From Polytrichum commune (taxonomy: Eukaryota > Streptophyta > Polytrichopsida > Polytrichales > Polytrichaceae), in contig OX485809.1 of assembly GCA_950295325.1 (NCBI GenBank), positions 27,852,144 through 27,916,143 of the forward strand: a DNA stretch of 64,000 nt. Direction: 5' to 3'. Shown one piece after another: positions 1 through 64,000 of the stretch (position 1 is its first letter; each line of letters starts with the position of its first letter). The notes below the pieces were generated by a model. It made no database searches. It saw nothing but the letters and a program-made list of their open reading frames with translations, and was not told the origin of the DNA. Made by a program: the position numbers and the translations under genes.

Positions 1-3000
1 TCTATTGGATGACATAATCCAATCTCATCATAAAATGTGTCTTCTTAGTGTCCTTTGTTAACTACACCACTCAATATAGACTTTGATTACTTAGGTGTCC
101 AATTACCTAGAGAGTGACCACATAAAGGTCCACATACCTCAACTTTGAGGTTCTAGAATGGTTGAGATTGAGTGTGGCCAGTTTTGGTGATGGGGTTGAA
201 CTGGGATGGAAATTAGAAAGAGTGGATTTGTAAAGTGGTCACCTTCACATTACACTTACTTGTGAAGCTTTTTGTGAAGCTTTTTGTGACGGAGAGAGAG
301 GGGATTATTGCATATTAAGCGTGTAGCACCTCTCATCCATCCAACGATAGACACCAAAAACATATTGGTTTATAAGATGTGTTCAAAATATTTAACCATT
401 CTAGGTCCAACACTTGACAATAAACATGATTATAGAGGATGTGTATATGGTCATTTGATGAAAAAGAGAATGTTCACTTTGACAATGAATAAGATATTTC
501 ATATGAGCTTTGAAATTATGCAAAAATAACTGCGGGTTAGGATTTGCTAATCCTCTTGTGCTAATTGTGTGTTTCATCTCCTACGAAAAGTGGATGTAGC
601 TAAAAGTGTTTGTTCAAGACTGCAAGTTACCTTAGAAGCAATCCGTGGACGGATGGGCAAGCAAAGGAGGGGTTGGGCTTGAGGGTACAGCTTGCCAATT
701 GCCAACCATTAGATGTAGCATCTTGAGCATCCATAGTTTAGATTTGACAACAATGAGGACTGGAATTTTGGGATGGGGCGAAACCCTAGTACCCCACCCA
801 CTCCTCTCAGGAGGTAGATTTATGATGACAACATTGAATGTGTGAGTGCTAACTTACATGGTGGCACCAAGTAGACACCATGTGAGCTCCACCTGACTCC
901 ATGTTTTAAAAAACACATCTCTTTCATGACAACCAGGTTTGGTTTGGTGCATATATCATTCCTTTGTTAGAAGACAAGGCTCCCTTTCCTTCAGGAATAT
1001 GCAAAAAGGAGATCAGTCGAGGATTTGGGGGTCAATGCTAACACCGATCACCGACGGAGCTTTCTGTCCCCAAGTATGAGCAGGCAAGCTGCTGAATGCC
1101 CTTACAAAAGAATGCTAGTCTCAAATTGGAGACAAATGCCCTGAAGCTACTCTGAATGTAAGCAAGGAGAGGTGGTAGGCATTGCCTCCAGCGTACCAGT
1201 TGTTAGTGGCTGCTGCTTCCAAGTCTATAATAATAAGCTCAGGCTGAGCAAGGAGGAAGGAGGGCACCTAGATTTATTGGGAGCACAACGCCCATAAGAT
1301 TCCTGAAATGCATTACAGGAGGAGCTGAATCACGTTACGAAACGAGGCCTTTATTTGCCTAATTGTTTGCCAGGTGCTTAGAAAGGATTTAGAAACAGTC
1401 ATTTGAAGGCAGAGAGTGGCCACCCCTGGTCAAGTTGATTATTCTTGTATGGTGGGAGACTCACTCCATGATCATTCTTCTGCGTTGAAATGACTCGTGT
1501 GCCAGGGAAAGGTAAGCTAGGCAGGGCAGATACTCTCATCACCTCAAAGCTCTATGCATCTAGTGGTGCCCAGGTCCTTCTCCTGTGGGCCTCCAAGGGG
1601 AATTCAACATTGTTGCATGACCTAGGTCGAGATGGGCACTCCTTGTGAGAAATCCATGTGGCACTTGGGCATACATATGTGCGCGTCCATTGTACTTGGA
1701 ACGAGTTTTGGCATATATACTGGCAGCAACATGATTTGGAATTAGAATCATGGCTTTCTTTCACATGGGTAGAATGAATGAATGATTTGGAGTGTACTCA
1801 TGTGGCCTTTACCTGGCAGCAGTCAACTATGCAAATTAATCTGATCTGGTTTGTGAATAATATATTAGCTTGGGCCTGTCATCTCGCTCCTTTGGAGATG
1901 TGCATATGAATTATGAATCATGTCAACGTGATACCCACCCATGATCCAAACCAATTCCATATGGCCAGCAATGGTGGAGCGACGGTGCCACCAGTTCCCG
2001 TGGGCACATGCTCCGTAGTATATTAGATGTGTTAAAACTTGGAAAATCTATATGTTTTTTGAAACATGAAAGTGAAGTTCAATTCTCAAAATGGGTTAAT
2101 CCGTTTTATTTTGTGAGGTCAAAAGATCAACACTTGATTATCAGTGTTTGGAGTTTACTATGAGTTGCAGTGGCATTATTATTTATTAGAATTCCGACTT
2201 CTATATGGATGGTGTGAATGAATGAATGTATGTGCTTCATGGAGTGTAGTGTGTTCACATGTGGCCTTCGCCTGGTGGCAATGCTCAACTATACAAAGTA
2301 TACTGGACTGCCTTTGAGAGCATGACAGAGAGGTCAGAACTTGGAAAGGTTATTCATTCTGTTTTGTGAGATTGAAAGATCAAGAATCAAATATTGGTGC
2401 TTTGGAGTCTACAAGTAGCTCTACTAGCAACATCCTCTAGAATCCTGGCTTTGTTTCACATGGGTGGTATGAATGAATGGTCTGAACGTGCTTCATGGAG
2501 TGTACTTGAATGTGGCCTTTGCTTGGTTTGCGAAAAGTTTATCAGTATGTCAAAAGCCTGAACTTGATGATCTATCTGTCTTTTGACTCTACAAAAAGTG
2601 AAATAGTTCACCACTCAATACAAGTTGTTCCATCTTTCTCTGTGGCATCAGAAGATCAAGAAGTGAAGATCACAAGCAATTACAATTTTTATAAGTTGAC
2701 TAGACCAGGGTATCAAGAGTCCAGAAAATACACGGCTGCTGTCAACTTGGCTTGAGCTACGCAGAAAACCTGTCACCTGAAACCAAATGTCAATTTGTTC
2801 AAGATCCGCTTCTCGAACATGGCTTGAGACATGAAAAAAATCCAATGATGTCATATTCCACATGAGTGTATGAATAAATCTGATTTGTGGAGTGTACTTA
2901 TGTCACAGCCTTCACCTGGCCACAGTCAACTGACAAACATGGAACTGGTTTGCCATAGACCTCTCGCTCTCTCTCTATATATGTCAAAGTCGGGTCTTTT

Positions 3001-3760
3001 TTTTTATCAAATAATCCATCTGTCTTTGAGTATTACATGAATGCAAAGCTCACAGCTACAATAGAAAAAATTTCCCATCTTTTTTGTGGGACCACAGGAT
3101 CAAGATTCTAATATCTCAAAAGCAATAATATGGTAACTTATAAGCTTACTCTTGCCTTTACTCTGCTCTCAAGAGTCCCCAAATTTATAAAACTGCAGCC
3201 AATATCTGTCCTTGGTTTCAGGGACCTGAAACCAAAGTTGGGATCAAACTAGTTATGAGTTCCCAGATCTCTACTTCTTAATCAATATGGGTCAAGACAT
3301 GGCATAAAAGCTTTGACAAGGTATCTGTTCCTTCTGAGTGATGATACGGCAACAGGTGTGCTTCTAAGTGGTCAATGCTCAGAGTGACACTCAGATACTC
3401 TCACAGGACAGTGCGGAAGCAGTTGCAGAAACGTCTGAAGTACAAGGCCTTTCACATCTCCTTTTGAGACTGCGACAGGTGCAGAGAAATAGTTCCAACT
3501 GAAAGAAGATGATGGATATGGACCTGAGACTTTCACTAGGCTACTTGTATTATTTCCTACCAATTGCAAATACAATATAGGTATGATGGATGGTTTTAGT
3601 GCTAAAAACTATTTTAAAACTAGCAAATTTTGATGACTAAAGATTAAGCTATCAACAACAAAATTCTCATGTTCTTGTCCTCAGAGTCATGTCTGCTCTG
3701 GTCGAATGGAATTGTTTTGATGCACATTCTAACCCGAGTTTACTCACATCTCTTGAAATA
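1..3760 (+). repeat. R-long dispersed repeat, copy 1 (uninterrupted)
   Basis: This stretch is collinear, at moderate identity, with 39,136-62,124. Examples are the shared block with ccaattacctagagagtgac (110 and 39,250), the gggagcacaa block (1,280 and 58,580), and the ctgctctcaagagtcc block (3,157 and 60,707). Copy 1 lacks the CACTA element, the M1 element and the TA-flanked element found in copy 2, so it shows the empty sites. Within 1,740-2,900 there are four degenerate units of very roughly 350 bp carrying a shared gtgtactcatgtggcctt-like core. No intact reading frame was found. Partial copies also occur at 29,590 and 30,265, so this is a dispersed element, not only a local duplication. 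Its class is unknown. Confidence 0.8.
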
Positions 3761-4040
3761 GGGTTTAAGTATATTTGGATTTATGCATGTCCACTTTTGA
3801 ATAATTTCAACCGTCAATATGACATACACTACATCACACACTACACAAAATGAAATATAAACATTTGAAGTTGTGGTTGATGTGTTGTTGCTTTCGCTAT
3901 TATCATTTGATGTTTTTGTCCCTAGAAGTGCACATTCCTTATTATTTTTGGACGAGTGATTTGTCCAAATATACTTAAATAACAATTCTTGATTTCTTTA
4001 AATTATACTTGGAACCCTACAATCTCTTAATACTTATTGA
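3761..4040. other. AT-rich spacer, nothing recognised
   Basis: No reading frame, repeat or structure that I could support. It follows the end of R-long copy 1. Confidence 0.5.
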
Positions 4041-4204
4041 GTGCAAGCATGGTAATGTGAACAACTCTTGATCGTTGCACATGTTTAGGTGAAAGCGATT
4101 CAAATAAAAATTTATGAAAATTAAGATCATAAACACTTAAAATAAACATATTGATCTAGTACAAAGCCAAGCCATTTATGATGACAAGAACAATCTCAAA
4201 AGAA
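4041..4204 (-). mobile_element. M1 DNA element, truncated copy
   Basis: The start (gtgcaagcatgg) and following about 150 bp match the terminal part of the M1 family in reverse orientation, including the taggtgaaagcgattcaaat and gaaaattaagatcataaaca segments. It is truncated directly against the fuller copy that starts at 4,209, so two M1 ends lie in tandem. Confidence 0.6.
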
Positions 4205-4208
4205 GTTT

Positions 4209-4685
4209 GGGCGCAAGCACTGTCAAGTACACGACTTCATTGCCCTAGATAGGTTTAAGTGAAAGTGAGCCATAACTATATACCAACTTTGAATTTTGCG
4301 AAGGAAAAAATCATAAACATTTGAAAAACATAGCGATCTACAAAACCAAGCAATTGATGTTGACAATTTTTTTTCAAGAAAAGTCTACATATTTTAGAAG
4401 ACGGTGCAAGTAGTGTGCAAGTAGATATATTGAACAAGTAACTGTTGAAAATTTGTTTAAAATACGATAAAATTACATTGTATTGATGTTTTTCTACAAA
4501 TTTTTGTAATGGTGCCCTCAAGTCTGTGATGAATTCAAGGAATATAAAAAGAAAATTCTACTTCAAAATATTTAAGATCATGAAATATACGTCCAAAACC
4601 AGATGTAGCCATGATTACCTTTTGAGCAATACTTTTAATGATAAGTCTTGAAGATCTCATCTTGATATTCTATATTTGAGTACCT
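4209..4685 (-). mobile_element. M1 DNA element copy, reverse orientation, one end missing
   Basis: Reverse complement of the M1 element seen at 7,251-7,840 and 57,513-58,450. It begins with the M1 end (gggcgcaagc) and runs through the conserved middle (caagatgagatcttcaa in the sense orientation). The opposite end is missing beyond about 4,685. No protein is encoded, so it is non-autonomous. Confidence 0.75.
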
Positions 4686-4689
4686 ATCA

Positions 4690-5120
4690 TGTTTTTGAGT
4701 TTCTGTTTTGAAAATGCTTACATGCAACTCATGATCTTACATAGAAAGTCCAATTTTAATGGATGTGATCTTTGAGTGTGTATTGAAAACTTTTCTTCAT
4801 GAATATTTCAAGAATCAAGCTTGCAAAATCTAAGTTTACAACTAATCTTGAAAATACATTAAAAGGTTATGGATATTAAGGGTTACAGGTACAAAACTCA
4901 TGCAACTTTGGCAAATCTCATTTCTTTTCAGAGGTTGAAATTTCCACTTTGGCACATGTAACCAAAGTTCTGGATCTTTTAGTCCCAGTTAAGAATCGCA
5001 CCCATCAACATGTTCAAAAGTTAAGAATAGAAGAAGAAGAAGAAATGATGGTTAATAGTAGCATTTGAATAATCAGGGGTCAAGATTGACAATTATTAAA
5101 ACGTGTCCTAAGCATTGAAC
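4690..5120. other. AT-rich spacer
   Basis: Nothing recognised apart from a short (gaa)n run near 5,030. No gene supported. Confidence 0.5.
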
Positions 5121-5366
5121 GGAGAGAACTGACAGCTAGATATTTTTTTACAGATGAACCGGTTGAGTTTGAGAAATAACCGGTTGAAGTTCGAGAAATA
5201 ACCGGTTGAAGTTCGAGACTTCAGGAGAATTACTGATCATTTTAGAGGAATCTATAAAATATACCTGAAATGAATAAAGCAAAATCAGAAGATGTCAACA
5301 TGTAACTGGTTGGATTTAGAATCACTAGGATCTTGACCGACTATGCCCAAAAACTTCCCAGGCACT
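5121..5366 (+). repeat. R2 dispersed repeat, copy a
   Basis: One of four copies in the window (also 10,022, 22,378 and 30,982). The shared core runs from gaacggagagaa through dgaaccggttgag, gttcaagacttc, the tatacct stretch and actaggatcttgaccgacta to the cactg end. This copy has an internal duplication of the roughly 22-bp aaccggttgaagttcgaga segment. There is no coding capacity and no obvious terminal inverted repeat. Class unknown; a solo LTR or SINE are possible. Confidence 0.75.
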
Positions 5367-5369
5367 GGT

Positions 5370-7250
5370 CCTAAGAATTGTTATCAAGGTATTTGACTGA
5401 ACCCAACCTGCCTTTGAGTAAATGTTGCTCATCAGTTGTGATTAGTCCTGTAAGTACTTCAAGTCGCACTTTTTGGTTATTCCTGTCATTTCAGTCTAAT
5501 CAAGGAGCATCAGGAAAGATTCGAAAGGGAGGTGAGCCTGCAAACCACTTAATGGCTATCAGCAAAGAAGTGATATTGCTGAGTCTGACCATTACAGCTC
5601 AAAATTAGAGATGTATACTCTCAGTTATAACTTACCTCAAGTAAGTGACGTGAAGAAACAGATGTGATGGGAAAGCCCTTCAAGCGGAACCTTTACACTT
5701 TGCAAGGCTCAATTCAAAGCCTTTATGCTTCAGCCCTAGAATTCAAGCAAGTGTAATATACCTCCTCCCTGTCGGGCCCCAGCCATCCACAACATTTCTT
5801 ACCATCTAGACATCCTTGTAGGGTGCATTTCCATGTGACGAATGTTCCGGTGAATTAAGATGGAATCCAGTCTTTGTTGATGTCGGCAAAGCTATGGCTG
5901 GTATCTTCAACCATTTTCTTGGTCAAGCACTTTTATTTGGAGTAGGAAGGTCAGGTCAACATGATATGAGAGAGTATATTTGTCTTGTTAGCAAACATGC
6001 AAGTTAGAATGTGGTTGTCATCGCATTTATCACTACAAGAATCATAGGTTGTTAGCATTGGTTTTCGACCACTCGAGGCAAATTTTAGGTATTGAAATCT
6101 ATTACACCAAAAGATTTGGATATCTAAGATCTACCTCAAGTGAAAGTGTGCCCTCATTAGAAGAATTAACTTTCTTGGGGTGCATTCCGATGAACTTGGA
6201 ACTTCCATACCATGTACCTTTGATGTTGAGGGCATTGGAATCCACGATTACTAGCATTTGTTTTGATTGGCTACTTGGATGTTGAAACCGGCTATACTGT
6301 ATAATATGGAAAAAAGACAACTCATTGCAACAAAACTACATGATTGTGTTGCAACATGTATGGAAGTCTTCATTGCAACACAATTTTGAGAAGATCCAAG
6401 GATTCTTCACGCCATCTTGGAAGAATGCTTGGTTTGGGGTGTTGTCCAATTAACTATTACAAATTATTGAAACCCTATTGGAAGTTTCGATAATTAGCGG
6501 CTGCCAACAATATAGGTAGCAAGAAAGGATTGAGCAGAGAGTCACATGTCATCATGTCCATATGAAGAAGCTCTACTTTCCAAAAACAAAGTGCTTAAAA
6601 TGCCTCCTCCATGACAACCTTGCGAAGACCCTGCACTGATCCACAAATGAATGAATACAGAGCTAGCAAAGAAAGCTCCATCCCCAACTATACACCCACC
6701 GATTTACAGTGATATACTAACAAAGGACTTGGGCAAACCAACCCACACACCCGTTCCTTGTTAGATGCCTAAACCCTTACCTCCAAGAAACCAATGTACG
6801 GGTTGTTTCGCCCCAGCCCTAACAAAGGCCATTGGAATGTTGTTGTAGCTTGCCGCGAAGAACCGTTAACCGCCGCCGTCACTAGAATGACAAGCACCTT
6901 AGCTACACCAACACACAATGTCTTCCTACATCCAACGTTCTTGAAGATCACTAAAAAGCAATGTCTCTACGATCACCTCCCATTGCAACCTATCTTCATC
7001 ATTGTGCAAAGCCACATTGATATTTATTTCCTCCACCCTATGATCAAGAGCAATTTGCTGCTGTTGAAGTACCTCATATAGGACACCCCCCGTGATAGGG
7101 TTAGAAAACATGTTATAAATGTTTTTTCATTTTAATGTCATGAGAATTCATCACTATCTCCAAATGGAAGCCAACCTTTTTAACATCCATCCTTGTAGGG
7201 CTCAAAGAAATAACCCTTGTAGGGAGTGGATAGAGTTGTCTACTCACTGT
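5370..7250. other. Intergenic, no supported gene
   Basis: Mixed AT-rich sequence with only short chance reading frames (under 100 codons) and no recognisable domain. No repeat structure was identified by eye. Confidence 0.5.
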
Positions 7251-7840
7251 GGAAGCATGGTAAAAGTGGATCAACAAAGTGCTCCGGCATACTAAGACCA
7301 TAATGTTTTTGGTCAACATAGTAGCAAAGTGTTATTTAAATTGGAATTTTTTCATGGTGACCACTATTTTTGTGTAAAATTTTGATATGTAGAATATCAA
7401 GATGAGATCTTCAAACTTTTCATGAAATTAATGCTAAAAAAAAGCTAAATCTGGTCTTAAACATAAATTTCATGACCTCAAATATTTGGAAGTTGGATTT
7501 TTGTATTCCTTGAGTGCATTATAAACTTGGAGGTATTATCAAACTATTTTGTTTAAAATCATCAATTTGATGTAATTTTATCATATTTTTAATAAATTTA
7601 AACAATTACTTTTTTGGTATCATCAACTTGCATACCACTTGCATCGGATTCTAATATATGTGGATCTATTCTGAAATGTCTTTCTGAGTTTTAAATTGCT
7701 TTGCTTTGTATATCAACATGTTTATTTGAATGTTAATGATTTTTTCTTCAGAAATATTCAAAATTAGTATATAATTTTGAATAACTTTCACTTAAACCTA
7801 TACATGGATCATGAACTGTGCACTATACCGTACTTGCACC
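7251..7840 (+). mobile_element. M1 DNA element, near full-length copy
   Basis: Starts ggaagcatggtaaaagtg and ends taccgtacttgcacc, which are roughly inverted copies of each other, as in the other M1 copies. The interior matches 57,513-58,450, 62,125-63,459 and (reverse) 4,209-4,685. It is AT-rich, about 590 bp, without coding capacity, and is therefore a non-autonomous DNA transposon (MITE-like). Confidence 0.8.
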
Positions 7841-8587
7841 TGATTGCACATATGAAACAATGTACTAGGAGTATTCACACCTTGATATTACTCCAAGCAA
7901 AATCTTGCACATTGATGGGGCCTTTGAAAGAATGTTGTTGTGAGATGAATTCATATGATTCTTAAGACCTACCTTGCCAATTTGCTCCAATTTTCTTTCA
8001 TTCAAATCATTGAGGGGGGGGGGGGGGAGTTGTGATGCACAAACCCAAAGGGATCCTCCCCACTGTCCTTCGTGCAATACCCAACCATGCCCAAAAATAT
8101 GTGCAATCCCTCATCTATCAAGTTCTTATAAGAGACAACATGCCCCATAGGAGGATTTTGATCCCATCCCAAAGTCACCTTGATGTTCTTGTTGAAGACA
8201 TGTAAACTATTGAAATTTCCCTTCACAACCATCTAGAATTGCATGTGAGTCATTGCACCTTCTTTTTCAACAAAACACAAATGAGCAAATCAACAACACA
8301 TTGTTCCCTTCAATAAACCTCCTCAAATTCACCAATTTTTTAATATCAATGTCCACCCCATCATTGCAATAGTGATAGAAGCTTCAAAATATTCCAAGCA
8401 AGCATGCGAGTGCTCTTGTGCATGAGCACGTGTAGCTGCACGCATTCTAAGAGGCGTACTTATTGACCTCGAACACCTAAAATCTCAACAAGTGCAACAC
8501 AAAATAACCAATGTATGTGTAGGATAAATAGGAAATTGAAAGCACAATTCCAACGTTGCTGATAGAGAGGAGAGTACAAGTCTCTCC
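7841..8587. other. Intergenic, with a 14-base G run near 8,013
   Basis: No supported gene. A homopolymer G run lies at about 8,013-8,027. The rest is unremarkable AT-rich sequence. Confidence 0.5.
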
Positions 8588-8828
8588 TATGGTGGCCACA
8601 CCGGGGAGTCCAGCCGGCCCCCAGCCAACCCGGACGATGCAGGGCCCCCCCGGAATGTGTGCCGCCCATCCAACAAAGATGGTACAAGCTCCCATCCAAC
8701 ATCGGCTGGCTGGATGTAGGGTGGGAGTTTGTCCCATCCTTGTTGGATGGGCGGCACACATTCCGGGGGGGCCCCGTACTGGCTGGGCTAGATGGGGGCC
8801 GGCTGGACCCCCATGTGTGGCCACCATA
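8588..8828. repeat. 241-bp GC-rich near-perfect palindrome (foldback)
   Basis: The left arm from tatggtggccaca reads outward as the reverse complement of the right arm ending tgtggccaccata. Pairing continues through the cccccccggaatgtgtgccg block and its mirror to a centre near 8,708. Arms are about 118 bp with few mismatches. The segment is strongly GC-rich inside AT-rich surroundings, consistent with a foldback element or hairpin locus. Reading frames across it on both strands are by-products of the symmetry. Confidence 0.85.
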
Positions 8829-8829
8829 T

Positions 8830-10021
8830 CATAGGTACATGACGGAGCTTGTAGAGGGTGCCGCCTTCTGATCCTGGGCCACTTTTCCTACTACCAACTA
8901 GTCTTGCCATTTCTGCCACCATGGCACTTGCCACTTTCTCACATGGCTTGCATGCCCACTATGCTACATCATCTGAACAAACCAAAAGACCCTCAGCCAA
9001 GGGCCAACTAGATGATTATGTTACAAAGAAATGTCACCTTGGCACACTTGGCTAATGAGCTTGCAAACACACCACTTACTAGGCAACACCCACATGCAAG
9101 AAACTTGTTGGTCTCTTTGTTTAAGTCTTTGTGATTAATTAAAAGCATAAACTTTATTTCCAAACATTGCTCTTTCAAATCAGAGAAGAATCTAACACGA
9201 TTTACACTACCTATAACATAGTGTTCGTGAAAACATCACATTCACATGTGACCTTTTTTTTTCAAGGCCGACTCAGTTTCTAGTCTCGTGAAAATGAACT
9301 TCAACTTTGGGAAAAAGTTGTAGTTAGCAAAAACTTGTGTAATTGGCAAAAGTTGCCTCCAAAGACCAATTCAAGCCAACCTTCCTTGCATTTGAGAAAA
9401 CAACATATATGACATTTTCACGAATACCATGTTCTATTCTTCAAGCATATAAGAATCTTCATACCAAGTGGTTTGAAGGGGGGGGGGTTAGATGATGACT
9501 TGGGGGGATGGTCTAAAACACTCTCTTTCCAAGAGAAGACCCCTTTATTCAACGAGGGCAATTAAGGGTTAAACACCCCTATAGTGGCTATATACCGTAC
9601 TTAATATATACCGTACTTAATATATACCATTCTTAATATGTGTATATTCAACCTATAGTGGCTTCCTACCGTACTATGTGCATATTTTTAAGCATGATTC
9701 AGGATTCAGAGGTAGTAGGCACTAGAGGAAAGTGTAGCTGCTTAATAGAGATGGAGGAGAGGGAAAAAATATTGTTTCCTTTTGTGTACTACACATGCTT
9801 CGTATTTGGTCCAAACTTGGTGTTGTTCTTTGGCCTCCTCTTACATGATATGCCACACACTCCACCCCACCCACTCTTGCTTTGCCTCCCCGCTTTCATT
9901 GACCGGATCCGATTCCCGGTCCCATGCTTTTGCTCACCCTTGAAAAGACTTGGCCATCGGGAAGAATAATATTAAGCTTGGATTGGGATGGCTGGGTGAT
10001 GGGGCGAGGCCCCATCGATCC
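8830..10021. other. Intergenic, with a short tandem repeat at 9,590-9,640
   Basis: No supported gene. At about 9,590 an 18-bp unit (atataccgtacttaat) is repeated about three times. A run of ten G lies near 9,479. Confidence 0.5.
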
Positions 10022-10200
10022 AACGGACGAGGACAACCGACTGCTAGTTACGCATGAACCGGTGGAGTTGGAAACATAACCGGTGCAAAGTTCAAGACTT
10101 GGTCGAGGAAAATTTCCAATCATGTGGGGGGAATCTTGAGAATATACTGTACCTCAATTTAATAAAGAAAACCAAAAGTTTGTCGAATAATGGGGTCTGC
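10022..10200 (+). repeat. R2 dispersed repeat, copy b
   Basis: Shares with the other R2 copies the gactgctagttac / gaaccgg / gttcaagactt / gaatatac / aataaagaaaaccaaaag series. It is more diverged and shorter at its distal end. Confidence 0.65.
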
Positions 10201-11090
10201 CAATCAATTCTCTACATCAACAAAATTAATAAACATTTAATCTCGGACAGTCATTTTGGGACAGAAAACTCCGGAAGGTAAGACAATCGTTTTGGGACAT
10301 AGGAAATAATTTGCTGTTGTTGTTTAAATTTAAAATTTAATTTGACAATAAGTAGATTAATAATAAAGTGATTTTATTTATCTAAAAACAAAAGGTAGGG
10401 GACATACACCTAAAATCGCACTATGCATCACTCTCGTCATATATTTGGGCGCTTCATTCATCTAGTGACTGGTAACCAATGCTACGATTTTGCAATCCCG
10501 CCCTTTAGGCGCACTATATTAAACTTGGCTCCAAAAATGTTGGAAGGAACCATTATAGATCAATGTCAGCTTTATCTATTGAGAATACGGCCGCAGGCTG
10601 TAGTAGCATCATGGCATGTACTAACATGCTCCATGCTAAGTTTGCGTGTTAAATTGCAGTTTATCTTGGGTGCCACATCAGCATTTAATGGGGTTTGAGC
10701 CATAGGTTTGTGATATGTGGCACCGTCACTTCCAAAATGAATCGGTTAGTGTCGCAGCTGCAATCATATTAAAAATTATATTAAGTTACTAAACATGTAC
10801 ACATGTGTATAAGTTCTGGACGTGATGAAAGTTATGACATTCCAAGACTAGTGTTTGCAATTTGACCTGCAAAGTGTTAGAAAGTGTTATTTGATGCCAT
10901 AAGTCGGTTCTAAAGTGTCAAATCATCTGCATGTATAATTTACTAGAGTGTTCATCATATAGTTATAATTTTCTTCCCCCAATTAACTCGTTTTGCAATG
11001 TACTGCTGCATGTCTCAACACCGCAAAATAAGTCTCAAACACATATTATGTGTTTTTGGACAATTCCATTATGCATATCGACTATAGTAG
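10201..11090. other. Intergenic, nothing recognised
   Basis: A 91-codon open frame at 10,423-10,698 has no recognisable motif. No gene supported. Confidence 0.4.
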
Positions 11091-11305
11091 TTGGGTACAG
11101 GCATGGTAAAGTGGACCAAACAAATGTTTCAGTATACTATAATTTTTTTTGGAGGTCAAACCCTTGAAAAGAGTACTAAAATGTTTTTTTATTGGAATTT
11201 TTCACATGGTGCGCTTTATTCTTTTGTTAGGTACTCAAATATAAAATACCAAGATGAGATCTTCAAAATTTATCATTAAAACTCAACCCTCAAAAGTCAA
11301 TGTTT
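11091..11305 (+). mobile_element. M1 DNA element, 5' half
   Basis: Begins ttgggtacaggcatggtaaa and matches M1 through ccaagatgagatcttcaaaa and catta. It is cut at the insertion site of the hAT-like element at 11,314. The expected second half is not recognisable beyond 11,818. Confidence 0.65.
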
Positions 11306-11313
11306 AAATTTTA

Positions 11314-11809
11314 CCCAGGGAGTGCACTGTTCAAGTACTGTATTTATACACGTGGGTGCACAAAAGGGGTATTATTTAAAACAAGCATGTACAAAATGTA
11401 CGTACAAGAGACATATTGCTATTAAGCAAGAAGTAGATATACATGAGGCTATACAAAAATATATGTAAAGTACGCATTTACACGTTTACGCGTTCAAGTT
11501 AGACCTGGACCAAGAATCATGTGTTTTTTCATCCACTAAGTAACGACTTTATAACTAAAAATCCATGATTTGATATTATACATATAATAGGGCCATATTT
11601 TTGCATTTCCAAACATTTGTACACATGTTAAATATAATTTCTGTATTTGTTTTTGGACCCTTGTATACGTATGGAAATGTATTTTGAAGCAATGAGATTT
11701 GTAAGTATATTGCTTGATTTTAGCAAAAATAAAATGTATACAGGGGTATTTTAATAAGGGGCATGCACGCACGTGATGCTTGGTTTTAATGAATAGTGCA
11801 CTCCCTGAG
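11314..11809. mobile_element. hAT-like non-autonomous element, copy 1
   Basis: Terminal inverted repeats are cccagggagtgcac (left) and gtgcactccctgag (right, 13 of 14 matching when inverted). The flanks are aaatttta (11,306-11,313) and aaattcta (11,810-11,817), an 8-bp target duplication with one mismatch. CAGGG-like ends plus 8-bp duplications are typical of the hAT superfamily. The ends and subterminal blocks (cacgtgggtgcacaaaaggg; gcacgtgatgcttggtttt) match the copy at 62,483-63,217. 496 bp, no coding capacity. Confidence 0.82.
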
Positions 11810-11817
11810 AAATTCTA

Positions 11818-12590
11818 TTATAAGACAATATTTTAATTATTAGTAAGATGAAGAAACTTTTCTGGGTTTGGACTAAGACCCCCCTAATATAAGAATACCT
11901 TATTATACAACTTCAAACAATTAGATTTTATATTAGAAATTCATCTTGACTTTCTGTTTATAAACATATAAAATTTTTGCTAAGTTAATAATCATATTGA
12001 TACCATTATAAAGTGATTTACAAATTTATAATTATGTATTAAAATCCAAGTTGTTGTCACCCCGGGTGTGCAACATAGGCATACACCTCCTAACATTATC
12101 AAACATACTCATGCCAATATATTATTAGTAAGTACTTCAACCCATGTGAGGTGACACTAATCATGAAGTCGTTGGTCATTGGTGTATTTAGGCACATGAC
12201 ATATCCTATCTAAACTTTTTCCAAACTTGTCTAGTCGACTTGTCTTCTCTAGCTTTTAGGACTCTTGATTTCGAGATTTTTTTTCTGTTTGTAATGCATG
12301 AATGCTAGCTTCACTCGATGTGAATGGTAGAGTGAATGCACGTGATAGGCACAGTAGTATTGTCAATTCATGTGATTGTTGACTTTGATCTCATTCTAAA
12401 ACACACCCATGTATGGACATTTTCATGATTATTTGACTTCCATTTACTGGGCCATTTGACTCATTAATTTCCAAGAAAATTAGGCTTGATTTTATTAAAT
12501 ATTTTGTGCCCATCCTGCTACGCTATCGGCTTACGGTGTTCCATAGATTCCTCTAAAGTGATGGGTAAGGTTCAACCGTAACTAGCAAGC
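11818..12590. other. Intergenic, nothing recognised
   Basis: AT-rich sequence with no supported gene or repeat. Confidence 0.4.
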
Positions 12591-13535
12591 GGTCAGTTCT
12601 CCCCGGTCATTGTTCCCATGATTGTTCCCACGATTGTTCCCATGGCCCTAAATATCCAGATGGGATTAACTAGGCGGAATGTTTGTTTCATACCCCACTG
12701 GTACTTTGTTACCTTCAACGTAAGGACTGCCCAGGCCAGCTTGCTACTGTAGCCGCATGCACTGTAAGAAGGTCTCAACATCAGCGCCACTAATGGCAGG
12801 CGACGACGGGTGGTGACGGGCGACGACGGGCGATGACGGGCGACGCTCGTCCGTGAGCCTAGCCGGGCCTGGCTCGCTCCCTCCCTCCCTGCCTGCCTTG
12901 CGGGCGGGGCCAGAAGCTTAAATTCCAGCGGCCATGGGGAGGGCGATAACCGCTGGGAAGATCTATGCGGGTTGGAGACTTTGCAGTAGCAGGGAAGCAC
13001 GGAAGCTCAGCTAGGCTAGGCTAGGCTGGGGATGGGGATGGGGATGGAGATGGAGATGGAGGTGGATTGGAATTAACAACGCCCTGCCTGCCGCTGTAGT
13101 CGGGAACGGAAACGGAGACGGCCGCTGCAGGAAGCTTGTGATGAAGGCTGGGATGAGACGCCGCCAGGCCGTGATAGCGGTGCATGCCAATTGACAGCCA
13201 TGTTGCTGCTGCCTGCCTGCAGGAGTTGGAATTGATTGCTCTCTCGCGGCACAGTGTGGCTGACAGGCAGTCAGGGAGTCAGGCAGGGCAGGGGAGGTAA
13301 AAGGGAGCGCGGTAGAAGAAGGAACGAGAAGCTCGGTAGAAGAAGGTGAAGGAGGTCAGTAAGTTACATAGCCTCGTCGAGCTCTCAAAGGATTTAAAGC
13401 TCTCGGCATCAATGGTTGTCTCACTATCTTCCTTTCCAGCGGTGGACTTTTCGACAACTTTTGTTTCTGCTTGACCGGAAGGAAGGCCGATCGAGAGAGC
13501 GAGCGAGAGGGGGGGAGTGACGGAGCCAATTGACA

Positions 13536-13546
13536 GCTGCTGTTGC

Positions 13547-13578
<32 letters not shown>

Positions 13579-13591
13579 CTGCTGCTGGTGT

Positions 13592-13623
<32 letters not shown>

Positions 13624-13654
13624 GTGTTGCTGCTGCTGCTGCATGCTGCTGCTG
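13536..13654 (+). repeat. CTG/TTG trinucleotide repeat
   Basis: About 119 bp of ctg/ttg triplets with a higher-order duplication: a block of about 33 bp ending ctgctgctggtgttg occurs twice. On the minus strand it would encode a glutamine/histidine tract within a 164-codon open frame (13,279-13,773). No domain supports that frame, so the tract is recorded as a repeat. Confidence 0.85.
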
Positions 13655-13780
13655 AGCTTTGAAGCTGTAAATTGGTCAAGGAGGGCGAGGCGAGTATTGT
13701 TGCAAGGGGCGGTGGCCGGTGCTTGGACGTGGGCAGAAGGCGGGTGACTGCAGTATCTACGCAGGGAGCTCATCGACAGG

Positions 13781-14085
13781 CGGGTGTGAGTGAAGGTGGG
13801 TTTGTCATTTGTTAATGGAATGAAGGTTGGGTCTACCGGTAATTAGATTGTTGCTGCAACTGTTGTGTTTTGAGGGGCGTCGTAGCGTCGCGTGCGCCGT
13901 GGTCAGGGAACTGAATGTGTCGATGTGTCCGGTCATGGGTGACTGAAGGTTGGTTTGTGACATTTGTTGATGGAATGAAGTGGTTGCGACCAGTTTGGTG
14001 AATCAATAACTAGATTATCGTTGCTGAAGTGGTGTTTTGGGGGGCGTCGTAGCGTCGCGTGCGCCGTGGTCAGGGTAAATGTGTC
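13781..14085 (+). repeat. Local tandem duplication, two units of about 150 bp
   Basis: Unit 1 (13,781-13,930) and unit 2 (13,931-14,085) share gtgaaggtgggtttgt..catttgtt, then ggggcgtcgtagcgtcgcgt and gcgccgtggtcaggg, then aatgtgtcgatgt. They are separated by small insertions and deletions. Confidence 0.8.
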
Positions 14086-16316
14086 GATGTACGTGTGTGC
14101 GTGTGTGTGAGAGGGCAAGGGGGTCGGATTTTAGTTGAGCCGGGCCTTTTGTCATTTCATGACCCAAGGCCGGGCCGTTGTGCTTGAAGGAGAATACTGA
14201 GTGTTCAATGATACGATGGTTTGTTGAAGAGTCGACGATTGAGTCGGTTGTAGACTTTAATAGCGCTCCCCGTGAATCTTGTGAGCAATTAGCTTGTTGT
14301 TCGCGAGCCCGCGCGTTGCCGGTAGAGGCCAGCGAGAGCATTGGGAGGGGTAGTTAGCTTGCCTCTTAGTCTCTCGCAGTATAATACGTTGATGATGGCC
14401 GCTACAGAGGTAGCGTTGACGTTTACTGCTATGACCGCCCTCTTTTGTGCTGTTGCTAATTTGTGATCAAACTGAGAATAGAATATTGGAGCGCAATTGA
14501 GTGGAGTTTCAAAATATCGAATGTTTTTTTCCAGATGCACATTATGTATTGTGTAGACTGATTGTTCACGGTCGCGTTGATGTCAGGTTGATTGTTTGGG
14601 GTGCGGACGTATCGGACTGCAGCGAGCTATACAAGTTACTCTGTGCTGGCCTTATTGTTCAAAGCGGGCAAAGAAATCTGCAGCGACTGCTGAAAGAGTA
14701 AGTTCTCTGCCTTACCCGATCCTTTCCAGGAGGCTGATTGTAGCCGAAGATGCATGCACTCTCACCGACGTGGGTGTCATTTAGAGTCAAGGTGTTTGAT
14801 GGTTTCTCTGTAAGTGGTTTCTTGCAAATGTTCTGACCGGGGCTCTTGAAGGTATATATAAAACGCATACCATCCCATATGCTTCTCATATGCTGTGAAT
14901 ATAGCCTGCCTTTGACCCTCGTGGCTTAAAGGCAAGTGATTTGTATGTCACTCTTGATGTGCACATGATGCTCCAGAATATGAGTCACGCCTTGATGTTA
15001 TTACTCTTGTATGTTATGTGAGACGCCAACACCAACACTCCGCTGCATGACAGCTCCACTCTTGTCATCATGGTCATCTGGCTATTGCAATGAGTATTTA
15101 GTATTGTTCGAAATTTCCAAATGCCATGGATAATGGGTTGTTTTTATGTGTTACCTCGCTTGTTTGAACCACTCAGTTCCCATATATCCCGAGTGCATGC
15201 ATATTGGGGTCAAGAGTAAGTAATCTCTCCAAGACTTGACGCCCTCTACTTTTGTTAACACTAGGATGTGGTTTGAGGAGACTCACGGTTGTACAGACTT
15301 TGTAGCATACTTGCATCACCATAGAAACCATGGTCCTTTACGTCACGGCCAGGACGGTAGGCATGGCAAATTGATTCGCCCCATCAATGCGCATGCTTAC
15401 AGATTGCGCGGCGTACGTGTCTATTTGGTACGCTTGTCATCGTCATGGCCACGTCACAAAGGAGCATGACTTCTGGAAGTGTTCGTTGTAGAGTTATTCC
15501 TCAAGATAGACATAAGACGTGGGTGCATGTTCCTGATCATATCATTTCTCCGTTGATGATTTCCAGTGACCCAGCGCAAGTCTTCTTCCCCTGTTGCCAA
15601 CGACGGTGGGAATCCTACGCGCGTACCTGGCAGTATGGGACCCCCACCGCCCAGGTAATCATGCATACCACACACATCAAGCATTCTTCACATTATTCGC
15701 AGGGGCTATATTTCTGGCTTCCCATGTATGTGATGATATTTGAGTCGGTTGGATTTGTAAACGATACATTCCGGTTCAGCAACGAAAAGATTTTCGCAAA
15801 AGAAAAAAAATAAAAAATGGTCTGCTAGTAGTCATGTGATGGCACAATAGAGAGTGATGGCTTTGTAGATGATTTTCCGAGTTTCATCCATATATAACTG
15901 TTCATGTTCCATGAAATATTGGACATAAGAAAAATATGTCCTTTCAGGGTTCATGGATGTTTCGTGTGATGCAAGGAGCGGTTGTGTGGATGTAAATGGT
16001 TCTGTAGATAATCTTATGAGGTTTATCAATATTCACTTGGTCATGTTTACATTAGTTGATCACGTAGAGCCGGCCGCCCAAGGGCCGGTCGTTCGTAATG
16101 GGTGGTTGTCGAGTATAGAATCTCACACTTGGTTACCAAGCAGCAATTAGCTCTAGACTGCATACTCTGGAGAAATCATCGAACTTGAGTTGTTCAGATA
16201 TCAATTTTATAACATCATAGTTTCGATTCAATTCTGATTTTGCGAAGTGTACCAGATCAGGACCTCCCCGAAGGAACAACACGCAGGTTGGACTCGACAG
16301 CCGACGCGTACTGAAG

Positions 16317-19300
16317 ATGAAGGACATCCAGCAAGTCTACGAAGACGACACGGCGACAATTGGCAATGGAGCTGCCGCAGGCTCCGCACAAAATGTCAGA
16401 GAGTATCATGTCGAACGGCCAGTGCATGTCGACCCAATTCATCACATATATCGAGAGCGAATGCCAGCAATATTCTATGTGAACACACTTTACCCGCACT
16501 TCTACGCAGACTCTATGGTCGCTCACCATACCGAAGCTGATCGGAACGTGCGAGAAGCTTTGCAACTTGCTGCAGCAGCTTCAGCTCCTTTTAATCAAGG
16601 ATGCCACTTTCCGCAGCCTTACGGTCCTGGATGTCTTTTACCCACTATCATCCCAGTGGTAGAGCCGGAGGCATACATGCAGCAACATTACAGTGGGGAT
16701 CAGAACATCAGTACCTGCTGGTTCTCTCCGGGCATCCCCCTGGAAAGTGGGCAAGGGTCATCTTCTTCTATGGAAGGATATCCTGGCAACGAAACAGCGG
16801 CGATAACTCGCCAACGGTCAGGTCTTAAAGAGCTTGCTTTGCTGCCAGGGTGCGAGGTTTCAAGTGCCAACGACCAGAATAATCAGGAGCAGGAGCAGAC
16901 TTCCACTATCGTCGAAGAGGTTGTTTGTATCGGTGCTAGGTCTGGTGTCGGTCGTGAGGAAGCACAGCGTCCAGCAGCAAGAGCAAGGCGAGGGGGTCCT
17001 GGATTTCAAAGTGCACAGAACCTCTCTCCCTCGTTGTTCCAGACCCATGCCGCCGTTGGTCAGGTGGCGTTGGTAATCCCAGATCCTGTGAAGCTTAGGG
17101 CCAAGAAGAAGGAGAAGGGGATTGTGGTTGACTTGGGCTTGACTATTTCGCCAAATCAAGCAAGTTATCTCGCAAATGCCAGTTCGAGCCACCATATCCC
17201 TACAAGGGCTGCAAGCTCCGCACCCACCTTGACGGCGCCGAACGGCAGTGAGCCATCGCCCCCAAAGAGCAACGATCAGGTTATAGAAATTTCCAGTAAC
17301 TCCAGGATGGCTGCCAACCTCTCCGCAGGACATGGCGATCAGCAGAAAACAACTCTGAAGAATTCTCGATTCATGAAACCCATAATGGACATCTTGCAGG
17401 AGGTTTGTCACCTCACAATTGTCCAGCAAGCTCGTCAGCGCCCTGGTCATCCCGCAGTTCGACAAACAGGTGCTAGATTAAATGTTGAAGGAGAGGCCTT
17501 CGATCCTCCAGCAGATCCCAGGCTTGGATCAGCGCGTGCTCCTGCGGCTGGAAGGGCCAATTTAGCAAACCTACCTGTACCCTTGAGGCTCGAGACGGCA
17601 AGCGTCATCGAGCTTGAGACTGAGAAGCAGAAACTTCTGAAGATGCTGGAGGAGGTAAAATCTTTCAACAACTCCAAGATCAACTTGATTTGATCTGTTT
17701 CATCAATACAGCAATGCATTTCCAAATTAGTAGTGTAGTGGAAACCTTTAATTCATTAGAAGTTTCGGTACATGGTCCATTTACTTGTGTGTGATCTTTA
17801 ACTTTTGAAGCCCAGATTTTAGTTATAAGCTTCGGTTGTGGACTATCGAATTATTTGATCACACAGGTATTACAAATTCAGACATGAAGTGAGTTGGGAT
17901 GCATTGTGGCAAGTTTATCAATCTAATGTTACATTGAATTTTTGTTGGTGTTTTACAGCTGACTAAAAAGTACATGTTGCACATGGAGAGACTTGAGAGA
18001 CTCATCAAACAGTTCAACGAACAGGCAGGGGAAGGCATGGCCGAACTGTATATTGCAATCGTCCAGCTGACATTGACGCGTAACTTTGGGTTATATTCCT
18101 ACTTGATTTCTTTGCAAGCTCATTCCTTTCAGTTCTTTTACTCCTTGATTAAATCAATAGATAATTTGGGTTACAAGTTTTTTAACCCACTTCATGATGG
18201 TCCGAACGAGCGCCTCATTTACTTTGCGTTTCCATTTGTCGTAGAGCTGTGAAAAATGCAATAGTTCGTCGACTTCGGGCAGTGCGGGGAGCTCTTGGAG
18301 AAGATATCAGGTTTGTGTTCAGAGCTGTCCAGCCAGGTGCACTAGTTCCTCAGGCATCAAATGCATGGAGGGCCCAGCGAGGACTTCCCGAGATTGCTGT
18401 TGGGCTTCTACGCGGCTGGTTGTTTGAGCACTTCTTGCATCCGTGAGTGTCCCCCAACCTTGTATCTACATGAATTCTGGTCACAGTTTGCAGTTTTCGG
18501 GGCTTCTATCCAATTCACCGGACGAGTTCGCATTAGGTCATGTTATTTGTGGTAACATTAACAAATGCATTCAATGTGGAATATGTTTCACTTATTAAGA
18601 GCATGTAGTTTATGTTTTGCAATCTTTGCAAAAATCTCTATCTTCGTGACTTGTCATGTTTTGCAGCTATCCCGAAGACAAGGATAAAACGGAATTGGCC
18701 GGCCAAACTGGATTGTCCAGGTCCCAGGTATGAACTCGAATTACAGCTCTTATACGTTTTCTTAGTGAGCGATGAGCTCTTCAAAAATCGCAGGAATTAT
18801 TTCAGCAATACCATATCAAATTCCAATATCATTATTTTTTCAGATGGTGATGTTTCAAGCAAGGAGGGCTCCTGATCACTGCTGGACGGTGAAGTGCTTG
18901 CAGGTCTCCAATTGGTTCATCAATGCAAGAGTTCGGCTGTGGAAGCCGATGGTGGAAGAAATGTATAAGGATGAACTCATGCGGGAAGGGGCTGAAGAGT
19001 GCGAACAGGAGGTCAGAGCTGAGGCTGAAAGAGAAGCGTCCGCAGAGCCAATATGCAAACTTCTGGACATGAACCACGATGTGCAAGCCTCCATTGAGGC
19101 AGAGAATACTGATCATAACCTAACGATCGATCACTCGAGTCAAGCTGGCATTGGTCAGGTGCAGCGTCCAGACGCGCAAATGGGAGTGAATGAGCGTGGA
19201 CTCATTCATGTTTACAATGGCGGAGGAGCTTCTTCATCACATCAGCCCGACATCGAGCTCGAGGTGTTTCTCACAATGCCCGAAGAATTCGCTCATGTGG

Positions 19301-19362
19301 ACAATCGGCTACGACCAGCCATGCCACTCAAAATCTGCAAACTAGAGCCAAAGGACACCTGA
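16317..19362 (+). CDS. BEL1-like (BELL/TALE) homeodomain transcription factor, five coding exons
   Basis: Gene model join(16317..17654, 17959..18089, 18245..18442, 18667..18727, 18904..19362), 728 residues, all junctions in phase with GT and AG ends. In plants BELL proteins pair with KNOX partners and act in the nucleus on development. Visible parts, in order: a GLTISP segment near residue 268, possibly the ZIBEL-type motif; an SKY-like box near 345-365 ([15 protein letters not shown]); a BELL-like helical region near 430-515 ([14 protein letters not shown] onward); and the homeodomain near 531-593. The homeodomain has the TALE insert HFLHPYPEDKDK, split by an intron, and the third helix [15 protein letters not shown] followed by MVEEMY. 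The BELL region departs strongly from the usual conserved pattern, and the exon 2 donor (GG then GTTATA) is weak, so exons 2-3 are the least certain. The homeodomain exons are very secure. The ATG was chosen as the first in the long open exon. Confidence 0.9.
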
Positions 19363-22300
19363 CTCAGTGTACAAGTGACCATCGACAGATCGAGCTGAAC
19401 CAACAGATGAAGGATGTGAGAGTTACTGAATGGATAACTGAGGTTCCTTCATCGAAAAATTGTCCTTAACCAAGAACAATCAAACAATGCAAGCCTGTCC
19501 GAGTACCGGACATCATTTTGTATCTTTGGCCTATCATAAGCAGATCAGTACCTGCTTTATTTCCCACGGGCTGAGGAGAGCGGCATCCAGGCATATCGAC
19601 AATAGATTAGACCGAACCAGCTGAAATTTTCTTCGATGGAACTCGAGAATCATGTAGTGGATCAGATGCAGCAGTATTTATAAGTCATACCATGTAAATA
19701 CTGTTAATCAGTAATCCACTGATGAATTACAACCAGCTGCTTATGTGCCGAAAGACGTAGAGTATACCTAGTACTTAGAAGTAGGAGGACATGATATGCT
19801 CACAGCTGCTGTAGATGTATATTTCATAAGAAGCTGGAGAACATCTTGCAAGCATCTTGACTTTAATTGAGCGCATATTACATTTGTAATTATTATACTT
19901 AGCCTGTCACCCGCGCCGTTTGGAATGCTTGCTGGAACCTGCACTAGTAGGGTTTGAATGATTTCTAGGTCCCAAAATGTATTTTCTGGCGTTTTGTATC
20001 CGTAGCAGACTGCACCTCTTCTTAAATACCGTGTGTGTCGAATTGCATTCTCATACTTCACCTAAGATCAAGTACAAGCAACCTATGAGAATTCTGATCT
20101 TGTGAAAGAATATGGCGGTAGAAGATCTGCAATTCGGGAACATTTTGACTGCAGTAGTTCGGTAGTACTCACATGGAATGTTGCCCGTTTGAGCTAAGGA
20201 GGTTCTGAGGTTTGTGCTGCACAGAGAATTATTAATTAGTTAATGGTATCGTGATGAAGTGAATATTCAACCTCGGTTGGTGACGATGTTTGGAGAGAAA
20301 CAACTTGAAATGAGGACCAACTGTAGATAAGGATTGTAATTGCAACTGAGAATGTGGATCATAACCTGAAATATCCTCACCCTTCATTTGGTCGGTCATG
20401 ACACTCAGCCGAGTGGGAAGGACAAAAATATTCATGCTGTTCAGATGTGCCAGGACACTCATAATGAAGGAAAAGTCCCTCTGCTGTTCTCCTAGCCTTA
20501 CCCTAATCTTCACGTCCATATTGTCCATGCAAGTTACATTTGAAAACACAAAATGAAACTTAACCCGTCATCATGCCAAGATTACTCATTTGTCGGCAAC
20601 GATGATACAAGTGACACAAGGGAGAAAAAATCACATATTCTACTTAAAAAATCACCAAATAATTCAATAAAACATCACTACATATCTGCTCCTGATAGAG
20701 TTCTCGTTGGGAATACCAACAAATTGATTGGAACAAGCAGCACATGCAAAAATTCCTTCCACTGTTTCATCAATTCCTTCCACATGAAGGTGTTGGAATA
20801 CAATACCATTTGGAGTGGAGTGGGATTGGAGTAGTTCCACTTGGTATGTGCGAGGAAGAAGACATATATTTGGTAGGCTGCTGTTGCAATCAGATTAGGT
20901 CAAATCTGCTCTTTCATACTCAAAATCTTCCGATAAAAATAGCTGCAGGACAGAGGGTAATTATGTATAGGTATACCTACAGGGGATCTCATTGAATCAC
21001 TTTGCGGGACAGAGAAACTGTATGAGACGGGCTACTTAACTCTCGAATTTTCACATACACATGTACTAGTTCTTGAAATTCATTGACCAATCTGAGTCTG
21101 AGTCCCATTTTTTTTCAGACATACAGCACACTTTCATTCCACCACATTCCACAAGGATTTGAGGTATTTTGTTGTTGCCAATCTTTGCCAGGATAGAATC
21201 ATAGATGAGATCTCTGCACTTGAATACAGAAAATTTTCAATCTACCAAGGAGTTTAGTAGTTATACTTCATTTGGATATTTTCCAGATACACAGGGTGGA
21301 AAATGGGCGCAGCTCTTCATGACTCAATTTCACCACGTTGAAGGTCTCAGGTCTTTGCCCAGCTTTTGGTCCTCGAAGATATGAAGAGATGAAGTCCGTT
21401 TCACTTTGACGACATTTTGCAGGGGATATAGAGGTTTGTGGCAAAGCCATAGCCACATTTCTGGATTGGTTTTAATTTGATAGCTAATTGTGATTTTTGT
21501 CTGGTGGAGAAGTCGAACTCTGCTAACCAGCCAAATTTCTCCGTCGTCTACGTCTGCAGCCTTCAAATCCTGGATGCCCGTGAAAAATAATTTGAGTGCC
21601 TTCTGAGAGGTCATCATGGTCAGGAGACAGTAGGAGCAGCCAAAAGGAGATTGCAACCTTCGGGAAGTAATTGATGAGGCTACAAAATCTTGGAATAATA
21701 CCCAACGACTCCTCGTAATAGAAGAAGAATGGACTCAAATCCTGGAACCCATTTTCCTGAGAACGATTTCTCTTTTGAAATTTGCTCTATTCAATTCAAA
21801 ATATTATATTCATACACATAAAAGTACCCGCAGGCGTAACATGGACAAGAAGAATTCTTTGAGACAATCTTTCTCTGAAGAAATCCAAAACTCAACATCT
21901 AGGAGTGGTGACACATCAACCAACAGCATCCGTTGCTTCTGCAATCATACAGAAGATATTCTTGTGAGAAATTAGAAGCAGTAATTGAGTAGCTGTGTAA
22001 CTGTATCTGTCTACGCACTACAAAGGTTTATTACTTGGAGCTTTGAATTAAAGAGACCTGTGAAAAAAAAGTAATGTTGTTGGAAATCATCTCCCTATCG
22101 AGAGGGCGTCTGATTAGAAATTGACTCCTATTACGTTGGTTCTCGATTGAGGCTACACACACTCAACACGGTCACTTCAAGCAGAATGAGCAGCAGACAC
22201 TCGGGACACTCCAGAACACACGGATAAATATTCAACTCTAAATTATTTGGCATCCCCCTCGCTTGACCTTGATCTGTTGAATGTGTGTGTGCAAACTGGG

Positions 22301-22377
22301 TAACAGGTCGGTACATAGAGAGACGAGAAACCGTCGGCATGTATGCAGGCAGGCATGCATCGGGAACACAGAGCAAT
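19363..22377. other. BELL 3' flank and intergenic
   Basis: The first few hundred bases are presumably 3' untranslated sequence. A 105-codon minus frame at 20,232-20,549 and minus frames at 21,268-21,738 have protein-like composition but no motif or splice context that I can support. No transposon ends were recognised. Confidence 0.4.
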
Positions 22378-22603
22378 GAACGGGGAGAATCGACTGCTGG
22401 TTACAGATGAACCGGTTGAGTTCGAGATTAACCGGTCGAAGGTTCAAGACTTCCGGAAAATCACCGAACATTTTAGAAGAATCTGTGGAATATACCTCAT
22501 ATTACCATGAAAAACCCGAAGGCGTCAACATTTAGCCGGTTGGGACTTGGAAACATTAGGATCTCGACCGACTATGCCCAAAAACTCTCGCCGGACACTG
22601 ACA
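22378..22603 (+). repeat. R2 dispersed repeat, copy c
   Basis: The best preserved R2 copy: gaacggggagaatcgactgc, gatgaaccggttgag, gttcaagacttcc, ggtcaacatttagccggttg-like block, gatctcgaccgactatgccc, ending at the cactg motif. Confidence 0.8.
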
Positions 22604-23198
22604 CAGAGTGCGTCATTGGGATTTCTACCTCAACTCTGGCAACCCAAAAGCCAAAAACACGGGATTGCTCCGCAAGAATAGTATTAAATGCAAGTTTCCT
22701 CTCGTGTGGCAAGGGCCTTATGTGATCACACCAGCAAGCAGCCAGAGTCAATTTCCAAGGGACCTGGTCGGCAATCAAGCATAGGCATCTAGAGTACAGG
22801 CGGCAATAACCGATCCCTTAAGAGATTTTGTGCCAGATATGGAGAAGTATAAGGTAGTGCGATTTTTTTCCTGTGTAGGAAGGTAGAATCAGGAGGACCG
22901 TAAAAGTTTTGGTAATTTAATTCCCTAAATTGAAGTTCTTGTGAATTTTAGAAGTCTAAAATCGGTCCGAAGATATTACCAATGTCTAGAGTTTGACGTA
23001 ATTGCTCATTTTAATCTCTCATTTCTCCTCACTTTAGCACTCAAAACATGGATCACATGTGGCATCATGACACTATTGGTTCCAGATTCATTGAAATTCA
23101 ATCTCCACCTGATCAAAATTCAGTCCCAACCTATTCAAGAGTGTTTCACCCTATAGATTCCTGATGGGTCCTGATCGAGAATAGGTGGTTTGATTACA
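22604..23198. other. Intergenic, nothing recognised
   Basis: No supported gene or repeat. Confidence 0.4.
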
Positions 23199-23352
23199 AG
23201 TGCATAACATTATTCAGATCCATAATTGTGTTCTGTGAGACTGACAATATTCCATGAAATATTCTCATATTTAGACCGCATGTGGGGGAATAATCTATGG
23301 AATATTGTCAATCCTACATAACAGTGTTATGGATCTAAATAATGTTATGTGA
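23199..23352. repeat. 154-bp hairpin with about 65-nt arms
   Basis: Left arm 23,199-23,266 and right arm 23,284-23,352 pair along cataacattatt, agatccataa and gacaatattccat, with a few mismatches and a loop of about 17 nt (atatttagaccgcatgt). The size and the single stem-loop resemble either a small foldback transposon or a young miRNA precursor. Sequence cannot separate these. Confidence 0.8.
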
Positions 23353-23954
23353 TTCATTTTCTTTTTAGTTGAGATAGAATGCCAACCATCATTACACTAA
23401 ATATAGTAATGGTGTCATGATTTTGTTTTCATCCCAACTCACTTGTAGTTTATCCACTTTTAGTTTGGTATGTTCTGCATCCGAATATTTCTATGAAGTA
23501 TTGTCATGGATGATTACAATTTGGATGAATAAGTGACAATAATAATTGCAACATTGTAAATCTATAACCCCCTAAGATTTTACAAGGAAAGACTAATAGA
23601 ATTGGTGACACCAAATAAAATATTTTGTGTAGTAGGAGGGGGTCTTTAGGGCAATGCTATTGACATCATAAGAATATAAATGGTCAAGCATGACATGTGT
23701 GGTCAATTGAGGCAACCTATGTCAAATCAGTCACCTTGAGAATATGTCTTTCTATAAGGTTGGACCACCGACCAAATTTGTTTTTTGGGCAATGGCAAAC
23801 ACTTCATTCTTACAATGTAATTTTCTAGCTCGTGGTAATTTTTTGGCAATAAAATTTGTTGGAAATTCAAGATAGATTTTTATAACCTTTTTGAAATTGA
23901 AAATTTATGTTCATGTCATTACAAGTCTTACCTAATGCCTAACACATTGGAGAG
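23353..23954. other. Intergenic, nothing recognised
   Basis: AT-rich, no supported gene. Confidence 0.4.
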
Positions 23955-24090
23955 CTTTTTGCCTAGGGGATCCCTAGGTACATAGCCAGGTACAAGCCTA
24001 GACCAAAGGTGGGTGCCAAAGGGTTTGAACCTTAGACCTCACGGCCCCCCTTGGATGTCCTAGACACGAACTAACCTTTAACCACACATG
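23955..24090 (-). mobile_element. tRNA-derived SINE-like relic
   Basis: Read on the minus strand it has an A-box-like tggttaaaggttagttcg, then about 45 bp later a B-box-like aggttcaaaccc, the spacing of an RNA polymerase III internal promoter. It does not fold as a complete tRNA. Similar A/B-box pairs occur at 34,205-34,360 and 45,444-45,516. Confidence 0.5.
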
Positions 24091-26212
24091 TATGAAAGTT
24101 TGTTTTGAACCACTTTATATGGCAAGGTCACTTTGGGATAGATTTTGACCAACTCAAGGGCCATGTTTCTTTAATGGGTTCACAACAATGAATCTTCAAA
24201 TTGGTGAACAAATTCATTTTTAGATTTTTTTGCAAATGAGAGTTAGATTGGACAATGTTCATTGAGTACTTGTAATTAAAAAATGACCAAGAGATTATCA
24301 TATAGTTATTCCACATGGAATCTATTAAGGCGTCATCCAAACATTTGTAAACCTTGTGAAACCATCAGCTTTTAAGTAGAATGTTCATTTTGTAACCATG
24401 TGCAGTTGGGGTTGATTAAAATGGGTTGTTTATCCAAATTTCTTGAATAATTGGCACCTAGTAGATATAATGGCATTTTGAGGCATTGTTTGAGACCTTA
24501 CATGTAAATATAATTTACACCATGAACTTATTTTATAGAGTTTATTTTTTTTGCAAATTATACCATTTATCAAAATCAGGATTTTGACATTAATCCGTAA
24601 CAAAACAACAACAATACATTAACAATACGTGCAAATAAATTTGAATGATACTTGGTTGCAACACTATCTTGAAACAATCCAACATTTTCCTGAAACTCTC
24701 CACAACCACCCCAACCCTACACATAAGAACAAATCATCATCAAGTCAATGTTACTACTCACTATTTGCTAAGAGACCCTCCGTGATGTTGGAACCTCTAT
24801 CACCTTCTGATCTCTCTATCGCTTTCTAACAAGCTCGACTCTTTCCCAAGTCTTTGACAAGCACCACCACACTTGGGGGTTGGACTCTCCATTGGAAACC
24901 TAAATGACATGTATGGGTCACTATGAAATTATTACCCCTATATGAGAAGTTTATAGAGAAAACAAATATAAATTAGTTGACAGTAGGCTAGGAAATGAAC
25001 TCATGTATTTATACTAAGCTTCTCAATTTAATGTGCCAAATGCCTCCACTACATATAAAAAATAAAAATCATGTTTGAAATAGGCCTTTCTTGCATATTA
25101 AATCAACTTTCAATTTCTAATTAAATAGTCATTGGACATTTTTTCATCCATAGCATGTAACTCAACGATTGCATCAAACAAACAAAAACAAGAGCACAAT
25201 AACTTAGCCTTAATGTGGACAACAAAACTCAAGGGAACCCATGAGTGCTCCAAACCCTACCCAAGAATGTACATGGTAGTCATTACGGACTATTACCATA
25301 TGACAATAATGAACAAAAACGTGAATTGGATGAAACTAACACTTCTATTATCAAAAATTTCCTTAAACTTGAAGGTTCCCTTTTGTACATCTACGTTTAT
25401 TAATAGCCTCTTTAAATGTACACATTGAAGAAAAATGATACCTCTCCCTTATGTATATCACGTACACTAATGTCTCAAAGAATGCCCATGCTTACCTTCA
25501 TGTTAGTTCACACATGCTATGGAAAGTCCACCCCTTGGGCCCCCTCGCGGCCCCTCATACCCTAGTAAGTATGTCTTGCCCTAGTCCCCTTGTAAGGTCC
25601 CTTATCAAAAAATATTGCAATAAAAATTTATAAGTTATTATGAATCATGAGACCATAAATGAAAAAGCAAGGGGACTGAACCTCATCGATCACTTGATGT
25701 CATATTTGTCATGAGCATACTTCCCCTTCAAGTCAAATGATTCAACCATCAATACATCTAAGGTTCATCCATAGCCAACATCTAAATTCAATGATTTCTA
25801 GTCAATTAAAGTTGTTTCTCATCCAATCTAACAACATTCAATGAACCTCACATGAATTCTACATTCCTCCAAATATTTTAGCCCTTGCTTATAATTTAAA
25901 TCACATGCTACCTATACATTTTACCTACCCTATTTTTGATATAATATTATAAGGATCATTTCATCCAAGCTATAGTAACTCTAAAATTTGTTAAAAAATA
26001 AAAAAATAATTGTGTAATTGAATTGAAAAGAACATATTTTTATTTTTCACATGGTTTCATAAAATTTCAATAGTGACCTCCCCATGGTGTAAACTTGACT
26101 TTTGGGAACAAACAAGCATAATAGGCTCCCCACAAATGTAAAGGCTCATTTCTTCTCAACCTTCCACTGTCATCAATTATAGTATTTATTATTAATAACT
26201 TCCTATTTGGAG
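24091..26212. other. Intergenic, nothing recognised
   Basis: Long AT-rich stretch with only short chance reading frames. No repeat end or domain was found. Confidence 0.4.
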
Positions 26213-26462
26213 TTTTGTGTTCAGCCTACCTTCAAGAGGTGGTTTTTGAAAATAGTCCAAGTGATCAATGAAACACGATCCATTTGATACCACGTAGGAA
26301 TCCATGTAGACTTTACATCCATCTTGCATTCACATACTCACTCCGTTGGTCCCTCAAGCATAGTGTGAAGTGAACTTGGACCGACTCCATCTTTTCCACC
26401 AATGAGAGGGCTTGAAGTGCAATGGTCACGGGCTCTCAGTCTCGTGTGTGAAGTGGCCCTTA
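26213..26462 (+). repeat. R3 dispersed repeat, copy a
   Basis: Matches 30,603-30,861 closely: aagaggtggtttttgaaaat, aggaatccatgtagacttta, ctccgttggtccctcaagc and gaagtgcaatggtcacgggc with ctctcagtctcgtgtgtgaa. No coding capacity. Class unknown. Confidence 0.85.
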
Positions 26463-27081
26463 GTGTTTACCAAGTAAAGTCTTTCATGGTCTATATTGTC
26501 CACCAATTTCTTTGATGTTTGTCAGTAAAGTATGAAATTTTAAGCAAAGCTGCATTGCTTGATTTCAAATATTAATAAACTCCACACTAAATACTACCAT
26601 AGACGGTGTTGTGTCGTGGTGTGTCCCATGGAAACTTGAAAATTTAGACCACTTCCCATGTTTGTTTATTTCCAACTCGACTTTCCTACATCATTTTGGA
26701 TGATCAGGCACTTGTTAGCACTAACTTGAGGAAACATCCAAAGGTTCAAAAAATTCTAAATTCCATTAAAATATGAGAAGGCCCAACTGTGCCAACGATC
26801 AATGGGGGCAAGTAAGGGCAACTCTTAGGATATTATGCTAGTTTTCTATATTTGTTGGGTGATAGATTGGGCATAGACTCTCAAAGTTTTTGCATACTCA
26901 CGTTCATCATGAAAATAAATGTATCATGAGATTTTACAATTTTCCATTTGAACTCTTTATGAGCGAGTTAAACACGATATTCAATATTTTGAGAGAGTGG
27001 GATCCTCTCAAAATAATATTGGCCATTTGGACACCTAAAAGTCATGTTAGGTTGATAAATACTAGATTATACAGCAGACGT
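26463..27081. other. Intergenic, nothing recognised
   Basis: No supported gene. Confidence 0.4.
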
Positions 27082-27402
27082 GTAGTTTCCATTAAAATGA
27101 GAGTATGTTAAGCTGGGAAATCGACTCATTTAGGTTGAGTCGACCTAAATGAGGACAATATTTTGTCAATTTAGGTTGAGTCGACCTAAATGAGGACAAT
27201 ATTTTGTCAATTTAGGTTGAGTCGACCTAAATGAGGACAATATTTTGTCAATTTAGGTTGAGTCGACCTAAATGAGGACAATATGTTAGTCAATTTAGGT
27301 TGAGTCGACCTAAATGAGGACAATATGTTGTCAATTTAGGTTGAGTCGACCTAAATGAGTCGATTTCCCAGCTTAACATACTCTCATTTTAATGGAAACT
27401 AC
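27082..27402. repeat. Foldback element: six-unit palindromic array inside perfect 51-bp inverted arms
   Basis: The arm gtagtttccattaaaatgag and its continuation (27,082-27,132) is repeated as an exact reverse complement at 27,352-27,402. Between them six units with a 41-bp period each contain tttaggt and acctaaa separated by 7 nt (tgagtcg), plus a gacaatattttgtc segment that is itself nearly symmetric. The last spacings carry small changes (tatgttagtc). Arm identity is complete, so the structure is young or maintained. No target duplication is visible. Confidence 0.92.
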
Positions 27403-27985
27403 GGTGGAATTTACGGCGGAAAATCAAATGTTATTTTTGTACTTGTACTCTACAACTTTCCAGTGGTTTTCATTTCATTCTTGGATTAATAGTTTGCTTT
27501 ATGTACTCTCAATTCACTGGAAAACTCTCATTTTAATGTATATTGTGTTGTTATGCTTGATCAAACTTGCTTGACTGGATGGAGCTCATGATTATGTTCA
27601 AAACATATGGGGGTTTTGATATCCACAAAAAATTTGGAAGGCAACTTGAATGCTTGCTTGCCAACAAATGGGAGGAGGTCAATATGTGTTCCGGGCAAGA
27701 GCTCATGAGTTGAGTTGCATGGCACTAACGCAAGGGAGGAGCACCAAAAAGCTAAAGAAACTCATTTCTCTTAGAGACGAAATTCATTTCTCTTCAATCA
27801 AAATGCCGGGAAGTTTATAAGTAGTGCACCACACGAATGACATTGCAAAAAATAATGATAAGTAATTTGATTATTTCCCTAATGCCACGCCGGGGTGGGT
27901 TATTTATTTATTTATTTATTTGTATTTAATAAATTTATTTGGTTTTGGGTGGTTTGTTTTTCGGTGGAGTCCTTGGGGGCAATAA
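27403..27985. other. Intergenic, short (atttatt)n run near 27,903
   Basis: A short atttatttattt microsatellite. No supported gene. Confidence 0.4.
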
Positions 27986-28530
27986 AATATTAAACCCTCA
28001 CACATTTACTTGTAATACTTTAGAACACAACCGCATTGTCATTTGGTAAGCACTCAAACAAAAAAGTGTTTCTCTGTGGACCAACTTTTTATGTTCCCAA
28101 ACTTTCCAAAAAAAAAAATTTCTCAATATCAATACTCAAAAAATTCGAAACCCTCACTCATTAAGTTGCAAAAACCTAGAATGCAAGTGTGTCGTCATTT
28201 GGTAAGCACTTGCAAAACCTAGTTATATATTTGGACCAAATTTTAACGTTCCCAACGTTTCAATTTTCTTGCTGTCTCAAAATTGAGACTGAAATATCCA
28301 ATTTTCTTAGACCCTCACCGATTAATTTGCAAATTAAAACCCTGGAACTCAAGTGTGTTGTCATTCTGTGAGCTTTTGAAAAAGAAAGTCTTAACATTGC
28401 ACCAAACTTTGAATTCCCAAAATGGTGGATGTTTTTAGCTTCAAATTTCAAACGGAAATCTCCAAGGATCGGAAACCCTCACGCATTAATATGCAAGCCT
28501 TTGGGATGCAAATGCGTTACAAGTACTTGC
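27986..28530 (+). repeat. Degenerate tandem repeat, about 160-bp period
   Basis: About 3.5 units starting near 27,992, 28,147, 28,310 and 28,473. Each begins accctcac[a/t/c/g]cattaa-like, then a gcaa run, then gaatgcaagtgtgtcgtcat-like sequence. Identity is low enough to indicate an old array. Confidence 0.7.
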
Positions 28531-28534
28531 TAAA

Positions 28535-29330
28535 TTTTGGATATGACCCCTCTTGGATGGGTTTCACATCCTCTTTACCTCACTTTGGTGGCATACATAT
28601 ATCAAAGGCATTGGGTATGGATGTTCTAAAACTAAGGCAACACAACTCACCATGAATGGGCTCGAAACAATTGGAGATGTTTGGGATGTCAATCGTAAAC
28701 AATTTATGCCAGTTAGAAGCAGAATTGGTCAAAAGTTCAGGTTGGGTGTGGGAGATTGTTGATACGAAATGAAGTTATTGATCCTATGATTTTTTTCAAA
28801 AAAGGAAGGGGCCTTCATTTGGACCCTTTGGCACAAGGAAGTTGCAATCAACTTACGAGAAATTAGATTCAATACAGATGTCAATGACAAATGCCGCATG
28901 TGTGCTCTTGACACATGGGAGATGATCGCACAAAGATTATGAGATTGCAAGGAGAGCTTAAGATTTTTCTATTGCAATGTCAACTCTATGCAAGTTAATC
29001 AGAAGGGGCCTTGGATAGTGCTTTGTTGTATCGCAGGACATTTGGCAAGAAAATTTTGGCTGATCTTCGCAAGTGCTCTAGATTTTGGCTCTTGCTTCGA
29101 AAAAACATTTGGATCGCAAGGAATGACTAACTTTTAGTCATTTTAGATGCGTTATTTCCAAAGTGATACATAACATCTTGCAAGGTCTCTTTGACTATGC
29201 TAAAAATGTGTGAGAGAAAGGGCGTAACTCTTGACAAGGAAAGCTATCTAAGATGAATCATGTTCCGGCAAATCCTACACTACTTGGGGTGGCAACAACA
29301 TCCTCTATCCTAGATGAAGTTCTCAAATCA
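28535..29330 (+). pseudogene. Decayed LINE (non-LTR retrotransposon) 3' region
   Basis: Several frames together read like the end of a plant LINE reverse-transcriptase polyprotein. There is a segment IGDVWDVNRKQFMPVRSR near 28,660-28,720, and a zinc-knuckle-like LWHKEVAIN then CRMCALDTWEMI then DCKESL near 28,825-28,960. This fits the zf-RVT type region that follows the RT domain. Frameshifts and stops interrupt it, and the RT catalytic core is not present. Family assignment is by motif pattern only. Confidence 0.6.
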
Positions 29331-29589
29331 TGTGGCACATTTGCTCGCCTAATATCATGCTTAGGTTATTTACCCTCTTGGCAGCTTTGTGGTGTCTTTT
29401 TTTTTGGGCACAACTTGAAGGCGGCTTTGTGGTGTCACCGGATGCACCAAGAGAGTTTCCTTGCTTCTTCTTTTTTTCCAAGTCCAAGTGACCTTGTCTA
29501 GATTTTTGGCAATCATGAAAAGAGTTTTCTTTTGTTTGCCTTAAAAAAATATCATATTTGGTATACTTGAGTGGTATGTGGTTAGGTAT

Positions 29590-29740
29590 GTCTTTAAGAA
29601 TGGACGCCAACAAGACACTTGTTCACAAGAGATTGGATTACATGCTCAAAATATATCAACCATTCTAGACTCAATAGTCAACATAATTGGGGATCTGTAT
29701 GATCATTTAGAACAAGAATCCTCACTGTGATAACTCCATT
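29590..29740 (+). repeat. R-long fragment
   Basis: The segment atgctcaaaatatatcaacc attctag and the following gatctgtatgatcattt align with positions 370-470 of R-long copy 1. Confidence 0.55.
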
Positions 29741-30264
29741 GGCGAGCTCAAGTCGGAGACGGCTTATGTCCTTTGTGGTGAACTCTTAAGTGCTCAACCA
29801 TAATGATAATAAGGTTTCAACCACCATTTTTGGGCATGTTCCATATAATGAATGTATTTCAAATTTTAGATTTCAACGCTAGGGTTAAGCTGAACATGTT
29901 CTTCACATTTGTAATAACTATGATAAGATAGAAAAAAGGAGAGATCAAGTGAAGAGGAGGAGATAAATTGCTCGTTTGCACATCAGTTGGGTTGGGTTGG
30001 GTTTGATTCACTTCAAGTCTCTCCTCATCCGACCCTACCTAATAGGGACGGAATTTGCAAAAAAACTCTGAACCACTTGTGAAGTACGCATGTTCACACA
30101 CTATAGTAGCTCATAACCCAGTCAGCATCATCCTATCTAAGTTATTTCCTACTGGTTACTCACACTTCATCACTATATTATTCATAAAGTCGCCATCTGG
30201 CAAAATTAAAAACATGCTTTGCTTTGCACGCACACATCTACTATTGCCTAAGGACCCAGTTGAT
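29741..30264. other. Intergenic, nothing recognised
   Basis: No supported gene. Confidence 0.4.
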
Positions 30265-30335
30265 GTTAGAAAGAGAGAGGGAATTATCGTATACAAGCGT
30301 ACCTCTCAATCATTCAACATAAAAGCCTTGAAATA
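30265..30335 (+). repeat. R-long fragment
   Basis: agagagagggaattatcgta with the following aagcgtacctctcaatcatt matches positions 290-345 of R-long copy 1. Confidence 0.5.
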
Positions 30336-30602
30336 ATATGCAGCTCGGCAGTCACTTTTTGGAGTTGATTTGACACTCGAATCCAAGAGACTCTTCATTC
30401 ACGTGTCCAAAGGCCATCCCAACACACCCTCCAAAATCAGGTAGTGCGGTCACGGATCCTCAAGTATAGTGTGAAGTCATATGTGACCGGGCCCTCTACC
30501 AAACGTTATTTCAATGAATTCTTAACCATGCGGGTCCTCACACATGATAACATAGAATAAATCAACGGTTGTGAGCGTTCGGAGTACCGTGGTCTCCCAA
30601 CG

Positions 30603-30861
30603 GTTTTGTGTTAGACCCACCTCCAAGAGGTGGGTTTTTGAAAATAGCCCAAGCGACCACGAAACATGATCCATGTGATGCCATGTAGGAATCCATGTAG
30701 ACTTCACATCCGTCTTGCATTCACTTATATACTCCGTTGGTCCCTCAAGCGTACTAGTATGAAAGAAGCGAACTTGGACCGGCTCCGCCTTTCCCACCAA
30801 TGAGAGTGCTTGAAGTGCAATGGTCACGGGCTCTCAGTCTCGTGTGTGAAGTGACCCTTAC
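30603..30861 (+). repeat. R3 dispersed repeat, copy b
   Basis: Second copy of the repeat at 26,213-26,462, with a short insertion (tactagtatgaaagaag) relative to it. Confidence 0.85.
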
Positions 30862-30981
30862 ACATCTCGTGTCATCGGGAAGCCTGCTCACGGTTCCAAT
30901 CACACTGCATGCCTGTTGGACCGTGTGACCGTATCATTAAGTAATTTGTCAGCAATGTGAAGTCAGGCCCCTTACAACACA

Positions 30982-31245
30982 ATGAACCGGGTGAACTGAT
31001 TGAGAGTTCCAGATGAACTGGTTGAGTTTGAGAAAACAACAACCAATGGAAGTTCAAAACTTCAGGAAAATTACTAATCGTTTAAAGGAAGAATCCTGTA
31101 GTATATATATAATATATATATACCTCAAATTAGTAAAGAAATACCAAAGGATAACAACACTAACAAAGGTTAACAACAAAGGATAACTGGGTTGGACTTG
31201 GAAACACTAGGATCTTGATCTTAGTCCTAAAATCTCCCTGAACAC
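30982..31245 (+). repeat. R2 dispersed repeat, copy d
   Basis: Matches R2 through gatgaactggttgagtttga, gttcaaaacttcagg, tatacctcaaattagtaaag and acactaggatcttgatctta. It is expanded by a tatata microsatellite near 31,100 and a short repeat of aacaaaggataac. Confidence 0.75.
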
Positions 31246-34204
31246 TGCAAGATGGGCACCCTTAGGTGTGATTTATAATGTTCAAATGTGCTTCAAGTCA
31301 CTTTGGGCTATATTATGCTGCTGCCGACACCTGTCCAATGAAGAAGACGTCACCCAATATAGTTACTGTTTGAGTTTCATTTATGTACCCGGAGTATCAT
31401 AACTTTGTACACCTTTGAAGCGAGTCTCATTCCAAAAATATGAATATATCTTAAGGTAGATGGGTTTTAAATGGTTACTGTTTTTTTACTAGCCCACTTC
31501 TCCTTGGATATGAAACACGCGATTAAGTACAAAATGGTTGGCAAATCCAAAGTGAGGTTGTTGTCATTGTCCTCATGATTTTTGGAACTCAGAATATCTT
31601 ATTCATTATCAAAGTGAAGATTCTTGTGTTTATCATAGGATTATATAGGTTCCCTCAATTATGTTGACTATTGAGATTAGAATGGTTATTATTATATTTG
31701 GAGCATCCAAACCAATCTCTACTAAACACATGTCGTTTTGGAATTTGTTCTTGGAGCCAACACCAGACCACATGGCACTCTAATATAGGTGTTTGATTAA
31801 GAGAAGTAATCAATTTAGGCATGTCTACCTCACCTACCCCATCTACCTTACTTTGCAAGTGACATGCAAGGGAATAATACACTCTAAACTCTGCAACATC
31901 ACGCTTGTGGCAACCAAGGTGCACATGATATGAAGGAGTTATGTAGTGTTAACATGGATGCGTGATACAAGAAGATTAGTGTAGCACGCGACATTATGAA
32001 ATAACACAAAGTCAACATGGCAATGATGACAACAATTACAAAAATAACAACGTAATGCGTGCGAACCTATGGTTTGACTTATTTGGTGATTTAATTTGAG
32101 GTCAGAGCCCATGATATATGAGAGGGAAATGTGACACAAGGAGTGAGTTTTAAACTGCCAACATTGATTCCCTAGGGTTACGGGATAGAAGAGGAGGAAT
32201 AACATTAAGGAGGCTGATATTATGATGGCGGGTAGAGTGTATTTTTGATACGCCGGTATTAGGAGTTGGTGTTGCTCGTACTTGGTAATTACAAGCGACC
32301 CCCAAGAGAAGCTTTCATGGGAGATAGCAATGTATGTTAGGAGGTTGCTGAGGTTGGCTAAGTAGGTCACAACTTGAAGAATCAAGCTTTAAATTTTACA
32401 ACTGACATCATTGGTGATTGTCATGCTTCCCCTAGTATTTGAGAATTCTGACAAAACTTTCGACCAAAAAGTCACATCTACACGGCAAGTATACAAGCGA
32501 GAGTGCAATCGCTCGAGGTGCTCGAGCTGTGTGCATGAGAGAAACTTCGCTTTGCTCACATTTGTAGTACTTACATCTGGGGTTGCACACAGATTCTTGG
32601 TTGCACACAACTGCAAGCTTTTGTAAGATTTGCACCCAACACATTTCGGAAGATGTGATGAATCATCTGCACAACAACTAGTACTTGGTGGAACTTATTG
32701 GACACACACATGGTTTTTGATTCATGAATTCGATTTGGCCTTTGTAGTGTTATGTGGCTTAGTTTAGAGACGGCCAATGTTGTGGAAGCATCCAAGTCAC
32801 CTGCAAGATTGGCTATTCCAAGAATCTGTTACCCCTTACCAGCGGCACATCCCAATGCCCTCCGTGTCAAGATCTACAGCTATATATCCTCCTTTTCCCC
32901 ATCCATGCTCGTGAATTTCAGCCTGAATCTAACCGGTAGAAGCATCTATGACGAACTATTCATGACACATATTCCTGGACTCCCCAGAAGTCAAGCTGCA
33001 AAGACGAATAATGTTACCATGCTGGTCCCTGGACATCATCATCAAATAAATGAGCCAGAGCTACCTCTTCGTCTAATTAATTTTGGCAATTTTGTGCATG
33101 CAATCTTATCATCTGGCTGAAGATGAATATGATGATAAAAACTAAGCTTATGTGATTGTAACACCCATGACGTGACCCCACTCGTGATGAACTGTGATTG
33201 TTGCTTATAAAGGGGTGGAACTAATTAGGGTAACTTACACAAAATAGATTTTCCCATGGACTGCCCCCGTACTGTCTGGTCTCATAAGATTTTGTATACG
33301 GAGCGGCCTCCATCGGTTCTCATGGGAGACCAGACCTATATCTGCAGAGACAATGATTTTTGTGATTGATTGATTGATGGATGTTTCAAGGTACCCTCAC
33401 CTGGCAGGCTTCTGTCAAGTAACAGGTGCACAGGAACAAGGGCCTTAACTGTGGGGAATAATTAAAAGTGCACTCCTAGCCTGGAGTTTACATTGGTAAT
33501 TAATTAAGTTGGCAGTATTGCAAACCTTTCTTACCGACCAACTTGCAACTGCTCCAACTGCTTCAACTACCTCATTCAATGCTCAGGGTGACTAAAATCT
33601 AAGTTTCATGAGAGTCCGTGAGGGTTCCAACAAGTGCGATTGCTGCACGTGACAGATTTCTCACGACGTCAATTTCATTTCATTTCATTTCTATTCAAAC
33701 TACATAGGCACGTTGGCGGTGCAAGTTATCCTCCCAACATATATAACTTGCAACTGCTTTCACAGCTGTAGCAGCAATCCGATAGACTTGTCAGGGTTAT
33801 GAACTCATTCAAGCGCTTGGAGTGTCGACACGTCACTACTAGCTAGCTAGCAGGCCTATGTTAACGATCCATTAACAAAATTGTAATGTTTTTATTATGA
33901 AAATACGATCAATTTTTGTAGACAATATATCTTGAATTGAAACAAATGCATTAGAAAACCATAACGGTTCTGAGACAAAAGAAGTTACGAATGGCATTAG
34001 AAAACATGCTGGAAAAATGTCGTTGAAGTTTTTGATATAAGATACGTTACAAAACTGAGACAATATTGTTAGTAATGCGTTACAAAACTGTGACTATAGT
34101 GTTAATAATGCGTTATTGCGTTCATTACAAAAATATCATAACACATTAGAAAATCCCGTCAATGTCTTCGTAATAACAATAGCAAAATGCATACATAGTA
34201 GGCA
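31246..34204. other. Intergenic, one unassigned 122-codon frame
   Basis: No domain-bearing gene. A 122-codon plus frame at 32,752-33,120 has a protein-like composition but no recognisable motif and no visible splice context. At 33,275-33,340 a short hairpin (gtctggtctcat ... atgggagaccagac) is present. The stretch is otherwise AT-rich. Confidence 0.4.
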
Positions 34205-34360
34205 GTCAAACCTACCCACATGTAGGGCCCAACATGAGTTTTCCAAGTGCCTAGGGTGCTAGCTTGGGATAAGTGGCAGCCATGGGGATTTTGAACTTGA
34301 GACCTCATGGGGTTCCAAACCAAGTGCTTAGCTATCAACTATACTCACATCACATGTGCA
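34205..34360 (-). mobile_element. tRNA-derived SINE-like relic
   Basis: On the minus strand: tagctaagcacttgg (A-box-like), then ccatgaggtctcaagttcaaa (B-box-like) within about 50 bp. The layout is the same as at 23,955-24,090 but the copy is more diverged. Confidence 0.45.
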
Positions 34361-34499
34361 CATAACTAGTAGGTAATCTACTTATTAGTGTTGAAGTCCA
34401 AACTAACACTTAACTTCTATCATAAATCAGTTAATAGAGTAGTAGAACTTATGTAACTAGTAAGTTGTTACTGACAACAACAAAGTTGTGAGAGTAAAG

Positions 34500-34690
34500 C
34501 TTTAGAAATAATGCTACTACAATTGTTATTGATAATGACAATATTTTGTTACTTAAACGTTAAAAAAGATGTTACAAAAATCATTATTGATAATGACAAT
34601 ATTGTGTTACTAGAAGGTTAGAAATGATGTTGCAAAAGTCATAAAGAATAATGATAATATTGTGTTTCTAAAGCGATACTAAATTGCTAG
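34500..34690 (+). repeat. Degenerate tandem repeat, about 65-bp period
   Basis: Three units share attgataatgacaatatt(tt/gt)gttact and gatgttacaaaaatcat. Related fragments occur at 34,040-34,110. Confidence 0.65.
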
Positions 34691-35020
34691 TACACTGTGA
34701 GAGATTGCATTGGAACTTTTACCTTGAATTACCCATGAACATTACAAAACCTATCAATATAGGTTGGCTAGCTCTTTGTATGTTGGGTGGGGCCGGGAAT
34801 AAGCCAAATTCTATTTGGAATTATACTTTATTTATTCTCTCAACAAAGCATTACACTAGCAGATTCAACCTACTAAACTCGGGTGAGGCAATGTCATTGA
34901 TATTATTAGAATGCGATGGTTGATAGCAGTTGATTAACGTTATGCATTCATTGAAGATCTATGATTATAGAATATTGGAATGACTTGGTGATTGGCAATG
35001 CAATCGATCGACAATTAAGT

Positions 35021-36980
35021 GGGGCCATTCACGGTTGGGGTACTACTTTTGGCCGTCTAACGGTGTCGGGTAGAGAGGGTTCCGCCTTGGGAAAGCACTG
35101 GGCTTCTGGCTGCAACTAGATTTTATCGGACCCGTCGAATCTTCTGGTCTTCAATCGAGTCTTCTGGTCTTCTAGTCTTCAATTTCTTCAATTTCTTCTA
35201 ATCTTCAACCTCTTTCCCGTCGACCTATCATGTTGCGGCTCTATATGGGTAAAGGGTAAGGGTAGTGTGATAAGAAACCACGGGCTTCGGACGGGTAAAA
35301 CGGGACGTCAGAACACGAGCTGACGTCCGAAAGATTGGCTCCTAAACTTTCAAACCCACGGTGACCAGCAATCGCACCTCACCAGTGGGAACGACAAAAA
35401 ACAACCTTGTGGGTGATCAATCCCACTTCGTTGTCACAAACAACCTTGTGGGTTATTAATCCCACTTCGTTGTCACACAGGAAACAAATTACGATGCAGA
35501 AATGAAATGCAACTAGCCTCCAAAACCGGCTTGGAATCACACACACAAGAAAAAGACAACGTGCCACAAGCAACCACACATTCGAGTCTTGAAGCCTTCA
35601 ATTCTTCAATCTGTCCGTCTTCTATGGTCGGTCGAAGTCTCAGCTCTTCTTTTAAGAACCAACAGACTTCCCTCCACTCAAACAAGCACAAATCTTGATT
35701 GCTAACTTCCAAAACAACAAGTGAGATCTCTCATGAATCACAAATCCCTCGTATTTTATTTCATATTCTTCTCAAAACAACTCACACCGTGAGCTTCGAA
35801 TCCACTTCTCTCTCTCAACAACTTCTCTCCCACAATAATCACATAACATCTTTCCTTCACCACCTCTCCCTATCCATGCGAGAGACAAAGTTCAATCTTA
35901 TCCTCATCACATGGCTTCTAATCACCCATTGGTCCAAAAAGTAACTGAAGATAAACTAAGTAAGACCAAAAAAAGGTAAAGTAAATGCAACACTAAGAGT
36001 AAAATGTGAGTAAACAAAAGGATAAAGGTAACTATCCACTTCTATCCACTTTTATCCTTTGGTAAAGGTAACTAAGAGTAAACTATGAGTAAATAAAAAG
36101 TTAAGCAACTTCTATCCACTTCTATCCTTAGGTAATGATAACTAAAATAAACTATGAGTAATAAAAGGGTAATCTACTTCTATTCTTTATTATTTTTCTC
36201 CAAGACCAAGAATCACAATGCAATATTAAATACATACACATCTATATAGTGTACGTATTTACATTACAACAACGGAAAACGGACTTTTTTTGGATAACTT
36301 CACATGCTTGGTATGCTTAGATTTGTATTATGAAGCATATTTTGGATCATACCTACATTTCATACTCCATATCGAGTACACTGACAAAGTTAATTTAGAA
36401 GGAATAGGGTCATCTAAGATATCATTTTGATTCCTTAAAGGACATTCAAGAGTGTTGTCTTAATTGTTCACCTTAGGATCAAGGAATGAAAAGGACAACA
36501 AGAATCAATCGAAACGATCCCAAATTTTTTCCTCACACTCATCGTTCAAGTGTGTACCAATAGAACCAAATATGTATTGAATAGCAATTGCCCAACTTTA
36601 CATGTGGCACCAAACATGTCCAAATATACATATACTCACGGCCACATATAAAAGGAACGTCTAGTATTAGAATTGGACAAAAAATTTTATATAAATGGAC
36701 ACATGACACTTTTACCAAGGTACCAAGATACATAACAGGAAATAATTGACCACCAATGCACACCTAAATAGCAAAAAAATGCCACTGATGTGGCCTACGG
36801 TTTAGGGTGATTATTAAATAATAATAATAAATATTTCTTGATAAAGCTTATGAACTATCTACTTATTTATGTAAAATTTATTGATCAAATAATAGTAAAT
36901 CATGATAAAAACCAAGATTAATGCGACAAAGTCCTTAAGTCCTTTGTCCCAAAAGTAGTACCCCAACCGTGAATGGCCCC
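35021..36980. mobile_element. 1.96-kb non-autonomous DNA transposon with perfect 32-bp terminal inverted repeats
   Basis: The left end ggggccattcacggttgggg (35,021-35,052 in full) is an exact reverse complement of 36,949-36,980. Both sides are flanked by aagt (35,017-35,020 and 36,981-36,984), a possible 4-bp target duplication. The interior holds a tandem duplication of a roughly 40-bp unit (acaaccttgtgggt..tcaatcccacttcgttgtcac) at 35,402-35,480, a short hairpin near 35,298-35,335 (ggacg/cgtcc) and repeats of aaggtaactaagagtaaact near 36,000-36,170. No transposase is encoded. The superfamily is not clear from the ends. Confidence 0.9.
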
Positions 36981-36984
36981 AAGT

Positions 36985-39135
36985 AGAATCAACAAGCTAT
37001 AAGATAGATATACCTAGAATCATCACCAAACTTAAAACCACCATCACTATGTATCACATGCATACATTTGTTGCTTCCACATATATGCATGTGGTACATA
37101 GTAATGGTTCTATGTTAAACGATGATTTTGAGTATACCTACCTTATATCTCAGTCCTTGTCTACATAGCGTTCCTTTATACTCTCTCTTCCTCCTTTTTT
37201 TGTTTTTTTGTTTTTGGGCACAAAGTGTTCCTTTACAACAACAACAAAAGAATTTCTTGTAGTAATTGATTACCCACAAGATCTAGTGGCCCTTTCACCC
37301 AAGTCCTTGGTGCACACTCACATAGGTACATATGGGATGTGCATGTACACTAATTGTCTTTAGACCAAAATTGTTACACTAAATTTCAAATCAATTTCAT
37401 GAAATAAATCTCTTATTTGATTAAGGCTGCAATGACACTGTGGAATTATTATTTGAGACCTCGATCAGGTGCAACAATGTGTTATAGAGGAGGTTTTACC
37501 TACTTAAGTTATTGAATGGAATACCTCATGTTGTCAACATGCAATCTATGAAGCTTTTCTAACCAGAGCTCATTATTTTGACCCACCTCTTCAGATCTCA
37601 TATTCAGAAAATTGCGACTTCTCAATTCTCACTAAGCACTTTGCGTTCAGGAAGTTCCTTAAATGATACTTTCACCCATCATTTTCCATCCTCGATGTTC
37701 ATTCTCCATCAATGCAACTATTGTTGATCATGTTGTGGCCACTTCCAATTTCATATACACAATTCCCTTATTTCAGTAATCAAATCTAACTCACAAAGAT
37801 TGTAATCTCAAGGTTTTGATTTGGAGTAGAGATCCAAAAGTTATAAGATTTTAAAGTGAACGCATCTTTTGTTTTGAAGAGGGAGTGACAGATGAGCTAT
37901 TAATGTCTTGCACCAAAAACAGACTGATTACGTGGGCGTTATAACAAATATTTAGACTTTGCTCAATAAACTTAACAAAGATATATAACTCACTCAAAGC
38001 ATCGTAAAGGCAATATTTTTGTTTCATTTTCATTTAAAGTATAATCTTGGCTATATTAGAAAAGTTTGTCATAATATAGATGAGCCAAATTTTGTCTCAA
38101 TCTCTCAAGTTGATGTTCCCAAGTCCCATCCCATGACCTCAAAGTCAAAAAGTGATTGGAATCGACCTCTCCAAACTTGTAAGAATGAAGAAGAATGACC
38201 ACATAAGGCCCACATCCTTGTTTTAGTTAAGTTAAGTTTGGTTTGGTTTATATTAGCTTCCCTTTCAAAGCCAGTAAGACTACCATGCAACAAAATATCT
38301 GAAGATGAATCTATCGCCTTCAACGTAGTTGTTGCAACCAACCACCCACCCTAGAGAAGGCCTTGAATTGCAATCTTGTCATGCTTTGCTCGACCCCTCT
38401 CGCTTTCTCCGCTTTCCCGCATCCTTGTGGACTCGGGGTCTCCCAACCCAAGATAGAAAGGAAGGGCCGAACGCGACCGCTGCACCACCCGCCTCGCAAC
38501 GCATGCGTTTCACTCCAAGTACCCCCCCCCCCAATGCCCATGCCCATCCCAATCAGTTGTTGTTGTTGCTCCTCAAGCCATCGTAGTATCCCAAAAAGAG
38601 GAGTAGGACTCGGGATTGGGACCGCTCCCTAAAAGCAAAGGCCATGCCTTTGCTCCCGAGTCCCAACCTCTTCGATTATGAAATACTTATTAAATAAAAC
38701 CTCCACAAAAAAAAGCAAGCTAGACTTGCCACCAAATGCTCCATTCGCCTTTGCACGCTCACACCACCAACTTATCAAGGTTGCCTTTACCAAAGTTGTT
38801 GCAGGTCGGCCGATTAAGAAGCAGATAGAGGTGGGTGTACGCATGGCCTTAATATGATTTCATTTCACAACACGGGCACTTACCGAAGGGAAAAGTAAAC
38901 ACAATGGCTCCTATAAGATTGATGCCGATTCATATCGATGTAAGTTTATTGTACTAATTTGGGTCTATTCAGTCATCTAGTTCTTCATTATGAAACTTGT
39001 TGAAATTGTCATGTCAAGTTTTAGAATATTAAGAGGTGAGATTACGCAACACTTAGCTATAAAGTGGTCAAAGACGATTTTCTTTAATTCTCATTCTTCA
39101 AGTGGTCACATACTAGGCGGCCTTCTTAATCACCC
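36985..39135. other. Intergenic, GC-richer island at 38,330-38,680
   Basis: Mostly AT-rich. The 38,330-38,680 island has a C run at 38,521-38,532 and an imperfect inverted repeat around actcggga / tcccgagt (38,607-38,663). Open frames there have no recognisable domain. A decayed gene fragment is possible but unsupported. Confidence 0.4.
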
Positions 39136-40056
39136 TAATTATTGATGGCATAATCCAATGTGATCATAAAACATTGTGTTTTTTGAGAGTCCATTGTGAA
39201 CCACAAGATGTGCCCTACACCACTCAATTAATAATATAGCTAGGTATCCAATTACCTAGAGAGTGACCACATAAAGGTCTACATTCCTTAGCGTGAGCGT
39301 AGTAGCTTTGAGGTTCTAGAATGTTTGAGATTGTGTATGGCTAGTTTAGTTTTGGTGATGGGGCTGAACTGAGATGGGAACCAGAAGGAGTGGATGTTCA
39401 AAATGATCGCATATGAATGAAGTACCTTTCATCCGTCCAACATAAAAACTTAGACCCTTTTTAGGAATTAAAATGGCATTTATCTAAAAGATACCGAAAA
39501 ATTATGTGCTCATAATCTTTAATTATTTTATGTTCTTTACTAAACATAATTGGAGGGGGATTTGAATGACCATTTAATGAGAGAAAGTATCTTCACTTGA
39601 TAATGAATAAGATATTTTGTACGAGGTTCAAAAAGTATGAGGAAATGAACATGGACATGATTTGGATTTGCTTATCATCTTGTGTGATTATGGGTTTCAT
39701 CTCTTATGACAAGTGGGTGCAGGGTTAAAAGTGTTTGTTCAAGACCCACATATTTTAAAAACAACCTATGCTTTTTCAGTTAAGGAGGAAGTTTGAGATG
39801 GCTACTAGAGGATGATACGATAGGGTGGATAACCTAGCGGACAAAAGAGGGGTTAGGGTCGGAGGTACCACATGGTGGTTGCCAATTGCTAGATGTAGCA
39901 TCCCCCATCATTCACCATTTATATTTCACAAAAACAACGGTTGGAATTTTGGGGTCGCAAAAACCCTACTACCTTGGTTCCTCTCTAGAGGTATTTTTTT
40001 GATGACGTGCATTGAATGTGTAAATGTATGGTGCACCATGAAGATGTTAGGTGAAA
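39136..40056 (+). repeat. R-long copy 2, left part
   Basis: Collinear with positions 1-870 of copy 1, up to the insertion point of the CACTA element. The sequence resumes at 57,429. In copy 1 the joined site reads caccatgtgagctccacctg (about 880-899), with no insertion. Confidence 0.85.
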
Positions 40057-40587
40057 CACTATATTCGTTAAATTGAGACTTTCTCTAGTCTCAAATTAAT
40101 ATATGGATCAAACAACATGAAGATGTCTGAAACTATATTGTCAACAATCTCAAATATATTAAATGTTCTAATATCCCACACCTATGATGTGCGGACATAA
40201 GCACATATGGTAGAGCACTCAACACCAATTTCATCAACAAAAACACATTGGGTAGAGCACTCCAAACAAGTTTCACCCAAAAATATATATATAATGATTT
40301 CTATTATTAGCATGCTCCATAGAATATAGACATTGCAACATACAAAGTGCATGTAATAAATGCATATTTTTTCAATGGACAATTTAGTCCCAAACTTAAT
40401 AAAAAAATGAACTTCACATTTGTATTGAAATATAGTAAATGGATATTCATCCAACTCCAAAACAATATAGTATTCGTAAGTTCTACCCAAACTCTGCCCC
40501 AATTTTGAAGAGCACACATATGAGTAATATATGTTCGTAGAATTACTGTTTACACTATAATCATGCTAACACAATCCTACCAACTTC

Positions 40588-43500
40588 TCATTCAACGTGG
40601 GTTGCTTCTTCTGCGATCCGAGCAAGGTTGTCTTTTGCAAAAGTTATGTACTTTTGAGGGATGGACACTGATCCACTATGATTTTTCCGTGGTTTCCATG
40701 CTATGAATATGGAATCTGTATCTACCCAAGATGGACCGTGCTCAGAATCCACCTTCCACCGAAAGTTAGGGTTTGTATCCCAGCCTGTATAATGCCGAAT
40801 CACATCTTCATTCCTTGCCGTCGGTCGGTAGTACTCCACTTGTATTTGTCGAAAATGAGGGCTGGAAGTTACAAAATTGGGTTTGGACAAAGCTCTTGCC
40901 ACCCACACTGGCTTCACATATGTCTCGTCTCCAGGACGCAAAATGAGCATATATCCTTCATGACAATCCACTGCAATGCGGAAAGATGGTGGCGGACGAC
41001 TACTAGCAGGCCCCACGTAATGGTCGTCCACATCAAACTCCTCTCGAACCTCTCCATTTCCCAAAAGACTAGCCTCTGAAGCTTGTACATCGACTCGTGT
41101 TTGTGGCCAAAATCCATGCCTCAAAGTATGAGGGCTATCTTGGTGGAGGTCTACCAAGGCGGCACGAACACGTGTCCAATAATGTATCCAACTCCCATAA
41201 CGATGCCAACATGATCCGCCAACATCCGCTATCTTCAAACTCTCCCAATATTGTATGAAGCCTGATATACCTTTCAAAATATCCTCCAAATTCTTCATGG
41301 CTATTGGCTTACAAGGGCTAGGCTCCCCATCCGGTAACATGGTCTTCCCATCCGCATCCACGCGCCACACAAGAAGACCCTCCGGCGGGCTCCAGTCTTG
41401 TGTCGTGCACAACAACTTGTATTGCATGGCCGGGACACCATCGTCACGCATGTAGAACCGGAATTGTTGTGCCTTCGTATGCCCGATCAATCGGTGAGCT
41501 CCACTTCGAATATAAGGTTCTATAAATGCCTTGAAGTCTGGCACCTCCTCAATCATATGGGGGATGACGGGAACGTTCTCCAAATCCATGTACGACTTCA
41601 TCAATAATGGGATTGTAGGAAAATCCTCCTCCCGCAACTTCATGCTCCACCGCCCAAAAGATGCATCAATATCATCGTGCGTGTGGCCTACCAATAGGAA
41701 GGACACAAAAACCTCCTTGAAAATGCCTTTCGCAACCAACAACGACCAATATGCAAATACATATCTGCTTTTATTGTCCTTGGCACAATTGTCCAATTGG
41801 ACACGCAAAGTTGGAGGCAATTTCTTGGCAATCACGGGTTCATTGGGTGGCTCGGGCAACGAATGCAAGCATACATCTTTTCCATCCAACACCGCTTCAT
41901 ATAAAGGTGTTGAACCCGTGTTCTCAAATAACAATCCTGAAGAATAGGCTGGTGGTTTCTCTAAATCACGTAAAAGCCTTGCAAATGATCCTATCGTGTG
42001 GTTTGAATCCGCTGGATACAAATCAAGAGCATAATGAGCAAACTTGACATCACCGTGTCCATGTGCAATCATTCCTGCAATGCCAACCCAACGTGATTAG
42101 CATCTATGTATGAATAAACCATTATGAAGGAATCCATGTTCTCCAGTACATCACGGAATAAAAAACCACAACATTTAGGGTATGTCATGACATTGTTTCG
42201 AAGTTCACCTGTAACCGATACAGGCAACTTAAAAAACCCATCCGTGGCCTTGATTCGATTTGCAAAACATGGGGAGGCTGTTTTGGCATGGTCCATTTTG
42301 TCATGGATGACCGTAAGAACCTCCAAGGGCCTGGAGATGGACAAAGCTCTATTTGTGTAGTAATCATTACGGTGTGCCTCTTGCATGTTTACGTGCTTGA
42401 AATAGTTCAATTGATGCGCTGCATATGACTCGGTACCCATCGTGTGTGCATCCCGGAGGCGCTTCAACTTCTCGCAATTAGAGCACCTGGCAAATTTGTC
42501 CCCTCGTCTTTTTGTAATGTATTCGCTAAAGTTTTGTTTCTTGATTGCACTTAATTTTGACAATGAAATTGGCTCCAACCCAATCTTCTCGCCAACTGCA
42601 TTAACGTCCAACAATATGTCTTTCCATTTTGTGCCTGTGGGAAGAACTTTCTCCACAACCTTTTCACCGGTTGTGAGTGTGCGTGTTTTGTGCGGCATTG
42701 CATCAGCAAGGGGGACAATGATGGTTGCTAGAGTTGCCGTTGCTTGCCTTGTTGCTTCCCTAGGTTTCTTTAAACCCACGTTCCCATTGTGACGGGACCG
42801 GCGGCCTTCCTTGGCATAAGCAGCTTGTCTATAGAAGTCCGCCTTCGACACACCGTAAATGGTGTACCATGCCTTACAACACACGTCTATGCTTTCAATG
42901 ATGATTACCTTGCGACCCGTCCCATTCACATGTATTGCCCTATGGACATCAAGTTTTTTTGTGGATCTTAGACGAAAATCTCCAAGCCACATTTCTTCAC
43001 GGATGGCCTTCAATTTATCCCTTGGAAACAATTGGCAACAACAATGCACACAACAATCCTTTGTGGCAACTTCTCTTATGGACTCCTCCCCAAGCAGCCT
43101 TTGACATTTACAATCAGTTGCAGATGGAGAAGGACGTGCCACAGTATCGTACTTTCTTTGACCCTTGCGTGGCCGCATGTTTGATTGCATTTCCTTTTCG
43201 AGTTGCATGTGTCGTTGCTCATGTTCACGCAAGCTAACTCCATCAGTCGTGACATTCCTCAATGGCCACCTGCGGAGGGAGAACCTATGAGTGGGATCCA
43301 CCTCAGAAGGAACGAGTGACTCCAATATGACAATCCCAACGTCCTCGGTGCCAAGCGGATTTTGATCAATGCAATCTTGTGGATGGGTGTTACGACAGAT
43401 ACCCTCCGCCACAACAACCCCATTGTCATTAAGAAGTAACACATCCAAATTCACCCATGAAGCTCTTGAAAGCACGGCACACTCTGGAATGGGACAGTCC

Positions 43501-43712
43501 GGTACGGAACGCGAAGGTATATCGAAATGCTCTTCATCTGAACTCTCATCCATAGTAGCCTCCCCGACAATGTCTAGCTCTTCCTCAGATGCAGATGGCC
43601 AAGTGGCCATGTCTTCTCCAGACGAATACCCTCTTCCAGTATACCCATCCATTTTGCCTACACACATGAACATGGAACCTTGTAAAGAATTGACAAAAGC
43701 TATAGGGTCCAA
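40588..43712 (-). CDS. DUF7869-like transposon protein, candidate transposase
   Basis: Model complement(join(40588..42074, 42209..43712)), 996 residues. The 134-bp intron has a GT donor and ttgcAG acceptor, and joining it restores the frame (PVSVTG then MIAHGHG). Without splicing, the first part stops at 42,069. Motifs: IHDKMDHAK near residue 471, VQLDNCAKDNKSR near 593-605, and VGHTHDDIDASF near 631-642. This D ... DN ... GHTHxDxD pattern is characteristic of multicopy proteins annotated as DUF7869, which I infer to have an RNase-H-like nuclease fold. Cysteine clusters (CCVHCCC near residue 230; CSNC near 410) may bind zinc or DNA. A downstream ATG at 43,652 (MDGYTG) follows a good 3' splice site (tgtgtag) and may be the true start, giving 976 residues. 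It diverges from the plus-strand gene. Confidence 0.75.
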
Positions 43713-43864
43713 TAGAAAAACACAGAAACCTTATCAATTTCGATATCCAGAAAATACTCAACAATTTGTTGTATGAATATTATATCGATGGGTTCCAAAA
43801 AGATGGAGCGCACAACAGTTTATTCAGGATCCGTCTATGCACATCCCCATTGTGTGCATGAGGG

Positions 43865-44742
43865 TGGGTTTGGGTCGAGCAACCCAAACCTCGTGATAGG
43901 ATGGGCCTGCTAATCCAGGCCCAACCCGTGACAGGGGTGGGTTTGGGTCGCTCGACCCAAACCTCACAATGGAGGTGGGTTTGGGTCGCTCGACCCAAAC
44001 CTCACAATGGAGGTGGGTTTGGGTCGCTCGACCCAAACCTCACAATGGAGGTGTGTTTGGGTCGAGCGACCCAAACCTCGTGACAGGATGGGCCTGGTAA
44101 TCCAGACCCAGCCCTTGATAGGGGTGGGTTTGGGTTGCTCGACCCAAACCTCGTGACAGGATGGGCCTGGTAATCCAGACCCAGCCTTTGATAGGGGTGG
44201 GTTTGGGTCGCTCGACCCAAACCTCGTGACAGGATGGGCCTGCTAATCCAGGCCCAACCCCTGACAGGGGTGGGTTTGGGTCGCTCGCCCCAAACCTCAC
44301 AATGGAGGTGTGTTTGGGTCGTGCGACCCAAACCTCATGACAGGATGGGCCTGGCAATCCAGGCCCAACGCGTGATAGCGGTGGGTTTGGGTCGCTCGAC
44401 CCAAACCTCATAATGGAGGTGGGTTTGGGTCGAGCGACCCAAACCTCGTGACAGGATGGGCCTGCTAATCCAGGCCCAACCCGTGACAGGGGTGGGTTTG
44501 GGTCGCTCGACCCAAACCTCACAATGGAGGTGTGTTTGGGTCGAGCGACCCAAACCTCGTTACAGGATGGGCCTGCTAATCCAGGCCCAACCCGTGAGAG
44601 GGGGTGGGTTTGGGTCGAGCGACCCAAACCTCGTGACAGGATGGGCTTGCTAATCCAGGCCCAGCCCGTGATAGGGGTGGGTTTGAGTCGCTCGACCCAA
44701 ACCTCACTATGGGGGTGGGTTTGGGTCGAGCGACCCAAACAT
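43865..44742. repeat. 16-copy palindrome array (higher-order hairpin array)
   Basis: Sixteen copies of the 22-bp palindrome (halves GTTTGGGTCG and CGACCCAAAC, two variable central bases) are joined by two alternating spacers: a short one (ctcacaatggaggtg) and a long one holding a second hairpin (gggcctg ctaat ccaggccc) and cccgtgacaggg. Centres seen are CT, AG, TG and a few mutated forms (gagcaacc, ttgctcg, ctcgcccc). The array sits between the minus-gene start codon and its putative TATA box, so it is probably in the 5' leader or a 5' intron. Every frame is free of stops, which creates a spurious 232-codon frame. Confidence 0.95.
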
Positions 44743-44955
44743 TCCGCAAATTCCGCCTTAAATTGCGGTAATCTTCCATATTTAGCTACGTGGATACTAA
44801 TTGGAAGAATTCAGGCCGTGCATGGCTGTTGTAATTAGCTACTCATCAACGGATGCATACACGAACCTTGCACTCCACCACTACTTGAGAGAGCTTGCAA
44901 CCATTTCAGAATGGAGAGATGAGAAAAAAGGAGCAAAGTTTGGGGGGTTTGGTAC

Positions 44956-44961
44956 TTTATA
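44956..44961 (-). promoter_or_regulatory. Putative TATA box of the minus-strand element gene
   Basis: Minus-strand TATAAA lies in a GC-richer context (ggcgggtag before, gtaccaaacc after). A pyrimidine-rich stretch (tttgctccttttttctcatc) follows some 20-40 bp downstream, as in plant core promoters. Initiation would lie near 44,930, about 1.2 kb from the start codon, with the palindrome array between. Confidence 0.5.
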
Positions 44962-45443
44962 CTACCCGCCTCCGCCTTGGCCTTCCTCTTTGGATCCCTT
45001 TCCCGCCCGAACGTAAACCCTAAACCTAAGTTCAAACCTTCTGACAGAATTTCCCGCTTCTTGTTGGTAATAGAGCATCCATATTTAGCTTGCCTCTTCG
45101 TGGCGCCAACCATCAAATGACCTTGGACAACTAACCTCCTAATTCCGCTATTAAATAACTACACAAAATATGATGTGTGGATTTGATTATATGTAGTGTT
45201 GTTACCACCAGTGTCCGAAAAGTTTTTGAAGTTATTGAGGTTAATTGCCTACCTCTTTAAAAGGGCATAGGCTATTTCCCTCATGGCATAGGTTGCATCC
45301 TACAATATCAAATTTTTGTAAGTTGAAAACCTTTTGAGTTTTTAAGTTACCTGCCAATTGCCTTTAAAACTAATTTTTAGTAGGTTAAAATCCTTCATAT
45401 CTTTTAATGTTGTAGGCTTTAAATTCAAAATTTGAGTACTAAG

Positions 45444-45516
45444 TGGTATCCTTGGCAGGAATTGAACCTGGCTAAGCCCTTCACCACGTTTGAAGGCCAA
45501 GGATTAACCAACTCCT
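45444..45516 (-). mobile_element. tRNA-like / SINE head relic
   Basis: On the minus strand: aggagttggttaatccttgg, then ggcttagccaggttcaattcc, then tgccaaggatacc. A-box-like and B-box-like blocks are spaced as in a tRNA, and the total is about 73 nt. The acceptor ends do not pair well, so it is not called a functional tRNA. Confidence 0.45.
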
Positions 45517-46611
45517 TTTTAAAGAGTTGATTATAAGTTATGAAAGGTTGCTAAAATTCAAATGAGTTTAAGGGTGAAAGTCCTCACCATCTTCTGATTC
45601 AACCTCTATGCGGTGATGGGGCTTGGGCTGTGGTATTTGTAAAGATCGACGGGGAGGGAGTCAGGGCTATTATTGATATCCGCCTATGTGCCACTCAAGA
45701 GCCCCGAGTATTAGCCTAAAGATATGTACTTAGGCCAACTAATTTCCCAATTTGAAGAAGGATGAATGGCTAAAATCCGCTCTTTTAAAAACTTTGTAGG
45801 CAAAATTTCCTACATGTTTTTTACCACATAGGTTGATATCCTATGTTTTAAAATTGTCCATAGGCTCTTTGTCCTACACTTTCAAAATTTTATAGGCTAA
45901 GTCACAAATTTTGTAGGCTGCATTTACACTAGCCTTAGGCTCTTGGCGGACTATGGTTACCACCCTTACATGCTCAACATTAATTTTCAATCCTATGACA
46001 GTTAGTGTTAGAAGTAAATGTGTTGCTACCTTCTACTCTCACGTATATTTCTTCTTTTCACATCCTTACTAACACTAAATTCAAACATGTCAATGCCACA
46101 TATTACTATAGCTTATATTTAATGTTTATTACTTTCATATGGTTATTGATATATTGTGTATTCACTTGTATTTAGTGTATCAAACACTAAATATCATACT
46201 TATTGTAGTTGTGTTTTGTACCTATAGTTTTTATTGATTTGGCTTGCCAAAAAAAATGTAATCAACTTTATTTGTTTTAACAAATGTTTGATGAAAAATC
46301 TAAACATATATAGTTGTATCTATTCAATGCAAGTTGAGCAGAACATGTCCTTAAATACATGTTGGTGTGTTCTAGTGTCACTACACTAAATAAGATATTT
46401 AGAGATTTATACACTAAATATGAACGCATCTACGACGTAACATAACATACATAACAAACATAACATGAAATGTAACCAACGTTCATGTTCATGAATTAGA
46501 CTATTGTGATATCTATATACATTTGTTTTTAGAACCACAAGCGACTTGGCCCCCTCATTTGACCTATGCGCCATTCATTTATGGCTTCGAGTGCAACAAG
46601 ACACATTTATA

Positions 46612-46646
46612 TACCCTAAACCCTAAACCCTACACCCTACACCCTC
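46612..46646 (+). repeat. Short interstitial telomere-like run
   Basis: ccctaaaccctaaaccctac followed by accctacaccct, a few plant-type (CCCTAAA) units. Too short to mark a fusion; more like a telo-box or microsatellite. Confidence 0.7.
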
Positions 46647-46657
46647 GTAGTTGTTCA

Positions 46658-47225
46658 GGGTTGCTTCCCACGGGTAGGTCACTTAGTGCATTTTAAAAAC
46701 GACGTGCGGCATAATATAGAGAGGATTGAAATCATTTGAAATAAAAATTATAAAGGAATTCCAAATAATGAAGGGGCCATTAAATGTAGACAATCCCATT
46801 ATAAGTAAGTTAGATGGACATAAAATGTGGGCCATTATTTTTTTGTAAAATTAATATAGGGGCTGAAGATAAGGTTCCTAGAAGGTATGTTTAGTATAAT
46901 GTTTGCTATGGTCTCCTATGTGTTTTTTTCATAACTTTGTTTGCAATGATATTATTGTTTGCACCCTTCTTTGTTTCCATGGTTTCCCTTAACAGGAAGT
47001 AGATTAGCTTTTATTACTTAAAAGGAATATAGAGTACAAAAAATTGCAGTGACTTGGACAATATAAGTAATGGAAGGGTGCAAACAAATGGGCCATTTTT
47101 GAAATTCAAGTAATTATAGGGAGGCTTTAATTCAACCCTTGAAGGTAAATAGCCCCAAAACAAAAAACCCTGAGCCGCACATGGTGCACAAAAATGCCTT
47201 AGAGTGACCTACCCGTGTGGCTTCC
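46658..47225. mobile_element. Putative 0.57-kb inverted-repeat element
   Basis: Left end gggttgcttcccacgggtag gtcact and right end agtgacctacccgtgtggcttcc are inverted copies. Similarity continues imperfectly over about 50 bp (gcattttaaaaacgacgtgcggc against gcatttttgtgcaccatgtgcggc). It lies inside the large CACTA element, so it is a nested insertion. No target duplication was identified. Confidence 0.6.
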
Positions 47226-48249
47226 ATATAGAACACCATCTACTGTAATTTGTGCCTCATTTCCTAATAAGATATGTTGTTTAATATATGTGGAGGGATC
47301 ATCCAACAACAAAGTGATTGCTTAAATGGCTTCATATAATGTTGAACTCCACATATTAGTATTTGATAGCTTCATATTTGTATACATGGTGCTTCTCTCA
47401 TTTACTATCACTATATTCAATATTTGTAGACTTTATCTTGTCTCAACTAAATATATGAACAACAACAACATTGTCTAATGTTTGGGTCGTCCTACCTAAA
47501 CCATCTTCATATGAGTTCTTAATTGGGTTCTTCAGCAAAAACACCCGCTTCAATATATTTGTATCTCATAAATATGTAAACTTGTAAATAAGTATGTTAA
47601 TGTTCCATCATGCTATAAATCAAACAACATCTTTGTTGCTTTTCGCAAACAACAATGATATTAAGTTGTCAACACTTAATATTGCATAATTCCATATTAT
47701 AATGAATGACACTACATAAACTTGTATAATTAGATTTAGTTCAATGGTATGTGTTAACGGATCCATCGTAGGCTATAGCATTGTCCTTTACCAACAACCT
47801 TCATAGATAATTACAATATATAACTGGAAACCATTCATTGTGTAAATGGTTACCATAGTTATATTATTCCATTATGTAATTGCCTACGAGGATTGCAATA
47901 TAATTATTAAATACTCCTCTTAGTCTAGTATCTATCATTCTCGATTCATGCATATGTGTAGATTACTAAAATTACAAAACCAATACAGTTTCATTATTTG
48001 ATATTAGCAAATCCATCGGGGGACCATTAAATTAAAAACCTTAGGCTATAAAGGTTTTTTAGTATCCTCAAGGATGGTATGGGATAGGTGGCTAAAGGAT
48101 ACCCACCTGCGAGGCCTATCGACCGTCGATGGGCCTGGGGCTCTCCAATGGCTCAAATTGTGTATTCGTTTGGGCCATGGAGCGCCCCGTGACACGTGGC
48201 GGCCATGAGCCGAACGGACACGAAAGGCGCCGGCCCGAATGGGTCCCGC

Positions 48250-48500
48250 CCTTGAGTGACCTTCCCCCTTTCACTCTCCCCTCCGCACTTTCTCCTTCTC
48301 TCTCCTCCGCTCCAAGCTCCTCCTCCTTTGTACGTTCCTCATACTTTCTGGAGGCGCCGCCGCTCTTGAAAGCGCCGCCTCCTCCCTTGCATTCTCTCTC
48401 TCCTTGTCGAACTCGCATTCCCTCTCTCCTTCCCTCTTCATCATTATCTCATTCTCTCTTTCACTCCTCCTCTTCTTTTGATCTATTTTGTTGTTCATTG
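48250..48500 (+). promoter_or_regulatory. Probable core promoter / transcription start region of the plus-strand element gene
   Basis: A sharp CT-rich, GC-richer block (ccttccccctttcactctcc ... ctctcctccgctccaagctc) of the kind seen at plant transcription starts, about 1.5 kb upstream of the start codon at 49,915. The 127-codon frame across it (48,129-48,512) is serine/proline/leucine low complexity from the CT bias and is not called a gene. Confidence 0.45.
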
Positions 48501-48771
48501 AGTGCGCATTGACCGAGTTCTAAGTGTAGTATGAGTTTAGGGTTTGTTTTTGTATTAAAGTCTATACATTTTAGCCATTTCAGAACGTCTTTGTTGTTTT
48601 GGAGTGTGAGTGTTGTTTCAAAGTGGTTGTGTCAGTTCCTCCTGGTCTTAGAAACATTCATGTGTGAGTGTAGAGTGATTTCGGAATTAGAATGATTGTT
48701 CGAAAATCAGGATGCATGTGTGGCCTTCAGATAGCTTCTTTGTTCATGTTTGTAAACACTTGTTACATTCA

Positions 48772-48899
48772 GAGTGAATGTTTGTGAGGGATTGTTTAAT
48801 TCTGAGTGAATGTTTGTGAGGGATTGTTTAATTCTGAGTGAATGTTTGTGAAAGCTTCTTCAATTCAGAGTGAATGTTTGTGAGGCGTTCTTAGTTTTC
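48772..48899 (+). repeat. 32-bp tandem repeat, four units
   Basis: Unit gagtgaatgtttgtgaggga ttgtttaattct starts at 48,772, 48,804, 48,836 and 48,868; the last two are partly diverged. It lies in the presumed 5' leader. Confidence 0.9.
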
Positions 48900-49107
48900 T
48901 GATATCCAATCCTTTCTAGAATCAGCTTCCAAGACTAGCTTGTTAGAACTGCTTCCAACAGCAGCTTGTTGTGTAGTTTGCAAAGCAAGGTGATTTCTTC
49001 AACTTCTTTATGTGTGTCAATTTCTTTAGAGTTTCGCAGCATCTACAATGCATAAGCATTGTATATGCTGCGTAAACACATTATAAAGGTCTCTGGAATC
49101 AAAAGTG

Positions 49108-49891
49108 TTTCGAGAGACGACCCAAACTTCAGTTTGAAGCCCTAAAACACTAAACTCTGCAGCTGGTTTGGGTAGAGCGACCCAAACTCTCCAGCTGGTT
49201 TGGATCGTTCGACCCAAACTCTAAAGATGGTTTGGGTCGTTCGACCCAAACTAGCAGATGCTCTGGGTCGTGGGCGCCAATCCATCTGCAGAGTTTGGGT
49301 CGCTCGACCCAAACCATAAGCATTGTTTGGGTCTAGGGTTTAGCCAAACTCCGCATCAAATGTTCATTTATAATTAATTTAATCATCATCTTGGGTGAAT
49401 ATCTAACCCTATCGACCCAATCCATCTGCAGAGTTTGGGTCGCTCGACCCAATCCATCTGCAGAGTTTGGGTCGTTCGACCCAAACAGCGCATGAAATGG
49501 TAATTCATAATTTAAGTAATCATCATCTTGGGTATGATCTAAGGCCATAGCCGATCATTCCATACCGCTACAAAGTTTGGGTCGAACGACCCAAACTTTG
49601 CGTAAATTTTTACTGCTTACGAACAATACTTACACTTATAAACAACAACTCAAACACCCAAGCAATAATGAAATGACCCACAACTAGAACAGTAGCTCGT
49701 GATGATTGTTGTATCCATGAACTTAAAGATTGGTTTTCGTAGCCAAATAATATATTATTCATTAGCCATTGTAGGCACAGGTTTGGGTCGTTCGACCCAA
49801 ACCTGTGAAAAGTAACCCCATATATAAATGTTACTAAACCCAGACATAAGCCTATATGATTTGAAAGAGTTTGGGTCGCCCGACCGAAACT
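49108..49891 (+). repeat. Cluster of about nine 22-bp palindromes upstream of the plus-strand gene
   Basis: Near-complete copies at about 49,164, 49,197, 49,228, 49,293, 49,434, 49,466, 49,577, 49,780 and 49,868, plus decayed halves. Centres include TT, CT, AA, AG and CC. Several are joined by ccatctgcaga spacers. The cluster occupies the presumed 5' leader or 5' intron, ending at the 3' splice site just before the start codon, mirroring the array in the minus-strand gene. Confidence 0.9.
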
Positions 49892-49914
49892 AACATATGT
49901 ATTTCTACTTGCAG

Positions 49915-51243
49915 ATGCCCCCCAAGAAAAGACCTGGAGAACGATGGTTCAAGCCGGCACCAGACGCGATCTGGCAGGAGCACGAAACTCCTAAAAACCA
50001 ATCCTACGTAGCAAAAGAAGACCTTGTAATTGCATGGTCCTTTCTTGTAGTAAAGGCAGCTCAATTCAAAATCCTCCTTGTTTTGAAGGTTGGCACGAAG
50101 GAGCAACACACATGGGATGCTTTGACGGGATGGGAGGTGGCATCAGTTCATGCTCTAGGAGAGCACGTTGACGTCATCCTGGAAAACTCTTCTCTGGAAA
50201 ATGTGCACATGTTCATGCATGAGCAAGCCGAGCCATTCGATCCGGTATACGTGAAGGAATCCTGCGCTGAGCCAGACATTGTTAAACCGGATACAATCTT
50301 CATAGATGCGATCATTTCAAACACGAAGGTTGCAACCAGGTTCACTAAACTTAAGCAGGCAATCAACGCAATAAACAAGACCCAGCAAAGCAAGTCAAAA
50401 TCTCAACAAGCTGTGAGGCGCAAGGCGACTGCTGAAGAGGGCGCAGGGTCGTCAAGACCTCAAACAGTGAGGAAGCCCCGACCGGTTCCAGCTGACTCGA
50501 GGAGAACAACACCTACGGCAACTCCTGCTGATAGTGAAACACCGACGCCATCACAAAGCCGGCAGACGACACCATCTAAGAGGCCGAGAGAGTCAGTATC
50601 TGCCATGACAGATGAGCCTGTTTCACCAGAGCTACGTATGCCCAAGCCCGGGGAAGGAGTGGAGCCATCGGAGATCCAGAAAATACTCAACAATTTCGAC
50701 ACCAAGTGTTTACATTGTTTTTTCATGGGCAGAGAATTCAAGTTTGATGTCAACATCGCACAATGCCACCTAGCGCCACCAGAGAAGTGCGTTCGGGCAA
50801 AGGAAGATGCGTATGTTGATTGGTTAATCGCCCAGATGGTGAGCGACCAGTTTAAACATGATAGGCAGACTATTGTTGTCATGCCTCAGGGACACAAAAG
50901 AATGCCTACACCGGATATGTGGCCTTCTATAGAGAAAGGCGATTTTTGGCTGATTGACGGTCAGCACAGTGTTGAAGCTTCAAAGAAACTTCAACTGATG
51001 ACGGAGTGGAATGATCCTAATGGTCTAAAGGAAAAATTGAAGGTATGGAAGGCATTGGTCGTGTGGTCGGACGACGAAACCCGGCTGAGCGATATCTCCC
51101 GCTATTTCAACATGAATAACAAGAAGCGGGCATATCAAGCTTCTTGGATTAGGAACATCATGGCATCGCGGGATGTGTGGGAGTTCTACGGCCGGCCTCC
51201 CAAGGAAAGGGAGAATGCAAAAGACAAGAATCCAAAGTGGGAG
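49915..51243 (+). CDS. Plus-strand element gene, exon 1: N-terminal region with ParB-like segment
   Basis: 443 in-phase codons from ATG (MPPKKRPGERW), which directly follows a 3' splice site (ctacttgcag), to a GAG/GTGAGC donor. The first 150 residues are unassigned (CD-like AWSFLVVKAAQFK, TGWEVASVHALG). Residues about 165-260 are a Ser/Thr/Pro/Lys linker. Residues about 345-430 contain FWLIDGQHSVEASKKL, followed by KVWKALVVW and then DISRYFN. The pattern matches ParB/DGQHR-type N-terminal domains, which in bacteria act in chromosome partition or as nucleases, often fused to DNA methylases. The usual DGQHR arginine is serine here. It is the first exon of a gene continuing at 51,557; all introns are phase 0. 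Function in a plant element is unknown. Confidence 0.7.
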
Positions 51244-51556
51244 GTGAGCATTGTTTCTCAAACAGAGTTTGGGTCGCTCGACCCAAACTTTGGGTTTCTT
51301 CATACAGTTTGGGTCGCTCGACCCAAACTTTGCGTTTCTTCATACAGTTTGGGTCGCTCGACCCAAACTTTGCGTTTCTTCATACAGTTTGGGTCGCTCG
51401 ACCCAAACCTTGTGTTTCTTCATACAGTTTGGGTCGCTCGACCCAAACCTTGTGTTTTAGTTTGTGTTTGTCTACGCAGTTTGTTGTTCATCATTTTTCT
51501 TCTTTGTTTGGAAACAACATATTGAGAATTAACACGCATTCTATGCTCTTGTGCAG
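51244..51556 (+). repeat. Intron 1 with five palindromes at 42-bp period
   Basis: Donor GTGAGC, acceptor ttgtgcag. Five copies of the 22-bp palindrome with CT centres are separated by ttgcgtttcttcatac-type spacers (51,265-51,450). Reading through the intron stays open because the palindrome lacks stops in every frame, so an unspliced form would extend exon 1 by up to 94 residues. Confidence 0.85.
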
Positions 51557-52888
51557 CTTTTCAAATACCAAATGATAAACAAGTTCTCCTCAATTGACAA
51601 TTCAAGTCACAAGCAAAAGAAGTACAATGAGCTAAGAGGAGAGATCTACTTGATTACATCATCCGACATGGTTTGGCAGAAGTGGAAGACAATGTTTGAG
51701 AAACACGAGACAGGGGATCTCATGGATCCTGACACATGCAACCTCTTCAACTCGTCCTCTCGATTCAAGGCGATGAAGCCTCTCATGAGAGAATTCTTTA
51801 GAAGTCTGCAGGGTCTTTCGGAGGCGGAAATGGGGAAGGCGGCAACGCACATCTTGCACAACAACCCGACCCCTAAGAAATTTTGGGTGTACCCCAAAAT
51901 AGTCTTCACCAAGCCGAAATCCTTTGTTCCTTCATGCTACACAATGAAGGAATAGGCGGAGAATAGGAAGAAGAAAACAACGATCGTCCAGGAGCTGCAG
52001 AAGCTAATCCCGGAAAAGAACATTTTTGTCGATGACGAGGTGAACGAGGTGAACTGGAGAGCGTTCAAGGCTGAATACAACTTCACCAGTGCATCCATGG
52101 CAGCTCTGATCAGGGAGGCAGGAGAAGACTTCCTAAAGTCAAAACTGGTGAAGGGTGGGAAGAACCTGGCTCTTCCAGAACACTCGACGCGTGCCTTCTC
52201 AAACTTTATAAAGGAGAAGAAGATTGTAAGTTTTGAGGGGGATGCGCATTTCAACCTTGTCGCTTTTGACCCTATTAAAATCCAGGGATGGCCCGGCCTT
52301 GATTCCAGGAAAGAAATACGAGTAAGAGCAGCGGACCGGTTCCCCTTTGGTATAATAGACTTCCGGAGCATTCCTGGGAGTACGTTTGAGGGCACAATGG
52401 GTACACCCTTCTACGAGCCCTTCATGTCGAAGTTCGTGGAGTATGCAAGCCCTAAGCTTAGGGAGGTCGATATGTGGCTGTGGATAGTAGAGCATAGGAG
52501 AGCAGAGCAGGTGTATGAAATTGTGAGGAAATTGCAGCCTGAGTATGCGGTGTCTAAGTCTCACTACATTGCTGCACCGGCGGAGGGGGTGTACACGACA
52601 CTAAAGGACAAGAAAACCAAAGTCATGAATTTGTTGTGCTTGTACTTTGTGTTCAAAGCAACCTTGCTGAAGGTGGAGAACCACCCCATAACCCGGATGC
52701 AGAAACTATTCCAAGTTCCAGAAGGCCTGGGCGCAAGTAAGTCCCTCTACGACGAGGCAAAATATGCCATATACCATTCGGACGAGTTGCGGATGGAATT
52801 CTATCTCCGAATAATGAGGGCCTTGACGAGAAGAGGGGACTGTATATTCAACGTCTTCGGCGGCACCAAGCCCGTCTTCGCTGGCATG
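51557..52888 (+). CDS. Plus-strand element gene, exon 2: methyltransferase-like region with an in-frame TAG
   Basis: 444 codons in phase with exon 1, but codon 133 (51,953-51,955) is TAG; the frame is otherwise open on both sides (TMKE, stop, AENRKKKTTIVQELQKL). Read past the stop, the C-terminal half has FGIIDFRSIPG, then LREVDMWLWIV, and at the end GDCIFNVFGG continuing in exon 3 as MLGLNVYSYVDLN. The order resembles N4/N6-type DNA methyltransferases (DPPY block, strand and helix pairs, then the FxGSGT SAM-binding block). Both key motifs are altered, so activity is doubtful. ParB-like plus methyltransferase is a known bacterial/phage fusion order, which supports the reading. The TAG may be a recent nonsense mutation. 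Confidence 0.6.
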
Positions 52889-53110
52889 GTAAGCTCCTTA
52901 CCATAATTGTTTTCATAGTTTGGGTCGAGCGACCCAAACTAACACCGATGCTAGTTTGGGTCGCTCGACCCAAACTAACACTGATGCTAGTTTGGGTCGC
53001 TCGACCCAAACTATAACCTTTGCAATTGATATTAGGTCTTGTATGTACTTCCCCTTTTCGGTGGAATCACATGTTATGCCATATAATAACATCTGGTGGG
53101 ATTTCTGCAG
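52889..53110 (+). repeat. Intron 2 with three palindromes
   Basis: Donor GTAAGC, acceptor tttctgcag. Three 22-bp palindromes (centres AG, CT, CT) with aacaccgatgcta spacers at 52,917-53,011. Confidence 0.85.
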
Positions 53111-54610
53111 ATGCTGGGGCTGAACGTGTACAGCTATGTAGACCTTAATGACATCCAATTCTACAAGGCCCAAAAATCATTGGCGAAGAAGATGGATATA
53201 CTAGACTGGATCCCTGGGAGCTACGCCGAGGAGACTGTTGAAGGGGGTGAGAGCCCGCTGGATAAAGCGAGGCGTGTCAACCCTGAAGAATTGGCCATAA
53301 AGGTTCCAGTTGCTGTACCAGAGCCTCTGGTCCAAGTGCATCCAGGCACATCCTCTCGGCGACCGCGTGACGAGGAGGGGGAGGAGGAGGAGGAGGATGA
53401 GGAGGTGGAAGAGGAGGAAGAAGAGGCTAAAGTGGAGGGCGAGGTCGAAGAAGGGGGAACAGGCTTCACTCAGGAATCTGAAGCCCCTCAACGAAAGAAG
53501 GCAATGCGGGTAGCAACTCCACAAAGTAAGTTGGTGCCCGTCCTGACGGTTGATGATGCCCGCGACATGTACTCCAGGGATGCGACTGCCGCGTTCAGGG
53601 AGAGGAGGAAACTAAAAGGCAAGAAACTCTATGGCGACTATGCCATCGAGGAGACAATTGCCATTAGCAGCGAAGACGAGGACGACATGGAGCTCGCGAA
53701 ACGGCTCAGGTCGGACCCTCCCTCTCCAGGTGCCTTCGCAGGGATGGTGAAGGTGAAGCCGGAAGTCCTCACCGTGCAAGAAGCCAACGAGAAGATGTTA
53801 AGGGACGAAGAACAACGCGTCCGCTTGCAAAAGGCCGCTGCTGAAGAACCCTCAGTGCGGAACGAAGTGGCAGAGCTAAGGGCTCTCTTATTGGAGCAAG
53901 AGCGACTGCGGGCATTGGCGCAACCTCCAACTAGTGCGGACTTGATCACGCAAGTGATTCGAGGCATGTGGGCGCAGGGTTTGGTGGTGGCTCCCCCGGG
54001 CTCATTTCCACACTTGCCCCCCGGCTTCCCTCCCCAGAACATTCCTCCGCAGCCCGTGCCGCAATCCTCCTTCAGCTTTCAGCACATGGTTCCCCCCCAC
54101 GTCCGTCCGTATCCGCCGGTTCAACAAGCGGATGACCCCAATATATGGCGCCTTCCCGGGTCTTCTAGACCTGTGACCCCCCCACCACTTCGGCCGCCCC
54201 TGGTGATCCCCCCGCCCCATCAGCAGGACGACCCCCACATGTTTGGGTCGTCCGACCCAAACCCGCCCCCCCTTACAGTGCAACAAGGCCAATCTCATGA
54301 TGCACGAGAGTTTGGGTCGGCCGACCCAAACCCCGTTACCGCTCAGTCTTCAATGGACCAGCATGGGTCTGAAAGAGACACACCCATGCCTGATGTTGAA
54401 GGTCCTCGAGGGCCTGGTGATACCTCTACTCCTATCCCAATCGATGAACCTATGCATGATGCACATGCGGAGGTTGGGTTAGGAGAAGGTCCTGACACTG
54501 AGCGCTTGCAGGAGAGGGGTGCTGACATCGTCGGAGAAGGTGGTGGCAAGAGAGAACGACAAGCGGAGGCGGTGGAGGCTTCCATGGCGTCCAGGCATGA
54601 CCAGGGAGAG
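53111..54610 (+). CDS. Plus-strand element gene, exon 3: acidic, coiled-coil and proline-rich linker containing two in-frame palindromes
   Basis: 500 phase-0 codons. It starts by completing the methyltransferase-like block (MLGLNVYSYVDLNDIQFYKA), then a highly acidic stretch (EEEEEDEEVEEEEEE near exon residue 100), a Glu/Arg/Leu-rich helical segment (AELRALLLEQERLRALAQ) and a proline-rich tail. Two copies of the 22-bp palindrome lie in the coding frame at about 54,240 and 54,310, adding FGSSDPNP and FGSADPNP. The donor GAG/GTAATA at 54,611 leads to exon 4. If it is not used, the frame ends 12 bases on at 54,622. Confidence 0.65.
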
Positions 54611-55101
54611 GTAATACACTGAGACCTCCTCAGTTTGGGTCGCTCGACCCAAACTCCTGGTCTATTGTCTTGTTGCCGTGGTCGTGTCCCCCCTAGCTAG
54701 GAGGAACTGCCCCCACCCCGTCCATCCGCTCTCGCATCCCTTCAGCCCCCCCCCCCCCGACGATCACTAACGTCGCCTGTCCCACGATTTTACTCGAACT
54801 TGGAGGCGTGCACACAATTTTGTAGATGTTGAATTAGGATAGTTTGAACGGATCGTTCAACGCGGCTTCGCACCCCTAGGCATTTTGTACATAGAGCATT
54901 GCAAACAATAAAATTATTATTTTGTGCCCTTATGTTTGTTTTCGTGTTCAAATGTATATTTTTTCCTCTTGCCCCCTCTTGCATTTGTATGGCCGCCTAT
55001 GCATAGTGGTTCTTGTATTTTTCACAGAAAATATTGTATTCACTTTAAGTGGACATAGCATGACATAGTCTTCCCCCGCCTTATGTCGCTCGTCTCCACA
55101 G
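54611..55101 (+). other. Probable intron 3, one palindrome and a C run
   Basis: GTAATA donor and ctccacag acceptor, phase 0 on both sides. Contains one palindrome (54,632-54,653, CT centre) and a 12-base C run at about 54,746. If intron 3 is not real, the FCP1-like frame would be a separate downstream gene starting at 55,165. Confidence 0.55.
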
Positions 55102-55914
55102 GGATCGGAGCATAGCGTCGCGGCTCCCCGCCGGGCCTCTCCAAGAAGCGAGGAAGGTAGCGCGATGGTCCCCCCCATTTTACCCGTTCCACCTTTGCCG
55201 CCTAAGACCCGGTTCCTGGTGTTAGACCTCAACGGGGTCCTCGTCCAATGCGTTCATTGCCCGAGGACCCCCACGGTGGCCTTTTGCAAACCCGAGGACG
55301 CGAATTACGACGGGCCGCCCACGTTCATAAAGAGCAAGCTAGTTCACCTCCGCCCGTGGCTTCGGACCTTCCTCCAGATCGCCCAACAACGATGGTGGGT
55401 GGTCGTGTGGAGCTCCATGAAGGCCGAGAACACCAATGCAGTCGTGGAGTTCATCTTCAAGGGCATCGAGCCCCCCTGCATGGTCCTAGCACAGGAAGCC
55501 TGTAGAATATTGTACACACCGGACGGCAAAGTCGTCAAAAAACCAAACAATCCCGCTTCCCCCCAATACCTCAAGGTCTTGAAGCCCATTTTTTGGGACC
55601 AGCGTCCGTCATTGATAGGTGTCCCCTACGACGTCCGTCCCACCCGGGAGAACACGCTCATGGTGGACGACAGCGCCGCAAAGAACATGTTGAACCCGAC
55701 GGCCAACTTAATAGTTTGCCCTACGTGGACGGTCGAGAAGGTCCGGGACCGATTTTTGTTAGACCTTAGTAAATACCTCCAGGCGCTCAGGGGAAGCGGA
55801 CTACCTGTAAACAATTTTGTTAGGAATAATCCGATAGGCGAGAGATACTTGGATCCACGAGACCATTTGTACAGAGAGTTGTTCTCTCACGCGAAATTTA
55901 ACAAGCTCATTTGA
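55102..55914 (+). CDS. FCP1/NIF-type HAD phosphatase-like domain, exon 4
   Basis: 270 residues from the exon start, or 249 from the internal ATG at 55,165. HAD motif I is FLVLDLNGVLV: the first Asp is kept and the second catalytic position is Asn, as in the plant NIF-like group with DLNG/DVNG. Further matches to FCP1-like domains are VHLRPWLRTFL, WWVVVWSSMK (motif II region), FWDQ, and NTLMVDDSAAKN (motif III/IV), ending with an NNPIGERYL segment typical of this group's C-terminus. FCP1-family enzymes dephosphorylate Ser/Thr, classically on the RNA polymerase II tail; the Asn makes catalysis uncertain. It is in phase with exon 3, so it may be the C-terminal domain of the large protein. Confidence 0.8.
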   Translation, partial: GSEHSVAAPRRASPRSEEGSAMVPPILPVPPLPPKTRFLVLDLNGVLVQCVHCPRTPTVAFCKPEDANYDGPPTFIKSKLVHLRPWLRTFLQIAQQRWWVVVWSSMKAENTNAVVEFIFKGIEPPCMVLAQEACRILYTPDGKVVKKPNNPASPQYLKVLKPIFWDQRPSLIGVPYDVRPTRENTLMVDDSAAKNMLNPTANLIVCPTWTVEKVRDRFLLDLSKYLQALRGSGLPVNNFVRNNPIGERYLDPRDHLYRELFSHAKFNKLI

Positions 55915-55918
55915 GGCA

Positions 55919-55922
<4 letters not shown>

Positions 55923-55950
<28 letters not shown>
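55923..55950 (+). repeat. (GT)n microsatellite
   Basis: Fourteen uninterrupted gt dinucleotides, beginning nine bases after the FCP1-like stop codon. Confidence 0.95.
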
Positions 55951-55953
<3 letters not shown>

Positions 55954-56059
55954 CGCCCGCCCACTTTGTGTAATATATGCTTCATATGTATCTTGATTTT
56001 CACGCGCTCTAGCAAACCCTCTTCCTTTGGGTTTTGTTTCGTTTCCTTTTTTGCGCCAG

Positions 56060-56413
56060 CGTTTGGAGCCCTCGATTGACATCGTCAGCGAGTCAGAGTT
56101 GGGGAGCTTCTTCTACGAGGCCGTTTACGACGCCGCGTCAACCATTGACTACTCCAAGGAGCCTATTGACGCCGGCGTCGTCGATAGCCCCCCACCCAAG
56201 CAAATCTTACGGCGATCTCCGTCCCCGTCGCCGCTCAAGGGCATAAATCGCAAATGCGTCCGGACATCCCCCTCTCGGCCCGGCGGAAGTATTACACCTC
56301 AACGGCGGCTGCGGATGGACGCACGGCCAACGAAGAGTGGAACCCTTCCTATTCCTTTGCGGGACGCCTTGCCCCTCCTTGCCAACTCCGATGGGAACGC
56401 CCCCGGTGACAAG
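56060..56413 (+). CDS. Downstream exon 5 of the element gene family
   Basis: 118 phase-0 codons between a gcgccag acceptor and an AAG/GTGAAC donor. Content: LEPSIDIVSESELGSFFYEA, then PPPKQILRRSPSPSP and a basic/proline tail. No known domain. How it joins upstream is unclear, because exon 4 has its own stop; skipping part of exon 4 from a phase-0 GT at 55,807 would link them. A decayed homologue at about 59,190-59,430 shows it belongs to the element family. Confidence 0.5.
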
Positions 56414-56549
56414 GTGAACCCCCCCCCCCCTCTCTAAAACATGGTTAACCGCGCATTACAATCATTTTGCACTTAAAAAATGATCGTGTGACACGTTTGG
56501 GTCTTCCTCCCTAAACTAACACATGTGGTCTTGCAATGACGCGTTGCAG

Positions 56550-56882
56550 GTTGCTCCCACCCGTAAACCTATGCGGTCTAGTGCGTCCATCGAGTTCGAG
56601 CATATGTACGCCATGACCAGAAATGCGAGACAATCCACTTCATCGTATTCGAATTCTTCGACGTATATTTCGGGCGGCCGACGGACTCCAAAATGTCTTA
56701 TGGATGGCGGTCACCCCAAGAATGGCTATAGTCGCGGGGCGGAGATTTTCAGGAATGTTGAAGCAATGCGAGCAAAAGAAGCCGCAGCAAAAGAAAAAGA
56801 GGCAAAAGAAAAAGAGGCAAAAGAAAAAGAGGCAAAAGATAAAAAAGAAAAAGAAAAAGAGGCAATCTCCGAGGCTAGATAG
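56550..56882 (+). CDS. Downstream exon 6: C-terminal Lys/Glu-rich coiled coil
   Basis: 110 phase-0 codons after a gcgttgcag acceptor, to TAG at 56,882. It begins VAPTRKPMRSSASIEFEHMY and ends in a repeated KEKEA tract (about 30 residues) preceded by AEIFRNVEAMRAKEAA. A decayed match to the RNVEAMRAKE segment occurs at about 59,735-59,800. Probably the end of the same gene or of a small downstream gene. Confidence 0.5.
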   Translation, partial: VAPTRKPMRSSASIEFEHMYAMTRNARQSTSSYSNSSTYISGGRRTPKCLMDGGHPKNGYSRGAEIFRNVEAMRAKEAAAKEKEAKEKEAKEKEAKDKKEKEKEAISEAR

Positions 56883-57011
56883 GCCATAGTAGGCGTAGGG
56901 TTTTGGGCCATAGGCAACATCATTTTGGGTCGCACTATCCAATGTATGTGTGGTGTTAGCATGCTATGCATTTTACATGCCATACTTTGTATGTTTTTTT
57001 TGCAATAATAT

Positions 57012-57290
57012 AAGTGTCACATGATTTCCCCTTCAATATGGTCCAAGGTTTGGATTGCCCTAACTAAACCATCACAAATATGAGTTTGGAATATTTTGTA
57101 TGTTATATTATATTGGTTCACATAGTTCCCCTTCAATATGGTCTAAGGGTTTGGAGTGCCCTACCTAAAACATATTCATACAAGATCTCATATTTTGTGT
57201 GCGATAATATGAATGTTTTAAGATTTCCCCTTCAATTTGGCCTAAGGTTTGGATTGCGCATCCTAAACAATCCCAAATATGAGTTATTAA
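57012..57290 (+). repeat. Subterminal repeats of the CACTA element
   Basis: Three degenerate units of about 100 bp share ttccccttcaatatggtc(c/t)aagg and a diverged palindrome such as ggtttggattgccctaacta aacc. Subterminal repeat arrays are a normal feature of CACTA elements, where the element's own DNA-binding protein attaches. Confidence 0.7.
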
Positions 57291-57428
57291 TGGGGTTCTT
57301 GTTCTAAATACCCGACACAAAGTGTTCGCATCTTACAACTTTCTCCAATATGTGTTCCATTTATCCTTGTTCTTATTTATGTGAATGTCTCAAAATGCCC
57401 AAAAAGTCTCAATTTAACGAATATAGTG

Positions 57429-57512
57429 TTGTGAGCTTCACCCAACTTCTATTTTTAAAAGGAACATGGTCGCTTTCATGACAACCAATTTTGGTTTAGT
57501 GCACATATCATT
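57429..57512 (+). repeat. R-long copy 2, second part
   Basis: ttgtgagcttcacccaac through ctttcatgacaacca continues copy 1 at about 883-960, up to the M1 insertion. Confidence 0.75.
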
Positions 57513-58450
57513 GGGAGCAAGCATGATCAAGTATACATAAAAAATGCCTCTGGTATACTAAAACCATAATATTTTATGTCAAGCACCTAAAAGTAGTAGC
57601 AAAGTGTTTAAATTGGCATTTTTTTCATGTTGGCCTCCATTGTTGTGTTAGGTACAGATAATCAAAGTGAGATCTTCAAAACTTATCATTAAAAGTACTA
57701 CTCAAAAGGTAATGGCTAAATCTAGTTTTGGATGTAGATTTCATGACCTTAAATAATTTGAAGTTGGAATTCCATTCATTCTCCTTGATTTCATTATAAA
57801 CTTGAGGGCAACATTACAAAAATGAGTGGAAAAACATTGATTTAATGTAATTTTGTCATTTAAAATAAAAACTAGTCAATTACATGTTCAATATATCTAC
57901 TTGGACACTACTTGCACCAACTTCTAAAATAAGTAGATTTTTTAAAAAATCTAATTTGTCAACATAAATTGCACGGTTTTATAGATCAATATATTTTTCA
58001 AATATTTATGATTTTTTCCTTCACAAAATTCAAAGTTAGAATATAGTTTTGAATCAATTTCACTTAAACATATGCACTAGTAAAAAACTATGCCCAAAAA
58101 AATCACAGCCAAAATCAGTTGCGGTTCTTTTGACCAACCTGATCTGCAGTCGTTAAACGACTACATATTTTTATTTTTCATTTTGTGACTGAATTTTCTA
58201 GATTTTTTGGGCTTTTAAAATACCATTGGAAAGGTGTTTTTAGGACCTTTAAAATGGTATGTTACACGCCCCCAAATTTCTAAAATTTTAGTCGCTAAAC
58301 AGAAGTAAAACAAGTTTGCAGTCATTTAGTGACTGCAGATCAAGCTGGTAAAAAGAACCATAGTTGATATTGGTTGTGGTTCTTTTTGGCATAGTTTTCT
58401 ATTAGTGTATGCATGGCAATGGAGTTGTGTACTCAACCATGCTTACGCCC
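57513..58450 (+). mobile_element. M1 DNA element, complete, with a nested CACTA MITE
   Basis: Ends gggagcaagcatgatcaagt and (inverted) gggcgtaagcatggttgagt form imperfect terminal repeats. Flanks catt and cact suggest a short target duplication. Copy 1 of R-long (about 950-970, atatcattcctttgttag) has no insertion here, which defines the M1 boundaries. Without the nested element, M1 is about 600 bp. Confidence 0.82.
58075..58407. mobile_element. 333-bp CACTA-type MITE
   Basis: Ends CACTAGTAAAAAACTATGCC and (inverted) CACTAATAGAAAACTATGCC. Similarity of the arms continues for about 95 bp (gaaccaccaactgatctgcagtc-like blocks), making a foldback. tatg flanks both sides (58,071-58,074; 58,408-58,411). 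The other M1 copies lack it. The sequence type matches small CACTA derivatives common in plants. Its ends differ from those of the 17-kb element, so it is a separate family. Confidence 0.88.
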
Positions 58451-58976
58451 CACTCCTTAGCAAGAGATAAAGCTTCCTTTATTCAAATGTATTAATAAAG
58501 GAATTTGCAAAATGCAATTAGTCAAGATTTAGGGGTTGATGTTGAGTGAAGAATAAAAAGAGGCGACCTAGATTTATTGGGAGCACAATGCCCATTAGAT
58601 TCCCGAACTCACAAAATGTTACAATAGAGCTAAAAAACGTTACAAAAGTAGGTTTTTTTGCCTTATTAATACACTAGGTGCTTAGAAAAGATTTAGAAAC
58701 AATCATTCTAAAGGGAAGAGTGGCCGCCCTTGGTCAAGTTGATTGATTTCTTTTGGTGGAAGACTCGAAGATCATTCTTTTGCTTTAAATGACTTGTGTG
58801 ACAAGGTAAGGTAAGGTAGGGAAGCTAGTCCCATCACCTCAAAGCTCTAGGCATGTAGTGGTGCCCATGTCCTACCCTTTGGGCCTCCAAAGGGCAATTC
58901 AACACTGTTGCATGACCTAGGTAGTGATGGACACTCCTTGTCAATAATCAGTGTGGAACTTGGGCATACATGTATA
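58451..58976 (+). repeat. R-long copy 2, third part
   Basis: Collinear with about 970-1,675 of copy 1 (ctagatttattgggagcaca, caaagctcta, gggcctccaa, gttgcatgacctaggt). Confidence 0.85.
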
Positions 58977-60063
58977 CACTATATTAGGTAGTTTGAAACT
59001 TTTCATTGTCTCAAATTAATATATGGATGATAGCAACTTGAGATTGCCCTATACTTAGGCTATGGTATATCAACAAGAAACACATAGATCAAAGTTAATG
59101 GTTGATCAATATAAACACATCGGGTAGAGCACTTGAAACTTACTTCAACATAAAATGAAAGGAATACATGCATATTGAATATAGAATAAAACCCAAATTC
59201 ACGTCTTGTCGTGGACACCCCGCCCCCCCCCCCCCTGGCCCAAGCAAATCTTTTGCTCGTTGTTGTCCCTGTCACCACTCAAAGGGGTCGCCCGTGCACG
59301 TGATTATGGCCAGGACTGCCCCTCTCAGTCTAGCAGCAACATGGCACCTCACCGTTGGCTTCCAATGGACGTTCGACCAACACCAAATGCGGTTGTCACA
59401 CATCTCAAGGTACGTTATAGCCTAGTATGCCAAGTTGCACTTTGTTTCCTCTATTCATTTTTTAAGTCATAGGTTTTGGCTTACCTCCTCAAACTACCCC
59501 CCTTGTTCCATCAGTTTGTAGGTTGTGTCCAATCCAATACCAACATGTTCCAAAGGTCTCTTATCCATCGAATCATAGCGTTTCTACGCTCCACCTAGAA
59601 GTGTGAGGCCATCTTCTTCCCAACTGACATCCGGGCCTTTCAAAGTCATCCTCCTTTAATTTGAGCTCTTGGCTCATAAATGTATCATGATAGACCCTTG
59701 TCTCAACCTTGGCTTCAGCAGCGGAGTAGAGATTTTATGGAACGTGGAGTCCATGCGAGCAAAGGAAATGGTGGCAAGAGAAGCAGCGGCCAAAGCCTGA
59801 AAGGCCACCATTAGCATAGACTTTGTACATAACTAGGCTCAGAGTAGGTTGCACTATCCAATAATGGTTATGTGGTGCTCATTTGCCACGTAATTTCTTT
59901 GCCAAGACCTTGTATTATATGTTTCCCTTAACATGAATATCTCTTTTCTCTTATGTCTCATGTTTGGGTTGTCCTACAGAAACCATCCTAATACAAGTTC
60001 TCGATCAAGTTATGCCTTCATTTGTGCATGAATTGATGTAGATCGCCACTCTTAAATGTAGTG
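58977..60063. mobile_element. Internally deleted, decayed relative of the 17-kb CACTA element
   Basis: Left end CACTATATTAGG with the same subterminal gtctcaaattaatatatgg and acacat(c/t)gggtagagcact blocks as 40,057-40,265. It then jumps to sequence homologous to exons 5 and 6 and a right-end-like region with a diverged palindrome (gtttgggttgtcctacagaa) and a terminal TAGTG at 60,059-60,063. The right boundary is less certain than the left. It sits in R-long at a site that is uninterrupted in copy 1. Confidence 0.65.
59190..59805 (+). pseudogene. Decayed exons 5-6 of the element gene
   Basis: 59,210-59,420 matches 56,190-56,400 (ccaagcaaatcttt, ccctgtcaccactcaaaggg, gttggcttccaatggacg), and 59,730-59,800 matches 56,741-56,790 (agattttatggaacgtggag, tgcgagcaaaggaaat). 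Frames are broken. Confidence 0.65.
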
Positions 60064-62124
60064 TGGCAACTCTCTTCTTTCAACAACTATGACCACCATA
60101 CCCTAAAGAGGACAGTCATTCAATGTTTCATCACTAAGTCTACAAGAGCATCCTTGAACTCCAATTCCAATTGCTACACCTACATGCAATGGTGGCTTTC
60201 GATTGCTAACAAACATAAATTACTGGTGAGATACCCTATAATGCTAATGTGGATAACATCAATGACGACCATGGAGGAGATACCCTATAATGCTAATGTT
60301 ACTTCATCAATCATAGCACTCGAATGATACATAGATTCATTGAAAAGCTAATAAGTAACCTAAACCCTAAACCATTCTCCTTGTGGATGTATCCGCCTTC
60401 AACATAGTCCAAACTTCATGGAGTGCACTCATGTGGCCTTCACCTGGTCGCAGTCAACTATGGCAAAGACCAGGCTAATTCGTTAAAGAAAATAATTAAA
60501 TAGGAATTACAGATATGTAGTGGAAAATACTAGAATCCTTCAATCAAAAATCTCGTCTGTCTTTTATTATGACAGAAATGCAAAGCTCTAAGCTCCAAGA
60601 GAAAAAGTTCCCATCTTTTTTGTGAGACCAAAAGATCAAGAAATTGAATACAGTATTCCGTAAACAACATCATGGTAACTTGTAAGCTTTGCCCTCTATG
60701 TCACTCTGCTCTCAAGAGTCCCTGAATATACAAAACTGCAGCCAATCTTTGGTTCTTGGTTCCAGGGACTTGAAACCGAGTGCGAGAGAGAAAATTAAGG
60801 TAGAAATACCATAACCCGTGAAAATAAGGTGATTCGCATTGAAGAGATTGTCTGACAATCATGAGATAATTTTCCAAGATAGATGAGAAGGATTCATGAA
60901 GAATTAATGCAAGTTGTTTCATATTTTTCTGCTCCATACAAAAAATGCTACAATTTTTCAAAGTGGAAAGTTGTCCAAATCCCTACTCGTTCACTAGATT
61001 CTCCCTACACCGAACACGATAATCCGCATTTCCATACAGAACATCGCCTAAATCGGTTACCTCATGAGTACATTAACACTTGACTCCCATTGGCTACACT
61101 AAACGTACACGCATTGAAGTTGCCGTCGAACGATGATCGATTTTAGAAATGGCACTTCACCATTATGACGCCGGCCGGCGGTCTAGTGCACTGCTGGAGG
61201 GTGGGTTAACGGGTTATGGTATTTCTACCTTACTGCATACTCACAAGATGCACTTCTTAATCAACATGGGGCGAGACGTGACATAAAGCTGTGCAAGATA
61301 TTCGTTCCTTCTGAACGCGGATACAGTGATTGATCTGCTTCCAAGCTCTCAATGCTCAGAGAGAGTGAGTGTCACTCCCATGTCCTCGCCGGACAGTCCG
61401 GAAACTTGGAAGATGGGAGCAGTTGCACAAATTTCTGGAGCACCTGTTTCGGCCCTTCACATCTCCGATCCTTTTCGGGACTGCGACAGGTGTGGAGAAG
61501 AAATATCATCTTCATCATCTGAAAGAAGATGATGAATATGTATGGACCCGAGACTTTCACTAGGAGGCTAGAATCAGTAAGTATCTTGTACCCATCCAAA
61601 CATATTCGATGTGTATACGGGTGGTTTTTGTAGCACAGATTATGGACATGATTCAAGCATGTTAAGTTTGATTGCCTTCTTGTTCTTGGTGGTTCTTGGT
61701 AGTTTCTGGTGTAAGGGCAAGCCTGGGTGGTTTCAAGAAATTGAGATGGTTTAATTTGAAAGACTTGACAGTGCTTGACTTGTGTCCTAAGGTTCAGAAC
61801 TAACTTATCTGTATGATAAAGTTTGAGAGACAGATAGAAAAAGGATGATCATATGTAAAAAACGTTGGCTCAATATGAGTCAACACGATGCAGGATAGTG
61901 CTGTAAACTGAATCATTTAATATCACGGGATGTTTTGGCACTTTTAGTGTAGCTTAATTTTTCAAATGAGGAATATTGGACTTGGAAGAATAAAGCTAAC
62001 AAGGGTCACCAAGTCTCTAAGAAACCATGACTAAGATTAAGTTATCGATGGCAGCAAAATCTCAATGTTCTTGTCTTCAAACTCATGTCTATTCAGATCT
62101 CAATTTGTTCAGATTATACTCATA
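60064..62124 (+). repeat. R-long copy 2, last part (interrupted at 60,796-61,232)
   Basis: Matches copy 1 from the gtgcactcatgtggccttca block (60,424) through the cagggacttgaaacc, tgctcagagagagtgagtgt and gagactttcactagg blocks, to gttcttgtcttcaaactcat (62,076), opposite 2,886-3,690. A 68-codon frame at 61,326-61,532 (MSSPDSPETWKMGAVAQ ... CDRCGEE) is better preserved here than in copy 1 and may be a captured exon. The 60,064-60,410 part has no clear match in copy 1. Confidence 0.7.
60796..61232. mobile_element. 437-bp MITE with perfect inverted repeats and TA flanks
   Basis: The first bases taaggtagaaataccataac (24 bp in full) recur as an exact reverse complement at 61,209-61,232. TA at both edges suggests a Tc1/mariner-type TA duplication. 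R-long copy 1 is uninterrupted at the matching point (about 3,230-3,275). No coding capacity. Confidence 0.88.
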
Positions 62125-62482
62125 TGCGAGCATGGTAAAGTGCATCTAAAAAGTGCTCTGGTGTCTTAAAACCTTCATTTTTTGGTCAAATGTCTAAAGT
62201 AGTAGCAAACTGTTGTTTACATTATATATTTTCATGGTGCCCTTCTATTGTTGTGTAAAGTGCTCAAGATAGAATATCAAGATGAAATCTTCAAAATTTG
62301 TCATTGAAAATAATGTTCAAAAGCAAATGGCTAAATTTGGTTTTGGATGTAATTTTCACGACCTTAAACATTTTGAAATTGAAATTCGTTTTCATATCTT
62401 TGAATCCATTTAAAACTTGAGATCATCATCAATTGTTTTTGGTAGAAAATCATACTTTCAATTAATTTTATCATATTTTAAG

Positions 62483-63217
62483 CTCGGGGGGTGCACTGTA
62501 CTAAACATGTACGAGTATACGTGAGTGCACATGAGGGGTATTGATTTGGACCTTGCCGTATTACGTATACATATGGTATACATGTTATAATTTATAGTTA
62601 CGTACATATATGGAAGGCCTTTAAAAAGTATACAATAATTGTACTTGTATGGTACTGTTACCATACTACATATCATAAGTTTTCATATTGGATGAAATCG
62701 TTTGGAAATCGTTTGGAAATCATTTGGTAATCGTTTGGTGGAGTATAGGGATCCAATTGACTTGATGGACCATCCATCAAACGTGGAGATTGGTTTATGT
62801 TGGTATCAAAAAGGGGCTAACAACAAGTGGACATATGATCTTACTGATCATTTAATGGTAGACTTAGAAACAATAATTGTATTGGCTACAATGACATATA
62901 TTGGTGAATCAAATGTTTATGAGTTACATCCGGGAGATGAAAAAGTTTTCAACGACTTTGCTGATGAAAGCTAGGATATTTTGTTATACATATTATAGGG
63001 GTTGATTATTGTTCAAAAGTATATTTGTATACATATGTTAATGACTATATATGAATGGATGTTTTTTTGTGTATACATATTGTCACTTGTATATTTATTG
63101 TTGCAATTGTATGTGTATTACTTCATTTCACAAAAAATAACTTGTATATAGGGGGTTTTTAGAGTATGCAGTGAACGCACGTGATTCTAGGTTTTAATGA
63201 AAGGTGCACCCCCCGAG
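62483..63217. mobile_element. hAT-like element, copy 2, with a perfect 8-bp target duplication
   Basis: Perfect 14-bp terminal inverted repeats (ctcggggggtgcac), flanked by attttaag at 62,475-62,482 and 63,218-63,225. 735 bp. The ends and subterminal blocks (tatacgtgagtgcacatgag; aacgcacgtgattctaggtt) match copy 1 at 11,314-11,809. Both copies are inserted in M1 elements. Confidence 0.93.
62702..62974 (+). CDS. Uncharacterised 90-residue frame inside the hAT-like element
   Basis: An open frame (MEIVWKSFGNRLVEYRDPID ... PGDEKVFNDFADES) with balanced, acidic, protein-like composition, absent from the shorter copy at 11,314-11,809. It may be a remnant of the element's own protein or a captured host fragment. 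No motif recognised; it could also be chance. Confidence 0.3.
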   Translation: MEIVWKSFGNRLVEYRDPIDLMDHPSNVEIGLCWYQKGANNKWTYDLTDHLMVDLETIIVLATMTYIGESNVYELHPGDEKVFNDFADES

Positions 63218-63459
63218 ATTTTAAGCAAATCTTAGATTCTTAGTTGTTCAATCTCACCACTTGCACACCACATGCACCATCTTCTAAAATATGTAGATTT
63301 TCTAAAGAAAATTTATTAACAATTATTGCTTCACGTTGTAAACAATATGTTTATGATTTTGTTTCTCCATAAAATTCAAAGTTAGTATATTTTTTTGAAT
63401 CACTTTCACTTAAACCTATGTAGGGATTTAGAATTGTCCACTTTACTATGCTTGCACCC

Positions 63460-64000
63460 ACTTGAACCCTACAACCTCTTGTTTATTATGATGTGTAGAT
63501 GTGAATACAACGGCTAAGAGTGTCTTGCATTCAATTAGTTCTCAATATACATTACACATGATAAAAATCCTTCTTGAGGACTACTGCAATTGATGGATCA
63601 ACCGTCAAAGCTCTTAGGTTCCTTTTGTGGACCTTATAATGTCGTACATACAAATTGTAAGTTGTTGCTATAATTTTCAATCAATCTTGTCAAAAGCGGC
63701 CTCATCAAAAACTAATTCAGTCATACATTGCATTCCTATATTGAATAGATTTACACGTACACAAAAAAAGAGTATATATTAGATCCAATACAAAATTGAA
63801 GATTGGGCTTGCACAAATGTGGTTCAAGTTTTAATGTAGTTTCCATCTCATAGACCATCTACATTCCATTCACATTCACATTCACATTCATACTTGTTGA
63901 TACTTGTTGTTACTACATTCCATTGATATCATACTTGTTGGTACTTGTTGAGGGATAATACAACTGTCACGTAGCCTATACCCTTTAATCCTTAATATTT
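63460..64000. other. Intergenic, short tandem repeats near 63,865-63,950
   Basis: A cattca hexamer repeated four times at about 63,866-63,890, and repeated atacttgttg phrases after it. No supported gene. Confidence 0.5.

Follow-up and report, generated by a model that had tools for sequence, protein, structure and literature searches.

Family-specific palindromes in a large DNA transposon of Polytrichum commune as candidate addresses of a transposon-encoded regulator

We describe a 22-bp palindrome, GTTTGGGTCG-NN-CGACCCAAAC, that is repeated 37 times within a single 17.4-kb DNA transposon of Polytrichum commune, and we propose that such palindromes are probably the address of a sequence-specific regulator encoded by the transposon itself, most likely a dimer of the product of its accessory gene (gene B), serving anti-silencing or tuning. 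In related transposon families the palindrome has the same shape but another sequence, a pattern suggesting a protein in each family that recognises and regulates that family's own copies.

The window transposon and its palindromes

The window analysed here is a stretch of 64,000 nucleotides. At up to three mismatches over the 20 arm positions, the 37 palindromes span 43868-54654 (28 perfect, eight with one mismatch, one with two and none with three), and the chance expectation is 0, since 100 shuffles gave no match; a previous sequence-only reading had put the number at about 36. Relaxing the threshold to 4-5 mismatches adds just five sites (56495, 56923, 57048, 57247 and 59962), so the sites form a class with a sharp boundary. 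Within the window, all copies lie inside the transposon, as that reading had claimed; the two long frames of gene A contain no palindrome, the nearby copies being upstream of it. Exon and intron bounds of the element genes were set by eye from reading frames and splice signals. The features are as follows (lines without a sign carry no strand).

40051..40054, target-site duplication GTGA, left
40055..57430, whole DNA transposon, 17,376 bp; 28-bp perfect inverted ends, 4-bp target duplication
40055..40082, +, left terminal inverted repeat AACACTATATTCGTTAAATTGAGACTTT; 28-bp perfect
40588..43730, -, gene A, DUF7869 protein, two long frames 42069-43730 and 40588-42096; PF25273, E 1.2e-42
43868..44740, palindrome array, n=16, between divergent genes A and B; linkers 16 or 51-52 bp
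47480..47501, lone decayed palindrome; two mismatches
49166..49890, nine palindromes, gene B leader
49915..51243, +, gene B exon 1 with DGQHS motif (FWLIDGQHSVEASKK); from frame and homologues
51267..51448, five palindromes, gene B intron 1; 40-bp units
51557..52888, +, gene B exon 2; in-frame TAG at 51953-51955 in the window copy
52918..53011, three palindromes, gene B intron 2; 36-bp units
53111..54610, +, gene B exon 3, acidic, ending at a GT donor; from frame, splice sites by eye
54241..54262, palindrome in coding exon 3 of gene B; codes FGSSDPN; 22/22 bases the same in the 610k element
54310..54331, palindrome in coding exon 3 of gene B; codes FGSADPN; 22/22 bases the same in the 610k element
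54633..54654, palindrome in the intron just behind gene B exon 3
55102..55914, +, gene B exon 4, NIF / FCP1-like phosphatase domain; PF03031, E 1e-15; further exons possible
57403..57430, -, right terminal inverted repeat; 28-bp perfect
57431..57434, target-site duplication GTGA, right

Homology of the window element to two other copies stops at 57430, and its terminal repeat occurs genome-wide in 330 forward and 342 reverse perfect copies. CACTA/EnSpm elements have a 3-bp target duplication and ends starting CACTA; membership of that group was rejected, as the duplication is 4 bp in 10 of 10 elements examined and the ends start AACACTATA. The Sola superfamily has a 4-bp target duplication and a Sola-type transposase; the comparison made here covered the duplication, which has this length in the window element.

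Gene A is the probable transposase; none of the papers searched names DUF7869. The accessory gene B is divergent from it. Its exon 1 matches no Pfam family above the cut-off, and exon 2 has an intact open frame in other genomic copies. Active members of the NIF family have D-x-D at the active motif; gene B has D-x-N there (by eye), so its domain may be inactive. Exon 4 matched nothing in the PDB at E 0.01, and a recognised DNA-binding domain was absent from gene B in Pfam and other profile searches. As a separate observation, a POX domain (E 2e-7) beside a homeobox KN match just below the cut-off indicates a plant BELL-type gene.

One palindrome in two transposon kinds, different palindromes in sister families

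The genome-wide count proposed in the sequence-only reading gave 9231 perfect copies, so that confinement to the element holds in the window but not across the genome. Placement was followed for the first 100 places listed, which reach 2.16 Mb on C1: 77 are flanked by, or adjacent to, the ends of three window-family elements (36, 16 and 25; the first is the sequence fetched and the second is also backed by an exon-2 match), 23 fall in loci of an unrelated transposon kind (21 assigned by array-adjoining sequence and two, at 475 kb, by the array alone), and none lies outside these two kinds. Among these copies the motif is thus not equally frequent outside the element family, yet it is common to a second, unrelated transposon. 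The palindrome had no match in IMG/VR viral contigs.

In the second kind, tblastn detected no gene A below E 0.03. Its accessory gene, which is divergent, combines a DGNHR motif with a methyltransferase-like region (PHROG DNA methyltransferase, 5e-5) and gave no Pfam match. Mutator-like elements have a MULE transposase domain and a 9-bp duplication; the second kind gave no MULE match in Pfam (SWIM reached 13.0 bits, below its cut-off of 19.6), and it shows a 61-bp imperfect inverted repeat at C1:2151952/2164280 with no target duplication recognised. The accessory proteins of both kinds bear a DGxH motif and have in common at most this stretch (p 0.029), which does not account for how both would read one palindrome; their effector ends are NIF-phosphatase-like in gene B and methyltransferase-like in the second kind. 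Relatives of the second kind (44-50%) have different palindromes upstream in four of six loci, three of them distinct.

Three other DUF7869 families have their own palindromes of like geometry, upstream of gene A and around gene B:

Family X: GTTTACGGACG-NN-CGTCCGTAAAC
Family Y: CCCACGGGTG-NN-CACCCGTGGG
Family Z: GGGTGAGGCA-NN-TGCCTCACCC

Among the loci fetched, every cross-family count is 0 at up to four mismatches. Gene B of family X resembles that of the window over exons 1, 2, 4 and part of 3; that of family Y has exon 2 similarity and a NIF domain; in family Z a DGQH was seen by eye only. At least three palindromes with the same arms occur in 10 of the 14 loci fetched by these genes, against 0 of 15 comparison pieces; the other four (L063, L066, L067, L070) have no array, and L063 was rejected as a further palindrome family, its one palindrome being single-copy genome-wide. 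The free centre is clear in the window palindrome only. The centres of the other families vary little, being mostly CG in family X, AA/TT (one state read from two strands) in family Y, mostly TA/CA in family Z and AT in all 36 copies of the palindrome GGCATCTCGG. The copies of family Z are mostly imperfect (3/59, 1/29 and 3/26 perfect).

The occurrence of one palindrome in two unrelated transposon kinds, whose accessory proteins share so little, would suit recruitment of host transcription factors or architectural proteins exploited by the transposons. We nevertheless judge this unlikely: the first 100 listed copies are all inside the two kinds, and the palindromes differ from family to family, which would call for many host factors matched in geometry. 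Next in order, and also unlikely, is binding by the DUF7869 protein of gene A, for strand transfer or autoregulation. Gene A families and palindromes do change in step, arrays lie directly upstream of gene A, and close to the right end lie two decayed-looking copies, at 57048 and 57247, of the class with 4-5 mismatches; the good sites, however, are not subterminal, the nearest being 2.8 kb from an element end, a 4.8-kb deletion derivative flanked by a 4-bp target duplication lacks any palindrome at up to three mismatches (three with four), and the second kind has the palindrome with no detectable gene A. The internal position and the deletion derivative likewise disfavour a site of transposition synapsis.

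Arms, centre and turnover

In the window palindrome near-invariant arms flank a free centre, as had been noticed from the sequence. Over 131 copies (window and related loci, up to five mismatches), column entropy is 0-0.80 bit in the arms and 1.82 and 1.74 in the two centre columns. When copies in different compartments of the window element are compared, the arms agree at 98.6%, a figure raised by preselecting sites at up to three arm mismatches, whereas the centre and the 15-bp flanks, unaffected by this preselection, both agree at 26.6%; arm variation is therefore far lower than that of the spacer, which stands at the chance level of the flanks. The element's seven compartments have common arms and unrelated flanks. 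The 610k element carries palindromes in the same compartments with different linkers and periods, and the two exon-3 palindromes are identical to those of the window at 22 of 22 bases, centre included, while exon 3 overall is 73.6% identical and the 47-bp linker separating them looks unrelated. The invariant arms with a free centre, the random flanks, the kept exon sites and the sister-family geometry give good support to reading the window palindrome as a site bound by a protein dimer.

The alternative named alongside it, hairpin spread, is not supported. Cruciforms, or hairpins in leader and intron RNA acting in splicing, silencing or spread, would agree with perfect dyads of which many are in leaders and introns, but selection for pairing predicts compensatory changes, and only two compensatory doubles are seen, compared with nine doubles that do not compensate and 74 one-sided changes (23 of them wobble). 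Sixteen sites, moreover, sit in the intergenic array, and the restriction of the first 100 listed copies to two transposon kinds also speaks against spread; we regard a structural role as improbable.

Linkers within a single array are near-identical, so the arrays grow by tandem duplication, and at L069 and L071 the palindromes are carried on long tandem units. Sites are thus multiplied by slippage or unequal exchange, and the arms appear to be maintained by selection. Despite these repeated linkers and units, it is very improbable that neutral turnover homogenises the arrays and makes arm conservation only apparent, since arms are common to compartments with unrelated flanks, two exon sites are kept outside any tandem array, and geometry is preserved across families, which neutral turnover is not expected to do.

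A candidate self-recognising regulator

Under the preferred reading, a regulator encoded by the transposon, the gene B product would bind as a dimer, each 10-bp arm serving as one half-site, and in the window family the 2-bp centre would not be read. The protein would gather on the arrays of its own copies, that is at the promoters of both genes and within the gene B leader and introns, and might there alter chromatin or transcription through its NIF-phosphatase-like module, a role that would fall to the methyltransferase-like module in the second kind. The transposon genes would then stay expressed against silencing, or be tuned. If the specificity of gene B shifted in a lineage, the arrays would be re-populated with a new palindrome by tandem duplication, and the families would become insulated from each other. 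Counting against this reading are the lack of a recognised DNA-binding domain in gene B, the short stretch that is all the two accessory proteins share, the four loci with no array, the little-varying centres of the other families, the imperfect copies of family Z and the D-x-N of the NIF domain.

A broader version is possible, and we advance it tentatively: a diversified self-address code, in which two unrelated superfamilies of plant transposons have DGxH accessory proteins (perhaps ParB/sulfiredoxin-like), and the protein of every family reads a private palindrome of 18-24 bp, two arms set around a 2-bp centre. The effector modules would be interchangeable, and the specificity for the address found in both kinds would have been exchanged or reached twice.

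ParB homology of the DGxH proteins was not confirmed by searches of Pfam, NCBIfam and PHROGs, PDB profiles, PF02195 in the genome itself or hhalign. Gene B exons gave no PF02195 match in the Pfam scan; genome-wide this profile had four matches only, on the small contigs C10, C12 and C23; and hhalign against three ParB_N proteins placed the DGQH stretch in the expected register (E 0.014, probability 3%). As in bacterial ParB-parS, perfect palindromes cluster close to the gene for the supposed binding protein, and DGxH is reminiscent of ParB by eye; unlike that system, there is no partition context, one genome holds several palindromes, and PF02195 is limited to the three small contigs.

Relation to known systems

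VANDAL elements are Mutator-type transposons without inverted ends, and their VANC proteins bear DUF1985. The window element, by contrast, has 28-bp inverted ends, a 4-bp duplication and a DUF7869 gene; Pfam scans of the gene B exons found no VANC family, and the candidate regulator combines DGxH with NIF or methyltransferase-like modules. The closest precedent for the logic of self-recognition is nonetheless VANC21/VANC6 of Arabidopsis, where anti-silencing is sequence-specific and motif and protein change together (PMC5735166), motif binding and loss of methylation being reported for VANC (PMC5735166; PMC10398659). As here, the motifs are short, family-specific, arranged as tandem repeats within introns and upstream of the element's genes, and different between related elements, and the VANC6 motif also occurs in the unrelated element AT9TSD1, much as the window palindrome does in the second kind (PMC5735166). 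The VANDAL motif is, however, 8-9 bp long and arrayed in one orientation, rather than a 22-24-bp palindrome with a 2-bp centre.

A ParB-like accessory gene with an N4C/N6A methyltransferase is described for the large algal transposon Sola1-1 of Ectocarpus, where it is opposite in strand to the transposase, as in the window element (PMC12477816). The second kind resembles it in its DGNHR motif and methyltransferase-like region, the ParB-like part by motif only, whereas the last module of the window element is NIF-like; the part of the Sola1-1 account considered mentions no target site, whereas the present loci show candidate sites that have diversified. Likewise, many fungal transposon lineages have captured TET/JBP accessory genes, so that one type of epigenetic accessory gene recurs in unrelated lineages; the enzyme is different, and the portion of that account considered mentions no family-specific binding palindromes (PMC12730594). 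In a literature search with the palindrome strings, the matches listed contain only the 10-letter strings and include no transposon-titled work, nor was there anything on palindromes of eukaryotic transposons among the literature matches listed.

If the proposed self-recognition is true, these elements would be a second private-address system, with unrelated proteins, long palindromes and several specificities in one genome, and transposons would repeatedly evolve private regulatory addresses. For a class of accessory proteins already reported from algal transposons, the palindromes would also provide candidate targets, and the families offer naturally occurring candidate pairs of protein and site on which changes of DNA specificity can be tested directly.

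Results

The sequence-only reading had noted a 22-bp palindrome in the window; the observation is real and is richer than first described. We find 37 copies of GTTTGGGTCG-NN-CGACCCAAAC (28 perfect, eight with one arm mismatch and one with two), against none expected from 100 shuffles of the window, and leaders, introns and coding exon 3 are all occupied; the sites fall into seven compartments, with a single decayed copy standing apart. Just five window copies have 4-5 mismatches, and a copy with 4 mismatches is located beyond the element.

Placement of the window palindrome (copies)
Array between divergent genes A and B: 16
Gene B leader: 9
Gene B intron 1: 5
Gene B intron 2: 3
Gene B exon 3: 2 single sites
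Behind gene B exon 3: 1
Isolated decayed copy at 47480: 1

Features of the window
40055-40082 and 57403-57430: paired ends of the element, a perfect 28-bp inverted repeat
55102-55914, plus strand: NIF-phosphatase domain, gene B exon 4 (E 1e-15)
57020-57260, right subterminal: 100-bp repeats, about three in number, that include a quasi-palindrome, GTTTGGATTGCCCTAACTAAAC, apparently a decayed or distantly related form of the site
16221-19359: BELL-type host gene (POX domain, near-cut-off homeobox KN match), a sign of a plant genome
13282-13842, minus strand: glutamine-rich long frame

Homology that the window shares with one copy on C4 and another on C1 stops at 57430, which sets the right limit. 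A 4-bp duplication (GTGA in the window) flanks 10 of the 10 elements examined. Perfect ends number 330 in the forward and 342 in the reverse orientation across the 408-Mb genome, which includes seven contigs of 42-78 Mb. The small contigs C10, C12 and C23 encode ParB_N proteins and are probably bacterial contamination of the assembly. Gene A encodes a DUF7869 protein (E 1.2e-42). Four exons of gene B were recognised, with a DGQHS motif in exon 1 and an acidic exon 3; exon 2 is interrupted by an in-frame stop in the window copy and forms an open frame of 457 codons in many copies. Among the best 127 of 1061 exon 2 candidates, 36 show 97-100% identity and the other 91 show 78-81%. The NIF domain (also in loci L058 and L060) reads D-L-N-G or D-V-N-G in place of the D-x-D that active phosphatases of the family carry, and may thus be inactive. 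L045 (C1:42393135-42397960) is a deletion derivative of 4.8 kb; its ends are intact and flanked by a 4-bp duplication, and it retains the DUF7869 gene and the gene B 3' end; since it has no window palindrome within 3 mismatches (three copies at 4), the sites seem dispensable for mobility in cis.

Near-invariant arms around a free centre, as first proposed, are borne out: over 131 copies, entropy is 0-0.80 bit in the arm columns and 1.82 and 1.74 in the centre. Copies from different compartments of the window element, the 610k element (C1 611-629 kb) and the 2.15-Mb element agree at 98.6% of arm positions and at 26.6% of both centre and flanking positions, sites for this comparison having been picked at ≤3 arm mismatches, a bias favouring the arms. 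The centre is free in the window palindrome only, those of other families showing one or two centre states. The linkers of any one array are nearly the same, which shows that arrays enlarge through tandem duplication, while selection appears to preserve the arms. The two exon 3 palindromes, 69 bp apart, are identical at 22/22 positions between the window and 610k, in an exon of 73.6% overall identity whose 47-bp linker between them looks unrelated; however, 27 of 1362 gap-free 22-base windows are identical, both palindromes counted, which weighs against this evidence. Also against it, the 610k exon 3 seems frame-shifted, because its palindromes fall in a different frame from that followed from the exon start; a frame encoding FGSSDPN exists over it.

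Confinement to the element did not hold. Among the 100 perfect copies listed first (C1 positions to 2.16 Mb, tallied by hand), 77 sit in three window-family elements and 23 in loci of an unrelated second kind of transposon (10 at 2.15 Mb, 13 at 437-479 kb).

Window-family elements among these copies
C1 611-629 kb: 36 copies; both ends found, sequence examined
C1 1175-1191 kb: 16 copies; left end and exon-2 match, right end absent from the list
C1 2113-2130 kb: 25 copies; both ends

One gene of the second kind encodes a SWIM-like finger that scores below cut-off, and palindromes occupy its intron and promoter. The accessory gene, divergent from it, carries the motif WDGNHRFFAWKNYI and a region resembling methyltransferases (PHROG, 5e-5). 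In tblastn, no match of the window's A and B frames to this kind fell under E 0.017, and the matches of B exon 3 coincide with palindromes. We take the 437-479 kb pieces for a single element interrupted by insertions. In blastn those at 438, 462 and 477 kb match the 2.15-Mb element beyond the array, and that at 475 kb (2 copies) through the array only. At C1:463000-475300 the window-type array is seemingly split by a ~12-kb insert bounded by inverted GCTATTTTGCGAGCG ends, with GTGTCTCGG palindromes at 468.6-471.9 kb, apparently a nested element bearing a different palindrome.

Other DUF7869 families (best 150 of 1491 candidates scored) have palindromes of their own upstream, as do four of six second-kind relatives (44-50% identity; best 150 of 1142 candidates scored), there upstream of the accessory gene.

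Palindromes of other families
X, GTTTACGGACG-NN-CGTCCGTAAAC, L056/L058: 847 perfect copies genome-wide
Y, CCCACGGGTG-NN-CACCCGTGGG, L054/L055/L059/L060: 644 perfect copies genome-wide
Z, GGGTGAGGCA-NN-TGCCTCACCC, L057, L064, L065: mostly imperfect, 7/114 perfect in these loci
Second kind, GTGTCTCGG-NN-CCGAGACAC, L069: 997 copies genome-wide
Second kind, GGGTTCGG-NN-CCGAACCC, L071
Second kind, GGCATCTCGG-NN-CCGAGATGCC, L068, L072: 36 copies genome-wide

No palindrome was shared between DUF7869 families (13 sources, ≤4 mismatches); the sole sharing in these sources was that of the window palindrome with the second kind, which had 18 copies. None of the four DUF7869-family palindromes occurs in any of the six relatives, and no clear array lies upstream of the accessory gene in L067 or L070. 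These six stretches end at the gene, to which they are tied by match positions from the protein search, tblastn detecting its start in L071 only. Copies in L069 and L071 are not independent, since they ride on 214-244-bp tandem units. L066, a fourth Z-family locus, has no Z palindrome; L063 was ruled out as a further arrayed family, its one 22-bp palindrome being single-copy genome-wide.

Gene B homologues occur in L056/L058 (identity 30.5% in exon 1, 37.9% in exon 2, 40.4% in exon 4) and L054/L059 (25% over exon 2), with a NIF domain in the X and Y families (4.4e-13 and 4.2e-11); in the Z family gene B is recognised through its DGQH motif only, tblastn with gene B giving no match. X palindromes lie in the leader, near the exon 1 end (10290, 2 mismatches) and, at 11771-11864, between the matches to exons 2 and 3, with a 5-mismatch trace inside the exon-3 frame. 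In Y one perfect palindrome lies within the acidic frame (19005), with further copies in the leader and downstream of the frame. Long arrays of the GGGTGAGGCA palindrome in 59-bp units occupy L057 2361-6600; this 10-kb locus holds 59 Z copies at ≤4 mismatches (3 perfect), mostly with one degenerate arm (unit consensus GGTGAGGCATATGCCCCACC), as if half-sites were decaying.

At least three same-arm palindromes in some 4.2-kb stretch were found in 10 of 14 gene-associated loci (about nine families, six of them with arrays) versus 0 of 15 comparison pieces (11 from the window, 4 from other loci), by a criterion fixed after the arrays had been seen, with longer loci scanned in several stretches, one stretch per comparison piece, and two pieces (window 37801-42000, part of L032) overlapping the outer part of an element.

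Discussion

The pattern would be expected from a sequence-specific regulator encoded by the transposon, given family-specific sites of similar geometry, their placement by the elements' own promoters, leaders and introns, and an accessory gene in two kinds of transposon. The gene B product would bind its own family's palindromes, presumably as a dimer, and the outcome might be anti-silencing or activation. The closest worked example for such family-specific sites is the VANC/VANDAL system of Arabidopsis: VANC21 is reported to bind YAGTATTAY, the motifs stand in tandem repeats within introns and upstream of genes and vary from one related element to another, and that of VANC6 recurs in an unrelated element (PMC5735166). 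Algal transposons are reported to encode accessory proteins with ParB-like and methyltransferase domains (PMC12477816). By its motif only, the DGxH region here could be ParB-like; profile tests of this region for ParB homology failed or gave no clear match. In hhalign the accessory proteins of the two kinds share the DGxH stretch only (p 0.029), which does not explain how both would read one palindrome.

No report of these palindromes was found in the open-licence literature surveyed. Transposon-encoded sequence-specific self-regulation is a known phenomenon, of which the palindromes described here would be a variant; tentatively, and with rather more doubt than confidence, they may represent a diversified address code shared between transposon superfamilies.
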